A stretch of DNA of 64,000 nucleotides from Thermoanaerobacter ethanolicus JW 200 (GTDB taxonomy: Bacteria; Bacillota; Thermoanaerobacteria; Thermoanaerobacterales; Thermoanaerobacteraceae): the NCBI RefSeq assembly GCF_003722315.1, contig NZ_CP033580.1, forward strand, positions 2,669,127 to 2,733,126. Direction: 5' to 3'. The translations under genes and the position numbers were made by a program. A model generated the notes under the pieces. That model was not told the DNA's origin. It did not search any database and saw only the letters and a list, made by a program, of their open reading frames with translations. Below are positions 1 to 64,000 of this stretch, in pieces. The number at the start of each line of letters is the position of its first letter. Within the stretch, counting starts at the first letter, position 1.

Positions 1-130
1 TAACAGTGGCAGGATGATATCCCTTCACATTTATTTTGCTCATGTCCATTTCAATAATTTTCTTGGGACAAGCATTTACACACAATTCACAACCTTTACA
101 TAAATCTTCATTAAAAATAACTTTTGCCAC
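1..130 (-). CDS. 4Fe-4S ferredoxin subunit, partial
   Basis: The N-terminal 43 residues are inside the window and the gene continues beyond base 1. It starts with GTG at 130 behind a GAGAGGAGG ribosome site. Residues 11-21 carry the cluster motif CKGCELCVNACP, binding one 4Fe-4S cluster. Small ferredoxins of this form are the delta subunit of 2-oxoacid:ferredoxin oxidoreductases. Position at the end of an operon with leucine dehydrogenase and the Ptb/Buk enzymes suggests it opens a branched-chain 2-oxoacid oxidoreductase operon segment. The family is clear; the substrate is inferred from neighbours. Confidence 0.8.
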   Translation of the reverse strand, partial: MAKVIFNEDLCKGCELCVNACPKKIIEMDMSKINVKGYHPATV

Positions 131-144
131 ATAAATTCCTCCTC

Positions 145-819
145 TCACATTTTATCCCATGGAGTTTTCATATAAAGGTCAATTGGAAATATCGGATATC
201 CTAAGTCAGGAACTTTGTTGAGCAATTCTCTTTTTACAGTCACCATCTTAATAGGTATCCCTGTAATTTTTGAGACTTCCTCCACCACTTTTTGACCTTT
301 TAAAATATCCTCTACTGTTGTTTCATAAGATAAATGAGTATTGTTTACCAAATGAGTTACTTTAATTTTAGCTGCTTCTTCAATCGATTTAAGATATTCA
401 ATGACCGATTCTACATCTTTTGTAAGTGGCCTGTTTACATTAACTACAAATAATACTTCTGCATCTTGATCCTTTATTATATGCCGATACTGACCTAATG
501 GAGTTGCTCCTACATCGTCTCCCCCAACATCGAAGACTGCATATTTATCCTTGCTGTATAATGCCCCATAGATGTTGCGGGAAATAGCAGGCACATCTGC
601 ATTCATATATTTCTCTTCTACTCCTGCTACTCGTATTCTCCACTTATCAAAAAGTTCTTTTCTCACTTCCCTCGACCTAAAATATGGATTTACAATATCT
701 AAATCGACTATTTCTACCTCTTTTCCTGATTCTCTTATAAACTTAGCATAATTTATTGCAACCTCGGTCTTACCTGTACCGTAATGCCCTACTACAATTG
801 TCAACCTTTTGAAATCCAT
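145..819 (-). CDS. P-loop ATP-binding protein (CobQ/MinD-like fold)
   Basis: This 224-residue cytoplasmic protein has a Walker A loop GHYGTGKTE near residue 11 and a Walker-B-like stretch YAVFDVGGDDVGATPLG near residue 93, the layout of SIMIBI-class NTPases. It lies 14 bases before the ferredoxin gene and 14 after butyrate kinase in the same direction, so co-transcription is very likely. Related proteins accompany 2-oxoacid ferredoxin oxidoreductase genes in clostridia, but their role is not established. It might help load a cofactor or metal into the oxidoreductase; this is inference. Confidence 0.7.
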   Translation of the reverse strand: MDFKRLTIVVGHYGTGKTEVAINYAKFIRESGKEVEIVDLDIVNPYFRSREVRKELFDKWRIRVAGVEEKYMNADVPAISRNIYGALYSKDKYAVFDVGGDDVGATPLGQYRHIIKDQDAEVLFVVNVNRPLTKDVESVIEYLKSIEEAAKIKVTHLVNNTHLSYETTVEDILKGQKVVEEVSKITGIPIKMVTVKRELLNKVPDLGYPIFPIDLYMKTPWDKM

Positions 820-833
820 TATCCATCATCCTT

Positions 834-1901
834 TTAACTATACATTTTAGCTTTTTCTTCACCGCTAAGTACCCGATATGCCCCCTGCGCCAAAGCTAAC
901 ATTTCATCCTCACCTGGATATACATAAACAGGAGCTATAAATTTTACCCTTTCACTTATCCTTTTTACAAAATCCTCGTTATACGCAATTCCACCTGTAA
1001 TTCCTACTGCATCTACATGGCCTTTTAAAACCACTGCCATCGCTCCAATTTCCTTAGCTGTCTGATAGGCCATAGCTTCTAAGACCAATTCTGCTTTTTT
1101 ATCTCCTTCTTCAATTTTTTTATAAACTTCTCTTACATCGTTAGTGCCTAAATGTGCCACTATTCCCCCTTGTCCTATTAACTTCTTTTTCATCTCCTGA
1201 TAGGTGTATTTACCACTATAACATAACTTTACTAAGTCAAGTACAGGAAGTCCTCCCGCTCTTTCTGGAGAAAAAGGCCCTTCCCCATTTAAAGCATCAT
1301 TTACATCTACTACCCTGCCGTGTTTATGAGCCCCAACAGATATACCACCACCTAAATGAGCAATAATTAAATTTACTTCTTCGTACTTTTTGTGTAAGTC
1401 AGCAGCTAAACGGCGAGCAATTGCTTTTTGATTTAACGCATGGAATATACTAGATTTTTCAATCTCAGGCATCCCTGTTATTCTCGCTACATCCTCTAAC
1501 TCATCCACTACTACAGGGTCTACTATATAAGCTGGAATATTGTGTTCTTTAGCTAAAGTATAAGCAATTATACCCCCTAAATTGGAAGCATGTTCTCCTC
1601 TTTCAGCCTTCTTTAAATCCTCTATCATTTTTTCATTTACAATATAAGTTCCACTTTCTATTGGCTTTAAAAGTCCGCCTCTCCCTACTATTGCATCAAT
1701 TTCTGAAAGAGAAATGCCTTTTTCTTTTAACATATTTAAAATCGCCTGAGTTCTAAATTCAAACTGGTCAATAATACTTTTATACTTACTAAGCTCTTCA
1801 GTATTGTGCCTTAAAGTTTCAGTAAAAAGGGGCACTGTGTCCTTAAACACAGCAACTTTTGTAGATGTAGAGCCGGGATTTATCACAAGAATTAAAGGCA
1901 A
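834..1901 (-). CDS. buk: Butyrate kinase (branched-chain acyl kinase)
   Basis: Butyrate kinase transfers phosphate from an acyl phosphate to ADP, giving the free acid and ATP. The 355-residue length matches clostridial Buk. The acetokinase-family phosphate loop NPGSTSTK is at residues 8-15, and the GGGISV motif lies near residue 184. The start is TTG at 1901, placed by GGAGGGG six to seven bases upstream. This is the second of two buk genes in the operon; they flank ptb and leucine dehydrogenase. The neighbours suggest isobutyryl-, isovaleryl- or 2-methylbutyryl-phosphate as substrate. Specificity cannot be read from sequence. Confidence 0.9.
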   Translation of the reverse strand: MPLILVINPGSTSTKVAVFKDTVPLFTETLRHNTEELSKYKSIIDQFEFRTQAILNMLKEKGISLSEIDAIVGRGGLLKPIESGTYIVNEKMIEDLKKAERGEHASNLGGIIAYTLAKEHNIPAYIVDPVVVDELEDVARITGMPEIEKSSIFHALNQKAIARRLAADLHKKYEEVNLIIAHLGGGISVGAHKHGRVVDVNDALNGEGPFSPERAGGLPVLDLVKLCYSGKYTYQEMKKKLIGQGGIVAHLGTNDVREVYKKIEEGDKKAELVLEAMAYQTAKEIGAMAVVLKGHVDAVGITGGIAYNEDFVKRISERVKFIAPVYVYPGEDEMLALAQGAYRVLSGEEKAKMYS

Positions 1902-1995
1902 AACAATCCCCTCCGTGCTATCAATTTATATTATATTACACTTCCTTTTTCTATCAAAATTTTTAAGGAAAGGGCAAACAAAAAACCGCCCACCC

Positions 1996-3063
1996 TTATT
2001 TGACAATATAATTGTCTTTTACAGCAGCAATGGTCTTTATCCTCTCTTCTGCCACTCTATCTGCTGCTGCATATGTCGGTATGTTCTCTTCTTTAGATTT
2101 CTGTATAACCTTTTTCACTGTATCAAATATCATAGAAACTTTTCTCATAGCCCTATCTCTGTTATAGCCAGAAGGATTGAGCTCATCAGCTACATTTATA
2201 ACCCCACCAGCATTTATAATGTAATCAGGCACATAGAGTATACCTTTCTCTTGCAATATATCCCCATGCCTCTCTTCTTTTAACTGGTTATTAGCTGAAC
2301 CTGCTACTATCTTACACTTAAGTTGCGGTATCGTTTCATCGTTTATTATCGCTCCCAAAGCACAAGGCGCAAATATATCGCATTCTACCCCATAAATCTC
2401 ATCCGGTTTCACATATTCAGCTTTAAATTCCTCTACTGCCCTCTTTACATTGTCTTCAAATATGTCTGTCACAATTAGCTTTGCCCCTGCTTCATATAAG
2501 TGTTTCGCTAAATTGTAGCCTACATTTCCTACACCTTGTATTGCAACTACTTTTCCTCTTAAATCTAAAGTTCCAAAAATCTCTTCAGCAGCTGCTTGCA
2601 TACCCCTATAGACTCCATAAGCTGTAAAAGGAGACGGGTCTCCACTGGTTTCTGCTAACCCTGCTACATATTTCGTCTCATAGCGTATATATTCCATATC
2701 TTTTAAGTTAGTTCCAACATCTTCTGCTGTTATATATCTTCCTTTTAGAGACTCTATATATCTTCCCAAGCTTCTAAATAGTGCTTCAGATTTATCTGTT
2801 CGAGGGTTTCCTATTACAACTGTTTTACCTCCACCTAAGTTTAGGCCCGCAGCAGCATTTTTGTATGTCATTCCCCTTGCAAGCCTTAATGCATCATTTA
2901 TTGCATCCTCTTCTGAGTCATAAGTCCACATCCTACATCCGCCTAAAGCAGGACCTAAAGTCGTGTCATGAATTGCAATTATCGCCTTAAGACCTGAAGT
3001 CTTGTCATGGCATAAAATCACATTTTCATAATCTTTAGTTTCCATTATTTCAAATATTTTCAT
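1996..3063 (-). CDS. Leucine dehydrogenase (Glu/Leu/Phe/Val family)
   Basis: The enzyme oxidatively deaminates leucine, valine and isoleucine to 2-oxoacids with NAD+. The 355-residue protein has the glycine-rich catalytic region GGGK with Lys80, Asp115 in AEDVGT, and the dinucleotide loop GVGNVG near residue 187. A strong ribosome site, AGGAGG, precedes the ATG. It lies between buk and ptb, so deamination is directly coupled to acyl-CoA conversion. The short N-terminal catalytic domain matches leucine dehydrogenase better than glutamate dehydrogenase. Valine dehydrogenase is the main alternative. Confidence 0.88.
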
Positions 3064-3100
3064 AAAATATCTCCTCCTATTTAATAATCAACTTAAATAA

Positions 3101-3997
3101 TCAAACATTAGAAGCAAGAGATGCCAACATTATAGAATTAAATTTAGCTTCACTGGAGTCTGCCCTTGAAGTCAAGACAATCGGCCTTTTTGCCCCCATT
3201 ATTATTCCTGCTATCCTTCTTTCTGCTATATAGGTTATAGCTTTATACAGCATATTACCAGCTTCAATATCTGGAACTAAAAGAATGTCAGCATTACCTG
3301 CAACAGGGCTTATTATCCCTTTATGCCGCGCTGCTTCTACTGATAAAGCATTATCAAGAGCCAACGGCCCATCTATTATAGCCCCTTTGATTTGACCTCT
3401 TTCACTCATTTTTGAAAGTATTGCTGCATCTAATGTGGCTTGCATATCAGGATTAACTGTTTCAACAGCTCCTAAAACTGCAACCCTTGGAGCATCAATT
3501 CCAATTTGCCTTGCAACGTCTACTGCATTTAAAATTATGTCTATTTTCACTTTCAAATCAGGGGCAATATTCATTGCTGCATCTGTCAAAAGGATAAGCC
3601 TGTTATAAGGAGATTCAAAAACAGCCACATGACTTAAAGTTCTTCCAGTGCGAAGACCAATTTCCTTATCTAAAACAACCCTTAATATCTCTGCCGTCTG
3701 TACAAGGCCTTTCATCAATATATCAGCTTTGCCTTCGCTCACAAACTTTACAGCTTCGCGACAAGCTTCTAAGTTACTTTTTGTGTCTATTATTTCGTGA
3801 TCCTTTAAAGGCATTGATATTGAAGAAGCTATCCTTTCTATTTTTTCTTTATCACCAACTAATATTGCTTTTACTATTCCTCTTTCATGAGCTTCTTTAA
3901 TCGCTTCTAATACATCTTCATCTGCCGCTTGAGCTACTGCTATAGTTTTGGGAGGCAAGTCTTTTACGTAATTATACATTTCTTCAAATGTTCTCAT
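3101..3997 (-). CDS. ptb: Phosphate butyryltransferase
   Basis: Ptb converts butyryl- or branched acyl-CoA plus phosphate to acyl phosphate and CoA, the step before butyrate kinase. The protein belongs to the phosphate acetyl/butaryl transferase family, visible in the stretches LMKGLVQTAE, LTDAAMNIAPD and LVPDIEAGN. An in-frame ATG exists at 4036, but GAGGTG stands eight bases before the ATG at 3997, giving 298 residues and the usual Ptb length (about 300). With that start the gap to the upstream buk is 13 bases, compact operon spacing. Confidence 0.88.
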   Translation of the reverse strand: MRTFEEMYNYVKDLPPKTIAVAQAADEDVLEAIKEAHERGIVKAILVGDKEKIERIASSISMPLKDHEIIDTKSNLEACREAVKFVSEGKADILMKGLVQTAEILRVVLDKEIGLRTGRTLSHVAVFESPYNRLILLTDAAMNIAPDLKVKIDIILNAVDVARQIGIDAPRVAVLGAVETVNPDMQATLDAAILSKMSERGQIKGAIIDGPLALDNALSVEAARHKGIISPVAGNADILLVPDIEAGNMLYKAITYIAERRIAGIIMGAKRPIVLTSRADSSEAKFNSIMLASLASNV

Positions 3998-4010
3998 ATC
4001 ATACACCTCA

Positions 4011-5072
4011 TCAGCTATAAATCTTGGGCTTTTCAATATTTCTTAAAACTCTTAATGCACCATCTCTTAAAGCTTCCATTTCATCTCCCCCTGGATAAAG
4101 AGTTATAGGTGCAATAAAGCTCGTCATATCAATGATTATCTCTATTAGTCGTTTAGAATAAGCAAGTCCACCAGTTAAAATTATTGATTTCACATCCCCC
4201 TTTAATACTGCCGCCATTCTGCCAATTTCCTTTGCAATTTGATAAGCCATAGCTTCAAAAACTAATTTAGCTTTTTTATCACCATTTTGTATTCGCTTTT
4301 CTACTTCTCTCGCATCATTTGTCTCAAGATGTGCTACCATCCCACCCATACCTACAATTTTTTTCTTCATCTCATCAAAACTGTATTTACCAGAATAACA
4401 AAGGTCAACAACTTTCATCGATGGCAGGCTTCCTGTCCTCTCAGGAGAAAACGGCCCCATTTGATTTGCATTGTTTACATCTACAATTTTTCCTCCTTTA
4501 ATTGCTGCTACAGAAATGCCTCCCCCCATATGAGCCACAACAAGATCCAATTCCTCTTCTTTAACACCATTTTCCATTGCATATCGATGAACACACGCTT
4601 TTATGTTTAAAGCATGAGATTGACTTTTTCTTGGAAGCTCAGGAAGGCCAGAAATTCTTGCAACATCTTCCATTTCATCAACAGCTACAGGATCTAATGT
4701 ATAAACAGGAATATTATGCTTATCTCCTATAGCTCTTCCAATTAGTCCACCGAGATTTGAAGCATGTTCACCTCCAACTCCCCTTTTCAAATCCTCAAGC
4801 ATAATATCGTTTACAAAATAAGTACCACTTTGAACGGGTTTAATAAGTCCTCCTCTTACCACAATTGCAGATATTTCTTTCAAGTTTATGTTGTTTTGCT
4901 CTATCCAATCATTTATAGCATTTAACCTTAAATCAAATTGCTCAATGATACTCTTATATCTTTTAAGCGCTTCAATGTCGTGGACAATCTCCGTTTTTAC
5001 AATTTCTTTTTCCTCTTCATACAATGCCACTTTAGTAGAAGTAGAACCCGGATTAATAACTAAAACTTTCAA
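4011..5072 (-). CDS. buk: Butyrate kinase, first copy of operon
   Basis: This is the paralogue of the downstream kinase and the first gene of the visible operon. The protein opens with the standard sequence MKVLVINPGSTSTK when started at the TTG at 5072 (AGGTGA six bases upstream). A GTG three codons earlier is possible but overlaps the ribosome site. MGGGISV lies near residue 186. Two diverged kinases with one Ptb suggest a split in acyl-phosphate preference or expression. That interpretation is inferred. Confidence 0.88.
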   Translation of the reverse strand: MKVLVINPGSTSTKVALYEEEKEIVKTEIVHDIEALKRYKSIIEQFDLRLNAINDWIEQNNINLKEISAIVVRGGLIKPVQSGTYFVNDIMLEDLKRGVGGEHASNLGGLIGRAIGDKHNIPVYTLDPVAVDEMEDVARISGLPELPRKSQSHALNIKACVHRYAMENGVKEEELDLVVAHMGGGISVAAIKGGKIVDVNNANQMGPFSPERTGSLPSMKVVDLCYSGKYSFDEMKKKIVGMGGMVAHLETNDAREVEKRIQNGDKKAKLVFEAMAYQIAKEIGRMAAVLKGDVKSIILTGGLAYSKRLIEIIIDMTSFIAPITLYPGGDEMEALRDGALRVLRNIEKPKIYS

Positions 5073-5258
5073 CAGGTTCACCTGCCCTTCTTAATACATA
5101 ATATGAAGTTCTATTACAATTTTTGAGTGTTATTAAAAATTTTTTAACCTTACAATATTTTAATTCTACATATTTGTCAAAAATCCTTCTCTTAAATTAA
5201 AATTTTTTTATAAAGACTTTATATTTTGTGGAATTGATAGATTTTTAGCAAAATTAAC

Positions 5259-5277
5259 AGGCGGGAAGTACCCGCCT
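5259..5277 (-). terminator. Terminator of cdaA-ybbR operon
   Basis: A perfect 7-bp GC-rich stem (AGGCGGG/CCCGCCT) with a 5-base loop overlaps the ybbR stop codon and is followed on the minus strand by a T-rich stretch. Confidence 0.75.
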
Positions 5278-6466
5278 ATTGAATATTAACAGTTACTTTG
5301 TCAGGTTTAATCCTAATTATTTGCAAGTTCAAGTTAGTATTTATATTTACAGTTAAAGAATGATCACCCATTGGCAGATTGGTTACGTCTATATATGCGT
5401 TAAAATCGGAAGCTGTAGCTCCATTAACTACACTTTCTGGGCCAGATATAGTAATGACTAAATCTGGATTTTGAATTACAACATTTTTGTTGTCTGCTCC
5501 TCGTATATCTATATTGCTTATAGTAATCTCTTTAGTCGCTATTTTTTGTATATCCACATATACTTTTGCATTAATATCACTTTTAACAAGTTTCACACCA
5601 TCTGGCAAATCAAAAGGTACATTTTCAGTGACAGGTTCATTTTTCCCAGAAATATCGATTTGCTTAGTACTTATAGATTTTATCGTATTTAGGACAGTCT
5701 CATCACCAGTAATATACACATACTCTGGCAGTACATTTACAGATGCTATCATATATCCTTCCATTGGTTTCCCGAATATTTTAGGAACTACAGGCACACG
5801 TATAGATTTATTTACAGGAATATATACTTCAACAAGATTAGGAGTAATAGTAACACCTTTTACTTCTTTTCCTTCTCTGTCAACAGCAACCACTGGAACA
5901 GAGATTTTTACATCCTCTTTTTTATAAGAAACATTGACCCCAGCTATCACATTTTTTATAAGATTAATTTTACTTTCTGGTCCAATCACCAATACCTCTC
6001 CCGGCGTGGGGACAGCAGGTTGCATAGCATAACCATCCATCACATTGCCAATTACTTTTACAGTAACTGGCATTTGCGTTTTCGCAATATTATCTATTTC
6101 TACCTTTATTTCTGACGGATTTATTGAAACTAAGGAGACATTTCTAGGTAATCCTTCCACTGTAACAGGAATGACATTTGTCCCATTAGAATTTACTCTG
6201 CTTAAATCTGCAAAAGCTGATATATTCTGGGCTGCTATATTCAGAACATCACTTCGTCTTCCTTTTACTTTTACATTTACCGTATAATTTTTTTCATCTA
6301 AAACAATAAGTCCTTTTTTCTCTAAAGTATCGCTATTAATCAATTTGACAGGCACATTGCTTATTTCATAAGGAATTTCTGGATTTTCTTCTCCCATTAC
6401 ATAAAGCCACAGTAAAAAAGCCAATACCAGTGACAGCAATTTTATTGTAAAATCTTTAGTCAGCAT
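5276..6466 (-). CDS. ybbR: YbbR-domain regulator of CdaA
   Basis: YbbR (CdaR) is the membrane-anchored extracellular partner that modulates the diadenylate cyclase CdaA. The 396-residue protein has one N-terminal membrane helix (about residues 10-26) followed by repeated YbbR beta domains, seen as recurring stretches such as VPVTVEGLP, VPVVPKIFG and the VYIPVNKSI type. Its start overlaps the end of cdaA by 11 bases, the usual translationally coupled order. glmM, which often follows, is not present. Confidence 0.9.
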   Translation of the reverse strand: MLTKDFTIKLLSLVLAFLLWLYVMGEENPEIPYEISNVPVKLINSDTLEKKGLIVLDEKNYTVNVKVKGRRSDVLNIAAQNISAFADLSRVNSNGTNVIPVTVEGLPRNVSLVSINPSEIKVEIDNIAKTQMPVTVKVIGNVMDGYAMQPAVPTPGEVLVIGPESKINLIKNVIAGVNVSYKKEDVKISVPVVAVDREGKEVKGVTITPNLVEVYIPVNKSIRVPVVPKIFGKPMEGYMIASVNVLPEYVYITGDETVLNTIKSISTKQIDISGKNEPVTENVPFDLPDGVKLVKSDINAKVYVDIQKIATKEITISNIDIRGADNKNVVIQNPDLVITISGPESVVNGATASDFNAYIDVTNLPMGDHSLTVNINTNLNLQIIRIKPDKVTVNIQ

Positions 6467-7298
6467 GTTTGTTCCCCCATTTTTTCCATACGGGCTTTTT
6501 GGTATCTTTTACTTCAAATATGCTCGACAACACCTCTTTTAAAGTTTTTGCATCTAAATGTCTTGAAATCCTGCCATTTTGTGCAAGAGAAATAGTGCCT
6601 GTCTCTTCAGAAACGATTATCGCTACCGCATCAGATATTTCAGTAACACCTATTCCCGCTCTATGGCGTGTTCCTAATTCACTACTTAGATTTTGGTTGT
6701 CTGTTAAAGGTAAAAAACAACCTGCCGCCATAATCCTATCTCCACGAATTATGACAGCTCCATCGTGTAAGGGCGTATTAGGTATAAAGGTATTTATTAA
6801 AAGCTCACTGGAAATTTTAGAATCCATGGCTATGCCAGTTTCAATGAGCTCATTAAGGCCTGTCTCCCTTTCTAAAACAATTAAAGCCCCTATTTTTGAG
6901 CGGGACAAAAATTGCACCGCATCGCATATCTCTCCCAAAACCTCTGACATATCTTTTTCCTCTTCATTAAAAAAGAAGAAATTTTTGCCTAAGAACCCGC
7001 TCCTACCTAAAGACTCTAATCCACGCCTTAACTCCGGCTGAAAAACAATTAAAAGCGCAATAACTCCTACCGTCATAGCATTTCGCAATATATAATTGAC
7101 TGTCCTAAGTTGTAGCCATTCGCTCACTTTGGTAATTACAATTAACACAGCAAGCCCTTTAAGCAACTGCTCTGCTCGTGTTTTGTGTATTACCAAAATT
7201 AAGCGATACAGGACATAAGCTATTATTAAAATATCTATTACATCGTTAATGCGCATTGTTTTTATGATATCTATAAGTCCATTAAACAAAAAATTCAC
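6456..7298 (-). CDS. cdaA: Diadenylate cyclase CdaA
   Basis: CdaA makes c-di-AMP from two ATP at the membrane. The 280-residue protein has hydrophobic segments at about residues 20-37, 46-56 and 74-87, then the DAC domain with the catalytic DGA motif at 179-181 and RHR at 211-213. All signature residues are present, so it should be active. It is the first gene of a two-gene operon with ybbR and diverges from the BON-domain gene. Confidence 0.95.
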   Translation of the reverse strand: MNFLFNGLIDIIKTMRINDVIDILIIAYVLYRLILVIHKTRAEQLLKGLAVLIVITKVSEWLQLRTVNYILRNAMTVGVIALLIVFQPELRRGLESLGRSGFLGKNFFFFNEEEKDMSEVLGEICDAVQFLSRSKIGALIVLERETGLNELIETGIAMDSKISSELLINTFIPNTPLHDGAVIIRGDRIMAAGCFLPLTDNQNLSSELGTRHRAGIGVTEISDAVAIIVSEETGTISLAQNGRISRHLDAKTLKEVLSSIFEVKDTKKPVWKKWGNKHAD

Positions 7299-7430
7299 CT
7301 CTCAAGGCTCTGTGGTAAATCGTGTGTACATATTAATTATACAACAAATTTGAATAAAAAATAATTTAAACTGAATTAAATTTTAATTAAAGTGGAAAAA
7401 TTATTTTAGCAAAAAATAAGGAGGATGAAA

Positions 7431-8090
7431 ATGAATAAAGATAAAATTATAGAAAAAAATATAAAGGAAAAATTAGAAAAGGAAAGGGTGTCTTACGGAG
7501 TAGATGTAAATGTCCGGTGTATCAATGGTCATGTAACTTTGTATGGAATAGTAGATAACTTATCCGAAAAAAATCACGCTCAAAAAATAGCAGAAAGCGT
7601 AGAAGGTGTAAAAAAAGTAGAAAATAACATAACAATTGCAATAGATAGCAAAATAACAGACAAAGATATAAAACAGGGTGTTTTGAGAAATCTTCAGAAC
7701 TCCAAATTTCATGAAGAAATAGGAGAATTAGGTGTTGATGTAACCGACGGTACCGTAACTTTATATGGAAAGATTAATAACGCACAGCAAGAAATAGAAA
7801 GCATAAGTCAAGCAGCCCAAGCCATGGGTGTCAAAAGTGTAATAAGCAAATTAGAACTTAACAAAGAGCATAAAATAGATGATGTATCTCTTGTAAATTT
7901 AGTAGTACAAAAGCTGTCTCGTTATGATTTGAGTTTGCCTGATTTAGTTATTACAGCAAACAACGGGACAGTAACATTAAGGGGATATGTGAATAATTTA
8001 AAAGAAAAAGAATTAGCCAATGAAGCAGCTCAAAGCGTAAATGGGGTAAAAAAAGTGATAAATCATATAAAAATTAGAGAGAAGTCATAG
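7431..8090 (+). CDS. Triple BON-domain protein
   Basis: The 219-residue protein consists of three BON domains in a row (about residues 5-68, 75-140 and 150-217), each with the GxVTLYG/GTVTLRG core strand followed by an A..V.GVKxV helix-strand. BON domains bind phospholipid or act as periplasmic and regulatory modules. No signal peptide is visible, so it is probably cytoplasmic. ATG at 7425 touches the AAGGAGG ribosome site, so the ATG at 7431 (six-base spacing) is preferred. It is monocistronic and convergent with a Usp gene through a shared terminator. Its function is unknown. Confidence 0.75.
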   Translation: MNKDKIIEKNIKEKLEKERVSYGVDVNVRCINGHVTLYGIVDNLSEKNHAQKIAESVEGVKKVENNITIAIDSKITDKDIKQGVLRNLQNSKFHEEIGELGVDVTDGTVTLYGKINNAQQEIESISQAAQAMGVKSVISKLELNKEHKIDDVSLVNLVVQKLSRYDLSLPDLVITANNGTVTLRGYVNNLKEKELANEAAQSVNGVKKVINHIKIREKS

Positions 8091-8115
8091 AAGGATATGT
8101 CATTCTATGACTTCT
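8080..8115. terminator. Bidirectional terminator, BON / Usp genes
   Basis: A perfect 13-bp inverted repeat (AGAAGTCATAGAA/TTCTATGACTTCT) with a 10-base loop contains the stop codons of both convergent genes, so the last codons of each are part of the stem. Confidence 0.8.
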
Positions 8116-8513
8116 ACTCTTATGTCATTCTTTTCTACTTCTTTTTTCAATGGATTTATCACATCTCCATGAAGTATAACATCCAGAGCAGACCTTAAAG
8201 ACTTGCCTACTATTATCTCGGTTATATTGTTTTCTTTCGCAAATTCTGCCAGCGTTTTTGAGATTTTTTTACCCACCAAAATAGAAACTCTGCCACCCAT
8301 TTTTTGTGCTAAATCAAAGAGCTCCAGCAATACTTTGTTTTGCTTTAAATCATTTGAGATGTCGTTGTTTTTGTTAACGTATACAACGCAAAACTCACCA
8401 TTAGTCTCTTTTGCTCTTTCAGCGCCTCTTTCCACAAGCCTGCGGCAACTTTTCTGCGGGGTTACGCACACCATGATTCTGCTTTTCACGCCAGGCTCGT
8501 AACTTAAAACCAT
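8100..8513 (-). CDS. Universal stress protein (KdpD-type USP domain)
   Basis: The protein is a 137-residue single USP domain. The opening strand IMVCVTPQKSCRRLVERG is typical of the USP domain in KdpD-like proteins, and a C-terminal IIVGK motif gives the nucleotide-binding-type loop. It is likely cytoplasmic, binding ATP or another nucleotide under stress. It stands alone, convergent with the BON gene. The sensed signal cannot be told. Confidence 0.7.
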   Translation of the reverse strand: MVLSYEPGVKSRIMVCVTPQKSCRRLVERGAERAKETNGEFCVVYVNKNNDISNDLKQNKVLLELFDLAQKMGGRVSILVGKKISKTLAEFAKENNITEIIVGKSLRSALDVILHGDVINPLKKEVEKNDIRVEVIE

Positions 8514-8601
8514 TTTAATAAACCCCTTTCAGATGCATACTTTCCTTCCAAATATTATTATATGTTAGTTCTCTAACCTATGTCAAATTCATTAATAAAC
8601 C

Positions 8602-10794
8602 TTATATTCTTTTTAGATTTAACTGTCTCTTTTTCTTTAACTCTTTTATAAATTCTTTTAGATAACCTACCTCTTCTTTAGAAGGTGTTTTACCTCCATA
8701 AACTGTTTCATTGTATATCCGCGTAACTTCACTGAAACCTATATACCCATTTCCTAACACTCTTTTTTGATATTCCAAAGGAGTTTCTGTATCTAACTTT
8801 TTCAAGCCTTTTTTAGCTAAATACTTTACAATTTTTTCATAATAATATATCGCCAAAAACTTATTGTCCAAATTATTAATTTTTTTCTTCCGATCCCACC
8901 AATATAAAGAAGTTGTTGTCACTAAAATTACTATCAATATTAAGCCAAAACGTAAAATATTAAATTTATTATCATTGAAAAAAGCAATTTCCTGAGAAGT
9001 TGTCTCCGTATTATCACTTTGTTGCAGTTTATCGACTGTGCTATGGGAATCTCTACTCCCGTTATCTGGTTGTAATTCCATATCATTTTCTAAATTTAAG
9101 TGATTATTATTTGAGAGGGACATTGGAAATTCTAATGAGGGATAATTAGGTGTTGGTTCAAAAGTAATCCAACCGTAGTCATCAAAATATACCTCTACCC
9201 ACGCGTGAGCATTAGCAGCGGTAATCCTGTATTTGCCATCACTACTAGGTGCTGACGGCATTCTAAATCCCACTACATATCTTGCAGGAATTCCAATTGT
9301 CCTGAGCATAATCACCATTGCCGTCGCATAATAAGAACAATATCCTTTTTTTAGATCGAATAAAAAATAGTCAACAAAATCTCTATCCGAAGGAGTAGGA
9401 GGAACATCTAAAGAATAGGGGTATTGCCTTAAATATTCTTCCACTGCTTTTACCTTATCATAAAGAGTTTTTTTGTCTTTTGTGATAGAATAAGCTAAAT
9501 CTTTCACTCTTTCTGGTAGAAGAGTAGCTGGATAAGACAAATATCTTATTCTTTCTTCGCCTTTTAAAGTCTCGTTACCTTTTTGCCTCAGTGAATTTAA
9601 ATCAATTTGTGGCTTTAAATAAGTGACAACATAAGGCTCTCCAGTACCATGAGAGGTTTTTGCTCTTAAGTTCAAATTATCAACTTCATAATAAAAATCA
9701 TAGCTTAGTTTATGAGGTTGCCAAGGGGAAAAAAGAATATCTGACTTAATTTTTAGTGGAATTACTGTGATAGTTTTTACTTCAAAATTTACATTATTAC
9801 TGAAAGTTGGCGGAATTTTATCGCTGCTTTCTACATACATATACTGTTGTCTGGAATTTTCCCATCTATTAGAAAAATTATCATAAATTAAAGTACTTTT
9901 TGAGGAATAAGTATAAGTATCATAGACCATTCCCCTAAGGTAAGTACTTTCATCGGCTTCTACTTCCATTATTAAAAAATTACTCGGTTTCACATTTCCG
10001 CCTAATTCATTGGCAAAAGTAGTAAAAACCGTTTCCCCAAACCAATCATCATTAGTGCCTTCGCCATTTCTCCAATCTCTAGTAAAAGGGAAAGTATCAT
10101 AAAACCAATTATTCAATGTTTCCCACTTAACGGGTTTAAAGTTTTTAGGCATCAATTGAGCACTGATAGAGGTAATAGAAGATAGAAAGATTACAACAAT
10201 CAAAAAAACTGCAATAGGTGCTTTGGCACTGCCTTTTTTAAAATAGTTCTTTATTCCAATATCTATAAAACAAAGCGTAATATAAACTGTCATATAGAGG
10301 TAAGCAGCATCTACATAATTATACCACTGCACAACAAAAAACAATATTCCTGAAAATAAAGTTAAAAACCAACTCCTTATGATAATATTTAATAACGTAA
10401 TAATCAGTGTTACTATAACAACGGTCATTATAATCATAAAAAATCTATATTTTTCTGTTAAAAGGTCAAAGCCTGGAGGCGAAATTGTATAATTCATATA
10501 AATATCCGCCCATTTTATAAAACCATCAATATAAGATACAATACTCACTAATAAGCTGCGATATTTGATAAAAACTATGACATCTATAAGTAAAAGGCTT
10601 GTAAGCAAAAATATTATCAGTTGTGGCCTTTTGAGCAAAAAAGCAAAAAATATCACTAATACTATATCTAATAGTAAAAGATAATAGAAAGGATATAAGA
10701 ATCTAAAGCCGCTAACAGCAGATAATATAACCACAAGAGATAGGGCAATTGTCATAATGTGTTCATGCAAACTCTTTTTTAGCTCTTTTGACAT
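8602..10794 (-). CDS. Membrane transglutaminase-like protein (TgpA/DUF4129 type)
   Basis: The 730-residue protein has a membrane region of several helices (first 210 residues), an extracytoplasmic transglutaminase core with catalytic Cys in KKGYCSYYATAM, His in NAHAWVEVYF and Asp in DDYGWITFEPTP, then one more helix (LRFGLILIVILVTTTSLYWW) and a cytoplasmic DUF4129-like tail. ATG at 10794 follows GGGGGAAG; the in-frame start at 10815 lacks such a site. It overlaps the upstream DUF58 gene by 32 bases. MoxR-DUF58-transglutaminase is a conserved trio thought to act in peptide-bond processing or assembly at the envelope. The substrate is unknown. Confidence 0.85.
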   Translation of the reverse strand: MSKELKKSLHEHIMTIALSLVVILSAVSGFRFLYPFYYLLLLDIVLVIFFAFLLKRPQLIIFLLTSLLLIDVIVFIKYRSLLVSIVSYIDGFIKWADIYMNYTISPPGFDLLTEKYRFFMIIMTVVIVTLIITLLNIIIRSWFLTLFSGILFFVVQWYNYVDAAYLYMTVYITLCFIDIGIKNYFKKGSAKAPIAVFLIVVIFLSSITSISAQLMPKNFKPVKWETLNNWFYDTFPFTRDWRNGEGTNDDWFGETVFTTFANELGGNVKPSNFLIMEVEADESTYLRGMVYDTYTYSSKSTLIYDNFSNRWENSRQQYMYVESSDKIPPTFSNNVNFEVKTITVIPLKIKSDILFSPWQPHKLSYDFYYEVDNLNLRAKTSHGTGEPYVVTYLKPQIDLNSLRQKGNETLKGEERIRYLSYPATLLPERVKDLAYSITKDKKTLYDKVKAVEEYLRQYPYSLDVPPTPSDRDFVDYFLFDLKKGYCSYYATAMVIMLRTIGIPARYVVGFRMPSAPSSDGKYRITAANAHAWVEVYFDDYGWITFEPTPNYPSLEFPMSLSNNNHLNLENDMELQPDNGSRDSHSTVDKLQQSDNTETTSQEIAFFNDNKFNILRFGLILIVILVTTTSLYWWDRKKKINNLDNKFLAIYYYEKIVKYLAKKGLKKLDTETPLEYQKRVLGNGYIGFSEVTRIYNETVYGGKTPSKEEVGYLKEFIKELKKKRQLNLKRI

Positions 10795-11917
10795 CTTTCT
10801 TCCCCCAGAAAACAACTTCGATATCTAATTTGCTAATTTTATCTTCAATTTCTTTTGGGTCATTAACATAATAGATTATTAATTCTCTATTACTGCTTCT
10901 TAAATCCGCTAATTCTCCTAAAATTACATTATTCAAATAAGGAGTTATTAAAATAAGAGTCACATCATAGGGAATACTTTTATATAATCTCAAAAAGTCC
11001 TCTAGACTTTTTTCGTAAACTGGAAAATTCCTTAAAGAAGCCTCAATAAAATTTTTAAAATCTTTAATCGTTCTTCCTTTTATATGAACCTTACCGGTAT
11101 TGTAATCTATAACACTTACAGGAATACTATGTAAAAGGCAAAATTTCGCTATAGATAACATGCATTCAGCACAATTTTCATCTATTATTCCTTGGGTATC
11201 CATAGCAAAATGGTTTTTATCTAAATCCCACAAAATATAAACTTCACTCATCGCGGATACTTGAAATTCTTTCACATAAAATTCTCTTTTCTTTGCTGAC
11301 ACCTTCCAATGAATCCTTTTAATACTGTCGCCATAATTGTACTTTCTTAATTGCGATATATTAGTATAATCTTCAAAAGCTTTATTTTCCGCCTCTATAT
11401 TTCCTAATTGTTGTCTTGCCTTCAATTCCACATTTATATTATGAATCCTTGGTAGCACTACAAATTTTAATTTAAAATCATATTTTTTTACTACATTAAA
11501 AATTCCAAAAGGATCTTTTATTTCTACTTCAAAAGGTCCAAAAAAATATATTCCTCTTTTTGAAATCACAAATTTTTTTTGTACTTTTTTATTTTTAAAA
11601 GTCATAAGATACCATTCTTCTGATTTAAATTTAGCATTTAGAGGAGAATAGTCAATAATTTTAAGATTAAAAACAGGAAGAAAACTGTTGTTTATCAAAG
11701 TTATCTCATAAGCTATCTCTTCTCCAACAGTAATTTCATCTTTGTGAGATATAACATAGATATCTATAGAATTTTTTATATGCCTTATATACAGGTAATT
11801 CAAAAGGATAAAAAATGCAAATTCATAGACAAGCAAATAAAGTATTTTCCCGCCGGTAAAAATGGCAAAAGCAAAAGAAACTATGAGTAGCAATAAAAGA
11901 AAAATTTTATTATGCAT
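10763..11917 (-). CDS. DUF58 protein
   Basis: The 384-residue protein has two hydrophobic helices at the start (about residues 4-42), a beta-rich middle, and the DUF58 signature YNYGDSIKRIHWKVSAK around residue 190, with a VWA-like C-terminal fold inferred from family knowledge. It overlaps moxR by 8 bases and the transglutaminase gene by 32, so the three proteins are probably made in coupled amounts. DUF58 proteins are partners of MoxR ATPases. The molecular action is not known. Confidence 0.85.
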   Translation of the reverse strand: MHNKIFLLLLLIVSFAFAIFTGGKILYLLVYEFAFFILLNYLYIRHIKNSIDIYVISHKDEITVGEEIAYEITLINNSFLPVFNLKIIDYSPLNAKFKSEEWYLMTFKNKKVQKKFVISKRGIYFFGPFEVEIKDPFGIFNVVKKYDFKLKFVVLPRIHNINVELKARQQLGNIEAENKAFEDYTNISQLRKYNYGDSIKRIHWKVSAKKREFYVKEFQVSAMSEVYILWDLDKNHFAMDTQGIIDENCAECMLSIAKFCLLHSIPVSVIDYNTGKVHIKGRTIKDFKNFIEASLRNFPVYEKSLEDFLRLYKSIPYDVTLILITPYLNNVILGELADLRSSNRELIIYYVNDPKEIEDKISKLDIEVVFWGKKDVKRAKKEFA

Positions 11918-12854
11918 ATCTTTTTATCACCGGCACCTTTGTGGTATCTACAATATTTTTAATAAACATTTTCTCGTCCAATCCTTCAAATCTTTCTTCA
12001 TTTTTTAAAATGATTCTATGAGATAACACAGGTACCGCTAATTCTTTTACATCATCTGGTAAAACATAATTTCTTCCTTCGCAAAAGGCCTTTGCCTGAG
12101 CAGCTCTCATTAAATTTACAGTAGCTCTTGGACTTGCACCTAACCTCATTGCTTTGCTTTTTCTGGTATTAGCAACTAATGTGACAATATAATTTCTGAC
12201 TAGATCATCTACATAGACAGACTTTACCTTCACTTGCATTTCCTTTATGTCTTCAGCATCGGCTACTGGAAAAAGAGACTCTAAAGGGTCCTCTCTCTCG
12301 AAATTTTTTAAAATCCTCATTTCCTGATATTCATCGGGATAACCTATCTCTATTTTTATCATAAATCTGTCCAATTGAGCTTCTGGCAATCTAAAAGTCC
12401 CTTCATATTCAATTGGATTTTGGGTAGCCAATACCATAAAAGGCTTAGGTAAAGAATAAGTAACCCCATCAACAGTTATTTGTCTTTCTTCCATTGCCTC
12501 CAAAAGGCTAGATTGAGTCTTAGGAGAAGTTCTGTTGATTTCATCAGCTAAAACTATCTGACTCATTATAGGACCTGGTTTAAATTCAAAGTCGTTCTTT
12601 AATTGATTGTAAATAGTTATGCCTATAACATCTGAAGGCAAAAGATCCGGTGTGAATTGTATTCGTTTAAATTTAAGATTTACTGATTTAGCTAAAGCCT
12701 TAACTAAAGAAGTCTTTCCTACACCAGGAACATCCTCAATAAGGACGTGGCCTTCAGCCAATAAGGCTATCACCACAAGTTCAATAACTTTTCTTTTCCC
12801 TATTATTACTCTTTCTATATTCTCTATAATTTTTTCTACAGCAATATTATCCAT
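11910..12854 (-). CDS. MoxR-family AAA+ ATPase
   Basis: The protein has Walker A GVPGVGKTSL, Walker B ILADEINRT, and the sensor/arginine region ATQNPIEYEGTFRLPEAQLDRF, the standard MoxR order. MoxR proteins act as chaperone-like ATPases for VWA/DUF58 partners, which follow here. I place the start at ATG 12854. A TTG at 12881 would lie in IS-derived sequence. The present ribosome site is poor (CCAGG) because an IS607-like element ends immediately upstream. Joining the far flank to this ATG would restore a GGAGG site and a 17-base gap to ppaX. Confidence 0.88.
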   Translation of the reverse strand: MDNIAVEKIIENIERVIIGKRKVIELVVIALLAEGHVLIEDVPGVGKTSLVKALAKSVNLKFKRIQFTPDLLPSDVIGITIYNQLKNDFEFKPGPIMSQIVLADEINRTSPKTQSSLLEAMEERQITVDGVTYSLPKPFMVLATQNPIEYEGTFRLPEAQLDRFMIKIEIGYPDEYQEMRILKNFEREDPLESLFPVADAEDIKEMQVKVKSVYVDDLVRNYIVTLVANTRKSKAMRLGASPRATVNLMRAAQAKAFCEGRNYVLPDDVKELAVPVLSHRIILKNEERFEGLDEKMFIKNIVDTTKVPVIKRYA

Positions 12855-12862
12855 TTTTACCT

Positions 12863-13020
12863 GGTTACCCAAACTGTACAAAACTGCACAGTTTAGATAG
12901 CTGGGGTATTTGTAGTCCGCCCTTCAGACTTTCCCAGCCCCAGCAGGCGGTATTTGGGAAAGCCATAGCCCCTGCCCCAAGAAGCAGGGACTCACGCCCT
13001 TACGGGTCTCCCCATTTGCC
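12863..13020 (-). ncRNA. Candidate omega/reRNA guide region of TnpB
   Basis: The segment spans the tnpB 3' end to the element end and is far more GC-rich and self-complementary than its surroundings. Visible stems include CCCTGC/GCAGGG, CTTTCCC/GGGAAAG and GCTGGGG/CCCCAGC, with a CCGCC/GGCGG pairing interleaved. TnpB guide RNAs are known to be encoded exactly here, with the guide taken from sequence beyond the end. If functional, the guide would read into moxR. Position and folding support the call; expression is not shown. Confidence 0.6.
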
Positions 13021-14436
13021 CTGGATTAATAATTCCCTCAGGGCAGAGAAGTCTCTTGGTACCTTCTCAGGAGAGAGTGGCGTTACCACCGCTACCTTGA
13101 GAACTTGCCAGAAATTATAGGCACTAAAACTTGTTCCATTCAGAGGTTCTAGCACCCTTCCTGGCTTACTCTCAAGGCTTTGTAAAAATTTTATTGCCTT
13201 ATCTATTTCCTTTAAATGCTTTTTATTTATATGCTTGTTTCTAACTGTTTTCTTTACATGCTCTTTTAATTCTTCTAATTCATCTACAGTCAATGCATTA
13301 AGAAACTTCATATAATTATTTGGCATTTTCTCTTCTTTACCCAATCCTCTTCTTGCTATTACGTAGGCTGCCGCTACATCTTTTGTTATCATATACTGCG
13401 GAGAATATTTTAACATTCCTATTATTGATGTATAAGAAGGATTGACTTCTATTACTTCTATCCCTTCTCTTTTTGCTAGTGTTTTTATTTTTGAAAGAAG
13501 TGCTCTATAACTAAAGTTATGTCTTATTCTTCTTGATTTCCTCCCTGAAAAGTCTCCTCTTTTACCTTTGTTTTTTATGTCTAATCCCTCAATTACAATT
13601 GCTTTTCCTTTTTCTTTTGCTATATTTACTATCTCATGAGCATACTGCCATCTGAAATATTCTTTTTTGTCTTTACTGCCACTTGCAAGCTCTGTCATTG
13701 GCATATTCCCATAGCTTATTAGATTCCCTTTTTCATCTGTTTCTGCCCATGATATGTTGTCTGGATATGCATTTACATCTATCCCTATGACTCCTTTTTC
13801 TTTTGTTATTTTTATCTCTGGATATTCTTTTTCAATAGCAAAATAGGCATATATATTGCCATTTTTGAGTTTTAATTCTACAGAGTAGGGTATGTTTGAT
13901 TGGGCAATTTCCTGCAGGAGTTTTCCTCTGCTTTTATTCTTTTTATAACCTGCTTCTATTCTGGCGTATAAGTATTTTCTTTCCCCTACATTTATCCTTA
14001 AGAAAGTGCCATTTTCTTTTACTTCTATTCTTGTGTTGAGATTCCCCTTTTTGCTTTTATCTCCTCTTGAATAAAGGTTTCCTTTTCTTCTTTCTTGCCA
14101 CTTTGTTTTTAGTTTTTTATATTCTTTCCCATTTATATGGCGCTTTTGAAGTTTTTTAAATAAATCTTTCCCTCCAAAAATTACTTTCTTTGGATTATTC
14201 CCTAATTCTTTAGAGGATTCTAATGTGCTTCTTGCTTTCATTATTGCATCATCTACGTATCTTGAGTTTAAGTTAAAAATCCCTTGAAGCTCTCTTTTTA
14301 GTGTGTTTCTATCATAACCTTCTAAGAGTCTCTTGTATGCAAATCTCATACAGGAAGACCATCTTCTCATTAAATCCAGCACTATTTGTTTGTCATCTTG
14401 ACTTAAAAAAATAAGTTTAGCCTGTATTACTATCAT
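13000..14436 (-). CDS. tnpB: TnpB RNA-guided nuclease-like protein
   Basis: The 478-residue protein has the OrfB/TnpB central region and RuvC-like motifs: Asp in GVIGIDVNAYPDN, Glu in AIVIEGLDI and a third Asp in MITKDVAAAYVIARR. The zinc ribbon usually placed between the last two motifs (two CxxC pairs) is absent; NPSYTS is followed directly by hydrophobic sequence. ATG at 14436 has GAGGTGG seven bases upstream. TnpB proteins cut DNA guided by a transposon-end RNA and help keep the element. The reading frame is intact although tnpA is destroyed. Confidence 0.85.
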   Translation of the reverse strand: MIVIQAKLIFLSQDDKQIVLDLMRRWSSCMRFAYKRLLEGYDRNTLKRELQGIFNLNSRYVDDAIMKARSTLESSKELGNNPKKVIFGGKDLFKKLQKRHINGKEYKKLKTKWQERRKGNLYSRGDKSKKGNLNTRIEVKENGTFLRINVGERKYLYARIEAGYKKNKSRGKLLQEIAQSNIPYSVELKLKNGNIYAYFAIEKEYPEIKITKEKGVIGIDVNAYPDNISWAETDEKGNLISYGNMPMTELASGSKDKKEYFRWQYAHEIVNIAKEKGKAIVIEGLDIKNKGKRGDFSGRKSRRIRHNFSYRALLSKIKTLAKREGIEVIEVNPSYTSIIGMLKYSPQYMITKDVAAAYVIARRGLGKEEKMPNNYMKFLNALTVDELEELKEHVKKTVRNKHINKKHLKEIDKAIKFLQSLESKPGRVLEPLNGTSFSAYNFWQVLKVAVVTPLSPEKVPRDFSALRELLIQGKWGDP

Positions 14437-14441
14437 GTTTT

Positions 14442-14839
14442 TTACCACCTCTTTTGTCCATAAATTCTTGCTGCAAATGAGGTGACTATTGCTATTAAGT
14501 CTTCTGCTAGTTCTTTATTTCATTTACTTCACTTGCTATTTCGGATATGACTTCATACTGACATCCTTGGGAATTAGCATACTCTTCAAGCCTTCTAATT
14601 TGATTCTTAAGATATTCTTCTTGTTTCTTTGTGGACACTCTTGCATACAAAACTACTTTAGGTTTTGGTTTTCCTTCCAGCATGGCTAATAACTTCTCTA
14701 TATCTTTTTTGTACCTTCTTCTTCCTTTTGCTGTTCTAACTGGGGTTATTAATCCTTCCTTTTCCCAGTTTATTAATGTAATTCTGCTTATATCATATAG
14801 CTCTTTAACTTTTTTATAGTTAATAACATTTGTCATCAT
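14442..14839 (-). pseudogene. tnpA: IS607 TnpA serine recombinase, internally deleted
   Basis: The intact start codes for the MerR-like HTH (KKVKELYDISRITLINWEKE) and the catalytic N-domain with Ser in YARVST. Translation stops at 14507 after about 110 residues. Another frame then encodes the family's normal C-terminus, KELAEDLIAIVTSFAARIYG, ending at TAA 14442. The middle of the catalytic domain (roughly 80 residues in full-length relatives) is missing and the frame is shifted, so the recombinase should be inactive. Confidence 0.85.
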
Positions 14840-14900
14840 CTAATTGAAATTACATCATTTTTTACTATTAATTTCAACTGTTTTTACCTCCACCATATAT

Positions 14901-15533
14901 TCAAATTATTTTTAGAATTTCTAACATATCATTTATGACATAATCCGGTTTTGCTTCCTCTAAGAGATTAAACGGCAAGATTGTCCATTTAACAGCCGCA
15001 CTTTTTACTCCAGCATTAGAAGCACATAATATGTCATAAGGACTGTCTCCCACCATTAAAGTCTCTTCTTTATTAGCATTGAGTAGTTCCAAAGCTTTTA
15101 AAATTGGATCCGGATTTGGCTTATGTTTTTCTGTGTCCTCTAATGCCACAATTACCTTAAAATACTTTTCCAAGTCAAAAATCCTTAACCCCCTTATAGC
15201 CAATTCTCTCCTCTTAGATGTAACTATACCCATTTTTATTCCATTTTTATACATGAGTTCAAGGGCTTCTTTTACATCTTTTCTTATTTTGGTATATTTA
15301 TCATGATTAAACTCATTGTATTGTCTATAAGTATCCAGCATCAATTCCCATTTATCTTGGCTAAATCTTTTTAAAGTTATTGGAAGAGGTTCTCCAAAGT
15401 AAGGAGTAACGTCTTCCGGTTTTATGATATATCCTAAATGCCGTTCAATTGTGTATTTAAAAGACTCAATAATAAGTTCATTGGTATCAATAATCGTTCC
15501 ATCTAAATCGAAAAGTACTGTTTTTATCCCCAT
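14901..15533 (-). CDS. ppaX: HAD-family phosphatase, PpaX-like
   Basis: The protein has HAD motif I in VLFDLDGTIIDT, motif II in GIVTSKRRE, and motif III/IV in KPNPDPI...MVGDSPYD. Its 210 residues fit pyrophosphatase PpaX or phosphoglycolate phosphatase. PpaX hydrolyses the pyrophosphate produced when HPr is dephosphorylated; that role is inferred from size and motif spacing. ATG at 15533 follows AAGGGAGA; upstream in-frame starts overlap the preceding terminator. It originally led directly into moxR, 17 bases away, before the IS607 insertion. Confidence 0.75.
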   Translation of the reverse strand: MGIKTVLFDLDGTIIDTNELIIESFKYTIERHLGYIIKPEDVTPYFGEPLPITLKRFSQDKWELMLDTYRQYNEFNHDKYTKIRKDVKEALELMYKNGIKMGIVTSKRRELAIRGLRIFDLEKYFKVIVALEDTEKHKPNPDPILKALELLNANKEETLMVGDSPYDILCASNAGVKSAAVKWTILPFNLLEEAKPDYVINDMLEILKII

Positions 15534-15573
15534 ATTATCTCCCTTCATAAATTCTCTTCTTCTTTTAGTATAC

Positions 15574-15607
15574 AAAAAAAATCACTTCATAACAAGACAT
15601 GAAGTGA
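15574..15607 (-). terminator. Terminator after cwlD
   Basis: A 9-bp stem (TCACTTCAT/ATGAAGTGA) with an 8-base loop is followed on the minus strand by a run of T, just after the cwlD stop. Confidence 0.8.
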
Positions 15608-15616
15608 AAAATTTTG

Positions 15617-16297
15617 CTATTCTGAAACTTTTTGAAAATAATGTATTAAACCTTTATATATTGCCCAAGCAATTTTATATTGATACTTTTCGTCATTTAA
15701 AAGCTTTTCCTCTTCTGGATTCGACATAAAGCCACATTCCACAATAACTGCCGGCATTTTAGCGTTTCGCAAAAGGTAATAACTATTAGAACTTTTAGCC
15801 ATCCTGTCGTTATCAGGATCTAACGTATTTCTTAACTCTTGTTGAATAAGTTCTGCTAATAGTTTACCTTTTTCAGAATTGTTTTGATAAAATACCTGTG
15901 CCCCTTTGTATTTAGATTGACTAAAGCTATTTAAATGAATACTAATTAAAACATCTGCTATTACTTCATTTGCTTTTACCACTCTATTTTTTAAATCCTT
16001 TGAAAGAGAACTATCTGACAAAGTGTCGTCTTCCCTTGTCATCACTACAATACCACCACTTTCTTCAATAAGTTCTCTTAATTTTTGAGCAATCTCAAGA
16101 TTTAACTCATCCTCATCTTTTCCATATTTTCCAGGTTTCCCAGGGTCTGGTCCTCCATGTCCCGCATCTATGACAACAACTTTATTCATTATTGGAACAG
16201 TTTTAAAAACAGAGATATAATACCCTTTTTTAAAACTATATAACCCTACTATTAAACTTACAATTAGTAAAAACATCATCCACCTTTTAAATACCAT
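15617..16297 (-). CDS. cwlD: N-acetylmuramoyl-L-alanine amidase CwlD-like
   Basis: The protein has a membrane or signal helix (about residues 5-22) followed by an Amidase_3 domain with zinc ligands His in DAGHGGPDPG, Glu in EDELNLE and His in LISIHLNSF, and catalytic Glu in VIVECGFMSNP. The 226-residue length matches CwlD, which removes peptides from cortex muramic acid during spore formation so that germination enzymes recognise the cortex. It is monocistronic with its own terminator and agrees with the coat genes nearby. Confidence 0.85.
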   Translation of the reverse strand: MVFKRWMMFLLIVSLIVGLYSFKKGYYISVFKTVPIMNKVVVIDAGHGGPDPGKPGKYGKDEDELNLEIAQKLRELIEESGGIVVMTREDDTLSDSSLSKDLKNRVVKANEVIADVLISIHLNSFSQSKYKGAQVFYQNNSEKGKLLAELIQQELRNTLDPDNDRMAKSSNSYYLLRNAKMPAVIVECGFMSNPEEEKLLNDEKYQYKIAWAIYKGLIHYFQKVSE

Positions 16298-16402
16298 GTC
16301 CCCATCCCCTTATCTTTTAGTAAAAATTATTCATCTAAAAAAGTTTATATGTCACTTAATAATAAAATCCACATATTATGATTAAAGGAAGGGGGTAAAA
16401 AT

Positions 16403-17386
16403 ATGGTCACTTTAGAATTCACATACGTAGTACAACCAGGAGACACGGTATTTTCAATTGCTAAAAAATTTAACACCTCAGTTGACGCTATAATCACAAG
16501 AAACAACATTATAAATCCATCTTTAATATATCCTGGACAAAGGCTTATCATTCCAGTACAAGGAAGTTATTATACTGTCCAACCTGGAGATACTCTATAT
16601 CTTATTGCTCAAAAATTTAATGTTCCTTACGAAGCTATCATTTATACAAATAATCTCACATACCCTTATACCATATATCCGGGTCAAAAGCTATTCATCC
16701 CTGGAGCAAAAATAATCGCACCACAACCACCACTACCTTCACCACCTCCCGCGCAAAAGCCTTGTCCAACTTATTACACAGTACAGCCAGGAGATACTTT
16801 ATGGACTATAGCACAAAAATTTGGAGTATCATTGGAGGAGCTAATTAAAGCAAACTATTTAATAAATCCAAATATGATATACCCTGGGCAAATATTAATA
16901 ATTCCTTGTCCCACATCGCCACCCATTGAATATCCCACACTAAAGATTGGAGATAAAGGACCCTTTGTAGTAAATCTCCAAGCAAGACTAAAATCTTTGG
17001 GCTTTGACCCTGGTCCTATTGATGGTATCTTTGAAAGAAAAACAGAAGAAGCCGTAAAAGCGTATCAGCAAAGCAGAGGGCTTCCAGTAACAGGAATTGT
17101 CGATAATGTGACATGGAATGCACTCTTGTTTGGAACTCCTCCTGTTACTACCCCTACACCACCAGGAAAAGTTTATATAGTAAAACCTGGTGACACTTTA
17201 TGGAATATAGCAAAAACCTTCAATACAACAGTAGACGCTATATTAAAGGCAAATCCAGATATTAAAGACCCTAATTTGATTTATCCCGGTCAGAGAATTA
17301 TAATTTCTACATCTTCACAGGAAGTAGCCTATAACCAAGAAGTACAAGAAATAAATGCAGAACAAGAAGAAAGCAAAGAAGAATAA
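16403..17386 (+). CDS. LysM repeat / peptidoglycan-binding protein
   Basis: The 327-residue protein has four LysM modules (about 7-51, 57-100, 123-167 and 257-303), each with the VQPGDT...IAKKF...YPGQ pattern. One PG_binding_1 domain (about 180-240, DGIFERKTEEAVKAYQQ) lies between the third and fourth. Linkers are proline-rich and the tail is acidic. No signal peptide is visible, which is common for proteins placed in the spore coat or cortex layer. GGAAGGGGG precedes the ATG. A spore-envelope role is likely but inferred. Confidence 0.8.
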   Translation: MVTLEFTYVVQPGDTVFSIAKKFNTSVDAIITRNNIINPSLIYPGQRLIIPVQGSYYTVQPGDTLYLIAQKFNVPYEAIIYTNNLTYPYTIYPGQKLFIPGAKIIAPQPPLPSPPPAQKPCPTYYTVQPGDTLWTIAQKFGVSLEELIKANYLINPNMIYPGQILIIPCPTSPPIEYPTLKIGDKGPFVVNLQARLKSLGFDPGPIDGIFERKTEEAVKAYQQSRGLPVTGIVDNVTWNALLFGTPPVTTPTPPGKVYIVKPGDTLWNIAKTFNTTVDAILKANPDIKDPNLIYPGQRIIISTSSQEVAYNQEVQEINAEQEESKEE

Positions 17387-17387
17387 A

Positions 17388-17427
17388 GTCAAAAAATAGT
17401 CAGGAAAAATCCTGACTATTTTTTGAC
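17388..17427. terminator. Bidirectional terminator, LysM / trxB
   Basis: A perfect 17-bp inverted repeat with a 6-base loop (GTCAAAAAATAGTCAGG arm) includes the trxB stop and lies two bases after the LysM stop, serving both convergent genes. Confidence 0.85.
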
Positions 17428-18330
17428 GCTGTCTATATATTTTTCTGCTACATAAGCCGCTGTTGCGCCATCTCCAGCAGCCGTTATAACTTGTCTTAAA
17501 GATTTATGCCTTATGTCTCCAGCTGCAAAAACTCCAGGTATATTTGTCCTCATATCATCATCTGTCATGATATATCCATATTCATCAAGGTCTACTATGC
17601 CTTTCACCAATTCTGTATTAGGAGCATAACCAATAGCTACAAAGACACCATCTACGTTTAGTGTGCTTTCTTCACCTGTTTTAACATTTTTAAGTTTGAG
17701 TCTTTCTACTCCATACTCTCCTTCTACATCAACTACTACAGTATCCCAAATAAACTCAATTTTTTCATTTGCGAAGGCTTTTTCCTGTTCAATCTTTGTA
17801 GCTCTAAGTTCATTTCTTCTATGAATTATATAGACTTTTTTTGCAAATTTAGTAAGGTATAACGCGTCTTCTACTGCTGTATTTCCTCCGCCTATAACTG
17901 CCACTGTGGCATCTCTGTAAAAAGCTCCGTCACAGGTAGCACAGAAGGAGATACCAGCCCCTATAAATCTATCCTCATTTGGAACACCTAACTTTTTAGG
18001 TGTAGCGCCCATCGCTAAAATAATAGCTTTTGCTTCATAAGTTTTATTAGAAGTCTTAACTTTCTTTACATCTCCTGTAATATCTAGGCTCTCAACATCT
18101 TCATTAACAATCTCAAGGCCGTGTTTTCTCACCTGTGCCTCCATCTTGGCAATAAGGTCAGCACCACTTATCTCTTCATAACCGGGGTAATTTTCTAACT
18201 GATAAGTATTTACTATTTGCCCTCCCAGATAAGTTTTTTCAATAAGTACCGTTTTAAGCCTTGACCTTGCAGCATACAATCCAGCAGTAAGTCCCGCAGG
18301 ACCTCCTCCTAAAATAATTAGATCGTACAT
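17416..18330 (-). CDS. trxB: Thioredoxin reductase
   Basis: This flavoenzyme moves electrons from NAD(P)H through FAD to thioredoxin. The FAD loop GGGPAGLTAGLYAA is at residues 8-21, the redox pair CATC has Cys130 and Cys133, the NAD(P) loop is IGGGNTAVEDA, and the C-terminal FAD motif is GVFAAGDIRHK. The length of 304 is typical. The ribosome site GGAGG is 7-8 bases upstream. It is a single gene. Confidence 0.95.
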   Translation of the reverse strand: MYDLIILGGGPAGLTAGLYAARSRLKTVLIEKTYLGGQIVNTYQLENYPGYEEISGADLIAKMEAQVRKHGLEIVNEDVESLDITGDVKKVKTSNKTYEAKAIILAMGATPKKLGVPNEDRFIGAGISFCATCDGAFYRDATVAVIGGGNTAVEDALYLTKFAKKVYIIHRRNELRATKIEQEKAFANEKIEFIWDTVVVDVEGEYGVERLKLKNVKTGEESTLNVDGVFVAIGYAPNTELVKGIVDLDEYGYIMTDDDMRTNIPGVFAAGDIRHKSLRQVITAAGDGATAAYVAEKYIDSVKK

Positions 18331-18419
18331 AATAAAATCACTCCTCCTTTGAAAATAAAATATAATAATGGAAGCAGTAAAAACACTACTTCCATTATTA
18401 TATCACAAACTTTTTATAT

Positions 18420-18695
18420 TTACATCATCCCAACGGGTTGTCTAAATTTGTTCCTTGCCTCTTGTATATCCTGAGGTGGAGCCGGTTTGACAGGATACCA
18501 TCCTCTTTGATTTATAGCATTCCAAACTGTCCTTTGATCTTCTAAAGTAGAATTTAAAAGATTGATATATTCTCTTCTTATGCTTTCATTTGCAGACTCA
18601 ACTGCTGCATGGCTGAACATTTCTATTGCGAATTTGTAATTGCCCAGTACATTCATCATAATATCCTTGTCACTAATTTGCGTATTTCCATACAT
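18420..18695 (-). CDS. Spore coat protein, CotF-like
   Basis: This 91-residue helical protein has the pattern DKDIMMNVLGNYKFAIEMFSHAAVE, then a helix ending in a proline-rich tail, matching the C-terminal half of the CotF coat family. It follows a 60-residue partner that matches the N-terminal half, 15 bases away. The two are probably co-expressed late in sporulation and form one ferritin-like helical unit. No enzymatic residues are seen. Confidence 0.75.
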   Translation of the reverse strand: MYGNTQISDKDIMMNVLGNYKFAIEMFSHAAVESANESIRREYINLLNSTLEDQRTVWNAINQRGWYPVKPAPPQDIQEARNKFRQPVGMM

Positions 18696-18710
18696 ATTTT
18701 TACACTCCTC

Positions 18711-18893
18711 CTAACTTAAATGTTTTAGCAAAGAATTGAAATTGTTTTGACATCTATCTGCAAGATTTTGGCATAAAGCTTTAAGCTGTGGGTCTTGACA
18801 TCTTGTAGCATAATCGTTTAAAGTTTTTGCCATATTTTGTTGTAATGATAAAATATCATCCAAATAAAGTAACTCCTTGTTTGAAAGTTGCAT
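18711..18893 (-). CDS. Small coat-associated protein (CotF N-half-like)
   Basis: The 60-residue protein is two predicted amphipathic helices: NKELLYLDDILSLQQNMAK, then a CQDPQLKALCQNLADRCQ segment with three cysteines that could crosslink in the coat. A GGAGG-type ribosome site (AAGGGAGG) precedes the ATG. It is the first gene of a two-gene sporulation operon. Family assignment rests on pattern and pairing with the CotF-like neighbour. Confidence 0.65.
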   Translation of the reverse strand: MQLSNKELLYLDDILSLQQNMAKTLNDYATRCQDPQLKALCQNLADRCQNNFNSLLKHLS

Positions 18894-18940
18894 ATTTATC
18901 CTCCCTTCTTAGATTTCATTTTTAATATGCGCACAAAAAT

Positions 18941-18973
18941 AAAAAATATGCAGAGTTTTTCTGCATATTTTTT
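18941..18973 (-). terminator. Terminator of the mazG-like gene
   Basis: A 13-bp stem (AAAAAATATGCAG/CTGCATATTTTTT) with a 7-base loop overlaps the stop codon of the upstream minus-strand gene and gives a T run. Confidence 0.8.
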
Positions 18974-19286
18974 ATTTTATATACCCTTTCCTTTTTAATT
19001 TTTCGATATGTTCTTTAAGTTTTTCTTCAATATTTATATTATACTTTTCCTCCAAGACAAACATCATTGAAACTGCGACTTGAGCAACATCTAAAAGCTC
19101 CTCTGAAATTTTTTCCATTATCTCTTTTTCGCTTAAAGTGACATTTTCTCCGTTTAAACCTCTAAATTTTCCTATAGCTTGTGCCAATTCTCCTGCTTCT
19201 TCCATTAATTTAAGGGCAGTAGATTCCAGTGAGGGTGTCAAATTATTAAGCTTTGGCAAACTTATTTCTTTAAAACTGGTTTTCAT
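18972..19286 (-). CDS. MazG-like nucleotide pyrophosphohydrolase
   Basis: The 104-residue all-alpha protein carries the EExxE...ExxD metal-binding pattern: KLMEEAGELAQAIGKF followed by KISEELLDVAQVAVSMMF. Such single-domain MazG-like proteins hydrolyse nucleoside triphosphates to monophosphates, often as house-cleaning enzymes. It is 17 bases downstream of the ThyX-like gene and likely co-transcribed. The linkage to a nucleotide-binding fold is suggestive but not proof of a shared pathway. Confidence 0.7.
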   Translation of the reverse strand: MKTSFKEISLPKLNNLTPSLESTALKLMEEAGELAQAIGKFRGLNGENVTLSEKEIMEKISEELLDVAQVAVSMMFVLEEKYNINIEEKLKEHIEKLKRKGYIK

Positions 19287-19303
19287 GATTTCATCTCCAT
19301 CTT

Positions 19304-20824
19304 TTAAGCTTTTTTTCGCCTTGCCATAAAGGTTGCCAACTGGGGCGCTACTTCCTTAATCAAATCAAGCATCTTAAAAGAAACATTCCTTATATCCCAC
19401 TGAGCTTCATTAGTGCATCTCAAATTTGCAAAATGATCAAAAGCCCATAAATCCGCATTCATAAGAACCAAGCGTTTGTGTGCATTTGTTACCACGTAAG
19501 GACTTACTTCAGGCAATTTTTCTTTTAATTCTATAAATAATTCCTCTGAAGCCTTTATTGCTTCTATTAAAATTTCGGAAGCCTTCGCTTTTTCGATATT
19601 TGGAGGAATAACAAAACCATTTTCAATTGTCGGTTCACCGCAATCAAAGACAATAGTTCTATGCCTTAAAAGCTGATGCCAATTAGCTTCACTTATCTTC
19701 AGTTGAAATTTAAATCTAACCGATTTAAATGCCTCCATTAAATGGTCAAATTCCCCTATATCTTCAACTGCCTGCTGCAAGATTTTACTTTTCCCCTCTT
19801 CGTCCATCTCCTTCACTGTTTTTCTCACCGCTTCAAAACTTTTACCTGAATATGTAAACAAAATATGCATAATTACAATATCTACCGGAGAATATTCACT
19901 ATCTTTCCCTGTATAGTCTATTAAAATGACATCCTCATCTGAATTTGATAATTCATCTTCCCTTACAACACTTGCTAAATTCTTTAATCTATCGTGAACT
20001 TTTAATTGATAAACAGTAGGAGTTGTATGTCGTAACATGCTTGGTGCAATTTTTTCCCCTTGTTCTACTATTCTTTCGGCTAATAACTTTGCCTCTTTAG
20101 TAGGATGCGCGAAAAGTTTTCTCACTATATCCTGTAAATCTAAGGCATTTAAAGCTACTGCAAAACTTGTCTTGGTAGCTAAAAGAAGTGCATATCTCGC
20201 ATCTTCAAAGGCAATTTTACTAATCCTATTGTAAAACCTTTCTTCACTTTCCCCCTCTTTTTTCTCTTCTGCCCTAGCTAAATATTCTGTCAAAACTTCT
20301 ACAAGTTTTTCATAGGCATCATAGGAGTTGTTCCAGACTTTTAAAAACTTTTCTTTCAAATCAGGCTTTCCTTCTAATTCTTTTGGTATCACTACTTTAT
20401 CTCTTGTAGGCTTTTGATACCTTTGGCTCCACTCTATAAAGGCAGGCCGCCTGTTCATAAGTTCAATATCCCCTGACAAAAGCCTTGAAACATCTTCCAC
20501 GCACAGGTGCATTAAATGCTGCTCAGCAATAGAAGAATGTCCAAATCTTTCAACCCACTTTTCGTGAAATTCTTTCGCCTTTTGTATTGCTTTTTCTAAA
20601 GGTATGTTATGTTTGGGTATGTAGTCAGTTATGTTTAAATCTCCATCTGTCAAAGACTCAAGTATATTAAGCCTCCAGCTGGTATCTCTTCTACTTACCT
20701 TCGAATTTATAGGTGGAATGATAAACTCCGGCAATGAATGTATAAAATAGACAGGTCCGTATACGTCTGTCACAAAATTCTCTAAAAGCTTCTCCTCTTC
20801 AGGTGTCAATTTTCTCATTTTCAT
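19304..20824 (-). CDS. Duplicated ThyX-like protein
   Basis: The 506-residue protein looks like two ThyX (flavin-dependent thymidylate synthase) folds in one chain. The first half has HSSIAEQH and then NRRPAFIEWSQRYQ, resembling the ThyX stretch around RHRxxS/NEQSQRY. The second half has ANWHQLLRHRTIVFDCGEPT, with the RHR triplet, and then VTNAHKRLVLMNADLW. Neither half has the complete catalytic motif. Normal ThyX is about 220-260 residues per subunit. ATG at 20824 is used; an upstream TTG would contain the AAGGGAG ribosome site. Its enzymatic activity is uncertain. Confidence 0.7.
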   Translation of the reverse strand: MKMRKLTPEEEKLLENFVTDVYGPVYFIHSLPEFIIPPINSKVSRRDTSWRLNILESLTDGDLNITDYIPKHNIPLEKAIQKAKEFHEKWVERFGHSSIAEQHLMHLCVEDVSRLLSGDIELMNRRPAFIEWSQRYQKPTRDKVVIPKELEGKPDLKEKFLKVWNNSYDAYEKLVEVLTEYLARAEEKKEGESEERFYNRISKIAFEDARYALLLATKTSFAVALNALDLQDIVRKLFAHPTKEAKLLAERIVEQGEKIAPSMLRHTTPTVYQLKVHDRLKNLASVVREDELSNSDEDVILIDYTGKDSEYSPVDIVIMHILFTYSGKSFEAVRKTVKEMDEEGKSKILQQAVEDIGEFDHLMEAFKSVRFKFQLKISEANWHQLLRHRTIVFDCGEPTIENGFVIPPNIEKAKASEILIEAIKASEELFIELKEKLPEVSPYVVTNAHKRLVLMNADLWAFDHFANLRCTNEAQWDIRNVSFKMLDLIKEVAPQLATFMARRKKA

Positions 20825-20910
20825 GTCAAAAACTCCCTTCAAAATTATAAAACCAACCTTCTCGACATTTTATATTATTATACCATAAACTTTTGAGGTA
20901 AAAAACAAAA

Positions 20911-20938
20911 AAACAGTTATCACTGATAACTGTTTTTT
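20911..20938 (-). terminator. Terminator of the tRNA operon
   Basis: AAACAGTTATC/GATAACTGTTT forms an 11-bp stem, extended by flanking A/T pairs, with a long T run on the minus strand just after tRNA-Lys. Confidence 0.8.
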
Positions 20939-20943
20939 ACAAC

Positions 20944-21019
20944 TGGTGACCCATCCGCGACTCGAACGCGGGACACCCTGCTTAAAAGGCAGGTGCTCTA
21001 CCTCCTGAGCTAATGGGTC
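20944..21019 (-). tRNA. tRNA-Lys (TTT)
   Basis: The 76-nt cloverleaf has acceptor GACCCAT/ATGGGTC, anticodon loop CTTTTAA giving TTT, T-loop GTTCGAGTC and an encoded CCA end. It is second in a two-tRNA operon. Confidence 0.97.
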
Positions 21020-21022
21020 ATA

Positions 21023-21108
21023 TGGTGGAGGGAGATGGATTTGAACCATCGAAGGCGACAGCCAACAGATTTACAGTCTGCCCCCTTTGGCCACTTGGGT
21101 ATCCCTCC
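21023..21108 (-). tRNA. tRNA-Tyr (GTA)
   Basis: This 86-nt class II tRNA with a long variable arm has acceptor GGAGGGA/TCCCTCC, anticodon loop CTGTAAA giving GTA, and an encoded CCA. It is three bases upstream of tRNA-Lys. Confidence 0.97.
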
Positions 21109-21165
21109 ACATTTTTAAAACAATAAAAAGTTTTGCTTGAAGCTTTAACAAAAACTACGTAGCTT

Positions 21166-21194
21166 ATTTTATCATATAGAATTCTATTTGTAAA
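21166..21194 (-). promoter_or_regulatory. Promoter of the tRNA operon
   Basis: On the minus strand TTTACA and TAAAAT are separated by 17 bases, about 60 bases before tRNA-Tyr, matching a sigma-A promoter. Confidence 0.65.
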
Positions 21195-21245
21195 GGGCTT
21201 TTATGCAGTTATTTTTATGTAAAAATATGTAAACAATTTTGGAAT

Positions 21246-21273
21246 TTGATTTATTTTTGTTTTTCTATATAAT
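21246..21273 (+). promoter_or_regulatory. Promoter of exoA
   Basis: TTGATT and TATAAT are separated by 16 bases, ending 60 bases before the exoA start codon. Confidence 0.6.
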
Positions 21274-21333
21274 GAAGATAGTAATCACATAGTTTTTAAT
21301 TCATAGCAACTCAAAAATATTGGAGGAAAAAAT

Positions 21334-22107
21334 ATGAAATTTGTTTCATGGAATGTAAATGGCTTACGGGCCTGCTTGCAAAAAGGGTTTATGGATTATT
21401 TCAAAAAAGTAAATGCTGATATTTTTTGTATACAAGAAACCAAATTACAGCCCCATCAGACAGGCCTTGAAGAACTTAATTTAGAAGGTTATTACGCTTT
21501 TTGGAACTTTGCTGAAAAGAAAGCTTATTCAGGAACTGCTGTATTCACAAAATATAAACCTTTATCCGTTAACTACGGAATAGGCATCCCTCAACATGAC
21601 AACGAAGGAAGAGTTATAACGCTAGAATACGAAAAATTTTACTTAGTAAATACCTACACTCCTAATTCTCAAAGAGGATTGACAAGACTTTCTTACAGAA
21701 TGGAATGGGAAGAAGACTTTCGAAATTATTTGCTAAAATTAGATTCCGTAAAACCTATAATTTTATGTGGAGATTTAAATGTAGCCCATAAAGAAATAGA
21801 TATAAAAAATCCATCTGCTAATAGAAGAAATGCAGGTTTTACAGATGAAGAACGTGAAAAAATGACAATGCTTTTAAACTCCGGCTTTATAGATACTTTC
21901 AGATATTTTTATCCTCATAAAAAAGATGCTTACACCTGGTGGTCTTATATGAGAAATGCCAGAGAAAAAAACATCGGTTGGCGAATTGATTATTTCATAG
22001 TTTCTCAAAGATTAAAAGATTATCTTATTGATGCAGAAATTCATTCTGATGTAATGGGTAGTGACCACTGTCCTGTGGTTTTAGAAATAGATGATAAATT
22101 AATATAA
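21334..22107 (+). CDS. exoA: Exodeoxyribonuclease III / AP endonuclease
   Basis: ExoA (Xth) cleaves at abasic sites and removes blocking 3' ends in base-excision repair. The 257-residue protein has the full EEP-fold motif set: SWNVNGLRA at the start, IFCIQETKLQ with the metal-binding Glu, LCGDLNVAH, WRIDYFIVS and SDHCPVVLEI with the catalytic Asp/His. A GGAGG ribosome site precedes the ATG. It has its own promoter and terminator. Confidence 0.95.
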   Translation: MKFVSWNVNGLRACLQKGFMDYFKKVNADIFCIQETKLQPHQTGLEELNLEGYYAFWNFAEKKAYSGTAVFTKYKPLSVNYGIGIPQHDNEGRVITLEYEKFYLVNTYTPNSQRGLTRLSYRMEWEEDFRNYLLKLDSVKPIILCGDLNVAHKEIDIKNPSANRRNAGFTDEEREKMTMLLNSGFIDTFRYFYPHKKDAYTWWSYMRNAREKNIGWRIDYFIVSQRLKDYLIDAEIHSDVMGSDHCPVVLEIDDKLI

Positions 22108-22118
22108 CCATAATTTAA

Positions 22119-22158
22119 CAACTCCTTCTGAAAATTTATAGAAGGGGTTGTATTTTTA
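22119..22158 (+). terminator. exoA terminator
   Basis: CAACTCCTTCT/AGAAGGGGTTG forms an 11-bp stem with one G-T pair, followed by TATTTTTAT, 12 bases after the exoA stop. Confidence 0.8.
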
Positions 22159-22209
22159 TAGCAAACTCTAAAGAATTCATTGCACTCTCTCCTCTCCTTA
22201 AATTAGCAA

Positions 22210-22253
22210 CAAAGGGCTTTCATCTGGATAAATTTAAAGATGAAAGCCCTTTG
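22210..22253. terminator. Terminator between exoA and superoxide reductase
   Basis: A perfect 16-bp inverted repeat (CAAAGGGCTTTCATCT and its complement) is followed by T-rich sequence on both sides. It ends six bases from the superoxide reductase stop. Confidence 0.85.
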
Positions 22254-22258
22254 AAATT

Positions 22259-22633
22259 TTACTCAACTTCAACTTTCTTGCTATTCTCCCACAAACCGTG
22301 TATATTGCAGTAGCTTGCCGCATAGATTGTTCCTGATTTTTCAACTTTAAACTTTATTGTCAAGTCGGGTTCTGTAAACACTCCATACTCTCCGTGAGAT
22401 GTAAAATTGTAATTACCTATTTCCACAGGGAATTTATCTCCTTCACCATGGAAATACACTTTAATCCATTTAATGTGGTGTTCCAATGTATTTGGATGTG
22501 GAATTTCTTCTCCTATATTGACTCTTAATTCAACTACTTCTCCTTTTTTTACCTTGTCGGAGATATGTATGACAGGTACGTGCTTCTCTCCTTTCCAATC
22601 TCCACTTTGATATAATGACCCAAATTTCTCCAT
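22259..22633 (-). CDS. Superoxide reductase (desulfoferrodoxin/neelaredoxin family)
   Basis: This enzyme reduces superoxide to hydrogen peroxide at a mononuclear iron site in anaerobes. The 124-residue protein has the iron ligands: His in KHVPVIHI, His pair in HPNTLEHHIKW and the Cys/His loop SYCNIHGLW. The N-terminal desulforedoxin domain is absent, making this the one-iron class. ATG at 22633 has GGAGG seven bases upstream; a GTG five codons earlier overlaps that site. It is monocistronic. Confidence 0.88.
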   Translation of the reverse strand: MEKFGSLYQSGDWKGEKHVPVIHISDKVKKGEVVELRVNIGEEIPHPNTLEHHIKWIKVYFHGEGDKFPVEIGNYNFTSHGEYGVFTEPDLTIKFKVEKSGTIYAASYCNIHGLWENSKKVEVE

Positions 22634-22831
22634 AAATATCCTCCCCACTTTTTATTATTTTTTTTATTATACCACAACTTTATCCAATATCAAAAAGCTT
22701 AAAAAATTTTATATTTAACAAAAGATTATAAACTAAATATCTTCTTTTAAAGGAAAGTCGCAATGTAATAATACAAAGTCTCAATTAATAATATCTTAAG
22801 AAAAGATTGAAAAATGGATTTGAATATAACC

Positions 22832-25444
22832 TTACCTCTTGTTTTTAAAAAATTTAACTACCTCCATTACTAAAAGAGGTGTAACTGACATTGCAATAAT
22901 TATATCCCAGTCATAAACATTAATATTCCTAAGTCCAAATATAGTGTTTAAAGGAGTTACAATTAGAATAACCTGTAACAAAATTGCCACTATCAAAGCA
23001 AAAATCATGTATTTGTTTGTAAATAATCCTACCTTAAAAATGGATTTGTCCGACCTTACATTTAAAGCTTGAGCAAGCTGCGATAAAGTCAACACCGCAA
23101 AAGCCATTGTTCTTGCAGTCTCTATATTTTGCTTAAGTCCTATAACAAAAGCAATTAATGTGACCGACCCAATTAACATACCTTCAAGCGGTATTCTATA
23201 GGCCAACCCTCCTGCGAAAATGCTTTCACCTTTTTGTCTGGGTTTTTTCTCCATTATATCATTTTCCGGCGGTTCAAATCCAAGAGCAAGAGCTGGCAGG
23301 CTATCAGTTATAAGGTTCACCCATAGTATATGTATGGGTTTTAAAGGCATCGGCATGCCTAATATTGTAGCAATAAACAGTACAACTATTTCACCTAAAT
23401 TACAGGTTAATAAGTAATGGATAGCTTTTTTTATGTTTGCAAATATGGTCCTGCCTTCTTTTATTGCTGCAACTATTGTCGCAAAATTGTCATCAGTTAA
23501 AACCATATCTGCTGCTTCTTTTGCAACATCGGTACCAGTTATACCCATTGCAACTCCAATATCCGCCTGTTTAAGGGCAGGTGCATCATTTACACCATCG
23601 CCTGTCATTGCTACCACAGCACCATTTTTTTGCCACGCTTTTACAATTCTCATCTTGTGCTCAGGAGATACCCTTGCAAAAACAGATATTCTTTTTATCC
23701 TTTCCTTTAATTCTTCATCAGAGATTCTGTCAAGGTCTTCGCCTGTTACTGCTTCATCATTATCCTCAAGAATTCCAAGCTCCCGTGCTATCGCAGAAGC
23801 CGTTATCTTGTGATCACCCGTTATCATAACAGGTTTTATTCCTGCTTTTTTACATATTTCAACTGAATGTTTGGCCTCCAATCGTGGTGGATCTATCATG
23901 CCTATAAGCCCTATAAATATCAAATCTTTTTCCATTTCATCGCTGTTCAAATTTTTAGGTATTTCTTTGATATCTTTATAAGCAACTGCAATAACTCTTA
24001 AAGCTTCTTTTCCCATTTCTTCGTTAATAGAACTTAACCTATTCTTTTCTATTTCATCAAGCGGTAAAATTTTATTGTCTTTCAAAATATACTTACATCT
24101 TTTTAAAATATTGTCAGGTGCTCCTTTGGTAATTAATCTAAAGTCCTCTTTATCCATAATATGTATTGTTGACATCATTTTTCTATCTGAATCAAAGGGT
24201 ATTTCCGCAATTCTTGGAAATTCTTTTTCTATATCGGCTTTTTTTAAGCCTATTAAATCATTTAGCGCAGCAACAATCGCAACTTCCGTAGGATCGCCAA
24301 TCCCTTTTCCTTCCTCATCTATAAAAGCATCAGTGCATAATGCAGCATTTTTTAAAAGGAAATAGTCCTCCTGTTTCACTTCATCTTCTTTTACATTCAC
24401 TTTTCTATCGTTAATATAAAGCTTCACAACTGTCATCTTGTTCTGTGTAAGGGTTCCTGTTTTGTCAGAACAAATAACACTTGTACTGCCAAGCGTTTCT
24501 ACAGCCGGAAGTTTCCTTATTATCGCATTTTTCTTAATCATCTTTTGCACGCCAAGTGCAAGCGTAACAGTTATAATAGCAGGGAGTCCCTCAGGAATCG
24601 CTGCAACAGCAAGGCTTACAGCCGTCATAAACATATCAAATGCTGGTCTTTTTTGAAGTACTCCTATTGCAAATATTATTGCGCTTATGAGAAGCGCAGC
24701 TGTTCCTAAATATTTGCTCAATTCTTCAAGTTTTAATTGAAGTGGCGTTTTGACATTCCTTTCGTTTTCTATCAAACCGGCTACTTTCCCCATTTCGGTA
24801 TCCATACCTGTAGCAATTACAATAAATTTACCTCTGCCGTAAGTAACCGTAGTACCCATGTACACTAAATTAAGCCTATCTCCTAAAGGTATATTTTCAT
24901 TTTCTATTACAGTATCAACTTTGTCAACAGGTACTGATTCACCAGTTAATACTGATTCATCTACTTTAAGGTTTTTAGCCTCCACCAATCTTCCATCTGC
25001 AGGTATGATATTTCCTGCTTCTATTAATACTACGTCTCCTATTACAAGAGAAGATGCTTCAACTTCCATTACTTTCCCATCTCTTATTACTTTTGCAAGA
25101 GGTTGAGACAATTTCTTAAGAGCTTCAAGAGACTTCTCAGCTTTGTTTTCCTGAATTGTTCCTAATAATGCATTTAAAATTACAACAACTAATATTATAC
25201 TTGCATCTGTTGTCTCTCCAAGAAAAAAAGATATAATTGAAGCAATAATAAGAATTAACACCATATAATCTTGAAACTGTTCAAGAAATAATGAAAATAT
25301 TGATTTCTTTTTCTTTTCTTTTAAAGCATTTTTACCATATTTAAATAACCTTTCATTAGCTTGCTCTTGTGTCAAGCCATTTTTATCATCAGTTTCTAAT
25401 TCTTTTTTTATCTCTTCTACATCCATATTCCAATATCTTTTCAT
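22832..25444 (-). CDS. P-type cation ATPase (Ca2+/Mn2+ type, P2A)
   Basis: The 870-residue transporter has an N-terminal cation ATPase domain, TGES actuator loop, PEGLP in M4, phosphorylation site [25 protein letters not shown] hinge, and [13 protein letters not shown] in M6 with Asn/Asp ligands typical of SERCA/PMR1 pumps. These export Ca2+ or Mn2+. ATG at 25444 has AAGGAGGG six bases upstream. The leader holds a yybP-ykoY riboswitch, so manganese efflux is the better-supported physiological role. Annotation as a calcium pump alone would miss this. Confidence 0.92.
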
Positions 25445-25481
25445 TAGCAGCCCTCCTTTAAAAATTTTTGCAAAATAAAAT

Positions 25482-25597
25482 AGACCTTTACTTTGTAGTA
25501 TCCCACAAAGTAAAGGTCTCACTCGCATTTTTTGCTCAATCAGCCGGGCAAAGCCGTCATGACGACTGATTGATTCAGAGTTACTCCCCTTTACTCT
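25482..25597 (-). promoter_or_regulatory. yybP-ykoY (Mn2+) riboswitch with terminator
   Basis: On the minus strand the RNA has the conserved GTAAAGGGGAGTAA entry, a CCCGGCTGATTGA segment and the exit GTGAGACCTTTACT, pairing AGTAAAGG with CCTTTACT as P1. The 3' part of P1 also forms the first arm of a 15-bp hairpin (25482-25519, AGACCTTTACTTTGT arm) followed by T-rich sequence. Aptamer and terminator are mutually exclusive, so Mn2+ binding should turn the ATPase on. This class is established as Mn2+-sensing; recognition here is by eye. Confidence 0.85.
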
Positions 25598-25612
25598 ATC
25601 TAATTAATGAAC

Positions 25613-25657
25613 TGGAGCTGGCAGTGGGATTCGAACCACGACCTGTTGATTACGAAT
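25613..25657 (-). other. tRNA-Thr 3' fragment, probable attachment-site scar
   Basis: The minus strand reads as the 3' 44-45 nt of a tRNA: anticodon loop end TTCGTAA (anticodon CGT), anticodon stem arm TCAAC, variable loop, T arm GTGGTTCGAATCCCAC, acceptor strand TGCCAGC, then TCCA. The 5' half is absent. 3' tRNA fragments are the standard scar of tRNA-targeted integration. It lies between a good promoter and the riboswitch aptamer. Confidence 0.8.
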
Positions 25658-25669
25658 TTATACAAATGT

Positions 25670-25698
25670 AGTTTATCAGAATTTTTTTGACATGTCAA
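25670..25698 (-). promoter_or_regulatory. Promoter reading into tRNA fragment and riboswitch
   Basis: TTGACA and TAAACT on the minus strand are separated by 17 bases. Transcription would begin near 25662 and pass through the tRNA fragment into the Mn2+ riboswitch and ATPase gene. From 25700 to 26080 I see no gene, only AT-rich sequence. Confidence 0.6.
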
Positions 25699-26080
25699 GA
25701 ATGTTTGTAAAACTTGATAAATCAAGCATTTAAGATTATTGTTGAAATATGGAAATCATTTTAAATCACTTGAGATTTTCTCAGTTCGCACACAACTCGC
25801 ACACAAAATTTAATTTGGCTTTGCAACTCAAAACTTAAGTTATTATAACCTATATTTGACAGGTATATCGGAAAAGATTTGATAAATCTGAATTTCTTGT
25901 TTAAAAAATTTTGGTAAAATAATCCAGTATTACATCCTAGTTATCTTTAAATCTGTCAATAATGCGGAGTTTGTGTGGTTTTTCAGGCATTGTCAAGTCT
26001 TCCTATTAGTTAGTTGTTGTCCAATACAATTTTTTATTATTTTATCACTTAAAAAATTAGTGGCTAATCAGGCAAGATTT

Positions 26081-26386
26081 TTATCCACAAAACCTTTCTT
26101 TTAGCTTATAAAGCCCCCAAAGTGGACCTTGTTCATAACTTTTATTAGGATACAGGTTCTCTAATTGAATATATTTATCATAAACAACTGGGATAGCTTC
26201 TTCATTAGCAATAAACCCAAGAAAAATGCAAACTAATGACAATACATACGGACTTCTTATGTCGTCTAAAACATTAAGAAGCTCTTTTGAATAATTCTTT
26301 TTACACCTTAGAATTATTTTTGCAAAATGTTCAATGGTCTGGAGAATATGCTGCGCACTATTTTGCCATACCTTTTTACTCGCTCT
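26081..26386 (-). pseudogene. Fragment of an unrecognised gene lacking its start
   Basis: An open stretch of about 100 codons ends in TAA at 26081 with protein-like content (HILQTIEHFAKIILRCKKNY, then SPYVLSLVCIFLGFIANEEA and GPLWGLYKLKERFCG). It has no start codon with a ribosome site and is bounded by a stop next to the end of the GGDEF gene. It looks like the 3' part of a helical protein whose 5' part was lost. I do not recognise the family. Confidence 0.4.
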
Positions 26387-27667
26387 TTACACAATTTCTT
26401 CCTGTACCTTTTGCTTCATAAAGCATATTATCTACTCGTAAAAGAACTGTGTCAATAGTATCAGTGTCCCTATATTCAGTTACTCCAAAGCTTGCTGTTA
26501 CATCCCCTATTCCTTGCAGTTCTATCGTACTTATGTGTTTTCTAAGCTCTTCAGCCAGATCAACTGCATTATTCAAAAAAGTTTCAGGCAGGAGGATTAT
26601 AAATTCTTCTCCTCCCCAGCGTGCAAAACAATCTGTTTTTCGTATCCTCTTTTTTACCGTATCGGTAACACTTTTAAGAACCATATCTCCTGCAGCATGC
26701 CCAAAACGGTCATTTACGTTTTTGAAGTGATCTAAGTCGAACATAATAAGTGAAAATGGTTTTTTATTCCTTTTTGTTCGCTCTATTTCCTGCTCCAGCA
26801 TCTGCATAAAAAAACGCCTGTTATAAATATTTGTATAAGGGGATCGGTAATAGATTGGCGGTAAAGCAATTCCTCAAATCTCTTGCGCTCACTTATGTCA
26901 CGAATAATCCCTATTGCATGCCACGAATCTTTAATTCTAACGGCAGAAAGTGAAAGTTCCACATCAATTTCATAACCGTCTTTATGTCTCGCTTTCATTT
27001 CAATTGTTTTACCCACAACATTTCCTTTACCGCTTAAACAGAATTTTTTAAATGCCTCTCTATAGGCTTCGTATAGTCGTTCATCCTGGGTCATAAATGT
27101 GTGTAACTCTTTTCCTATTATTTCTTCTTTTGAATAACCAAGTATACGTTCCGCCGCAGGGTTCCAAAAAGTCACATTACCGCTATCGTCAATCATAATA
27201 ATTGCATATCCTGCATACTCCATTATAGTGTTTAAGATTGCGTTCCTTTCTCTTAAGTCTATTTCTACCTTTTTGCGCTCTGTTTTCGCCTCATAGAGCT
27301 TAAAAACCATTTCTATTTGAGATATGAGTACATATTCATCTACACCTTTGGGAACATATCCATAGGCTGAAACTGACTTTACTTTTTCCATTATTTCTTT
27401 ACTGGCATTAGCAGTTAGAAATAAAATAGGGAGATCTTTATGCTGTTGAATTATTCTTACCGTATCTATCCCGTCGATTGCTCCTCTAAGTTCTATGTCT
27501 ATAAGGATTAAATCTGGAGTTTGAACATTATTTACTACTTTTTCAATAGCCTCTTCTCCTGATGTAACTATCTCTGTTTTGTATCCGTATTTATTTAGAA
27601 TGTCTGCCGTTATTTGTGCATTAAGTTTACTGTCTTCTACAATCAGGATTTCCTTTTGGAAAAGCAA
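26376..27667 (-). pseudogene. Frameshifted REC-PAS-GGDEF diguanylate cyclase
   Basis: The first frame (26783-27667) encodes a receiver domain (IVEDSKLNAQ; Asp in LILIDIELRG) and a PAS domain with a PAC-like segment, ending as RQSITDPL plus nonsense. The second frame (26376-26807) continues IYNRRFFMQMLEQE and has the active-site motif RWGGEEF. Removing two bases of the TATA near 26835 joins them into the canonical DPLTNIYNRRFF. At the start, a ribosome site and ATG (27674) lie in another frame, so a second indel is possible; otherwise TTG at 27667 is used. Probably inactive. Confidence 0.75.
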
Positions 27668-27806
27668 TCTCCATCAGTTAATGCCTCCAATTAACTAGAT
27701 TTCAGCAAATATAACTAGATGTAACTTATAAAAACGTTTTGTTCTATTTTTAAAAAATTACTCAAGAGTTTTATTTTCCGAAATATTTACCTAAAAAACA
27801 CAATTA

Positions 27807-27843
27807 AAATTTTAGATGCCCTATTTTTATGCATCTAAAATTT
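27807..27843 (-). terminator. Terminator after small ORF
   Basis: A perfect 13-bp inverted repeat (AAATTTTAGATGC arm) with an 11-base loop is followed by T-rich sequence on the minus strand. Confidence 0.65.
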
Positions 27844-27890
27844 AGATTTTTCTCATCATATTTTGCTTTTTTAAATCCTACCGCTTTCTC

Positions 27891-28049
27891 CTACACTGGT
27901 TCAGCTTTCCTAAGAAGCATCTTTATCTGCAAAAAATATCTTTTTAACACTAAATATATCCAAAACTGAGCATAAGTAAGATGCATTAAAACAGCGAAAA
28001 TCACATTTTTATAGTTTATTTCTCTATTAATTTTCACAGAAGCAATCAT
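27891..28049 (-). CDS. Small hypothetical protein, 52 residues
   Basis: The ATG at 28049 is preceded by AGAGGAC. The product is basic with a hydrophobic middle (VIFAVLMHLTYAQFWIYLVL) that could be one membrane helix, ending in KMLLRKAEPV. A terminator follows 48 bases downstream. No family is recognised. Ribosome site plus terminator argue for a real short gene, but it could be a relic in this decayed region. The rest of 27675-28256 shows nothing else I can name. Confidence 0.35.
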   Translation of the reverse strand: MIASVKINREINYKNVIFAVLMHLTYAQFWIYLVLKRYFLQIKMLLRKAEPV

Positions 28050-28256
28050 TTGTCCTCTATATCATGCAGAATTTAATTTTTTATAAATGTTGTTTTGTAA
28101 CTTTGTGACCCATTTCCTTTAGTTTTAAACTTTAGATAAGATTATCATAAAATATATTACTCGATAATTATCAAATAGTCGTGTTTATTCCCTCTTGTTA
28201 GTTAAATTTAGGCAGTAATAATCAGTTATTAATGCCTAACACAATTTTAGTTTAAT

Positions 28257-29660
28257 TTAAACTTTAAATTTATTTACAGCATTTGCTAAGTCTATAACCA
28301 TTGAATTTAAGTTTTGTGCTATTGCGGCCACTTCTTCTGATGATGCTGAAAGTTCTTCTGATGAAGCGGCCACTTCTTCTGATGCAGCAGAGTTCTCTTG
28401 TGTTACGGCACTTACTGATTCTACCTTAGATAATATTTCATCTTTAGATTTTACTATTTCATCCATTCCTTTATAAGTTCTATCCATAAGTGGTGCTATG
28501 TTTTCAACAGATTCTAAAATTTTGCCAAATGCCTCAACAGTGTTTTCTACTACATTTGTTTGAGATTTTATAAAGTTATCTACTTCGTTTGATGTCTTTA
28601 TTACTTCTTCTGTATCTACTTGTATTGAAGATATGAGTTCGATTATTTCGTTGGTTGATTTTTTAGATTCTTCCGCAAGTTTTCTAACTTCTTCAGCAAC
28701 TACTGCAAATCCTCTTCCAGCTTCTCCAGCCCTGGCTGCTTCGATAGTTGCATTTAATGCTAGAAGATTTGTTTGTTCTGATATTGATGTTATTACATTG
28801 GTTATGTTGCTAATTTCCTTAATTGATTTTGTAAGATTATTAACGTTTGATATAACTATTTCAAATGCATTTCTTATTTCATTTATCGACTTAACAAGCT
28901 TGTCCATCTCTTTTTTACCATTGTTAGCCCTATTTGCTGTATTATCTGTTTCATTTTTAACGCTTTGAAGCTCTTTATAAACATTTTCTATATTTTGTGT
29001 AAAATCAGCTATTAAGTGTACAATATCTTGTAAATCATTTGCTTGTGATGTCGCGCCCTCTGCAACTTGTTGCATAGTCTCTGCAAGTTCTTGTGAAGAT
29101 GATGCTATCTCTTCTGATACAGCAGATAAATTTTCTGAATTTATAGTCAGAGTTTCTGCATTTTCTTTAACAATCTTAATTGTTTCCTTTATATTTTCTA
29201 TCACAATTTTTAATGATCTATTCATTTCAGCAAATTCGTTCTTACCTTCATTATTTATTTCCACTGTAAAGTCATAATTTGATAGTTTTTCAACAAGAAC
29301 ATTGATCTGCTTCATTGAGTTCCTTAATAATTTTGTTATAGCAAATCCTAAAATTAGTGACATTACCATCGACAAGATAGATACTCCTATAAAGATACCT
29401 CTTGATTTTGAATAAGCTAAATTTGCTTTATTTACAACTTCCATTAAATTTTTAGCATTTAGTTCAACTGATGATGCCATTTTATAATTATACAAATTAT
29501 TCATAGCTTCATTTAAAATCTTCATGTTATTTATAGCTAAAAATGAAATTATTCCAAAAGAAATGGCAACTAGTCCTATTAGAATAAAAAGTAAAGTTGT
29601 TATTTTTAGATTTTTTAGTATGTTTTTATTCCCTTTTACGTTCGCGTTGTTTCGTAACAT
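28257..29660 (-). CDS. Methyl-accepting chemotaxis protein with minimal sensor
   Basis: The 467-residue receptor has membrane helices at about 23-42 and 89-112, a HAMP segment to about 165, and a signalling domain with the tip [38 protein letters not shown]. The extracytoplasmic part is only about 45 residues, against about 150 for the usual four-helix sensor, so the ligand domain appears cut down. AAGAAAGGGG precedes the start. The receptor could still sense membrane state or act in arrays with others. The 300 bases downstream (29661-29960) hold only its leader and no other gene. Confidence 0.88.
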
Positions 29661-29960
29661 TGCCTTACCCCTTTCTTTTATCTATATTATATTGCTTAAA
29701 TTAAACTTTTCTATATTTTAAATAGGAAACAAAAACAATCCGTCACAATTATAAACAGAAAATTTCTATCTTTTGTAAACGCCAATATATTGTCGATGTT
29801 TTCTCCATCTCTAAATATTTGTTTTTAAAATATTATAGTTTTCATAATTCACTTACTCAACTTTCTCTATGTTTTAATTCAAGAAATTGAATATTCACTT
29901 GCAGTTTTACCCCATTTGCAGGGCTTTATTAAGCAGTGTTGTTTTTGCTTTTGGTTAATC

Positions 29961-31292
29961 TTAATGAGGATAATTGAACATCATTTCTATCTCATCTGGA
30001 GTTTTAGGTCTCGATATATAATAACCTTGTATTTTGTCACAGCCCCATTCCTTTAGCATACTAAGCTGTTCCTCTGTTTCTACCCCTTCCGCTACGACTT
30101 CATAGTTCATTTCCTTTGAGATATACAAAATTCCTTTGATTAATGTTTTTACTTTGTTTTCGTCAATCCTGTCAATAAGGCTTTTGTCCATCTTAATAGT
30201 GCTTATAGGAAACTCTACCATGTTTATTAAGGAAGAATATCCAACTCCAAAATCATCTAGCGAAATCTTTATTCCCCTTCTTAAAAATTCGTCTATTTTG
30301 TTTACCTTTTGCTCTTTAATGTCTAATATTTGAGTTTCAGTAAATTCTATGCCAATGAGATTTGATGGTATATTGTATTTATTAATAAGCTCATCAAATT
30401 TAAAGAAAAACTCATCGTCCCTAAGCTGAAGGGGAGAAACATTGATGTTAACCTTAAGCTCGATACCCTTATTTCGCCAATCTCTTATTTGTTTAAAAAC
30501 ATCTTCAATAATAAAAATACCAAATTCTTTGATGAGACCAGTTTCCTCAAGTACTGGGACAAATCGAGAAGGAGAGATATTGATATATTTGTTGTTTCTC
30601 CACCTTGCAAGGGCTTCAACTTCCTTTATCCTATTTTCTCTCAAATCATAAATAGGCTGAAATAAAAGGTAAAACTCGTTGTTTAACATCGCTTTCTTGA
30701 TATCTACCATCATTTCAGCTTTTTCGATTATCTTGTCCTCTATAGTTTTGTCAAAAATGACATATTTTGATTTGCCCAACTTTTTAGCTTCGAACATTGC
30801 AGCATCTGCTTTTCTTATAATATCATCCATATGTTCGCCTATTTTTGATACATAAATGCCGGCGCTCACTGTTGTTAATATATCTCTTTCCTCAACTTTG
30901 AAAATATAATTAAATTTTTCTATAACATCTTCTATAACGCTTATTGCTTCATCCAGATTACAGTGAAAAAGAACAACGAACTCATCACCACCAAACCTGA
31001 AAATCTTTCCCTTTTCTTTTACTATTTCAATCAGCATATTGCTTATTTCAACTAACACTTTATCCCCAAAATGATGTCCATAGGAATCGTTAATGTATGT
31101 AAAATTATCAAAATCAAGGAGTGCAACAACAAATTGGCAATTGCTGGAGCTATAATACTCATATAAAAAATATCTGTTTGGAAGGTGGGTCAAATAATCA
31201 TAATAATACTTCTTATCTCTAAGTTCCTTTCTCTTCAACACATAAATCATCCTTTCATATTCAATAAAAGTAGACTTTTTGCTCGCATGCAT
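29961..31292 (-). CDS. GGDEF-EAL bifunctional c-di-GMP protein
   Basis: The 443-residue protein has a GGDEF domain (about 40-170, RFGGDEFVVLF intact, so cyclase-competent) and an EAL domain (about 195-440) with EVEALARW, GIEFTET, DDFGVGYSS, MDKSL and EGVET, the residues needed for phosphodiesterase activity. No sensor domain or membrane helix precedes them. The annotated ATG has a weak ribosome site; ATG 14 codons in has GAAAGG adjacent. The N-terminus may therefore be trimmed relative to family members with input domains. Confidence 0.88.
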   Translation of the reverse strand: MHASKKSTFIEYERMIYVLKRKELRDKKYYYDYLTHLPNRYFLYEYYSSSNCQFVVALLDFDNFTYINDSYGHHFGDKVLVEISNMLIEIVKEKGKIFRFGGDEFVVLFHCNLDEAISVIEDVIEKFNYIFKVEERDILTTVSAGIYVSKIGEHMDDIIRKADAAMFEAKKLGKSKYVIFDKTIEDKIIEKAEMMVDIKKAMLNNEFYLLFQPIYDLRENRIKEVEALARWRNNKYINISPSRFVPVLEETGLIKEFGIFIIEDVFKQIRDWRNKGIELKVNINVSPLQLRDDEFFFKFDELINKYNIPSNLIGIEFTETQILDIKEQKVNKIDEFLRRGIKISLDDFGVGYSSLINMVEFPISTIKMDKSLIDRIDENKVKTLIKGILYISKEMNYEVVAEGVETEEQLSMLKEWGCDKIQGYYISRPKTPDEIEMMFNYPH

Positions 31293-31423
31293 AATTCAGT
31301 ATATTGCTTTTATCGTTGCCTCTAAAATTGCTAATTTTGAACATCTGCTGTTTTCAAAAAGTCTTTAGTTTAAATACATTGCTCTTTTGATTATAAATTA
31401 CAATTTTGCCCATTTTGAGAACT

Positions 31424-31537
31424 TTATTTATTTCTTGTTTTTGGTTTACCTTCATATCCTTCATAATATTTTTTAACAGTTCTCCTATCTATCCCATATT
31501 CTCTTGCTAATTCTAAAAAACTAGGTTTTATCTCCAT
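31424..31537 (-). pseudogene. IS21 IstA N-terminal fragment
   Basis: This short frame encodes KPSFLELAREYGIDRRTVKKYY, the HTH of IS21-family IstA transposases, then GYEGKPKTRNK and a stop. Nothing of the catalytic domain remains. An istB fragment at 51393-51583 may come from a related element. Confidence 0.65.
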
Positions 31538-31671
31538 AGCTTTGAATATACTAACACCAGCCTAATATATTTTTCATATTTGGTATCCCTCCAACAAACA
31601 GAAGGATACCAAATTCATGTACAAATTTATACATTTTTATTTTCCACTTTTCGTGCATCTTAATTTTTATC

Positions 31672-31998
31672 ATTTACACCTATCCTTTCGGTAGATTCAA
31701 CCAGTACTATAACTTGAACTGACTTCTGAATGTTCAACTATACCTCTCAGCAGGTTATTCACAGAGAAGATTCTCTCTAAGCATACCATACAGACCTCCC
31801 AAAGTAAGACCGATAACCTTCACCCCATGTAACCGTTACATTTACTCCGCAAGGTTCGGACAGTATTGGACTTTGACTTGTCTCGCAGTCTCATCCGCCC
31901 CGTATGAGCCTTATATGCAAGTTTCTGTCCGTCGGTTTGGAACTTTACCTTCGGCTTCCTTCAGATTCCACTTCACAATGGATACCATTGCCTTTGGC
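31672..31998 (-). mobile_element. Group II intron RNA remnant
   Basis: The minus strand is clearly related to the 5' RNA part of the intron at 54951-56561: shared blocks include GTGGAATCTGAAGGAAGC, GAGACTGCG/GAGTTTGCG, TTATCG(G/T)TCTTAC, GGGAGGTCT and AGAAGTCAG. It begins about 65 nt into the intron and stops before any reverse-transcriptase frame, so it is truncated at both ends. The remaining sequence from 31293 to 32105 shows only this and the IstA scrap. Confidence 0.7.
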
Positions 31999-32105
31999 TA
32001 TCGAAAATTTTTATGTAAATATATAGTTTTATTTTCAGAAGACAATATTTATATTTATTTCAACCAACAGATTAAATACTTAACTAGCTCACTTCTTCAA
32101 TAAAA

Positions 32106-33161
32106 TTATATATAAAACATAATTTGCTGATAAATACCTGATAATGGTACCTGAATATCTGCAAGTCCTGCCTCAAAAACTGCTTTTGGCATACCATATA
32201 CAACACAAGATTCTTCTGCTTCAACTATAACACGTCCATTATATTTTTTTACTGCCTTGCATCCTTCAAGTCCATCATTTCCCATTCCTGTTAGTATAAC
32301 TGCTAGTAAGCGATCTTTATAAATAGGAGCTGCGGAACTAAGTGTAATATCTACAGACGGTTTGTACAATATTTTGTCATCATGATAATCTTCTATTTTT
32401 AAAGTAATTTTTCCATCTATATTTTTATATAATAATGTCTGGAAACCAGCTGGAGCAATATAAATATTACCAGCTTCTAAAATTTCTCCATCTTCCGCTT
32501 CCTTAACGTGCAAATTACACATAGCGTCAAAACGTTCAGCTAACGATTTTGTAAAACCTGGTGGCATATGTTGTAAAACAATTATAGGCACACGGATATC
32601 GTTCGGGAAAAATGGAAGAATTGATTGAAGGGCAATAGGTCCTCCAGTAGAACATCCTATTATCACAAGATCCACCAGGTTATTCCTTACAGTAATTTTG
32701 TTTTCTAATGATTTAATAATATTCTCCGTTGGAATTTTTATTTCTTTAAATGGAATCTTGGCATTTTCAGCAATCGCTTTTAACTTATTTAAAAATTCAG
32801 TAGCAGTTTCCTCTTTTGCATCTTCTTTAGTTAATTCACTTTTAAGGAAAAAGTCAACAGCTCCTAATTCTAAAGCTTTAATTGTAGTTTCCGCACCTTC
32901 TTCTGTATAATTACTTAACATTACTATAGGAACTGGATTAGTTTTCATTATTTCTTTAAGCGCAGTTATTCCATCCATTTCTGGCATTTCCACATCCATA
33001 GTCACAATGTCAGGCTTTAACCTTTGTATCTTTTCTATTGCATCAACTCCATTTCTTGCTATGCCTATAACAGAAAATTGTGGATCTTTTTCAATAATAA
33101 GGCTTATATATTTTCTCATAAAAGATGAATCATCAACTACTAATACTCCATATTTTTTCAT
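32106..33161 (-). CDS. cheB: Chemotaxis methylesterase CheB
   Basis: CheB removes methyl groups from receptors when phosphorylated by CheA. The 351-residue protein has a receiver domain with Asp56 in MDVEMPEMDG and a methylesterase domain with Ser in IGCSTGGP, His in LQHMPPGF and Asp in GMGNDGLEG. It overlaps cheR by 4 bases, typical of coupled translation. It is the last gene of the che set; an IS element upstream of cheR may reduce its transcription. Confidence 0.95.
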   Translation of the reverse strand: MKKYGVLVVDDSSFMRKYISLIIEKDPQFSVIGIARNGVDAIEKIQRLKPDIVTMDVEMPEMDGITALKEIMKTNPVPIVMLSNYTEEGAETTIKALELGAVDFFLKSELTKEDAKEETATEFLNKLKAIAENAKIPFKEIKIPTENIIKSLENKITVRNNLVDLVIIGCSTGGPIALQSILPFFPNDIRVPIIVLQHMPPGFTKSLAERFDAMCNLHVKEAEDGEILEAGNIYIAPAGFQTLLYKNIDGKITLKIEDYHDDKILYKPSVDITLSSAAPIYKDRLLAVILTGMGNDGLEGCKAVKKYNGRVIVEAEESCVVYGMPKAVFEAGLADIQVPLSGIYQQIMFYI

Positions 33162-33979
33162 AAATTTTTGCCCCCCTTTTTATAATAAAAAATAGATGGA
33201 GTATATATTGCTTCAAATCCAGAATTCATGCCCGTTATCGTTTCTGCATGACCTAAAAACAAATATCCACCCATTTTTAAGATATCATAAAAAGTATTGA
33301 TTACTTTTTTAATAGTATTATTATCAAAATATATCAATACATTTTTACATATAATAATATCCACTTTTCCAATTTGGTCTGCTACGTCATTGTCCAAAAG
33401 ATTTATATATCTAAAGTCAACCATATTCCTAATAGAATCTTTAACCTTATAAGCGTCATCTAATTCAATAAAAAATTTCTCATATGCTCCTTCAGGCATT
33501 CTTCTAAAAGAAAAAGATTTTTTTTTATACACACCGCTTTTGGCTTTTTCCAAAACTTTTTTGTTAATATCAGAAGCAATGATTTGCACTTCTCCTGGCT
33601 GAAACAACCCACTCTCTTCAACCAACATTCCAATTGTGTAAGGCTCTTCACCAGTCGAACAAGCGGCACTCCATATACGCAAAGGATTTTGGGAGGTACG
33701 TCCTACATATTGGGGAAGTATAACTTTCCGAAACTCCTCCAAAAAGTTTTCTTCCCTGAAAAAGTAAGTTTCGTTAACTGTTATCAATTCAATTAAGGTA
33801 TCCCATTCATTTGGTTCCATGTTGAGATATCCGCAATATTCCCAATAGGATAGCCCAAGTTCTTTTAATCTTCTAGAAACTTTAGACTGAAGAGCCGGAA
33901 GATCTTTTTTATAATCAATACCACAGTAACTATTTATAAGTTCTGCTAATTGACTTATTCCGATTGTATCTGCAAACAT
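33158..33979 (-). CDS. cheR: Chemotaxis methyltransferase CheR
   Basis: CheR methylates glutamates of chemoreceptors using S-adenosylmethionine. The 273-residue protein has the all-alpha N-domain and the SAM site IWSAACSTGEEPYTI, then IIASDINKKVLEKA and IIICKNVLIYF. The ribosome site GGGGAGG is 8 bases from ATG. The IS6-like element beginning about 100 bases upstream separates it from the receptor and cheA, so it may rely on a new promoter. Confidence 0.95.
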   Translation of the reverse strand: MFADTIGISQLAELINSYCGIDYKKDLPALQSKVSRRLKELGLSYWEYCGYLNMEPNEWDTLIELITVNETYFFREENFLEEFRKVILPQYVGRTSQNPLRIWSAACSTGEEPYTIGMLVEESGLFQPGEVQIIASDINKKVLEKAKSGVYKKKSFSFRRMPEGAYEKFFIELDDAYKVKDSIRNMVDFRYINLLDNDVADQIGKVDIIICKNVLIYFDNNTIKKVINTFYDILKMGGYLFLGHAETITGMNSGFEAIYTPSIFYYKKGGKNL

Positions 33980-34083
33980 TACTATACCTCCCCTCGTTGT
34001 ATGTGTAACGTCAAATTAAAGCCTTAAATTCGCATATCTATAGTCTCTAAAACATTGGAATAAAAATTTTTTCGAGAAAAAGG

Positions 34084-34159
34084 AGGATTCCCTCCCCTTG
34101 GTGTCGTAGGTAGTAGTTGTAGCAAAAACAAACACCATCAACCCAAAGGAGGGAATCCT
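34084..34159 (+). promoter_or_regulatory. Hairpin that can hide the transposase ribosome site
   Basis: AGGATTCCCTCC (34084-34095) is perfectly complementary to GGAGGGAATCCT (34148-34159), which contains the transposase ribosome site before ATG 34165. RNA begun outside the element would fold this stem and block translation; RNA begun inside the loop would not. This mirrors protection from impinging transcription known for other IS elements; here it is inferred. Confidence 0.55.
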
Positions 34160-34164
34160 AATTT

Positions 34165-35529
34165 ATGTTTCGACAACTACTACCCGTTTTCTTTCTTACT
34201 CATTTATTAAATTTTTTGCTTAAAATTTCTCTATTCGCTCTCAAACACTTTAAAGTAGATATTCAGCCGCCTGTTGACCTCCAACCTTCAGGCTACAAAG
34301 TTTTGTCACCTTTAGAGGATCCTTTACCCCTTGTTGAAAAAGTTGTTGAGAAAAAAGATTACAAGAAAATCCTTGCCGAGGCTGAAGCTCAAGGTAAGCC
34401 TATCTCTCATGTTAGACGTATTAAACCCCTTTGTGTTGATGTTGATAAGTGCCCTGTTTGCGGTGCCCCTCCTGATTATTTGTACAGTTTTGGTAAAGAC
34501 CCTGACGGCTTTCAAAAACTACAGTGTAAAGTGTGTAAACATCAATGGGCTCCTGGTAAACCTGCTCCTAAAAAGTCTCGCCCTACTTACCGCTGCCCTT
34601 TCTGCAGGTCTGCCCTTATTCAGGATAAAACTAGAAAGAATTTTACTGTGTTTAAGTGTCGCAATGATAATTGCCCTAAGTGGCTTAACCACCGTAAAAG
34701 ATATCGCTTCAGAGCTTTTGATGTTGATTTTGATGAACTCTCTTCTTCTCCAAATGCTACCCCTGTTAACCTCGCAAAAAGCCATTTTAGCCCATTCTTG
34801 ATAGCACAAACTGTTAATTTATACGTAGGTCTCGGTCTTTCTTTAAGGCAAACTGTCTCTGTACTACAGCATATATGGCAAGTTCAAGTCTCTCATCAGA
34901 CTATACAAAACTGGGTGGTTTCCTTGGCCTCTAAACTCGCTCCGCTTGTTAAGTCTATCAACCTCCCTTTGTCAGGCCTTGTTGTTATTGATGAGACTTA
35001 CATAAAGGTCAAAGGTAAGTGGCATTACCTTTTTACTGCCTGTGATGGCTTGAGAGGTTTTATTATCTCACAGCACCTTTCTCCTCATAGGGATGCTTTA
35101 GCTGCTTTGACAATCCTTAAAGAGGTCATTGACCGTTATAGCAACCACGAATTCATTTTAGTCACAGATAAAGCGCCTATTTATGATGTGGCAGTCCATT
35201 TCGCTTCGGTTTTCTTTGGGGCCGATATCCGTCACCGACCTGTGTTGGGAATCTCTCCTCCACCCGGTGGTGACAGTCATACTTACAGACCGTATAAAAA
35301 CCGTTTAGAACGCTTATTTGGCTCTTACAAGGCTCATTACAAGCGCCATAAGTCTTTTAGTTCTTTTGAAGGTGCTGTCGCTCATGCATTGCTATATCAG
35401 CTGTACTACAATCACTTGAAACCTCATGAGGCTTCCGATGGCAAAGTACTTGCACCCCTTAAAGATAAACATGGCCACCAAGTGGATAATTGGGCTAAAC
35501 TGATTCAATGGTTTGTTGAGCTTAATTAA
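34165..35529 (+). CDS. DDE transposase, IS6/IS240-like with zinc ribbons
   Basis: The 454-residue protein has an N-terminal hydrophobic stretch and two zinc-ribbon-like cysteine sets (CPVCG...CKVCK and CPFC...CRNDNC), an HTH region (LSLRQTVSVLQHIWQVQVSHQTIQNW) and a DDE core: Asp in VVIDETYIKVKGKWHYLF, Asp in LVTDKAPIY and Glu in NRLERLFGSYK. The core resembles IS6/IS240-type transposases, while the long zinc-bearing N-terminus is larger than the usual IS6 protein. The frame is intact, so the element may be active. Confidence 0.8.
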   Translation: MFRQLLPVFFLTHLLNFLLKISLFALKHFKVDIQPPVDLQPSGYKVLSPLEDPLPLVEKVVEKKDYKKILAEAEAQGKPISHVRRIKPLCVDVDKCPVCGAPPDYLYSFGKDPDGFQKLQCKVCKHQWAPGKPAPKKSRPTYRCPFCRSALIQDKTRKNFTVFKCRNDNCPKWLNHRKRYRFRAFDVDFDELSSSPNATPVNLAKSHFSPFLIAQTVNLYVGLGLSLRQTVSVLQHIWQVQVSHQTIQNWVVSLASKLAPLVKSINLPLSGLVVIDETYIKVKGKWHYLFTACDGLRGFIISQHLSPHRDALAALTILKEVIDRYSNHEFILVTDKAPIYDVAVHFASVFFGADIRHRPVLGISPPPGGDSHTYRPYKNRLERLFGSYKAHYKRHKSFSSFEGAVAHALLYQLYYNHLKPHEASDGKVLAPLKDKHGHQVDNWAKLIQWFVELN

Positions 35530-36127
35530 ACTCTATAATCTTGACAACTTTTATGTGGTAAGTTAGACTGTATTTGAAATAGTCTAGCTTACCATAGGGT
35601 AATGTTTGCCTTCTTTGCCCATAAAAGCTTAGATTTTATTTACTTATAGTTTTTTCCTAGGTGTCATTTTAAGTTATTGATTTAATAATCACTAATTTCT
35701 TTGCTAACTACTACCTACAATTTCTATTTTTTAGGGAATCCTCATGTTCTTACTTGACGCTACCGTTGTATGAAAAAATTGTGTAAAGCTATCTTCCCAT
35801 CAGAATCTAATATCCTCCTAATGGGCACAGCTCAATCTACTTTTTTGTCTAATTACGAACTAATTCTTCAAGCTCTTCGTGAATTACCTTAGGATAGTCA
35901 GAAAGTTCTTTTGTCGCTACCGTCAATTTCTCTATATCTTTGGTATTCATATCCGCAGTTCTACCTATTTCAGAAATAAACTTCATCATTTGTTCAATTT
36001 TCTCAGCCTGAACTTTAGTTTCGCTCGTTATTTTTTTCGCTTGTTCCGTAACATTCATAATATTTTCAAATACAACATCAACATTTGAAGACTGCTTTTT
36101 CAATACAGTGGTAATCTGTTTAATTTG

Positions 36128-36967
36128 TTCGCGTGAATTTGCTACAGTTTTTACAATTTCTTCGACTCCTTTTGCTTGCTCCTCAGCTGCTAAAGCAATT
36201 TGTTCCGCTTGTATAGTCACATTCTCTACCGCTTGTACTATATTTTGCCCTTGGGTTGCCTGCTCTTTCACTGCTGTACTAATTTGACGTACCTGCTCCC
36301 TTGCACTCGCTACTCCTTTTATTATTTCTTCGACTCCTTGAGCTTGTTCCTTTGTTGCCTGCGTGACCTGAGCCGCTTGATTTGTTACATTCTCTACCGC
36401 TTGTACTATGTTTTGCCCTTGGGTTGCCTGCTCTTTCATCGCTGTACTAATTTGACGTACCTGCTCCCTTGCACTCGCTACTCCCTTTATTATTTCTTCG
36501 ACTCCTTGAGCTTGTTCCTTTGTTGCCTGCGTGACCTGAGCCGCTTGATTTGTTACATTCTCTACTGCTTGTACTATGTTTTGCCCTTGGGTTGCCTGCT
36601 CTTTCATCGCTGTACTAATTTGACGTACCTGCTCCCTTGCACTCGCTACTCCCTTTATTATTTCTTCGACTCCTTGAGCTTGTTCCTTTGTTGCCTGCGT
36701 GACCTGAGCCGCTTGATTTGTTACATTCTCTACTGCTTGTACTATGTTTTGCCCTTGGGTTGCCTGCTCTTTCACCGCTGTACTAATCTGACGTACTTGC
36801 TCCCTTGCACTCGCTACTCCTTTTATTATTTCTTCGACTCCTTGGGTTTGTTCCTTTGTCGCTAAAGCAACTTGTTCTGCTTGATTTGTTACATTCTCTA
36901 CTGCTTGTACTATGTTTTGCCCTTGGGTTGCCTGCTCTTTCACCGCTGTACTAATCTGACGTACCTG
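36128..36967 (-). repeat. Five 168-bp tandem repeats, C-terminal receptor arm
   Basis: Each unit codes for 56 residues, opening [20 protein letters not shown] and ending [13 protein letters not shown], eight heptads long. The four central boundaries are nearly identical in DNA; the fifth unit diverges at its end. A partial unit precedes the first copy. Confidence 0.9.
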
Positions 36968-37630
36968 CTCCCTTGCACTCGCTACTCCTTTTATTATTTC
37001 TTCAACTCCTTGAGTTTGTTCCTTTGTTGCCTGCGTGATCTGCGTTGCCTGTTCAGAAACTACCTTCATGGAATCCAGTACTTTAGCACTTCCTTTATTC
37101 TGTTCCTCTGTAGCTACAGCAATCTGCCGAATTTCCGCATTCATGTTTTCAATACCACCAATAATCTCTTCAATTACTTTACGCATCTCATCACTCAGCT
37201 TTGTTCCATACTCTACTTTTTCCGTTCCTACCTCAATTGCTTTTATGGCTTGAGCGGTTTCGCCTTGAATACCTCTTATAAGTGCAGAAATTTCTTTAGT
37301 TGCGGCAGCCGTCCTTTCAGCAAGTTTCCTTACTTCATCAGCAACAACAGCAAAGCCTTTCCCATGTTCACCTGCTCTAGCAGCTTCTATGGCAGCATTT
37401 AATGCAAGCAAATTAGTCTGTTCTGCAATGTCGTCAATAACTTCAATAATGCTTCCAATTTTTTCTTAACTTTTTCCAAGATTATTGATTACATCTCCCG
37501 CATGAGAAATGACCGATGATATTTCTTTAATTGCAGAAAGAGTATCATCTACTGCTTTTTGTCCGATTTTTGCTTCGTTTTGCAACGTATCACTTAGTTT
37601 ATTAATATTTTGAGCATTATTAGCAACTTG

Positions 37631-38470
37631 ATTTATTGAAGAAACCATGTTTTCAATAATGCCATATGTTTCTAATGCTGAGTTTTGCAGTTGTTCTGCA
37701 TTACCTGCTACTCCTTTTATAGATTTCCCCATCTCTTCAATCGAAGCCGATATTTCTTCTACAGCACTTGCTGTAATCTCTGCGTTCCCTGATACCTGAT
37801 TTATAGATGCAATCATCTCTTGTATCGCTGCTGCTGCTTCTTCAGCAGAGCCCTTTAAACTTTCTGCATTACCTGCTACCCCTTTTATGGACTTCCCCAT
37901 CTCTTCAATCGAAGCCGATATTTCTTCTACAGCACTTGCTGTAATCTCTGCGTTCCCTGATACCTGATTTATAGATGCAATCATCTCTTGTATCGCTGCT
38001 GCTGCTTCTTCAGCAGAGCCCTTTAAACTTTCTGCATTACCTGCTACCCCTTTTATAGATTTCCCCATCTCTTCAATCGAAGCCGATATTTCTTCTACAG
38101 CACTTGCTGTAATCTCTGCGTTCCCTGATACCTGATTTATAGATGCAATCATCTCTTGTATCGCTGCTGCTGCTTCTTCAGCAGAGCCCTTTAAACTTTC
38201 TGCATTACCTGCTACCCCTTTTATAGATTTCCCCATCTCTTCAATCGAAGCCGATATTTCTTCTACAGCACTTGCTGTAATCTCTGCGTTCCCTGATACC
38301 TGATTTATAGATGCAATCATCTCTTGTATCGCTGCTGCTGCTTCTTCAGCAGAGCCATTTAAACTTTCTGCATTACCTGCTACCCCTTTTATAGATTTCC
38401 CCATCTCTTCAATCGAAGCCGATATTTCTTCTACAGCACTTGCTGTAATCTCTGCGTTCCCTGATACCTG
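37631..38470 (-). repeat. Five 168-bp tandem repeats, N-terminal receptor arm
   Basis: Each unit codes for 56 residues, opening QVSGNAEITASAVEEISASI and ending AAAAIQEMIASIN. Copies 2-4 are almost identical, copy 1 differs (SLNGS for SLKGS), and copy 5 diverges in its second half. Unit size and copy number equal those of the other arm. Confidence 0.9.
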
Positions 38471-38808
38471 CTGAACACTGGTAGCTATTTCCCCTATTGA
38501 ACTATTTGAGTACTCTATGACTTTTGTTAATTGTTCCACATTTTTTGTTACACTATCAATTGAATTTGATAATTCTTCTGCCATACTATTAGTAGATTTG
38601 ATATCAGAAAATTGCTCAATTGTTATTTTTGCAATCTGTTCCGTAATATTAGATAAATATCCCATTTTTTCATCAAACGCTTTAGCAGAATTTATTGCTA
38701 TATGCACATTTTTGGAAAGTCCTGAACTCTCAATGAATTTCATAGCTATACTTTTTTTGAATCCCATAAACTATTTCCTCCTTATTTGTTTATTAAGTTT
38801 TATACATG

Positions 38809-40911
38809 TTATTTTTCTGACTGTTCAAAATCTATCTTGGAAACTCTTTTGCTGCCCACCATCTTTGCGATTCCTACCACATCTAATATACAGGCTACAC
38901 TCCCATCACCTAAAATTGTTGCTCCTGAAAAACCTTCTACTTTACCAACATATGAGCCAAGTGGTTTAACAACAATTTCCTGATTACCAACCAATTCATC
39001 TACCACAAGGCCAAATCGCTTTTCAGCAACTCCCAAGACTACTATAAAGATGTTTTTCTTTCTTTCTGGTCGCAAAATATTGAAGTAATCATGAAGCCAT
39101 ATGAGTGGCAGAACTTTTCCCCTAATTACAGCCACCGCTTGCCCTTTTACATATTCAATTTCGTCTTCAGGTTTTCGAACTATTTCAAGTACATTACTCA
39201 TAGGAATTGCATAAGTCTCTCTATTTATCTTGACCAATAACCCTGTAAGTATAGCTAAGGTAAGAGGCAGCTTGAGTATAAATTTTGTACCTTCTCCCTG
39301 TTTTGTCTCTATATCAATAATTCCATTTAACTTGTCTATACGACTTCGTACTATATCCATTCCTACTCCACGACCTGAAATATCCGTGACCGTTTGAGAA
39401 GTTGAAAAACCTGTATAGAAAATAAGATTAATAATTTCATGTTCAGACAAAGATTCAGCTTCTTGTGCTGTAAGAATTTGCTTCTTTGTAGCAGTTTCTT
39501 TCACTTTTTTTAAATCAATTCCACGGCCATCATCTTCCACTGTAATCACAACATGATTTTCTTGGTGAAAAGCACTAATGCGTAAAACACCTTTTGAAGT
39601 TTTTCCAGCCTTTACTCGCTTTTCTGGCGTTTCAATTCCATGATCAATAGCATTTCTAATAAGGTGGATTAAAGGATCAGTTATATCTTCTATAATTGAT
39701 CTATCCATTTCCGTTTCTCCACCCTCAAGAATCAATTCAACTTCCTTGTTTAAAGATTCAGACAAATCTCTCACCATGCGTGGGAAACGGTTAAACAATT
39801 GCTGAATTGGCAACATCCGAGTTTTCATGACGTCCTCTTGAAGCTCACTAATTATTCTTGAAACATGATTTGATATTTCCAAAAGTTCTTCAACCGTATT
39901 ATCTGAGGTATATCGGTTATGTAATGCATTTCCAACTTGAGCAATTCTTGTTTGCTCAATTACCAGCTCCCCTACCAAATTCATCATTTTCTCAAGCTTC
40001 TCTACGTCTACTCGAACAGTTTGACTAATTTTCCTCTCAATGCCGTTATCCTTGTTTAAGATACTGTCGTTGCGCTCTTCTTTTTTGTTTTCTGTTATAG
40101 CAAGTTGATGTTGTAACACGTCTGTATCATACGGATAGACTTTTATACTATCAACATCCATCAGCTCATTATGTGCTTTCGTTTCAATTGTCTTCGCATC
40201 TAGTTGGGTTATTACAAGATACGAAACTTTGCTTATTTCGGCATCATCTTGAATTTCTAATATATTTGGTTCAGTTCCAATTACAGTCCCTATTTCATTA
40301 AAATAGTTATATATTAAATAAACACGGGCCAATTTCATAAGGCTATCATTGGAAATTTTTACTTCACATAACCAGCAATTTAATCCTGCTTTTATTGCTT
40401 GTTCAATCTGTATTTGCTGGTTTATGTCAAGTGCAAATATTGTATTTACATTACTTTGGTCTATATTTTTAACTATAATATCCTTTTTTTCTGTGGTATT
40501 TTCGTTTTGATTATATTCACCGGAGAGTACTTTATTTAACTCACCTAAAACAGAAGATATATCTGTTTTAATGTCATTTCTGTCAGATAAGAAGTCTCTT
40601 TTTAGCAATCTCAAATTATCCAAGCATTGAAAAAGAATATTTATGACTGGTTTTGTGGCTTTAAGGCGATGGTTTCGTATTTTATCTAATACATTTTCCA
40701 TTTCATGAGTCAAAATCTTCATTTTTTCAAACCCTATTGCTGATGAAGAACCTTTGAGTGTATGGGCTACTCGGAATATTTTTTGTATTACTTCTGGTGT
40801 TTCACCATTTTGTTCTAATTCTAAAATGCCTTCTTCGAGAAGTTGTAATTGTTCTTCAACCTCATCAAGAAATGCCCCTATCATCTCTGGATTATCATAT
40901 ATTCCAGCCAT
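38809..40911 (-). CDS. cheA: Chemotaxis histidine kinase CheA
   Basis: CheA autophosphorylates in receptor arrays and passes phosphate to CheY and CheB. The 700-residue protein has the Hpt domain with His50 in RVAHTLKGSSSAIGF, a less conserved P2 region (about 160-290), dimerisation helices (MMNLVGELVIEQTRI), the ATPase boxes HLIRNAIDHGIE, DDGRGID and GRGVGMD, and a C-terminal CheW-like domain (YAIPMSNVLEIVR onward). All catalytic motifs are present. It is third of the visible che operon. Confidence 0.95.
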   Translation of the reverse strand: MAGIYDNPEMIGAFLDEVEEQLQLLEEGILELEQNGETPEVIQKIFRVAHTLKGSSSAIGFEKMKILTHEMENVLDKIRNHRLKATKPVINILFQCLDNLRLLKRDFLSDRNDIKTDISSVLGELNKVLSGEYNQNENTTEKKDIIVKNIDQSNVNTIFALDINQQIQIEQAIKAGLNCWLCEVKISNDSLMKLARVYLIYNYFNEIGTVIGTEPNILEIQDDAEISKVSYLVITQLDAKTIETKAHNELMDVDSIKVYPYDTDVLQHQLAITENKKEERNDSILNKDNGIERKISQTVRVDVEKLEKMMNLVGELVIEQTRIAQVGNALHNRYTSDNTVEELLEISNHVSRIISELQEDVMKTRMLPIQQLFNRFPRMVRDLSESLNKEVELILEGGETEMDRSIIEDITDPLIHLIRNAIDHGIETPEKRVKAGKTSKGVLRISAFHQENHVVITVEDDGRGIDLKKVKETATKKQILTAQEAESLSEHEIINLIFYTGFSTSQTVTDISGRGVGMDIVRSRIDKLNGIIDIETKQGEGTKFILKLPLTLAILTGLLVKINRETYAIPMSNVLEIVRKPEDEIEYVKGQAVAVIRGKVLPLIWLHDYFNILRPERKKNIFIVVLGVAEKRFGLVVDELVGNQEIVVKPLGSYVGKVEGFSGATILGDGSVACILDVVGIAKMVGSKRVSKIDFEQSEK

Positions 40912-40928
40912 GTTACACCCCCTTTCTT

Positions 40929-41354
40929 CTATTCGTAAAGAACCTTGTCAATTTTTAAAATACTAACAACACCACTATCAGTAATTCCTATACCTTCAAA
41001 ATAGCTACCATCAATTCCAGCAACCATTTCAGGAGGTGGTTGAACGTCTGAAAATTTGATAACTTGGTTTACTCTATCAACTATTATGCCAACCATTTCA
41101 TCTCTGCTTTTTAATACAACTATACGAGTTGATTTAGTAGTCGAATAATTGTTAAGTCCAAATCTTTTATGTAAATTAACAACAGGGACAATTTTGCCAC
41201 GCAGATTTATGACTCCTTCTAAAAATGGTTTACTGTTATGAACTACAGTAATTTTCTGCATTTTTATGATTTCATAAATATCGCTAATTTTTAATGCATA
41301 CCTTTCGTTGTCCAATTCATATACAACATATTGAATATCTAATAGCTCGTTCAA
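40929..41354 (-). CDS. cheW: Chemotaxis coupling protein CheW
   Basis: CheW links CheA to receptors. The 141-residue protein is a single CheW domain: YVVYELDNERYALKISDIYEI, the conserved GVINLRGKIVPVVNLHKRFG and a GIIVDRV strand. AGAAGGAGG precedes the start. It lies between cheY and cheA in the same direction, 18 bases from cheA. Confidence 0.94.
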   Translation of the reverse strand: MNELLDIQYVVYELDNERYALKISDIYEIIKMQKITVVHNSKPFLEGVINLRGKIVPVVNLHKRFGLNNYSTTKSTRIVVLKSRDEMVGIIVDRVNQVIKFSDVQPPPEMVAGIDGSYFEGIGITDSGVVSILKIDKVLYE

Positions 41355-41403
41355 ATTGTTACCTCCTTCTAAAAATATTTTTTATCCTTACGTACCCCTA
41401 AAG

Positions 41404-41757
41404 TTATAATTTACTCAAAGTTTGAATAACATAGTCTTCTTTAAATGGTTTTACAATAAAACCTTTTGCGCCAAACATAACAGCCTCCTTAACATATAAT
41501 TCCTGTCCTAGAGCTGAAATCATAACAACTTTTGCATTAGGGTCAAAAGCCCTTATTTCTTTTAATGCTTGCACCCCATCCATTTCAGGCATTGTAATGT
41601 CCATTGTTACTATATCAGGTTTCAATTCTTTATATTTTTCAATTGCAACAACACCGTTTTCAGCTTCTCCGACCACTTCAAATCCATTTTTTTTAAGTAA
41701 AGTTTTTAGTATCATTCTCATAAAAGTTGCATCATCAACAATAAGTACTTTTTTCAT
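41404..41757 (-). CDS. cheY: Response regulator CheY
   Basis: The 117-residue stand-alone receiver has Asp8/Asp9 in LIVDDA, phospho-acceptor Asp53 in MDITMPEMDG, a Ser/Thr switch in MISALG and Lys in FIVKPF. It is the first gene of the che cluster and so CheY rather than an orphan regulator. Its 400-base leader contains a c-di-GMP-I-like riboswitch, linking chemotaxis expression to the c-di-GMP enzymes nearby. Confidence 0.9.
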   Translation of the reverse strand: MKKVLIVDDATFMRMILKTLLKKNGFEVVGEAENGVVAIEKYKELKPDIVTMDITMPEMDGVQALKEIRAFDPNAKVVMISALGQELYVKEAVMFGAKGFIVKPFKEDYVIQTLSKL

Positions 41758-42048
41758 TTTTTTACCTCCCTTATTAGGGTGCCGTTAAAAGTTTTTACTC
41801 TTAAAGTAGTCTTTATCTTGTTGCTACCTTGATTTTTGGGACTTTCATTTTTATTCTCTTGAAAACCTTCTTAAATCTTCGCCTGAATTTCTGTCAAGGT
41901 TGAGAACTCGTTCATTCCAGGTTTAGTAAAATTTCAATGGCTCATTTTATAATTTTGCTAAAGGGTGGAAATCATTCATATGAACATATGTTTTACATAT
42001 AACTTTTTATACTATCGCTTATCTTAAAAAATAGAAACCTAATATACC

Positions 42049-42079
42049 AAAACAGGCAATTGTTCGGATTGCCTGTTTT
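42049..42079 (-). terminator. Terminator hairpin after the c-di-GMP aptamer
   Basis: A perfect 12-bp inverted repeat (AAAACAGGCAAT arm, 7-base loop) ends in TTTT on the minus strand, about 18 bases after the aptamer. Its GGCAAT arm can also pair with the TTGCC at the aptamer's 3' edge, giving a simple switch. From 41758 to 42048 the leader shows no gene. Confidence 0.65.
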
Positions 42080-42096
42080 AAACTTAAATTTACAAA

Positions 42097-42163
42097 TTGG
42101 CAACCCAGCCGTCATAGTATTTGCATACTGTAGACCTGTGGCTTTGCGCCCTTGCCTTTTTCA
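42097..42163 (-). promoter_or_regulatory. c-di-GMP-I (GEMM) riboswitch-like element
   Basis: On the minus strand the order AAGGCAA, GGGCGCAAAGCCAC, AGGTCTACAGTATG, a stem closed by CATAC.../GTATG-type pairing, GACGGCTGGGTTGCC matches the c-di-GMP-I core (GCAAAGCC, then GGTC, then GGGTTGCC closing on GGCAA). The hairpin with a GNRA loop that normally sits between GGCAA and GGGNCGCAAAGCC is missing. It may be a minimal or a degenerating aptamer. Position 5' of cheY and a terminator downstream support regulation. Confidence 0.65.
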
Positions 42164-42203
42164 ATATATTATTTAATATATTTAGTATGTATTTACATTC
42201 TTT

Positions 42204-42249
42204 AGAAGTTATTTTAAAATCTTTTAGATATTTTTAAATTATAACTTCT
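42204..42249. repeat. Inverted repeat upstream of the che leader
   Basis: AGAAGTTAT-TTTAAAA and TTTTAAA-TATAACTTCT are imperfect arms about 17 bases long, lying upstream of the riboswitch. They could be an operator or a terminator of lost sequence. Nothing else is seen between 42250 and 42477. Confidence 0.35.
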
Positions 42250-42500
42250 ACACAGCAAAGCAGTGGCATATACTTCGTTAGTAAAAGTTTTATTTTTACA
42301 TTATTACTCACTAAAATACCGTATTCGACAAAAAAATCGTTTTTCCTTCTTCACAAATAAAAAAATTTTAAAAAATCAGAATTTTTAATCGTCAATTTAC
42401 TTATTAATAAGTTTATAGCATTGTTTTCCAATGTTCCTAAAACTATATCTCAAATGAATTGGATTTATGTCAATATAGTAGACACAAAAACTCGAAATTT

Positions 42501-43016
42501 TTATGCTGACTTTTTAATTAAATCCTCAAATTGTTGCGGAGTCATATACCCTATACTACTATGTAGTCTCTTTCTATTATACCAAGATTCAATATACTCA
42601 AATATGGCAAGTCTGGCAGTATCAAAATCATGGTAAGTAGCTAAATTTACTTCTTCTTTTTTTTAAAGAAGCATGAAAAGATTCTATACATGCATTATCA
42701 TAAGGGCATCCTTTGTGACTAAATGAGTGTTTTATGTTGCCTTTGGATAATATATATTCTTGAAATTTGGTGCTTGTATACTGTGAACCTAAATCACTAT
42801 GGAGTATAAGCTCCTCCTGTGGCTTTTGAGCATTATAGGCATTTTCTACAGCACGAATAGCAAGCTCTGTATCCATCGTTTTAGAAAACGCATAGCCAAT
42901 GACTTTCTTGGTATAAAGATCTATTACTGTCGCAAGGTAACACCATTTGTCCTTAACAGTATAAATATATGTTATATCAGTAACCCACTTTTGATTAATT
43001 GTAGTGGTAGAAAAAT
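42501..43016 (-). pseudogene. IS3 OrfB, C-terminal part with frameshift
   Basis: The integrase core is present: DFSTTTINQKWVTDITYIYT with the first Asp, HSDLGSQYTS with the second, and ACIESFHASLKKE with the Glu. At a run of eight A (near 42660) the frame shifts, giving a false end KKRRSKFSYLP. With one A fewer the sequence continues EVNLATYHDFDTARLAIFEY and IGYMTPQQFEDLIKKSA to TAA 42501. The gene is doubly broken, by this indel and by the transposon insertion. Confidence 0.8.
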
Positions 43017-43162
43017 CCCTGTTGTCATTTTTCAAATTAATTTAGCCCAAAACCGATAAAATTTTTCAGATTAAATAATCTTGTGATAAAATTAATGCTA
43101 AAGGAATTTAAAAAAATTTTTTCAGATTCCTTTAGCATTAATTTTAATTGGAGAGGTTACTT

Positions 43163-43744
43163 ATGCAAATAATTTTCCATGTTGATAACATTGAAGGATA
43201 TTTACATAAAGGTAAAGATTACAATTTTCCTGCCCCACCAGATAGATGTCCTTATCCCGATTGCAAGTGTAAAGTAAAACTAAAAAAGCACGGGTTTTAT
43301 TACCGTTACTATTTAGACGGATCCAATTGTATAAAAATAGCTATAAGAAGATACATATGCCCTGTGTGTAAAAGGACTCTTTCCTACCTTCCTGATTTCT
43401 GTATTCCTCATTTTCAGTATTCTTTCAATATGATTGTAAAGTCTTTAAAAGAGACACTTACAAGAGAAAAAACTCTCAGTTCTTTCATAAGTGGGTTAAA
43501 AAGAAACTTCCCTACCATACTATTTTCAAGACAGCATATATATTTTTACACCAAAAGGATAATGAATAATTTAAGTTTTATCATATACGGATTAAGGCAA
43601 ATAAACCCTTACATAAAGTTATCTGAGACTGACTCACAAAGAGAGAGGGCCAGAGAGATTTTGGACATAATAAGCATTGTACCACTCTTCTCCCAACGGT
43701 TTTATGCTCATTGCCAAAAATCATTTCTGGCCTCTCTCACATAA
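43163..43744 (+). CDS. DUF6431-like zinc-site protein of the transposon
   Basis: The 193-residue protein has CPYPDCKCKVKLKKHGFYYRYY and then RYICPVCKRTLSYLPDFCIPHFQ, cysteine pairs suitable for one zinc ribbon followed by a helical region (SLKETLTREKTLSSFISGL). This matches the small DUF6431 proteins seen beside transposases. ATG at 43163 has GAGAGG six bases upstream; an earlier in-frame start overlaps that site. Its position as first gene suggests a DNA-binding accessory factor, perhaps for end recognition or target choice. Function unproven. Confidence 0.65.
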   Translation: MQIIFHVDNIEGYLHKGKDYNFPAPPDRCPYPDCKCKVKLKKHGFYYRYYLDGSNCIKIAIRRYICPVCKRTLSYLPDFCIPHFQYSFNMIVKSLKETLTREKTLSSFISGLKRNFPTILFSRQHIYFYTKRIMNNLSFIIYGLRQINPYIKLSETDSQRERAREILDIISIVPLFSQRFYAHCQKSFLASLT

Positions 43745-43880
43745 TTTTAGCATTAAACCCGAAAGATTTAAATAAAAATTTTGATTTTTTCTTAGCAACA
43801 TAACTTTTTCCTTTAATGTCCCCCAGGTATGAGCTAAAATTACGATTAAGAAATCAAAAAAGTGAAGGGGGAACATATAA

Positions 43881-45206
43881 ATGCTTGATGAAAAAGCGAG
43901 AGAAGCTATAGCATTAAAGAGATTTTCACTGATAAGTCCGGTGCTAAACGGACAGGTAAAAAATCAGAAAGAATATTTTGATGCTCTTTCCGATAAACCT
44001 ATTGAGATACCTTATCTTGGAATGAGAAGATATACTCCCAAGACACTTAGAGGGTGGCTATATCAGTATTTAAGAGGCGGTATAGAAGCGTTAAAGCCGG
44101 GTTATCGAAGCGACAGAGGCAAATACAGAAAGATAGACTTTGAACTTTCAGAGAAAATAAAGCAAAAGAAGCTTGAACATCCTGAAATGCCAAACAAACT
44201 TCTTTATGAGACATTGATAGGAGAAGGAATAATATCACCGGATAAAGTATCCCTTTCGACATTCTATAGGTTTTTGAAAAACATTCCTGTAAAATCTTTA
44301 GATAAAGAAAAAGAGGGTAAAACAAAGAGGTTTTCCCATGAATACATCAATGAACTGTGGCAAACTGATGTCATGTATGGGTCATATATTAAAGAAGGTA
44401 AAACAAAAAGGCAAACGTACCTTATTGCATATATAGATGATGCTTCCAGGCTGTGTACCTATGCTCGCTTTTACTATACCCAGAATTTTTTAGCTTTAAG
44501 AGACTCATTTAAAGAAGCAGTGCTAAGAAGGGGAATACCCAAAATGCTCTACACTGACAATGGAAAGATATATAGAAGCACTCAATTGGAGTATATCTGT
44601 GCTTCACTAGGTACATCTCTTATTCATGCTGAGCCCTTTTCACCTCATTCAAAAGGGAAAGTAGAAAGATTCTTTCATACGGTGAGAATGAGATTTTTAA
44701 GCACAATAGATCCTACATCCATAAAGAGTATAGATGAGCTTAATATGATGTTTTTTAAATGGTTGGAGGAGGATTACAACCGAAAAGAACACAGCAGTAT
44801 TGGCATGAGTCCTTTAGATTTTTTCATGTCTCAAATATCAAGGGTAAATATGTGTGGTGACATAGATATGTTGAATGAATGTTTTCTCATAAGAGTAAAT
44901 CGTAAAGTAAACAAAGATGCTACACTTAAAGTGGAAAATATACTTTATGAAACAGAAGAAAAGTTTAAAGGTATGCGCTTAGAAGTCAGATATGATCCGC
45001 AGTGGCTTAAGGATAATACACCCCTTTTACTTTTTCATGAAGGCAAAAAAGTAGGGGAAGCGTATAAGGTAAATTTTCATGATAATGCTAAAATTCCTGT
45101 AGAATATATCGAAGACAGAAAGGTTGTAAGCGAAAATGAAGATACTGTGGATTTTGCGGCAAAACCTAATTCCCCAGTAATATCCTTTAATGATATCATT
45201 GATTAA
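43881..45206 (+). CDS. Transposase with DDE integrase core (Mu/Tn552-like)
   Basis: The 441-residue protein has an N-terminal HTH region (YTPKTLRGWLYQYLRGGIEA), then the rve core with Asp in LWQTDVMYGSY, Asp in MLYTDNGKIY and Glu in HSKGKVERFFHTVR, and a beta-barrel-like C-domain. GGGGG lies before the ATG. It is followed after 17 bases by the ATPase gene. This pairing matches the Tn7 TnsB/TnsC, Tn552 and Mu A/B type of transposition. No inactivating change is seen. Confidence 0.85.
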   Translation: MLDEKAREAIALKRFSLISPVLNGQVKNQKEYFDALSDKPIEIPYLGMRRYTPKTLRGWLYQYLRGGIEALKPGYRSDRGKYRKIDFELSEKIKQKKLEHPEMPNKLLYETLIGEGIISPDKVSLSTFYRFLKNIPVKSLDKEKEGKTKRFSHEYINELWQTDVMYGSYIKEGKTKRQTYLIAYIDDASRLCTYARFYYTQNFLALRDSFKEAVLRRGIPKMLYTDNGKIYRSTQLEYICASLGTSLIHAEPFSPHSKGKVERFFHTVRMRFLSTIDPTSIKSIDELNMMFFKWLEEDYNRKEHSSIGMSPLDFFMSQISRVNMCGDIDMLNECFLIRVNRKVNKDATLKVENILYETEEKFKGMRLEVRYDPQWLKDNTPLLLFHEGKKVGEAYKVNFHDNAKIPVEYIEDRKVVSENEDTVDFAAKPNSPVISFNDIID

Positions 45207-45223
45207 AAAAAGAGGTGTTTACA

Positions 45224-46024
45224 ATGTTTACCCAATATTTTGGAATGAAATTTAATCCATTTTCTAAAGAGATAAGTGTAAACGACCTTTACATAAGTGA
45301 AGACATTGCTGAATTAAATGCCAGGCTAAAATATTTACAAGAAACAAGGGGTATAGGACTTGTCGTTGGGGAGGCCGGTTCAGGCAAATCTACCGCATTA
45401 AGAAGATATGCTGAAAGCCTCAATCGTTCTACATTTAAACCATGTTACTTTGCCCTTTCTACACTCACAGTGAGAGAATTCTATCAAGCATTGGCTATGA
45501 TTTTAGGCGAAACACCCTCATACAAAAAAGTAACGCTCTTTCACCAGATACAAAGAGCGATAACAGAACTTTATTACAGCCAGAAGATAACTCCTGTCAT
45601 AATATTAGATGAAATACAACTGGTTTCTAATGATGTTCTTGAAGATTTGAGAATAATATTTAACTTTAATATGGATTCTCAAAACCCGTATATATTGATA
45701 CTTTCAGGACAACCACACATAAGAAACAAACTAGCCTTGAATGTAAACAGTGCACTAAGGCAAAGAATTTCTATAAAGTATGTAATGCAAGGGCTAAAAA
45801 AAGAAGAAATTCAAGATTATATAAAAACAAGAATGAAAATAGCCGGAATGGTGGATGATATATTTACACCATCAGCATATGAGGCAATATATTCTCTAAC
45901 AAAAGGGCTCCCAAGGATAATAAATAACCTGGTAACAGCTTCTTTACTCTATGCGTATTCTAAAAGGCTAAGAGAAATAGATGAAGAAGTAATATACCAG
46001 GCACAAAATGAAATCAGTTTATGA
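45224..46024 (+). CDS. Transposition AAA ATPase (ExeA/TnsC/MuB-like)
   Basis: The 266-residue protein has FGMKFNPFSKEI at its start, as in ExeA-type ATPases, Walker A GEAGSGKST, Walker B VIILDEIQLV, a sensor segment ILILSGQPHIRNKL and a C-terminal GLPRIINNLVTASLLYA. Such ATPases pick targets and activate the transposase, and may give target immunity. ATG at 45224 follows AGAGGTG at six bases; the GTG three codons earlier overlaps that site. Confidence 0.85.
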   Translation: MFTQYFGMKFNPFSKEISVNDLYISEDIAELNARLKYLQETRGIGLVVGEAGSGKSTALRRYAESLNRSTFKPCYFALSTLTVREFYQALAMILGETPSYKKVTLFHQIQRAITELYYSQKITPVIILDEIQLVSNDVLEDLRIIFNFNMDSQNPYILILSGQPHIRNKLALNVNSALRQRISIKYVMQGLKKEEIQDYIKTRMKIAGMVDDIFTPSAYEAIYSLTKGLPRIINNLVTASLLYAYSKRLREIDEEVIYQAQNEISL

Positions 46025-46242
46025 GAGTAGTAGCTTTCGCTACTCTCATTTTTTATTATACATCAATTAACCCAAATTGCCAATAACAGATATTAACATA
46101 TTTTGGCGGTTATGCTCTTAAAAAGTGAAAAAAATTTTTAATCAGGCTGTAATAATTTGAGAAAAAATACTTTTATACACTTAAAAAATGCCATTATAAT
46201 TTGAAAATCTTTGGAGATTTAATTTGAGAATTGACACCCTGT

Positions 46243-46599
46243 TTAAAATGTTTTCTCTTTCTTCTACTCTATTGTTAGAACTGTAAGGTTTAAACTTTTT
46301 GATAATTATAGATTTTATACCTAATTTATTCATAAGTCTTTGGACTCTTTTAAGACTTATATCATAGCCTTTATTTACAAGCATTTTGTGAATTTTGGGA
46401 GCTCCGTAACGCTTTTTGCTTTCTTCATATATCTTCATTATTTCTTCCTCATACATCCTGTTTTCTCTACTTCTCTTGCTTTCTGTTTTATGAAGATACT
46501 TATAATAGGAGCTCCTTGAAACCTTTAAAACTTCACACATTAATTTAACATCATGATATTTTTTATTTTCCTCAATAAACTCAAATATAGAGCTTACTC
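46243..46599 (-). pseudogene. IS3 OrfB, N-terminal part
   Basis: The frame overlaps the end of orfA and codes for the HTH_21-type segment CEVLKVSRSSYYKYL, then RYGAPKIHKMLVNKGYDISLKRVQRLM and VEERENILNR, where the Tn7-like transposon interrupts it. The sequence resumes at 43016. orfA-orfB overlap is consistent with the -1 frameshift fusion used by IS3 elements. Confidence 0.8.
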
Positions 46600-46869
46600 C
46601 TTTGCGAATATGGCCATGGCTTTTTTTAATATTTCATTCTCCTCTTCAAGCCTTGCCATCTTCTTTAACATAGCCTGATATTCTGCTGCTGTAATTGTTG
46701 TGCCTTTGTTGTCTATATTTATTGGTTTTGCTTTTTTTAACCAACCTGATATTGTGGATTTTGAAATGCCATATTCGCTTGAAAGCTCTGCTAGACTTTT
46801 ACCATAGTTATACAACTCTACTATAGTATTCTTGAATTCATCATTGTATTTTCTTTGTCCTCTTGGCAT
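46594..46869 (-). CDS. IS3 OrfA, HTH protein
   Basis: The 91-residue protein has the HTH_Tnp_1 helix-turn-helix (KYNDEFKNTIVELYNYGKSLAELSSEYGISKSTISGWLKK) and a C-terminal leucine-zipper-like helix (MLKKMARLEEENEILKKAMAIF), the usual OrfA form. The frame is intact, but its orfB partner is split. The leader between 46877 and 46927 is duplicated upstream of the mgtA-like gene. Confidence 0.85.
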   Translation of the reverse strand: MPRGQRKYNDEFKNTIVELYNYGKSLAELSSEYGISKSTISGWLKKAKPINIDNKGTTITAAEYQAMLKKMARLEEENEILKKAMAIFAKE

Positions 46870-47007
46870 TTTGTAGACACTTCCTCTCTTTATATTTCTA
46901 TTTTATCCTGTTCGAGTTAAAGTGTCTGCAATAATATACCTACACCACCTGCAATTCTACTGCATTAACCCATATTCTTATTTCTTTTGGACAGTATACA
47001 CTAAAAC

Positions 47008-49554
47008 TTAGTTTTTAACTTTTTTATAGAACAATTTTTTAATAATTTCAGCCATTAAGACATACACCATTATTACAGTTGCAATAAGGAGCAACACCCA
47101 AAAAGGAATTGCCTGAAATCCTAATATTCCTGCTATGGGAGAATAAGGTATAATAAGTGTTGCAATGCAAACACAAGAGGTTGCAATTACTAAATATTTA
47201 CCAGGAATGCTTTTAAAAAATGGTTTTCTAGTTCTTATAACCAAAACAATTAATGAAGCTGATATAACCGATTCAATAAACCAGCTCGTTCTAAACTGTA
47301 CATCTGAGGCATGAACGATGAACATAAGTACACCAAACGTTAAATAATCAAAAATAGAACTTATTAAACCAAACACAATCATAAACCTGCGAATAAAACC
47401 TATGTCCCAACGTCTTGGAACCATGATCATATCCTCATCCACAGAATCTGTCGCAATTGTCATCTCTGGAAAATCAGTCAATAGATTAGTCAGCAAAATT
47501 TGTTTCGGCAACAATGGAAGAAACGGTAAAAATAATGATGCTCCAGCCATACTAAACATATTGCCAAAATTAGCGCTGGTTGCCATAAACACATATTTCA
47601 ATGTATTGGCAAATGTTATTCTTCCAGCTTTAACACCCTCTATTAAGACATTTAAGTCTTTCTCTAGCAAAACGATATCTGCTGCTCTTTTTGCTACATC
47701 AACAGCACTATCTACAGAAATGCTTACGTCTGCAGCATGAAGAGCTGATGCGTCATTTATACCGTCGCCCATATATCCTACAACATAACCTGCTTTTTTT
47801 AAAGCTATTATTATGCGTTCTTTTTCATTTGGCTCAATTTCAGCAAAGACAGCAACTTCCCTAACTTTCTCAATAAGTGCTTCGTCGCTGATATCATGGA
47901 TTTCAGAACCAGTTAAAACTTTCATGCCTTTTATTCCCAGTTGCTGCACAATATTAGAAGCAATCAGTTTATTATCTCCTGTAATTATTTTTAATGAAAT
48001 CCCTAATTCTTTAAGGTCCTCTATTGTCTTAGCTATATTTGGCTTAAGAGGATCAAAGAAGGTGATAAAGCCTAAAAAGGTCATATCCGATTCTGTTTCA
48101 TCTTTTACCATTGTTTCAGTCCCAATAATATTCTTATATGCAACGCCAAGGGTTCTGTATCCTTTATCGCTGTATTCCCTGTATTGCTTTTGAATAAAAT
48201 CTTGAATCGTTTTTATATCAACAACTTTTCCGTCTTCAATTTCCGCATTTTTGCATACCTTAATAATATTATCCAAGGCACCCTTTGTAATCATAATATA
48301 AGATTGAGCTTCATTAGTACTTTTATTAGATTTGCTTAATATTATGCTTAATCTTTTCCTGACAAAATCATAAGGGCGTTCATCCAGCTTTATGTAATCC
48401 CTTGTATCAAATTCTTTAAATGTTCTTATTGCTTCATCAATGGGATTTATAAAACCAGATTCAAAGTATGCATTAAGATAAGCATAAAAAAGAACCTTAT
48501 CACTTTGATTTCCAATAACATCAAAAGTTGATTGAAGTTTAACGATTCCTTCAGTCAGAGTACCTGTTTTATCTGAACATAACACATCCATACTTCCAAA
48601 GTTTTCAATAGAAGCAAGTCGTTTTACAATAACTTTTACCCGTGCCATCATTTTAGCTCCATGTGCAAGATTTATACTAATGATGGCAGGAAGCAGCTGA
48701 GGGGTTAAGCCAACAGCAATTGCAAGAGAAAAAAGGAAGGAATCAAGAACAGGACGCTTTAAAAATACATTAATAGCAAAAATAGTCATTGTTAATATTA
48801 ATGTAACCTCCATTAAAAAATAACCAAAGTGCTTAACTCCGCGTTCAAATTCAGTTTCTAAGGGTCTGATTTTCAACCTTTCCGAAATCCTACCGAATTC
48901 TGTTGTTTTCCCTGTGCTTATAATCACAGCTTTTGCGGTTCCACTGACAACATGGGTTCCCATCCATAAACAATTTCTTCTCTGGCTGAGGGAAGTTTCA
49001 AAAGGCAAAACACCAACCTCTTTATCTGTCGGAAAGGTTTCCCCTGTTAAGATGGCTTCGTCGATACTTAGTGAATTTGATTCCAGTATCAAACTATCCC
49101 CAGGTACAACTGCACCTGCTTTTAACATTACAATGTCACCAGGGACTATTTCCTCAACAGGAATTTCTGCAGACTTTCCATCACGAAGCACTGTTGCTTT
49201 AATCTGTACTATCTCAAGCAATTTTTGAACTGCGTTATTTGCATTATATTCCTGCCAAAAACTTAAAAGACCACTCACAAGAATTATTGTTAAAATGATT
49301 ATTGCATCAACCGTATCGTGAAGAAAAAATGAAAGTCCTACAGCAAAAAATAATATTAAAATTATTGGGCTTTTGAATTGGGATATAAAAATGTCCAAAG
49401 CATTGTTGTCTTTTTTTGGTTTTATTGAATTATAACCGTATGTGACAATTCTTTTTTTGGCTTCAGTGTTTGATAAGCCATCTTTACTTGTTTCAAGGTT
49501 TTTAAGAACATCTTCTGCAGGTATTGACCAAAAACCTTGTCTTAAATCTTTCAT
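47008..49554 (-). CDS. MgtA/MgtB-type magnesium P-type ATPase
   Basis: The 848-residue protein has the TGE actuator loop (ILTGETFPTDKE), the phosphorylation site [31 protein letters not shown] and NLLTDFPEMTIATD in M6, the form of type IIIB Mg2+-importing ATPases. Ten membrane helices are expected. It is a single gene. Its 5' leader up to eight bases from the start codon is derived from an IS3 end, which supplies GAGAGGAAG as the ribosome site. No Mg2+ riboswitch is seen. Confidence 0.88.
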   Translation of the reverse strand: MKDLRQGFWSIPAEDVLKNLETSKDGLSNTEAKKRIVTYGYNSIKPKKDNNALDIFISQFKSPIILILFFAVGLSFFLHDTVDAIIILTIILVSGLLSFWQEYNANNAVQKLLEIVQIKATVLRDGKSAEIPVEEIVPGDIVMLKAGAVVPGDSLILESNSLSIDEAILTGETFPTDKEVGVLPFETSLSQRRNCLWMGTHVVSGTAKAVIISTGKTTEFGRISERLKIRPLETEFERGVKHFGYFLMEVTLILTMTIFAINVFLKRPVLDSFLFSLAIAVGLTPQLLPAIISINLAHGAKMMARVKVIVKRLASIENFGSMDVLCSDKTGTLTEGIVKLQSTFDVIGNQSDKVLFYAYLNAYFESGFINPIDEAIRTFKEFDTRDYIKLDERPYDFVRKRLSIILSKSNKSTNEAQSYIMITKGALDNIIKVCKNAEIEDGKVVDIKTIQDFIQKQYREYSDKGYRTLGVAYKNIIGTETMVKDETESDMTFLGFITFFDPLKPNIAKTIEDLKELGISLKIITGDNKLIASNIVQQLGIKGMKVLTGSEIHDISDEALIEKVREVAVFAEIEPNEKERIIIALKKAGYVVGYMGDGINDASALHAADVSISVDSAVDVAKRAADIVLLEKDLNVLIEGVKAGRITFANTLKYVFMATSANFGNMFSMAGASLFLPFLPLLPKQILLTNLLTDFPEMTIATDSVDEDMIMVPRRWDIGFIRRFMIVFGLISSIFDYLTFGVLMFIVHASDVQFRTSWFIESVISASLIVLVIRTRKPFFKSIPGKYLVIATSCVCIATLIIPYSPIAGILGFQAIPFWVLLLIATVIMVYVLMAEIIKKLFYKKVKN

Positions 49555-49561
49555 ATGAAAA

Positions 49562-49624
49562 ACACTTCCTCTCTTTATATTTCTATTTTATCCTGTTCGA
49601 GTTAAAGTGTCTACAATAATATAC
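49562..49624 (-). repeat. Second copy of the IS3 leader/end
   Basis: A 51-base block is identical to 46877-46927 (from ACACTTCCTC to AAAGTGTCT), followed by a near-identical dozen bases (CAATAATATAC). The rest of that IS copy is gone. A weaker related end lies at about 51300-51330. Confidence 0.85.
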
Positions 49625-49631
49625 TAACACC

Positions 49632-49830
49632 ATTAGACGTTTATGAAGAAACTATGGTAACATGTTTACTTAAAGGTTCTGTTAATGATGAAAAACCAAA
49701 AAAACGATAAGAACACTTTTCACTTTATTAAAAGATCTTGAGGAATTAAAGACATAGCTTAAATCAGAAAACTGTCAGCATGTTGCCATGGAAATTAGAG
49801 GGATATGATGGTAATAATAGATATATTTAG
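49632..49830 (+). pseudogene. IS110-type transposase remnant
   Basis: Broken frames read LDVYEETMVTCLLKGSVNDE, then a segment like TLLKDLEELK and ENCQHVAMEI, the pattern of the N-terminal RuvC-like domain of IS110 transposases. Several frameshifts and stops are present. From 49830 to 49980 I see nothing recognisable. Confidence 0.5.
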
Positions 49831-49980
49831 TTCATAGAGTAGAGCAATAATAAACCATATAACAAAATATGGAAGTGTAACAGCTTAAGAAGTTGAAAGC
49901 TACAAATGCAAAGATATTATAAATAAAAAGCAAAAGTTCTGTATATTAGTATAATTCTGTATCTACAATCACTATAAACG

Positions 49981-51192
49981 TTAAGGTAGAAAGTGAAAAA
50001 TAAATTGACTGTAATAGATAACTAAATATAATCCTATTCCTATTAATATAACCCACTTTGTATCAAGTTTTGTAAATCTCAATACGGCTAATGCACTTAA
50101 AAATAATGCCGAAGTTAATACATCAACAAGTGCATGCCTTGCTGTATTTATTACAACTAACATCATTAATCCTACAAATGTGGCTATTAGCCCATTTAAT
50201 GCAGAATTGACATATTTATTATTTTTTATCCTCTCAAATATTTGAAATGTAATAACCACTAGTAAAAAAGAAGGAAGGAATATTGCTATAGTTGATACAA
50301 CAGCTCCTAAAATCCCCATTACCTTATATCCAATAAATGTTGCTGTTATTATAATCGGACCTGGTGTCATCTGTCCAAGTGCTACACCAACCATAAATTG
50401 ATTTAAATTTATCCAATGATGAATATTAATAGCTTCATTTTGTATTATTGGAAGCATTGTATAACCATTTCCAAAAACTAATGCACCAGTTTTAAAAAAG
50501 ACTTCTGCCAGGTTAGATAAATTTTTATCATAAGATACTATTATAAAAAATATAATAACAGCAATAGATGTATTTATTATATCCTTCCATTTTATTGTCT
50601 TCATTTTTGTTTCATTTATTATTCTGGGTATTTCTTCGTTTTTCAAATTTAGTAATATTCCCATAAGTGTAGCAAAAGCCAATAATAAAAATACGTTATT
50701 ATAGTATATTGAAACCAAAAATGATACTGCAGCTATAAAAAAGAAACGTACGTTAGTAATTGATGTTTTTGCTAAATCAATCACAGCATTCAGAATTAAT
50801 GCAACAACAATTGCTTCTAACCCTTTAAACATAATATTTGTAAAAGCTATACTTTGATATTTAAAATACAACCAAGATAATATTGTCATAAAAAAGAATG
50901 AAGGTAATATAAAACCAACAAAGCTGCACAGTGCACCTAAAAGTCCCTTTAACTTATAACCAATATACACTGTAAGCGATACAAAAGTTGCCCCAGGCAA
51001 TAATTGTGCGACAGCTAGTCCTTCAAGTAATTCTTTTTCAGATATCCATCCCAATTTTTTTACTATATTCTTTTTAGTTTCTACCATCGCTGTAGGTCCA
51101 AAAGCAACAAATCCTATTTTAAAATATATCAAAAACATATGAAACAAACTTATTTCAACTTTCTGATGCAATTCCCTTCCTTTATTATTCAT
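49981..51192 (-). CDS. ChrA-type chromate transporter, two-domain
   Basis: The 403-residue membrane protein has two homologous CHR halves. The first has FGPTAMVE and LAVAQLLPGATFVSLTVYIGY; the second has FGNGYTMLPII and GVALGQMTPGPIIITATFIGY. Each half has about six helices. CHR proteins export chromate or act on other oxyanions. The first PGP motif is changed to PGA. ATG at 51192 has GAGAGG eight bases upstream. It is bordered on both sides by IS scraps, consistent with acquisition. Confidence 0.85.
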   Translation of the reverse strand: MNNKGRELHQKVEISLFHMFLIYFKIGFVAFGPTAMVETKKNIVKKLGWISEKELLEGLAVAQLLPGATFVSLTVYIGYKLKGLLGALCSFVGFILPSFFFMTILSWLYFKYQSIAFTNIMFKGLEAIVVALILNAVIDLAKTSITNVRFFFIAAVSFLVSIYYNNVFLLLAFATLMGILLNLKNEEIPRIINETKMKTIKWKDIINTSIAVIIFFIIVSYDKNLSNLAEVFFKTGALVFGNGYTMLPIIQNEAINIHHWINLNQFMVGVALGQMTPGPIIITATFIGYKVMGILGAVVSTIAIFLPSFLLVVITFQIFERIKNNKYVNSALNGLIATFVGLMMLVVINTARHALVDVLTSALFLSALAVLRFTKLDTKWVILIGIGLYLVIYYSQFIFHFLP

Positions 51193-51392
51193 CAATGTTT
51201 CCTCTCTCCTATGAGTTAAGTCTATAATTATTGCATAAAAATATGGCTAACCTATTTTTGACTATCTTTTTAAAGTTTCATTTTAGTATATTTCAAATTG
51301 AAGTGTTTACAATAATAACTACTAACACCAGTGATTAGGGTGTACAGTATATGTATGCTAAATTTAAAGAAATATATTATCTAAAGGTAACA

Positions 51393-51583
51393 TAAAATAC
51401 TCCCTTTTTAGTTTAAAAGGATTTGTGAAATGGGGTGAACTAATGTGGAATCCAATTCTTGCAACTCCAGTATTGGATAGATTGCTGCACCATGCCCATA
51501 TAATTAACATAAGGCGTAACAGTTACCGTCTAAAGGATAAGTTAAAGACAACTCTTTATGGCACTCTAAACATTAAAGCTTAA
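51393..51583 (+). pseudogene. IS21 IstB C-terminal fragment
   Basis: The open stretch encodes FVKWGELMW, then ATPVLDRLLHHAHIINIRRN and SYRLKDKL, the well-conserved end of IstB ATPases, and a stop at 51581-51583. The ATPase motifs are lost. GGGTCAATTTTGACCC at about 51675 is probably the element's end. Around it, 51196-51392 and 51584-51712 hold no gene. Confidence 0.7.
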
Positions 51584-51712
51584 GAAAATATATTTTCATT
51601 TATGGTCATATTTTATTAAGGATGAATAGTTAATTAAAAAAGCAGGGTAAGTCAATTTAAAACCGCTGAAAATGGGTCAATTTTGACCCGCTATTGCTAC
51701 CAAAATATCCAA

Positions 51713-52807
51713 CTATTTTTTATTACCTTCTGGTGGAACCAATAGTGTACCATTAAGTGTTCCAATCAAAGACTTTATAAAAGTGCTTATCCACAATATA
51801 GCAAGTAAAATTGCTAATAATACTGTATACCAGTATATAAGCTGTATTTTTGTATACATAAATACACTAAAAGCCGACAAAGTATATGCTGACAACGGAA
51901 ATATAAATGCCCACCACGAAAGTGAAAAAGGTATTCCACCTTCTATAAGGTATTTAATTGTTATTATAACAGTAAGCACAAATGCCCAAAGCCCAAATCC
52001 CCACAATATAAGAGAAAGCATTTTTAAAGTATCTACCGTCAAAATTAGTCCTATTTCTTTTGAAGCATCAGCAATACCCATCAAACTTACAGTTCCTACG
52101 CCAATAGGCCCAAGTATAATCCAGAAAGTTGGTGTTGCCACGGCATGCGGCATTGTATGATTTATAAATCTGTTCAAAATAATACTACTAAGTATGACAA
52201 AGAGCATTAATCCAATTCCATAAAATACTATATCTATAATATTTATTAATTTTGCCAATTCAATGTTTTTTATAACATAAGCCTTAACTAGAAGATTTCC
52301 TAATAAAGGCACTACAATACTTGCAACAGGAGTTATATACCATGAGTAATTTGTAAGCTCAGGACCTATACCCTCTGTTATCATCATATTGTATGTTACA
52401 AAAACTCCAAAAAGCAAGGCAAGAGCTACACCATATACCCACAAAATTGTGCCCAAAGTCACAATAAATGCCATGCTAAAATATTCCTTACCTATCATAA
52501 AAAAGTTTGTTCCAAGAATTAAACCTCCTACAGGCATAGTAACAAAAAAGTTAGACATAACAGGATGCTTTAAATCCTCTATTAATTTATCAAAATGTAA
52601 AAACCATCTTCCTACCCACGGAATTATAAATATTAAAAACAAAAATATATTTAAGAAGAAAAGTGCTACAGCTGCTGGTTTTAAAAAAGGCATTTCTGCA
52701 CTTAACAAATAAAGAACATTAGCAAATCCACCCGTACCCATAACGGATGCATACCATGCCGGTGAAAAGTGCCTTATAATGCAGTTAAAGCATATTCTGT
52801 GTTCCAT
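51713..52807 (-). CDS. TDT-family anion transporter (TehA/SLAC1/Ssu1 type)
   Basis: The 364-residue protein has about ten membrane helices and the family opening RHFSPAWYASVMGTGGFANV. TDT proteins include tellurite/dicarboxylate transporters, plant anion channels and the sulfite exporter Ssu1. ATG at 52807 has GGAGGAG seven bases upstream; an in-frame ATG five codons earlier overlaps it. Its promoter contains an ArsR-type palindrome shared with the adjacent cluster, so it is probably an export component of that regulon. The substrate is unknown; sulfite or a related oxyanion is a guess. Confidence 0.8.
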   Translation of the reverse strand: MEHRICFNCIIRHFSPAWYASVMGTGGFANVLYLLSAEMPFLKPAAVALFFLNIFLFLIFIIPWVGRWFLHFDKLIEDLKHPVMSNFFVTMPVGGLILGTNFFMIGKEYFSMAFIVTLGTILWVYGVALALLFGVFVTYNMMITEGIGPELTNYSWYITPVASIVVPLLGNLLVKAYVIKNIELAKLINIIDIVFYGIGLMLFVILSSIILNRFINHTMPHAVATPTFWIILGPIGVGTVSLMGIADASKEIGLILTVDTLKMLSLILWGFGLWAFVLTVIITIKYLIEGGIPFSLSWWAFIFPLSAYTLSAFSVFMYTKIQLIYWYTVLLAILLAILWISTFIKSLIGTLNGTLLVPPEGNKK

Positions 52808-52822
52808 TGGTCGCTCCTCCAT

Positions 52823-52850
52823 TAATATATTCGAATTAACGAATATATTA
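52823..52850. promoter_or_regulatory. ArsR operator, TDT transporter
   Basis: TAATATATTCG and CGAATATATTA form a perfect inverted repeat with a 6-base spacer, just upstream of the TDT ribosome site. The half site ATATTCGA recurs in two other palindromes at 53953 and 54300. Confidence 0.7.
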
Positions 52851-52927
52851 TATCAACATAATTAACATATGTCAACAACTAAGTAGAGGAATACTTTATA
52901 TTTAACTTTAACACCATAAAAATATAA

Positions 52928-52979
52928 CTTCGATTGTTGCTAAATATTTCTTGCCTGTAAGCTTTAGCAACAATCGAAG
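52928..52979 (-). terminator. Terminator of the ArsR-controlled cluster
   Basis: A perfect 17-bp inverted repeat (CTTCGATTGTTGCTAAA arm, 18-base loop) is followed by TATATTTTTAT on the minus strand, 16 bases after the HdrA-like gene. Confidence 0.7.
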
Positions 52980-52994
52980 CCGTGTTAGATAAAA

Positions 52995-53369
52995 TTATTT
53001 ATTTTGCGATTGTTCTCTTTGAGCAACAGCTTTCTTTATTTCCTCAATAACCTGCTGTGTATTCATGTTTCTTATTTCGATTCCAATATGCTTATCTCTA
53101 GGAAAGCCTACATCATCAAAAGCATCTCTGTACATTTTCTTCTGCATTGTAGGGTCACAGGCAGCAACATAAAGTTCATCTATTTGAGCTCCTCTTAATA
53201 ATTCCCTTAAATACCTATCTCCATCATCTGCACAAAGTTGAGGATGTAATCCTACCCATTCAAAAATTCCCTCTCTTCTTAGAGTGTTCAAAACTTCAAA
53301 TGTATCCATCTCTTGAAATGATGGACATGTGCCTTGGCAGACACATAAAAGTAATCCTTTTTTACTCAT
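52995..53369 (-). CDS. HdrA-like small iron-sulfur/cysteine protein
   Basis: The 124-residue protein has LLLCVCQGTCPSF at the start, HPQLCADDGDRYLRELL, and VAACDPTMQKKMYRDAFDDV. These match the segment of heterodisulfide reductase A that surrounds its extra iron-sulfur site and the VAAC strand, but the flavin part is missing. It is the last gene of a three-gene operon with a ferredoxin and a NifX-like protein. A redox role handling a sulfur compound is likely but inferred. Confidence 0.65.
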   Translation of the reverse strand: MSKKGLLLCVCQGTCPSFQEMDTFEVLNTLRREGIFEWVGLHPQLCADDGDRYLRELLRGAQIDELYVAACDPTMQKKMYRDAFDDVGFPRDKHIGIEIRNMNTQQVIEEIKKAVAQREQSQNK

Positions 53370-53374
53370 AAAAA

Positions 53375-53590
53375 TTACCTCCTATCTCCAAAATATGTTA
53401 TAGCTTCATTATCACAAATTTTTGAACATCCACGGCAAAATTCCACGCAGTTGTCTGGATTTACAACAGCCGGATACCCATCGTCACCAATGGTATAAAC
53501 GTCGTGTGGACAAAAGTTCACACATTGATAGCACTGAATGCATTTATCTTTATCTATTATAGGATACCAATTCTTTGCCACATATTTCAC
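53375..53590 (-). CDS. 4Fe-4S ferredoxin-like protein
   Basis: The 71-residue protein has one complete cluster motif, CIQCYQCVNFCP, and a second incomplete set, NCVEFCRGCSKICD, that keeps enough cysteines for another cluster. It lies five bases before the HdrA-like start and 14 after the NifX-like gene. It probably supplies electrons to the HdrA-like protein. Confidence 0.8.
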   Translation of the reverse strand: MKYVAKNWYPIIDKDKCIQCYQCVNFCPHDVYTIGDDGYPAVVNPDNCVEFCRGCSKICDNEAITYFGDRR

Positions 53591-53604
53591 CTCCTCTCCA
53601 GCGT

Positions 53605-53925
53605 TTAAAGCTCTTTCAATATATCAGCTATCCTTCCATTTACATTCTTTATAACTTCTATATCATTTAATAAGAGCTCATTTTCTATGTCAGCATTATC
53701 TACAACTGAAATTACGATTTTTTGTGCATTGGTATTTTTGATAAAATCAACAAATTTTTGTGCATTTATTTCCTCTTCTTTAAAAAAGGGATTTTCTACG
53801 TTTTTGACTTTCTTTAATTTTCCATTTTCAATTTCTGCAACAGTAAAATACTCTGATGAAACAATATTACTTCCTATATCGCTATTTAAGCCAAGATGGT
53901 TTTTTGATGCAAAAGCAATTATCAT
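53605..53925 (-). CDS. NifX/NafY-like (FeMo-cofactor family) domain protein
   Basis: The 106-residue protein matches the dinitrogenase iron-molybdenum cofactor family: FASKNHLGLNSDIGSNI, FTVAEIENGKLKKVKNVENP and a KIVISVVD strand. Stand-alone members in anaerobes without nitrogenase are thought to bind metal or iron-sulfur/molybdenum-like clusters. An ArsR palindrome lies 28 bases upstream of its start. It is first in the operon, so the set is probably repressed together. Confidence 0.75.
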   Translation of the reverse strand: MIIAFASKNHLGLNSDIGSNIVSSEYFTVAEIENGKLKKVKNVENPFFKEEEINAQKFVDFIKNTNAQKIVISVVDNADIENELLLNDIEVIKNVNGRIADILKEL

Positions 53926-53952
53926 TTATATTAACCCCCCTCATATATTTTT

Positions 53953-53972
53953 ATATTCGAATATTCGAATAT
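53953..53972. promoter_or_regulatory. ArsR operator, NifX-like operon
   Basis: A perfect 20-bp palindrome, ATATTCGAATATTCGAATAT, lies between arsR and the NifX-like gene. Confidence 0.75.
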
Positions 53973-53987
53973 AGCAAGTAAAAAAAT

Positions 53988-54284
53988 TTATTTTGTGACA
54001 AGAAAGATATTTTTCACTTCATCGATAATGTTTATGATATTTTCATCTGTTAAAGAATAATAAATTATAGTCCCTTCTCTTCTGGTTTTTACCATTTTAT
54101 TTGCTCTTAATACCATTAAATGCCTTGATACATGGGATTGGTCTAAATTTAGTGCTGCCATCATTTGACATACGCACATTTCCCTCTTGCTTAAAAGCTC
54201 TATTATTTTTATTCTAGTAGGATGAGATAATGCTTTAAAATACTCCGCTACTTTACTATACAAATCAGCTTCCACTTTTCTCAT
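53988..54284 (-). CDS. ArsR/SmtB-family repressor
   Basis: The 98-residue winged-helix protein has an ArsR N-region (YFKALSHPTRIKIIELL), a CVC pair in REMCVCQMMAALNLDQ at the start of the DNA-recognition region and recognition helix SHVSRHLMVLR. The CxC site is that of As(III)/Sb(III)-type or thiol-reactive sensors. Palindromes upstream of itself and of its two neighbours indicate autoregulation and control of the cluster. The inducer is unknown: no arsenite pump is seen nearby. Confidence 0.88.
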   Translation of the reverse strand: MRKVEADLYSKVAEYFKALSHPTRIKIIELLSKREMCVCQMMAALNLDQSHVSRHLMVLRANKMVKTRREGTIIYYSLTDENIINIIDEVKNIFLVTK

Positions 54285-54299
54285 CCTTTCATATAGATT

Positions 54300-54319
54300 A
54301 TATTCGATTTTTCAAATAT
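54300..54319. promoter_or_regulatory. ArsR operator, autoregulatory
   Basis: An imperfect palindrome ATATTCGATTTTTCAAATAT shares the half site ATATTCGA with the other two operators and lies 16 bases upstream of arsR. From 54320 to 54496 nothing else is seen. Confidence 0.6.
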
Positions 54320-54496
54320 AGTCAAGTTAATTTTTTGTCAAGTCCGTGTCAAGTTTTCGTAGGTAAATTTTTTAAAATTTTTTTGTCTAACTTACCTCAC
54401 CCCCAATACGTAATTCACTTTACTGAATATAAAATATGTTCTATTTATGTTAAATTATTACTTCAGAAGCAAACGCTAAACATCTCACTTCTTTTA

Positions 54497-54740
54497 TTAG
54501 CCTTTAAATGTAAAATACTGGTTATTAACTTCCTGCTTCAAACACTTATCGCTAGACCATTGGCTCGCGTTATCTCTTTTAAAAACATATTTTATCCAGG
54601 GTCTTCCTGCAAATGGCCCTTCTAAAATCGGCAGTGAAACTTTTAGCCATTCATCTATTTCTTCAGCTTTGTAATCTTTTCTTACACTTATGTAAGCAAG
54701 TATCCACGGTTTATAAATACCATTCTTCAAAAAGCTGACC
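54497..54740 (-). pseudogene. C-terminal fragment of an unrecognised protein
   Basis: The 3' part of an open frame encodes KPWILAYISVRKDYKAEEID and LKVSLPILEGPFAGRPWIKY to a stop at 54497. Its upstream continuation is antisense to an IS256 fragment and so not native. Composition looks like a real gene end; the family is not recognised. Confidence 0.35.
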
Positions 54741-54910
54741 ACTACTTTGCTTTTACAAGATACCCGGAGGAGGTACGAAAGCACATTTATACTACAAGTG
54801 CAGTTGAAAGTGTTAATAGCTTGGTTGAAAAAGTGAGAATAAAATCTGGTGGATATTTTCAATCAGCTGATATTTTGGAACTCAATGGTTTATTTGTAGA
54901 GAGCATTTGA
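54741..54910 (+). pseudogene. IS256-type (mutator) transposase C-terminal remnant
   Basis: The frame reads FTRYPEEVRKHIYTTSAVES, VNSLVEKVRIKSGGYF and ends LNGLFVESI with a stop, the conserved C-terminus of IS256 transposases around the final Glu. The rest of the gene is missing. It abuts the 3'-truncated group II intron. Confidence 0.7.
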
Positions 54911-54950
54911 AGCAAACAAAATGTGAAAAGCCTGTTCCAGTGATAAAAGC

Positions 54951-56141
54951 TTACAGTCTTCGCCTTATCCATTCGTCAAGGTTTTTCATTATGCTTTTCG
55001 CGTCTGCTAATCCAAAATAGTTGACCCATCCTGTTGTTATTTGATTTAGTCTTTTTATTCTGTTTTCCATGCTTATTCCCTTGTTCCGATTGGTTATTTC
55101 TCTTACTTTTTCCTTAAACCTTTTGATGGATTTTTCATGGATTCTTATTCTTACTTCGTTTTCTTTTGTATAGAATGAAAATCCAAGAAATTTTCTTCTC
55201 CATGGTCTATCTACAGCACTTTTTGCTTCGTTGACTTTTAGTTTTAATTTGCTTTCTATGAACTTCTTTATGCTCTTCATTACTCTGTTTCCTGCAGACC
55301 TGCTTTTTACATATATGTTGCAGTCATCTGCGTATCGGCAGAATTTATGCCCTCGTTTCTCAAGTTCTTTGTCTAGTTCGTCCAACATTATGTTTGCTAA
55401 TAGGGGACTTAATGGCCCTCCTTGGGGTGTCCCTTCTTCTGTTGATATTTTGATTCCGTTTATCATTACTCCTGATTCTAGGTATCTTCGTATTAACTTT
55501 AGTACCCTTTTATCTCCTATCCGCTTTTCTAGTTTGGACATTATTATGTCGTGGTTTACTCTGTCAAAGAACTTTTCTAAGTCCATATCTACAACCCATG
55601 TGTATCCTTCATTTATGTATGCTTCTGCGGCTTTTATTGCGTCTTTTGCACTGCGTCCTGGTCTGAATCCATAACTGTTATCTGAAAATGTATGGTTGTA
55701 GACTTTATTTAGTATTTGGGCTATTGCTTGTTGTATTAGTCTGTCTAGTACTGTAGGTATTCCTAGTAGTCTTACTCCTCCATCTGGTTTGGGAATTTCT
55801 ACTCTTCGCACTGGTTGTGGTTTGTATTTCCCCTCCAGCAGTTGTTGTTTTATGGTTGCCCAGTTTTCTTTGAGATACGGTAGAAGTTCATCTACTTCCA
55901 TCCCATCTACTCCATGGCTTCCTTTATTTGCAACAACGCGCTTGTATGCTGCTTCCATGTTCCCTCGTTCTACTATCATTTCAAGCATCTTGCTGGTATA
56001 TCTTTGTACTTCGTTTCTTCCATCTTCCGACGCCGATGATATACTATGCACTTCCGTTGTCTTTTGAAATTCCATTTCTCTATTCAACGGATAGCCTCTT
56101 TGTTGAGTTGTCTGCAGTCTCCGCATATCTTTCGAGTCCAT
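54951..56141 (-). CDS. ltrA: Group II intron reverse transcriptase/maturase, truncated
   Basis: The 396-residue protein has RT blocks IPKPDGGVRLLGIPTVLDR, SYGFRPGRSAKDAI, DMDLEKFFDRVNHD, GTPQGGPLSPLLANIML and the catalytic CRYADD, then the maturase stretch FLGFSF...WVNYFGLAD. It stops at WIRRRL, where relatives continue for further residues, so the end of domain X is lost. ATG at 56141 is far from AGGAGG (14 bases); TTG four codons upstream is also possible. Confidence 0.85.
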   Translation of the reverse strand: MDSKDMRRLQTTQQRGYPLNREMEFQKTTEVHSISSASEDGRNEVQRYTSKMLEMIVERGNMEAAYKRVVANKGSHGVDGMEVDELLPYLKENWATIKQQLLEGKYKPQPVRRVEIPKPDGGVRLLGIPTVLDRLIQQAIAQILNKVYNHTFSDNSYGFRPGRSAKDAIKAAEAYINEGYTWVVDMDLEKFFDRVNHDIIMSKLEKRIGDKRVLKLIRRYLESGVMINGIKISTEEGTPQGGPLSPLLANIMLDELDKELEKRGHKFCRYADDCNIYVKSRSAGNRVMKSIKKFIESKLKLKVNEAKSAVDRPWRRKFLGFSFYTKENEVRIRIHEKSIKRFKEKVREITNRNKGISMENRIKRLNQITTGWVNYFGLADAKSIMKNLDEWIRRRL

Positions 56142-56561
56142 AAGATTTCCCAAAACCTCCTAACGTTCGGTCCTTCCTTATCTATTCATGACTAGATAAG
56201 TACTATGACCTCTGCTGACTTCTCAAGGTTCAGCCATGCATCAGTGCATGGGTTGTCACTTCAGATTTACTTCCATGACTTATCCTTGAGACCTCCCCGG
56301 GTAAGAACGATAACTTTCATCTCATATATCTGCCAGATTTACTGTATGGGATTCGGGTAGTGTTGGATTTCGTTTTGTTACGCAAACTCATCCATCCCAA
56401 TTCAGCCTCTTATCTGGTTCTTGTTCATCAGACCGAGATTTTGCCTTAAGCTTCCTTCAGATTCCACCTCACGATGGACACCCTTGCTCTTGGCTAGTGG
56501 TTCCCACTACCAAGCCCACAGCGGACTTTCACCGCCTAGTTATCGCCCATGCCGGACGCAC
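54951..56561 (-). mobile_element. Group II intron, 3'-truncated
   Basis: The 5' end is GTGCG at 56561, followed by about 400 nt of structured RNA (GTGAAAGTCCGC, GTGGAATCTGAAGGAAGC, GGGAGGTCTC) and a reverse-transcriptase frame. Sequence changes to an IS256 scrap right after RRRL. I find no domain V hairpin, so it should not splice. The 5' exon is a terminator hairpin (56571-56591), a site preference of class C introns. 56142-56560 is intron RNA without other genes. Confidence 0.8.
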
Positions 56562-56570
56562 ACAAACTGA

Positions 56571-56591
56571 AAGACGCTATAAAAGCGTCTT
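56571..56591 (-). terminator. Terminator of the parB-like gene; intron target
   Basis: A perfect 7-bp stem AAGACGC/GCGTCTT with a 7-base loop overlaps the parB stop. The intron is inserted about ten bases further on, replacing the T tract's downstream side. Confidence 0.75.
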
Positions 56592-58008
56592 AATTAGTAT
56601 CAATCTTTGAAATAATCGTGCTAAACATTTCTTTAAGCTGTTTGCAAAGATTTAAGAAAGATTCTTTATCTTGTTCGTCAAAAGATGCTAAAATATCTAA
56701 ATCAAGTTTTTCTAACTCTCTTTTAGTATTTTCAAGGCTTTCTGTTATTCTCCAGAGTTTTTGTGTATTTCCATTTTTTTCTTTTAACCACAATGTTTTG
56801 TAATTTTCTTTTTCCTGCTTAATTTGTTCATATTCCTGTTTTGCTTTTTTAAGTTCCTCTTCTGTTTGTTTAAGTTTTTCATAGATATTTTCCTGCTGTT
56901 TCTTTAAATTTTCTATTTCTTGTTTTATGTTGTCAGGAATTACTTCTATTTTTTCTATTGGTTTATTTTGGAGTTTTTTTAATTGTTCGTTTGTAAATTC
57001 AATAGCTGTTTTATATTGTTCTATAAGAGTCTCTTTTTGTTTTATTTCATCTTCTTTTTGTTTTATTTCAAGGTCTTTTTCTCTGTTTTGTCTTATTAAT
57101 TCATTTAACTGATCGATAAGATCTTGCATATCTTTTTCTGCCTGTTCCCTTATCATTTGGACTTCCTGCATACTGATTTCCATAATGTCTTCTTTTAATG
57201 TTTTATAAAGAAGCTCTTGTATGGAAGGTTCAAGATATGCTATTTCGGTTGCAACAGATACAGGTATTTTATTTTCTCTTACAAGCTGCTGTATAGCAGG
57301 AATAAGTTCGTTGAGTCTTTTAAGTTTGTAATAATAACTTTTTTTGATTCCTAAAGTATCCATAATTTCTGATTGGGATTTTTTGGGTAATGGTTCTCCA
57401 CTTAGTGAAGTTCCACTTCTTAAATACTGGTTATTTCCCCTCTGTATTTCATATATCCTTTCAAGCTCCAATATACCCTTTGCTACCTTTATAGGGTTTA
57501 AGTTTGCTATTCCCCTCTGTCTATAGTTTACTTCCAACAGTTCTTTTAAAATCCAATCTTCTTTTTTAATACCATCTTTGTTTTTATATTCTTTTACAAT
57601 ACAAGGTACTTCTTTCAGCCCCAATTCTCTCGCTGCACGTAATCTTTGACTTCCTGATACTACCGTGTAATCATCTGTTACTATAAGCGGTGTCAATATA
57701 CCACTTGTCCTGATGCTTTCCAAGAACTCTTCCCACTGCCTACCTTCTATGTCGTCAAAAAACTCCCTGTTTAGTAAGTTCTCTTTCAACAGCTCGGCGC
57801 TTATCATTTGAATTGTTGGTTTCTCAGGAATATTATCTTTTTGTTTTACTTCTTTTTTCGGCTCTTTTTGTTCCTGTTTTACAACAGGAGTTTCTGCAGG
57901 GAATTCTATCATTCCAGGAATCTCAATCTTAAAATCCTCATTTTCTTCTAAAAACTCGATTTTAAATTCTTCATCGTTATTAAAAGAGTTAATATTAAAA
58001 TTATTCAT
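56590..58008 (-). CDS. ParB-like nuclease-fold protein with long coiled coil
   Basis: The 472-residue protein has an acidic, disordered start, a ParB N-domain (about 70-150: [20 protein letters not shown], then [20 protein letters not shown]), an HTH region ([20 protein letters not shown]) and a charged coiled coil (about 290-440, [20 protein letters not shown]). The long coiled coil is unusual for partition ParB. No parA is adjacent. Divergent from a replication-type operon, it probably serves maintenance of a plasmid or integrated element. GAAGGTGAG precedes the start. Confidence 0.78.
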
Positions 58009-58201
58009 ATTTTCTCACCTTCTTTTAATCTTTTCTTATTTTTACTTTCGTGTCCTATTAAATTAAATTTTATCAATCCATTTTTTAATTACTTTAAATA
58101 TATATAATCTTGTTATACAGGTTGTAGTCGGAATTTTATTTTAATTTTCAATCTATTTGCTTATTTCTTCTCTTTACTTCTTGGATTGCATCACATATTA
58201 G

Positions 58202-58210
58202 TTATTCACA
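58202..58210 (+). promoter_or_regulatory. DnaA-box-like site in divergent region
   Basis: TTATTCACA matches the DnaA consensus exactly. A single site is weak evidence, but the AT-rich stretch 58020-58320 between parB and the replication-type genes is where an origin would be expected. No iterons are visible. Confidence 0.35.
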
Positions 58211-58319
58211 AAACATCTTATAGCTATATTTTAACATATACTGCACAAAGTATCAAATAAATTCGATTCATTATGAAAATATTTAGCTTTCTAAATCAGA
58301 AAAAAATTAAAAATTTCTA

Positions 58320-58347
58320 TTGCCTTTTTCTAAAAAGGTGATATAAT
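58320..58347 (+). promoter_or_regulatory. Promoter of the multi-hairpin RNA
   Basis: TTGCCT and TATAAT are separated by 16 bases; the start would fall at about 58353, immediately before the first hairpin. Confidence 0.65.
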
Positions 58348-58350
58348 AAA

Positions 58351-58640
58351 ATCGAAGGTGGAATTGAGAGATGCATTTTCTCTCAATTATAAGTATTTAA
58401 AAGGTGGATGTACGTATAAAAGTACATGCCATCTTAAATGAAAGAGGAAAACAGGCGTTTGTCTGTTAAAATGTGATGAAAAGGCGGATGAATTGCCTTT
58501 AACTTTAAAAGAAAATGTGGAAAAGGGTATTTTATGCCCTTAAACTACAAAAAAGGAAACAATAAACCTAAAAAGGTGTATTGTTTCCTTTTATTTTGAA
58601 AAGGAGGACAATGGATAATTCCATGTCCTCCTTTTGTTTT
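58351..58640 (+). ncRNA. Candidate structured RNA of seven consecutive hairpins
   Basis: Seven hairpins follow in about 275 nt: 58362-58388 (10 bp), 58402-58434, 58449-58467, 58478-58502, 58521-58543, 58551-58592 (14 bp) and 58599-58635 (at least 11 bp, then TTTTGTTTTGTT, a strong terminator). Most begin with AAAAGG or a close variant. GGA triplets recur between and in hairpins. No open frame with a ribosome site is present. A promoter precedes it. I do not recognise the family; it could be a regulatory RNA or a multi-hairpin leader of the operon starting at 58722. Confidence 0.6.
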
Positions 58641-58721
58641 GTTAAATTTTAGTATTCAATTGTGAAAATAACTTAAATATTGCCATTTAGCATTTTGGAA
58701 ATTTTTGTGGAGGTGTTTTTA

Positions 58722-58925
58722 ATGAATAAAAAATTATTAAAATTAAGCGATGTTGCCGAAATTCTTGACATTAAAATAGATAGGATTTATGCCCTTGCAA
58801 GACAGGGAATTATACCCGTTGTGAGAATTGGACGCCAATTGCGAGTCGATCCAGAAAAATTACAAGAGTGGATAGAGCAGGGCGGTCAGGGCTTCGAAGG
58901 TGGATGGAAGAAAAAAGAAGGATGA
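58722..58925 (+). CDS. Excisionase-type HTH protein
   Basis: The 67-residue protein is one winged/MerR-like helix-turn-helix: LKLSDVAEILDIKIDRIYAL, then GIIPVVRIGRQLRVDPEKLQ, the HTH_17 pattern of excisionases and plasmid regulators. ATG at 58722 has GGAGGTG six bases upstream; an earlier in-frame start has no site. It leads the plus-strand operon and ends six bases before the next start. Confidence 0.8.
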   Translation: MNKKLLKLSDVAEILDIKIDRIYALARQGIIPVVRIGRQLRVDPEKLQEWIEQGGQGFEGGWKKKEG

Positions 58926-58930
58926 TAAAT

Positions 58931-59527
58931 ATGATTACTTCTAAATACAACATATTTCAAGTGGTAAAAGAAAATATTGATCTTATGGAAGCCATAGAGT
59001 ACTATGGTTTCCAGCCAATAAGGAAAGGGCGTTATTATTGGCTCTTATGCCCTTTCCATTCAGAAAAGCACCCAAGCTTTTGTATTAATGGAAATACTTT
59101 TAAATGTTTCGGGTGCGGAGTCCATGGAGATGTAATAAATTTTGTATCGCTATTATTTAATTTGAAGCCTATAGACGCTGTTTATAGGCTTGTAACAGAC
59201 TTTGGTATAGATTTACCATATGCAAAAAAAATTGACAAAATATATTGCAAAGCAAAACAAAATTACGAAGATATAAAACTTTACCAAGCTTTTATTACTC
59301 AAAGAGACAGAATATACGATTACTTATGCAATATACGTGATATTTATAGCCGTTTAAAAGAACTCATTACAAACCCAGAAGATATACAGCTCGACGAATT
59401 TGTTGAGACCTGCCATAAACAGGATCTCATAGAATACTGGTTGGATATTATTCTAACAGGAAGCATTCAAGAACAATATGAAGTGATTAAATCAGTAATC
59501 AAGGAGGTAACAAATGATGGAAAATAA
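58931..59527 (+). CDS. CHC2 zinc-finger protein (primase N-domain-like)
   Basis: The 198-residue protein has the primase-type finger with Cys40 and His43 in CPFHSEKHPSF, and Cys59 and Cys62 in FKCFGCGVHGDVINF, then a helical region. There is no Toprim polymerase domain, so it would need a partner to act as a primase. ATG at 58931 has AAGG eight bases upstream; frames upstream overlap the HTH gene. It overlaps the DUF3987-like gene by 14 bases, showing tight coupling. Confidence 0.8.
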   Translation: MITSKYNIFQVVKENIDLMEAIEYYGFQPIRKGRYYWLLCPFHSEKHPSFCINGNTFKCFGCGVHGDVINFVSLLFNLKPIDAVYRLVTDFGIDLPYAKKIDKIYCKAKQNYEDIKLYQAFITQRDRIYDYLCNIRDIYSRLKELITNPEDIQLDEFVETCHKQDLIEYWLDIILTGSIQEQYEVIKSVIKEVTNDGK

Positions 59528-60881
59528 ATCACAAATAATCTCTGAACTTAAAAGAATTAAAAGTCAAGATCAAGACTTTGAAAAAATTATAACCATTGAA
59601 CCAATATCAAGTCAATATAATGCTAATGAAGAAGATATTTTAATGGAAGAAGAAGCTATTCCATGGCCTGCTGACTTCACTAAAGAAGCATATCACGGCC
59701 TAGCGGGTGAATTTGTCAAATTAATAGAACCCTATACCGAAGCAGACCCCGCTGCTCTCTTGATGACTTTTTTAACAATCTTTAGCTGCTACATTGATAA
59801 AAAAATATTTATGCAGATAGGCACAGAAAAGATTTATAGCAATATTTATACTCTCATTGTTGGCAACAGTTCTAAAGCAAGAAAAGGGACAAGCTGGAAT
59901 GCTGTCATAGAATTATTTAAAAGGTTAGATTCTAACTTCGTAACACACCGCGTAAAGAGCGGTTTTGGGAGCGGTGAAGGAATTATCGCAAAAGTCAGCG
60001 ACGAAATGTATGATAAAAAAACAAAGCAATGGATTAAACGAGAAGACCAGAGATTGCTGCTGTTTGAGCCAGAATTCAGTTCCATTTTAAAAATAGGTAG
60101 TAGAGAAGGCAACATTCTCACAAATATTATAAGAGAAGCTTTCGACAATCATACTATTGAAAATAACGTAAAATACGACGATTCCTCTCTTCGATCCTCC
60201 AATCATCATCTAAGTATTGTCGCACACATTACAGCTCCCGAATTAAAAAAATTCATGAAAGAAGTAGATACAAAAAATGGCTTCTACAATCGTTTCCTGT
60301 GGATATGCGTAAGACGCAGTAAACTCTTGCCCATATCGCCACCTATAGATGATGGTATCTATAACAAGTTACTTTTAGATCTACATGACATAATTGAATG
60401 GCTTAATAACATAAATATCCATGTAATAACATTCGACGAATCCGTAAAAAGCTATTGGATTGAAATATACAAGGAGCTTTCCAATGAAGATACAGACGGA
60501 TTAGTAGCAGATCTTACAGCGAGAGCAGAAACCTATCTATTAAGGTTGAGTCTTATATATGCAGTATTGGATAAAAGCATGACCATTAAAAAAGCCCATA
60601 TAGATGCCGCACTCGCCGTATGGGATCGTAACGTTCAATCAATTAAATTTCTATTTGGAGAAAGTAAACCTGATACCATAGAAATAAAAATATTAAATGC
60701 TCTACAAAACAATCCAATGACCCAAGCAGAACTCTATAACAACATTTTTCATCACCATATAAAATCTGAAATACTCAACGAAGCTTTGCAAAAATTATCT
60801 GCCAAAAACAAAATTAATTGCCAAATAATTAAAACAAAAGGTCGACCAAAAAAAATTTGGTCGTTAAATGAAAATAATTAA
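59514..60881 (+). CDS. DUF3987-like ATPase of plasmid/phage replication
   Basis: The 455-residue protein has the opening WPADFTKEAYHGLAGEFVKL typical of DUF3987, a P-loop-like VGNSSKARKGTSW, LLLFEPEFSSIL in place of Walker B, HLSIVAHITAPELKKF, and a C-terminal winged-helix segment (ALQNNPMTQAELYNNIFHHH). DUF3987 proteins pair with CHC2 primase fragments and are taken as replicative helicase-type factors. AAGGAGG is six bases from the ATG. From 60882 to 61077 there is no gene, only AT-rich sequence. Confidence 0.75.
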   Translation: MMENKSQIISELKRIKSQDQDFEKIITIEPISSQYNANEEDILMEEEAIPWPADFTKEAYHGLAGEFVKLIEPYTEADPAALLMTFLTIFSCYIDKKIFMQIGTEKIYSNIYTLIVGNSSKARKGTSWNAVIELFKRLDSNFVTHRVKSGFGSGEGIIAKVSDEMYDKKTKQWIKREDQRLLLFEPEFSSILKIGSREGNILTNIIREAFDNHTIENNVKYDDSSLRSSNHHLSIVAHITAPELKKFMKEVDTKNGFYNRFLWICVRRSKLLPISPPIDDGIYNKLLLDLHDIIEWLNNINIHVITFDESVKSYWIEIYKELSNEDTDGLVADLTARAETYLLRLSLIYAVLDKSMTIKKAHIDAALAVWDRNVQSIKFLFGESKPDTIEIKILNALQNNPMTQAELYNNIFHHHIKSEILNEALQKLSAKNKINCQIIKTKGRPKKIWSLNENN

Positions 60882-61077
60882 ATGTCCATTTAAAATTGTT
60901 TCATTATCGCTAAAAGCACAAAAAGCTCAAAAATTTGAAATTAACTATTTTAGTTGCACAAAATGAGAACATTATTCGCATTTAATGTACAGTTATTAAA
61001 AGGTCAGAAACCCAGAAAATATCCTATTTGTGCTTAATGTTCTTTTTATTCAAGAAACTATAAAGGAGATGATGTTT

Positions 61078-61527
61078 ATGTCTTCCTACTGGGAAGAACA
61101 GAGTATTTTAAATAAAATGAAAAACAAATATTCTGCCTTAACTTCCTGGGATGAAAATAAAACATTTCGCTATATACAAGATAGTATTGAAAAAATGTCA
61201 AAGAAATATTATCAATCAAAAGTTCAAGGAGCAATCAACTGGGTAGAAAAATGTCATTCACCTTTAAATGAAAAATATAACAAAACGCTAGAAAAAATAG
61301 ACCTCTCATTCAAAGCAAAAAACATGACAGAACTTTATGAAACTGTCGCAGCTTTTGAAGAAATAATCAACGAGATAATAAAAGAATATAAAAATGCAGT
61401 ATTACTAGCTAATGAAATAAAAACCAGCATTTATAATCTCATATGGGATGAAAGTACTGGTTTTTATGAAATAAAAGATACTTCTATAAACATTAACATA
61501 GAAAAAATTTTTACAGAAAGGAGTTGA
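61078..61527 (+). CDS. Hypothetical helical protein before the topoisomerase
   Basis: The roughly 149-residue protein is rich in Lys, Glu and Asn and largely helical (ALTSWDENKTFRYIQDSIEK, NWVEKCHSPLNEKYNKTLEK). No motif is recognised. AAGGAGAT precedes several close ATGs; I choose 61078 for its spacing. It ends eight bases before the topoisomerase start, so the two are translated from one message. It may be an accessory subunit, which is only positional inference. Confidence 0.6.
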   Translation: MSSYWEEQSILNKMKNKYSALTSWDENKTFRYIQDSIEKMSKKYYQSKVQGAINWVEKCHSPLNEKYNKTLEKIDLSFKAKNMTELYETVAAFEEIINEIIKEYKNAVLLANEIKTSIYNLIWDESTGFYEIKDTSININIEKIFTERS

Positions 61528-61535
61528 ATATCAAT

Positions 61536-64000
61536 ATGGATAACATAGCAGCTTTAAAAGATACTAATAAAACCAATAACATTAAAACACTCAGCAGAAT
61601 CACTGCAGAAATCTCTCGGGCTTCTGAATATTTTTCACTAAAAGAACTCCAAGCTCAAACTGGTCAGCCCTATACTAATTTTGCTTCCGTTGTGCTTAAG
61701 GAACTTGTAGACAATGCCCTGGATGCCTGCGAAAGCAACAACATTATTCCAGAGATAAATATAGATATTCTTATGAAAAATGACATATACCTGATTAGCA
61801 TCTCTGACAATGGACGTGGTATTCCACCACATACAGTCAGCCGCATTCTTGATTTCAGCATCCGCGTTTCGGACAAGTCCATTTACCGCAGTCCGACGCG
61901 TGGCGCTCAAGGCAATGCTTTAAAGACAGTATTAGGTATTCCCTTTTCTCTTGGGTGCTCTATGCCAGTTATAATTGAGGCACAGGGAACAAAACACACA
62001 ATTTATACTCGAGTTGATGCTATAGGAAATGTAAGAATAGAACATTCTAAAGAACCTTCTCAATATGTGGAAGGAACTAAAATTACAGTACCTGTCCCAT
62101 CTGCCAATCAAAAATTTTATCCTGAATGGTGGGCAAAAGCTTTTGCAATTTTCAATCCCCATGCCTCGATAAAAATTAGACTTTTTGATAAAAAAAGTGT
62201 CAATGATTCAGCATGCTCAAATGCTAAAGACTTTCAGAATAAAACACTTGAATTTTTACCAACCGTATCTTTCCCAGATGAATGGATTAAATTTTTGCCA
62301 ACTAATCCAACATCTCCTTGGTGGTACTCCGAAGAAGACCTTGCAAGATTGATTTTTGCTTATGTTTATTCAAAAAATGACATTACCTTAAGAGAATTTG
62401 TTCGTCAATTTCGTGGATTTTCAGGTACTCAAAAAGCAAAAGAAATTTGCAGTAAGTTTTCTGAAATAAAATATTTAAGGGATTTTGAAGAACATCAACC
62501 ATTGATAGGGATATTGCTTGAAACAATGAAGAAAAATACAAATCCTGTCCATTCCAAAATCCTTGGTTTCTGTGGCGAAGAACACTTTAAAACCAACTTT
62601 TCACAACTTTACGGAATCAAACGCTTTTGGTACAAATCTTCTTTTGGAGAAATTGAAGGAATACCATATGTAATAGAAGTAGCTCTTGCAGAAACTCAAA
62701 AGGAGGGTGACATTTTCACAGGCATAAATTTTAGCCCTACTTTTGATGACCCTCTTGCATCAATTCCTCTTTCCTCTTCGGAATTTGAGGCTTATGGTAT
62801 TCATGGGTTTCTTTCCCATGTTGTTCCTTACGCCCAACTAGAGAATAGTTTGAAACCTCAAAATAATATAGCAATGGCTTTTCATCTAGTATGTCCTTCC
62901 CTTGACTTTTTGGATAGAGCTAAAACACATATAACATTACATCCAAAAATAGCAGAAGATGTTGCAAAAACTTTATGGAGTGTATGTAAAACTATTTACA
63001 AGGAAAGAAAACAAAGAGAAAAAAATGCAGCACGCGCTGAAAGAAAAGCCATGGAAAGAGAAAAAATGCTTAAACGTGCCCAATATACAGTAAGAGAAGC
63101 AGTGTTCAAAGTATTACCAGAAGCAATAGAAAAAGCTACTGGTAACGGTAAATATCCTGTTAGTGCTCGAACTCTTTATTATCAAGTACGGCCGTTAATC
63201 CAAACTTACACAAATAAAGAACTTGAATACAACTATTTTAGCCAAAAACTTTTAGTGGAATATCAAAAAACTTATGGTGTAATAAATCTGATATACTATG
63301 ACCCTCGAGGAATTCTTTACGAGCCATATACTAGGAAAACATTACCTCTAGGTACGAGAGAAGTGGAAAAATATGAATTCCCCGATTGGGTATTTAATAA
63401 AATACTTTACGTAGAAAAGAAAGGCGTATGGCCAGTTTTAGAAGCATCGCAAATTGCAGAAAGATACGACATGGCTATCATAGTAGCTGAAGGTTATGCA
63501 ACTCAAGCAGCTAGAATTCTTTTCGAGCGGGCAGATAAGCAGAAAGACTACAAGCTTTTTGTATTACACGATGCAGATCCATACGGTTATAACATTGCTC
63601 GCACATTAAGAGAAGAAACAGAACGAATGAAAGGATATTCTGTCGACGTCATAGACATAGGTCTTAAATTAGAAGAAGCCCTTGAAATGGGGTTACAAAG
63701 TGAAACTTTTACTCGGGAACAAGACATACCTAATGGCATAAAGGAAAACCTTACTCCTCTTGAAAAAGAGTGGTTCATTGGTAAAAAAATCCACAACAAA
63801 TCAAGTTTATCGCGTAGAATAGAGCTAAATGCTATGAGTGGTCCTCAACTTGTAGAATATATAGAAAAAAAACTTGAAAAATACGGAGCTTGCGCTAAGG
63901 TATTACCTCCTCAAGACATAGTTATAACCCATGCCAATAATCTTCACCATGCCCTATTAGAAAAACAACTGGAGCAACGTATAATAGAAAAGCTAAATAT
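61536..64000 (+). CDS. Fused type IIB topoisomerase (Topo VIII-like), partial
   Basis: The frame is open for 821 codons to the window end. The N-part is a GHKL ATPase like Topo VI B: KELVDNALDACE (55-66), DNGRGIPPHT (91-100), RGAQGNALK (122-130). The C-part is like Topo VI A/Spo11: catalytic tyrosine region SARTLYYQVRPL (Tyr548/549) and Toprim acids Glu627 in YVEKKG and Asp679/Asp681 in HDADPYGYNIA. B and A in one chain defines the Topo VIII type known from plasmids and integrated elements. ATG is 12 bases from GGAG. Confidence 0.88.
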   Translation, partial: MDNIAALKDTNKTNNIKTLSRITAEISRASEYFSLKELQAQTGQPYTNFASVVLKELVDNALDACESNNIIPEINIDILMKNDIYLISISDNGRGIPPHTVSRILDFSIRVSDKSIYRSPTRGAQGNALKTVLGIPFSLGCSMPVIIEAQGTKHTIYTRVDAIGNVRIEHSKEPSQYVEGTKITVPVPSANQKFYPEWWAKAFAIFNPHASIKIRLFDKKSVNDSACSNAKDFQNKTLEFLPTVSFPDEWIKFLPTNPTSPWWYSEEDLARLIFAYVYSKNDITLREFVRQFRGFSGTQKAKEICSKFSEIKYLRDFEEHQPLIGILLETMKKNTNPVHSKILGFCGEEHFKTNFSQLYGIKRFWYKSSFGEIEGIPYVIEVALAETQKEGDIFTGINFSPTFDDPLASIPLSSSEFEAYGIHGFLSHVVPYAQLENSLKPQNNIAMAFHLVCPSLDFLDRAKTHITLHPKIAEDVAKTLWSVCKTIYKERKQREKNAARAERKAMEREKMLKRAQYTVREAVFKVLPEAIEKATGNGKYPVSARTLYYQVRPLIQTYTNKELEYNYFSQKLLVEYQKTYGVINLIYYDPRGILYEPYTRKTLPLGTREVEKYEFPDWVFNKILYVEKKGVWPVLEASQIAERYDMAIIVAEGYATQAARILFERADKQKDYKLFVLHDADPYGYNIARTLREETERMKGYSVDVIDIGLKLEEALEMGLQSETFTREQDIPNGIKENLTPLEKEWFIGKKIHNKSSLSRRIELNAMSGPQLVEYIEKKLEKYGACAKVLPPQDIVITHANNLHHALLEKQLEQRIIEKLN

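Follow-up and report, generated by a model that had tools for sequence, protein, structure and literature searches.

How long can the stalk of a chemoreceptor become, and do its two antiparallel arms have to lengthen in step? These questions are raised by a locus in a 64,000-nucleotide stretch of the Thermoanaerobacter ethanolicus JW 200 genome (the window), in which a minus-strand frame of 973 codons (38767-35849) carries a chemoreceptor with a tandem repeat array in each arm. The initial annotation read this frame as one full-length receptor, and that reading did not hold. The frame opens at an ATG (38767) preceded by a ribosome-binding site, AAGGAGG (38777-38783), and is interrupted by an in-frame TAA (37466..37468, minus strand) located 33 codons ahead of the hairpin-tip glutamate (37367-37369). 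Because of this codon no full-length receptor is encoded by the sequence as it stands over 35849-38767: the N-terminal half (37466..38767) runs for 433 codons from the ATG to the TAA, and the C-terminal half (35849..37465) for a further 538 codons past it. A whole-genome search likewise found one TAA within the receptor frame. The stop arose by substitution rather than through a homopolymer indel; close intact relatives have serine at this position and lack the TAA.

It is very improbable that the stop is real but tolerated, with the two halves made separately and reassociating as a split receptor. The break does separate the N arm from the tip, and two coiled-coil arms might in principle pair without a covalent link, yet the C half has no in-frame ATG near the tip (the first lies only well into the C arm), its first start candidate is a TTG at 37411 within conserved tip sequence for which no ribosome-binding site is evident, and no relative is split at the same place.

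The repeats were located in two ways. Tandem Repeats Finder returned a C-arm array at 36205-37042 (168 bp period, 5.0 copies, 94% match, score 1459) and an N-arm array at 37694-38470 (168 bp period, 4.6 copies, 99% match, score 1526), and with the protein frame this confirmed two arrays of 840 bp, one per predicted arm and different in sequence. Read along the minus strand, the receptor comprises a unique N-terminal segment (residues 1-102; 38462..38767), which includes an 18-19 residue overhang common to most of the family described below; the N-arm array (37622..38461), with ten 28-residue half-units forming five 56-residue units; the hairpin-tip region (37260..37465), the part of Pfam's MCPsignal domain that binds CheA/CheW; the C-arm array (36191..37030), with ten clean 28-residue half-units again forming five 56-residue units; and a unique C-terminal segment (35849..36106) of 85 residues and a stop. 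The true repeat sub-unit is 28 residues, or four heptads. Over their 168 bp the N-arm units share 98-99% identity, and the last, tip-proximal half-unit of that array (N4) is degenerate. Two degenerate half-units, C4 and C15, flank the C array (36107..37114 when they are included) and bring it to six units by homology to the four-unit array of intact relatives. Five units in each arm, as first proposed, therefore describes the clean cores only; counted by homology to intact relatives, the whole N arm has 8 modules and the whole C arm 9.

The proposed arm lengths of 466 and 505 residues, counted from the tip glutamate, were reproduced, and correspond to 66-72 heptads each. A check of the heptad register gave one unbroken phase, with a period of 3.50, in every segment of both arms, and this phase is the same in the two arms when counted from the tip. 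The repeat arrays and the unbroken heptad phase are far beyond chance. PF00015 (MCPsignal) scored 180.5 bits for the C half and 165 bits across the stop. Apart from MCPsignal, Pfam gave low-complexity coiled-coil matches only, with no recognisable sensor domain (PAS, GAF etc.); no NCBIfam model scored above its cut-off, and no transmembrane segment was found, the highest 19-residue Kyte-Doolittle mean being 0.91. The description of a sensorless cytoplasmic MCP with a stalk about twice as long as the longest published class (32 paired heptads; PMC6628036) was thus borne out. The stalk is exceptionally long against the published classes, though not within its own family, which reaches 13 modules in each arm (13/13).

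That family was assembled from three sources. Five genomes of the sister genus carry the receptor, complete in two and broken at contig ends inside the arrays in three. Scanning 84,980 species with an N-arm repeat alignment brought in about 30 more, in Paenibacillus, Saccharibacillus, Brevibacillus, Alicyclobacillus, Bacillaceae, Clostridium, Heliorestis and Caldicoprobacter; 398 sampled genomes from the phylum contributed another two, both in single-contig genomes. None of the members has a transmembrane segment, their 525-1476 residues include 0-2 prolines, and the relatives' arms span 35-107 heptads. The longest member seen, from Clostridium magnum (L041, 5347-9774), has 1476 residues, 13/13 modules and more than 100 heptads per arm, and is devoid of proline and cysteine. 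In the thermophile clade (window, L038, L039) modules are near-identical within a species but not between species, and those of Paenibacillus and Clostridium are long diverged; to judge from these sequences, recent turnover of the arrays seems to be confined to the thermophiles. A membrane-anchoring N-terminal amphipathic helix was considered and dropped, as the helical moments of the first residues were not consistently high across the family. The literature searched contained no described family of repeat-built, length-quantised, arm-matched chemoreceptors.

The order cheW-cheA-(second cheW)-mcp-cheR-cheB is kept in most members, the window included, where it is interrupted by an insertion sequence (IS). 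Several Paenibacillus operons (L040, L043, L046, L053, L060, L062) have a second, diverged CheW-like gene, placed between cheA and mcp; in Saccharibacillus the second CheW-like gene is located after cheB. The frame in Bacillus sp. AFS073361 (L042, about 5550 to 9318) has 11/11 modules with an in-frame TAA in the N-arm repeats, and neither cheW nor cheA was detected upstream of it within 5.5 kb; it is a second decayed copy in the family.

Both arms could be read in 32 members, counting the window copy, and their lengths follow a simple rule. The C arm measures 56k residues within 4, and the N arm usually 56k plus about 19 (8-14 in Bacillaceae and a few others, and 27 in one). Although the half-unit has 28 residues, the lengths of the arms tend to fall on steps of 56 rather than 28. 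Module counts in the N and C arms are equal in 28 of the 32 (7/7, 8/8, 9/9, 10/10, 11/11, 12/12 and 13/13), and the other four are off by exactly one (window 8/9, L040 10/11, L055 6/5, L071 4/5). When the C counts were shuffled in 100,000 trials, equality was reached in a mean of 4.7 and a maximum of 14 members, versus the 28 observed. On a tree built without the repeats the module counts change 14-15 times, independent contrasts of N versus C counts gave r = 0.97 with a slope of 0.94, and several sister pairs differ by an equal change in both arms (12/12 v 11/11, 8/8 v 7/7, 12/12 v 10/10, 11/11 v 9/9 and 9/9 v 8/8). Only N arms were used to find the members, so that the search did not select for the C arm; since the modules are well diverged in many members, their counts are independent of the assembly of near-identical repeats. 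The positions of module gain in close pairs often agree within about one module (for example 149/178, 156/150 and 287/322), but where to place gaps within repeats is ambiguous, and a gain at the same distance from the tip was not used as evidence.

Matched expansion of both arms is well supported for the family, with the window copy as the exception. The equal counts agree with the initial annotation's premise that insertions are balanced across the hairpin, and the contrasts with its expectation that N and C copy numbers change together among relatives. It is scarcely credible that the arrays are a neutral satellite expansion with equal numbers by coincidence: in the thermophile clade the units of any one species are nearly identical, which points to recent turnover, yet the 28 equal members, the correlated contrasts and the steps of 56 speak against this, and counts are matched also where the units have long diverged (L041, L046, L059). 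The count test refutes neutral expansion for the family, and only the window copy could still drift.

A further reading of the arrays comes from the MCP methylation consensus, which is matched 9-14 times in N arms (window, G011, L041) compared with 2.1-6.2 times in heptad-preserving shuffles; in the window receptor there are 9 matches in the N arm (shuffle mean 2.4) and none in the C arm. As cheR and cheB are both in the operon, the repeats might mainly multiply methylation sites, with length matching as a by-product. We consider this rather improbable, given that the C-arm repeats hold 0-4 strict matches and yet C arms expand equally, that motif counts in near-identical repeats are not independent, and that a 7/7 member (L052) has only 3 N-arm matches.

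Against the family rule, then, the window gene itself is unbalanced, contrary to what had been proposed for it. Compared with the intact 7/7 copies of the sister genus (G009 and G011, both balanced), it has one additional module in the N arm and two in the C arm. An alternative start codon was rejected as the cause of the mismatch: upstream of ATG 38767 stand AAGGAGG and, immediately ahead of the ATG, an in-frame TAG, and the N-terminal sequence lines up with that of the family. Unequal copy numbers, which the initial annotation had taken as the observation that would count against balance, occur in the window copy and in at least one relative (L040, 5953-9540), an apparently intact gene with 10 N and 11 C modules. 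As the modules of L040 are of diverged sequence, its mismatch cannot be an assembly collapse of identical units. Balance is accordingly strong but not absolute, and a one-module mismatch can persist. The off-by-one copies, the window copy among them, look like intermediates or casualties of changes in module number.

The genes around the receptor lie in the order cheY, cheW, cheA, mcp, (transposase), cheR, cheB. On the minus strand are a CheY-like receiver (41404..41757), CheW (40929..41354), CheA with Hpt, P2, dimerisation, ATPase and CheW-like domains (38809..40911), the CheR methyltransferase (33158..33979) and the CheB methylesterase (32106..33161), all of the receptor's operon; between mcp and cheR, on the plus strand, is an IS6/IS240-like DDE transposase (34165..35529). 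No terminal inverted repeats of this element were found at 16 of 20 matches. In the two sister-genus genomes with complete chromosomes cheR directly follows mcp, with no insertion. An integrase-core fragment and an IS21-like pair (rve transposase and AAA ATPase) occur just upstream of the che operon (42628-46024) and, together with the IS6-like element, bracket it with mobile DNA. Slightly past cheB (28257-31292) are a second MCP, of 467 residues, and a GGDEF-EAL protein; a GGDEF gene also stands beside the operon in L035-L037, L039, L046, L052, L055, L058 and L067, hinting at a link of the receptor operon to cyclic di-GMP.

The genome contains a second CheA, which is shared with the genus mates, two of which have only that one. 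Since this second CheA is common to the genus mates, and the receptor is absent from all eight of those examined, the che system of the window is accessory, with a patchy distribution. With a stop ahead of the tip, one arm longer by a module and an IS between mcp and cheR, the system is most probably nonfunctional here. The window locus very likely belongs, as a broken copy, to a family of sensorless hairpin chemoreceptors of Firmicutes that have no membrane segment, and it is probably a decayed accessory system adjoining transposases.

Decay is the preferred reading of the window copy, and sequencing or assembly error is its main rival. By the latter the stop, the one-module mismatch or both would result from a base error and a miscount of repeats, the receptor of the living strain being intact and balanced. 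The near-identity of the N-arm units over 168 bp means that short reads could miscount them; the other mismatched copies of the thermophile clade (L055, L071) come from draft or metagenome assemblies with near-identical units; and several relatives break at contig ends inside arrays. The genome is, on the other hand, a single contig of 2.91 Mb and the stop is a substitution, and both the IS between mcp and cheR and the in-frame stop in L042 fit real decay. We regard error as unlikely, though by no means negligible, and retain decay as the explanation of the window copy.

By its sequence, an intact receptor of this family is almost nothing but an antiparallel coiled-coil hairpin with an ordinary MCP tip, each arm consisting of head-to-tail 56-residue (8-heptad) modules in one continuous heptad phase. 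AlphaFold predicted a single hairpin turn at the tip for a 7/7 relative, with moderate confidence (pLDDT 69, pTM 0.44), and 2ch7, the Thermotoga MCP rod, was the best-superposed solved structure for the tip half of this model (TM 0.83 on target, rmsd 3.4). The model of the window read-through was poor (pLDDT 56, pTM 0.36), with about 53 C-arm residues unstructured at a pLDDT of about 30 or less, and was set aside as evidence; this unstructured segment might be the extra module. With models of moderate or poor quality, the in-register pairing of the arms rests on sequence.

Following established MCP biology, two such chains would form the usual four-helix rod, the tip would bind the CheA and CheW of its own operon, and CheR and CheB would add methyl groups to, and remove them from, the Glu/Gln motifs repeated along the N arm. 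The module count would set the length of the rod. At 10.5 Å per paired heptad (PMC6628036) the predicted rods measure about 58 nm (7/7), 70 nm (window, if intact) and 109 nm (13/13). Recombination between tandem units would presumably add or remove modules in a single arm at a time, with balance restored by selection for distal N- and C-terminal segments that lie side by side. Equal arms would not be demanded by free ends alone; the rule of matched counts suggests that the distal segments must lie together, where they may serve as an input or contact module. We tentatively entertain the further possibility, doubtful as it stands, that these chemoreceptors are adjustable molecular rulers of about 40-110 nm with an 8-heptad step equal to half a super-helical turn. 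With every module added, the arms would again be paired and the kinase-binding tip would come back into rotational phase with a functional distal end; for the step to be a half turn of a two-fold symmetric four-helix rod, the super-helical repeat would have to be close to 112 residues, as against about 99 in SMC arms.

In the usual view, the signal of a chemoreceptor travels along a coiled coil whose length is fixed by its class. The natural series seen here, which runs from 5 to 13 modules per arm while ends and partners stay otherwise similar, amounts to an experiment on rod length. It bears on the way in which signal, adaptation and array spacing vary with that length, and also on how two separate repeat arrays within one gene stay equal.

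A comparable known receptor is FrzCD of Myxococcus, a sensorless cytoplasmic receptor with no periplasmic or PAS-type sensor, and the single receptor in its own che operon; the window receptor likewise has no sensor domain and lies in its own che operon. FrzCD has a stalk of ordinary length and is not known to carry such repeat arrays. With the MCP signalling domain in general (PF00015; 2ch7/3ja6 of Thermotoga, 1qu7 of Tsr) the family shares the tip sequence, the antiparallel heptad hairpin, the methylation-type motifs and the CheA/CheW/CheR/CheB partners. The described MCP classes have 12-32 paired heptads (PMC6628036), whereas the arms of the giant-stalk receptors comprise about 35-107 heptads of repeated 56-residue modules, and those of the window lie outside every described heptad class. 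As "a few rare" receptors that appear longer than the described classes are already in print (PMC6628036), great length as such had been noticed before. Like the receptors of the cytoplasmic arrays of Rhodobacter sphaeroides and Vibrio cholerae, in which the baseplates are 30-35 nm apart (PMC3964821), those of the family are without membrane segments, and two CheA/CheW baseplates could sandwich opposed rods. Unlike in those arrays, no ligand-binding domain was found and the rods are predicted at 58-110 nm, so that, if sandwiched arrays form, the spacing of their baseplates should be far wider, at several times 30-35 nm. The nearest functional parallel is provided by SMC proteins, in which two antiparallel arms must also match, and whose "tuned" permitted lengths follow a super-helical period of 91 residues by genetics and about 99 by structure (PMC5344682). 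The two are not homologous, the arms of SMC are not tandem repeats, and the step in the chemoreceptors is 56 residues.

Follow-up and report, generated by a model that had tools for sequence, protein, structure and literature searches.

A 64,000-nucleotide stretch of the Thermoanaerobacter ethanolicus JW 200 genome (the window; bases 2669127-2733126 of a single 2.91-Mb contig) ends inside a gene for a single-chain topoisomerase VIII (Topo VIII), which looks complete and intact when followed past the window's edge and which is carried by an integrative element of ~45 kb at a tRNA-Thr(CGT) gene. We consider it very probable that the gene encodes an intact type IIB enzyme, which on the simplest reading was added to the replication module of the element and which likely relaxes or unlinks the excised circle during replication. 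Extended coordinates, used beyond the window, are window numbering carried into locus L002 (L002 position + 50873). Residue numbers refer to the ATG form of the protein (883 aa); searches and models used the TTG form (887 aa).

Table 1. Features of the element, the replication module and the topoisomerase gene
Feature	Position	Strand	Evidence
attL, a 46-nt repeat of the tRNA-Thr(CGT) 3' part that is one base short	25612..25657	.	repeat comparison; four relatives with the site empty
Two arm-type repeats TCGCACACAA, 11 bp apart	25786..25806	+	same pair at extended 70457/70468
ParB-like protein, long coiled coil, divergent	56590..58008	-	ParB_N 1.6e-11, phrog_12047 1.1e-23
HTH_17 / excisionase-like protein	58713..58925	+	Pfam 5.8e-12, TIGR01764 4.4e-8
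CHC2 zinc-finger (DnaG-type) protein without catalytic primase domain	58922..59527	+	Pfam 1.2e-20
DUF3987 putative replicative helicase	59514..60881	+	Pfam 2.6e-17; PHROG helicase 1.6e-13
Small, mostly helical protein, 149 aa	61078..61527	+	behind DUF3987 in six relatives without topoisomerase
Topo VIII, fused B-A chain, 883 aa	61536..64000, on to extended 64187 (L002 10663-13314)	+	open frame, Pfam/NCBIfam, relatives, AF2 model
GHKL ATPase region, ~residues 52-221: N-box KELVDN, G1 DNGRG, G2 RGAQGNAL	61689..62198	+	HATPase_c, Topo VI-B matches, conserved residues
H2TH-like region and transducer, switch lysine K463 near end	62313..62939	+	Topo VI-B profile alignment, VIA-align, Lys 94/94
Helix with catalytic Tyr549 (RTLYYQVRP), winged-helix region	63168..63194	+	Tyr549 94/94; helix in model
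Toprim domain: E627, D679xD681	63402..63845	+	PF21180 7e-12; three acids 94/94
Intact tRNA-Thr(CGT) gene with attR	extended 70524-70599

A fused chain with Topo VI-like halves

From ATG 61536 the topoisomerase frame covers 821 codons inside the window and runs on in the genome sequence beyond it until a stop at extended 64187, giving 883 aa without an internal stop, the last 62 of which fall outside the window. At the local base composition an open frame of 884 codons has a chance of ~2e-29. The ATG is a better start than the in-frame TTG at 61524, since the Shine-Dalgarno stretch AAAGGAG (61517-61523) abuts the TTG and lies 12 nt from the ATG. A preliminary description of this DNA had read GHKL motifs, a catalytic tyrosine region and a Toprim DxD from one frame of at least 821 codons, and had left its 3' end to be recovered; frame and profiles bear this out, and the frame proves unbroken across both halves.

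Each half of the chain matches Topo VI. Pfam finds the TOP6A-Spo11 Toprim domain (PF21180, 7.4e-12), which places the C-terminal part within the Topo6A/Spo11 family, and HATPase_c (2.3e-7); its Topo VI-B transducer match, at 0.004, is under the cut-off. NCBIfam names Topo VI B (3.9e-23) and Topo VI A (1.4e-9) in the same chain, all scores being far under the equivalog cut-offs. A six-sequence profile aligns residues 26-457 with S. shibatae-type Topo VI-B, through its H2TH region and transducer lysine loop, and a profile built from A halves hits structures of Topo VI-A (6e-10). In an AlphaFold2 model made from 33 fused sequences (mean pLDDT 84.7, pTM 0.58), residues 21-516 align with Topo VI-B (VIA-align) with a Z of 31.6 and an rmsd of 6.5 A over 446 residues, and the gyrase B match to the same model, ~23 in Z, is well under this value. 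On sequence grounds the A half appears to be related to Topo VI-A. Compared with Topo VI of Methanosarcina mazei and Saccharolobus shibatae, the B half aligns along nearly all of Topo VI-B and the Toprim domain matches Topo VI-A, but Topo VI has two subunits, identity in the B half is ~18%, and the Topo VI-A compared is without the C-terminal Trp extension.

The active site is conserved. Across 94 aligned sequences (the window protein and 93 relatives), Tyr549, E627, D679, D681, K463 and both G2 glycines occur without exception, and the N-box and G1 residues are kept in 90-92. Position 548 varies (Tyr in 40, Met in 29, Phe in 23), so that of Tyr548/549, named together in the preliminary description, Tyr549 is the conserved residue. 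Trp857, in a C-terminal extension beyond the window end, is found in 90 of the 94 and is absent from one Natrinema Topo VI-A.

The gene product is a Topo VIII, a known kind of enzyme, in the sister clade of the group that includes the protein of plasmid pPPM1a. It joins a Topo VI-B-like GHKL domain and transducer to a Topo VI-A/Spo11-type tyrosine and Toprim domain in one 883-aa chain, and its locus lies on an integrated element. In a tree of 92 rows with a single Topo VI outgroup (Natrinema), the root of which is unsure because of the long branches of the outgroup and of the Halalkalicoccus row (L006), the window protein falls among known Topo VIII and is separate from Topo VI. The single-chain B-A type IIB assignment of the preliminary description is thereby upheld, with matches of both halves to Topo VI profiles and a relative on pPPM1a. 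Mini-A, an A-type protein without a B half, was rejected as an assignment, the B half being present. The top NCBIfam names, Topo VI B and A, could instead point to an imported Topo VI whose subunits have become fused. This reading is scarcely credible against a best score of 81.8 bits where the curated cut-off is 274, on which membership in the Topo VI equivalogs was rejected, a tree position among Topo VIII relatives and away from the Natrinema outgroup, and the Trp857 extension that Natrinema Topo VI-A lacks.

Fused and split relatives

A single-sequence scan of genome contigs returned no Topo VIII relative. An alignment scan of genome contigs found 173, and the counts of relatives given here are lower bounds because the best 80 of these 173 were used; an alignment scan of viral contigs found 18, and tblastn against plasmids nine records, including pPPM1a of Paenibacillus polymyxa M1 and plasmid 5 of Halalkalicoccus jeotgali. 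Distribution is sporadic: in a set of 37 genomes of the class no other carries a Topo VIII gene, the remaining matches being short GHKL stretches, and 7 of 398 genomes in a phylum sample match the protein at E <= 1e-20. A decayed copy in genome G327 (L161 2090-2476; 57% identical over 130 residues, one internal stop) has a transposase-like gene nearby.

The closest protein among the best 80 of 173, from Thermoanaerobacterales bacterium 50_218 (L011), is Topo VIII-like, fused and 59% identical, and its contig also has an excisionase-like gene and an integrase. It differs in the family A DNA polymerase and DUF3854 protein beside its topoisomerase, and no relative of the CHC2/DUF3987/small-gene module was found on that contig. 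The pPPM1a protein, reportedly the P. polymyxa Topo VIII assayed in a 2014 study, likewise has the fused B-A form, the same domain order and the same catalytic residues, and lies on a mobile element. Unlike the window protein, it belongs to an all-fused clade; the two are 27-29% identical, and it is ~130 aa shorter, with most of the difference in the B half.

The tree resolves into a group of 39 rows, all fused, with the pPPM1a, Microscillaceae and Pseudomonas megaplasmid proteins, and a group of 51 rows that includes the window protein and holds 22 fused and 29 split forms. Adjacent two-gene B/A pairs make up at least 29 of the 90 relatives in the tree. In the 29 split loci the B/A boundary falls at one place, window residue ~472 (TTG numbering), where the two genes mostly overlap or abut within a few bases (e.g. 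-1, -4, -8, -11, 0), and a Shine-Dalgarno-like stretch precedes A in many of them. Since sequencing errors would not cluster at one place, the split forms are unlikely to be such errors; L103 and L105, whose A halves appear to be frameshifted, are not counted as split. Within the window's clade, well-supported branches show at least nine switches between the fused and split labels, counted irrespective of direction. A single chain is therefore not what defines Topo VIII, and the contrary statement in the preliminary description does not hold. One split Topo VIII lies on a viral contig (L101 2797-7042) with a terminase large subunit downstream, which suggests that tailed phages or prophages may carry some Topo VIII of their own.

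The host element and its replication module

The element is bounded by att repeats of 46/47 nt, and pairs of TCGCACACAA lie near both of its ends, with no further copy in 90 kb. In G002, which is of the same species, and in G005, G007 and G009 the flanks directly adjoin each other, which makes the ~45 kb enclosed by the repeats an insertion. These repeats, arm sites and empty sites, with the relative on pPPM1a, agree with the earlier placement of the enzyme on an integrated, plasmid-like element. On the 3' side of the topoisomerase follow an IS30 element, a second tyrosine recombinase (305 aa, L002 15863-16780) and the integrase, which ends 76 bp from tRNA-Thr(CGT). Cargo genes include chemotaxis and c-di-GMP genes (window 26376-41757: CheA, B, R, W, Y, MCPs and GGDEF/EAL), a transposase/AAA pair, a P-type ATPase, a chromate transporter and SLAC1. 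The element's cheA matches congeners in parts only, at 63-71% DNA identity. The element also carries a ParB-like protein and, by our own reading of the sequence, a group II intron-type reverse transcriptase (window 54951-56153), to which a near-identical protein start occurs in G004 (L173 15843-17255). Among the profile matches of the element ORFs scanned, a part of all its ORFs, there were no relaxase or conjugation genes. A different insert of ~4.7 kb occupies the same tRNA-Thr site in G010 (L162, G010:C8:213000-218400); it holds a MATE-like transporter gene and IS genes, but an integrase was not seen in it. A long masked N run beside tRNA-Glu and tRNA-Asn in L003 (2450-7600) is possibly an rRNA operon.

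Frames and Pfam matches confirm that CHC2, DUF3987 and small genes lie ahead of the topoisomerase, as the preliminary description had it. Helicase function on mobile elements is predicted for DUF3987 domains (PMC5862659). The topoisomerase's Shine-Dalgarno stretch sits inside the last codons of the small gene, and the genes may be co-transcribed; the 196-bp gap between DUF3987 and the small gene keeps a single message at the level of a proposal. Relatives of the small protein turned up in genomes of the class only; searches of plasmids, phages and viral contigs found none. A model from its sequence alone is poor, with a pLDDT of 49, and we put its weak matches to PRP9_N (Pfam) and PDC-S06 (PADLOC) down to chance similarity between helical sequences. 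The stretch 56300-61100 showed no iteron array, most of its repeats looking like chance matches in AT-rich DNA. The divergent ParB-like gene is the one neighbour to suggest a partition role, and no ParA gene was seen beside it; ParB-like genes also lie downstream of Topo VIII in five relatives.

The same module occurs without a topoisomerase. DUF3987 and small genes are neighbours in six loci (G004, G007, G008, G009, G011 and G016), each with an integrase 54-65% identical to that of the element, and none contains Topo VIII or a remnant of it (best tblastn E 0.58). The CHC2 gene is present in all but the G016 locus, the order CHC2, DUF3987, small gene being kept in these five, and an HTH gene was called in two of the six. 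At the G016 locus lie a recombinase related to the second one of our element (71% identical) and an integrase beside tRNA-Thr(CGT). The elements of G007, G008 and G009 measure 7.6-8.0 kb between 47-bp repeats of a tRNA-Thr(UGU) gene (in G008, 19 + 27 bp with one mismatch); they share the gene order and an integrase 65% identical to ours, as well as an att repeat in a tRNA-Thr gene, but are without Topo VIII and large cargo and use a different tRNA-Thr gene as target. The small gene had been proposed as a dedicated partner of the topoisomerase, and the CHC2, DUF3987 and small genes as its dedicated machine. Neither proposal survives these comparisons, and the recurrence of the small gene in loci without topoisomerase marks it as part of a replication-integration module. 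Because the module exists elsewhere without Topo VIII, the simplest reading is that the topoisomerase was added to it, behind the small gene and ahead of the second recombinase; loss of Topo VIII from the smaller elements is a possible alternative.

Proposed role of the topoisomerase

We base the proposed replication role on the domains of the enzyme and on its neighbouring genes. The element would insert into tRNA-Thr(CGT) by its own tyrosine integrase, and once excised, as a circle, it would use its own helicase and zinc-finger protein to replicate. The topoisomerase, working most likely as a homodimer, would close its N-terminal GHKL/transducer gate upon binding of ATP, Tyr549 and the Toprim acids would make a transient double-strand break, and a second duplex would pass through, so that the circle could be relaxed or unlinked while the element replicates. 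Topo VIII is described as 'usually' or 'most' homodimeric, implying some two-subunit forms (PMC7614492; PMC8185306). Among 81 proteins neighbouring Topo VIII in the window's clade, a simple count with no control set gave Phage_integrase 8, Prim-Pol 6, AAA_25 5, DUF3987 3 and D5_N 3, with integrases and primase/helicases as the most frequent families. That related elements do without a topoisomerase weakens the case that replication needs one. Three Topo VIII enzymes have been assayed, including a plasmid-borne one from P. polymyxa; their activity is weak, and many copies of the family look inactivated (PMC7614492).

Cleavage without strand passage would give the enzyme a different purpose, that of a Spo11-like nuclease making double-strand breaks through Tyr549 for element mobility or defence. 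The A half shares its Tyr/Toprim core with Spo11, and the Topo VIII of Ammonifex degensii gave only cleavage in vitro (PMC7614492). We nevertheless regard such a nuclease as quite unlikely, as the GHKL, H2TH-like and transducer parts are complete, the switch lysine is kept in all relatives, no PADLOC model matches the topoisomerase, and the neighbours of its relatives are often replication and integration genes. There is also a small chance that the gene is a passenger without present function, heading for decay. Its sporadic distribution across the phylum sample, the decayed relative in G327 and the IS30 element just downstream would all fit such a fate, against which stand 883 codons without a stop and the retention of all catalytic residues.

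Our preferred reading, that of an intact Topo VIII serving the replication of its element, can be set in a wider and more tentative frame, to which we would give rather less than even weight. Topo VIII could be an interchangeable accessory of small integrative replicons, gained and lost independently of the replication module, with its halves repeatedly fusing and splitting, and an element type of ~8 kb at tRNA-Thr without topoisomerase would have acquired one here, perhaps for its large cargo. The repeated changes between fused and split forms indicate that type IIB enzymes pass easily between one and two chains, a point relevant to the evolution of Topo VI and Spo11. An intact-looking copy in a delimited element, together with related elements of the same genus that are without the gene, forms a natural pair for testing the biological role of Topo VIII.
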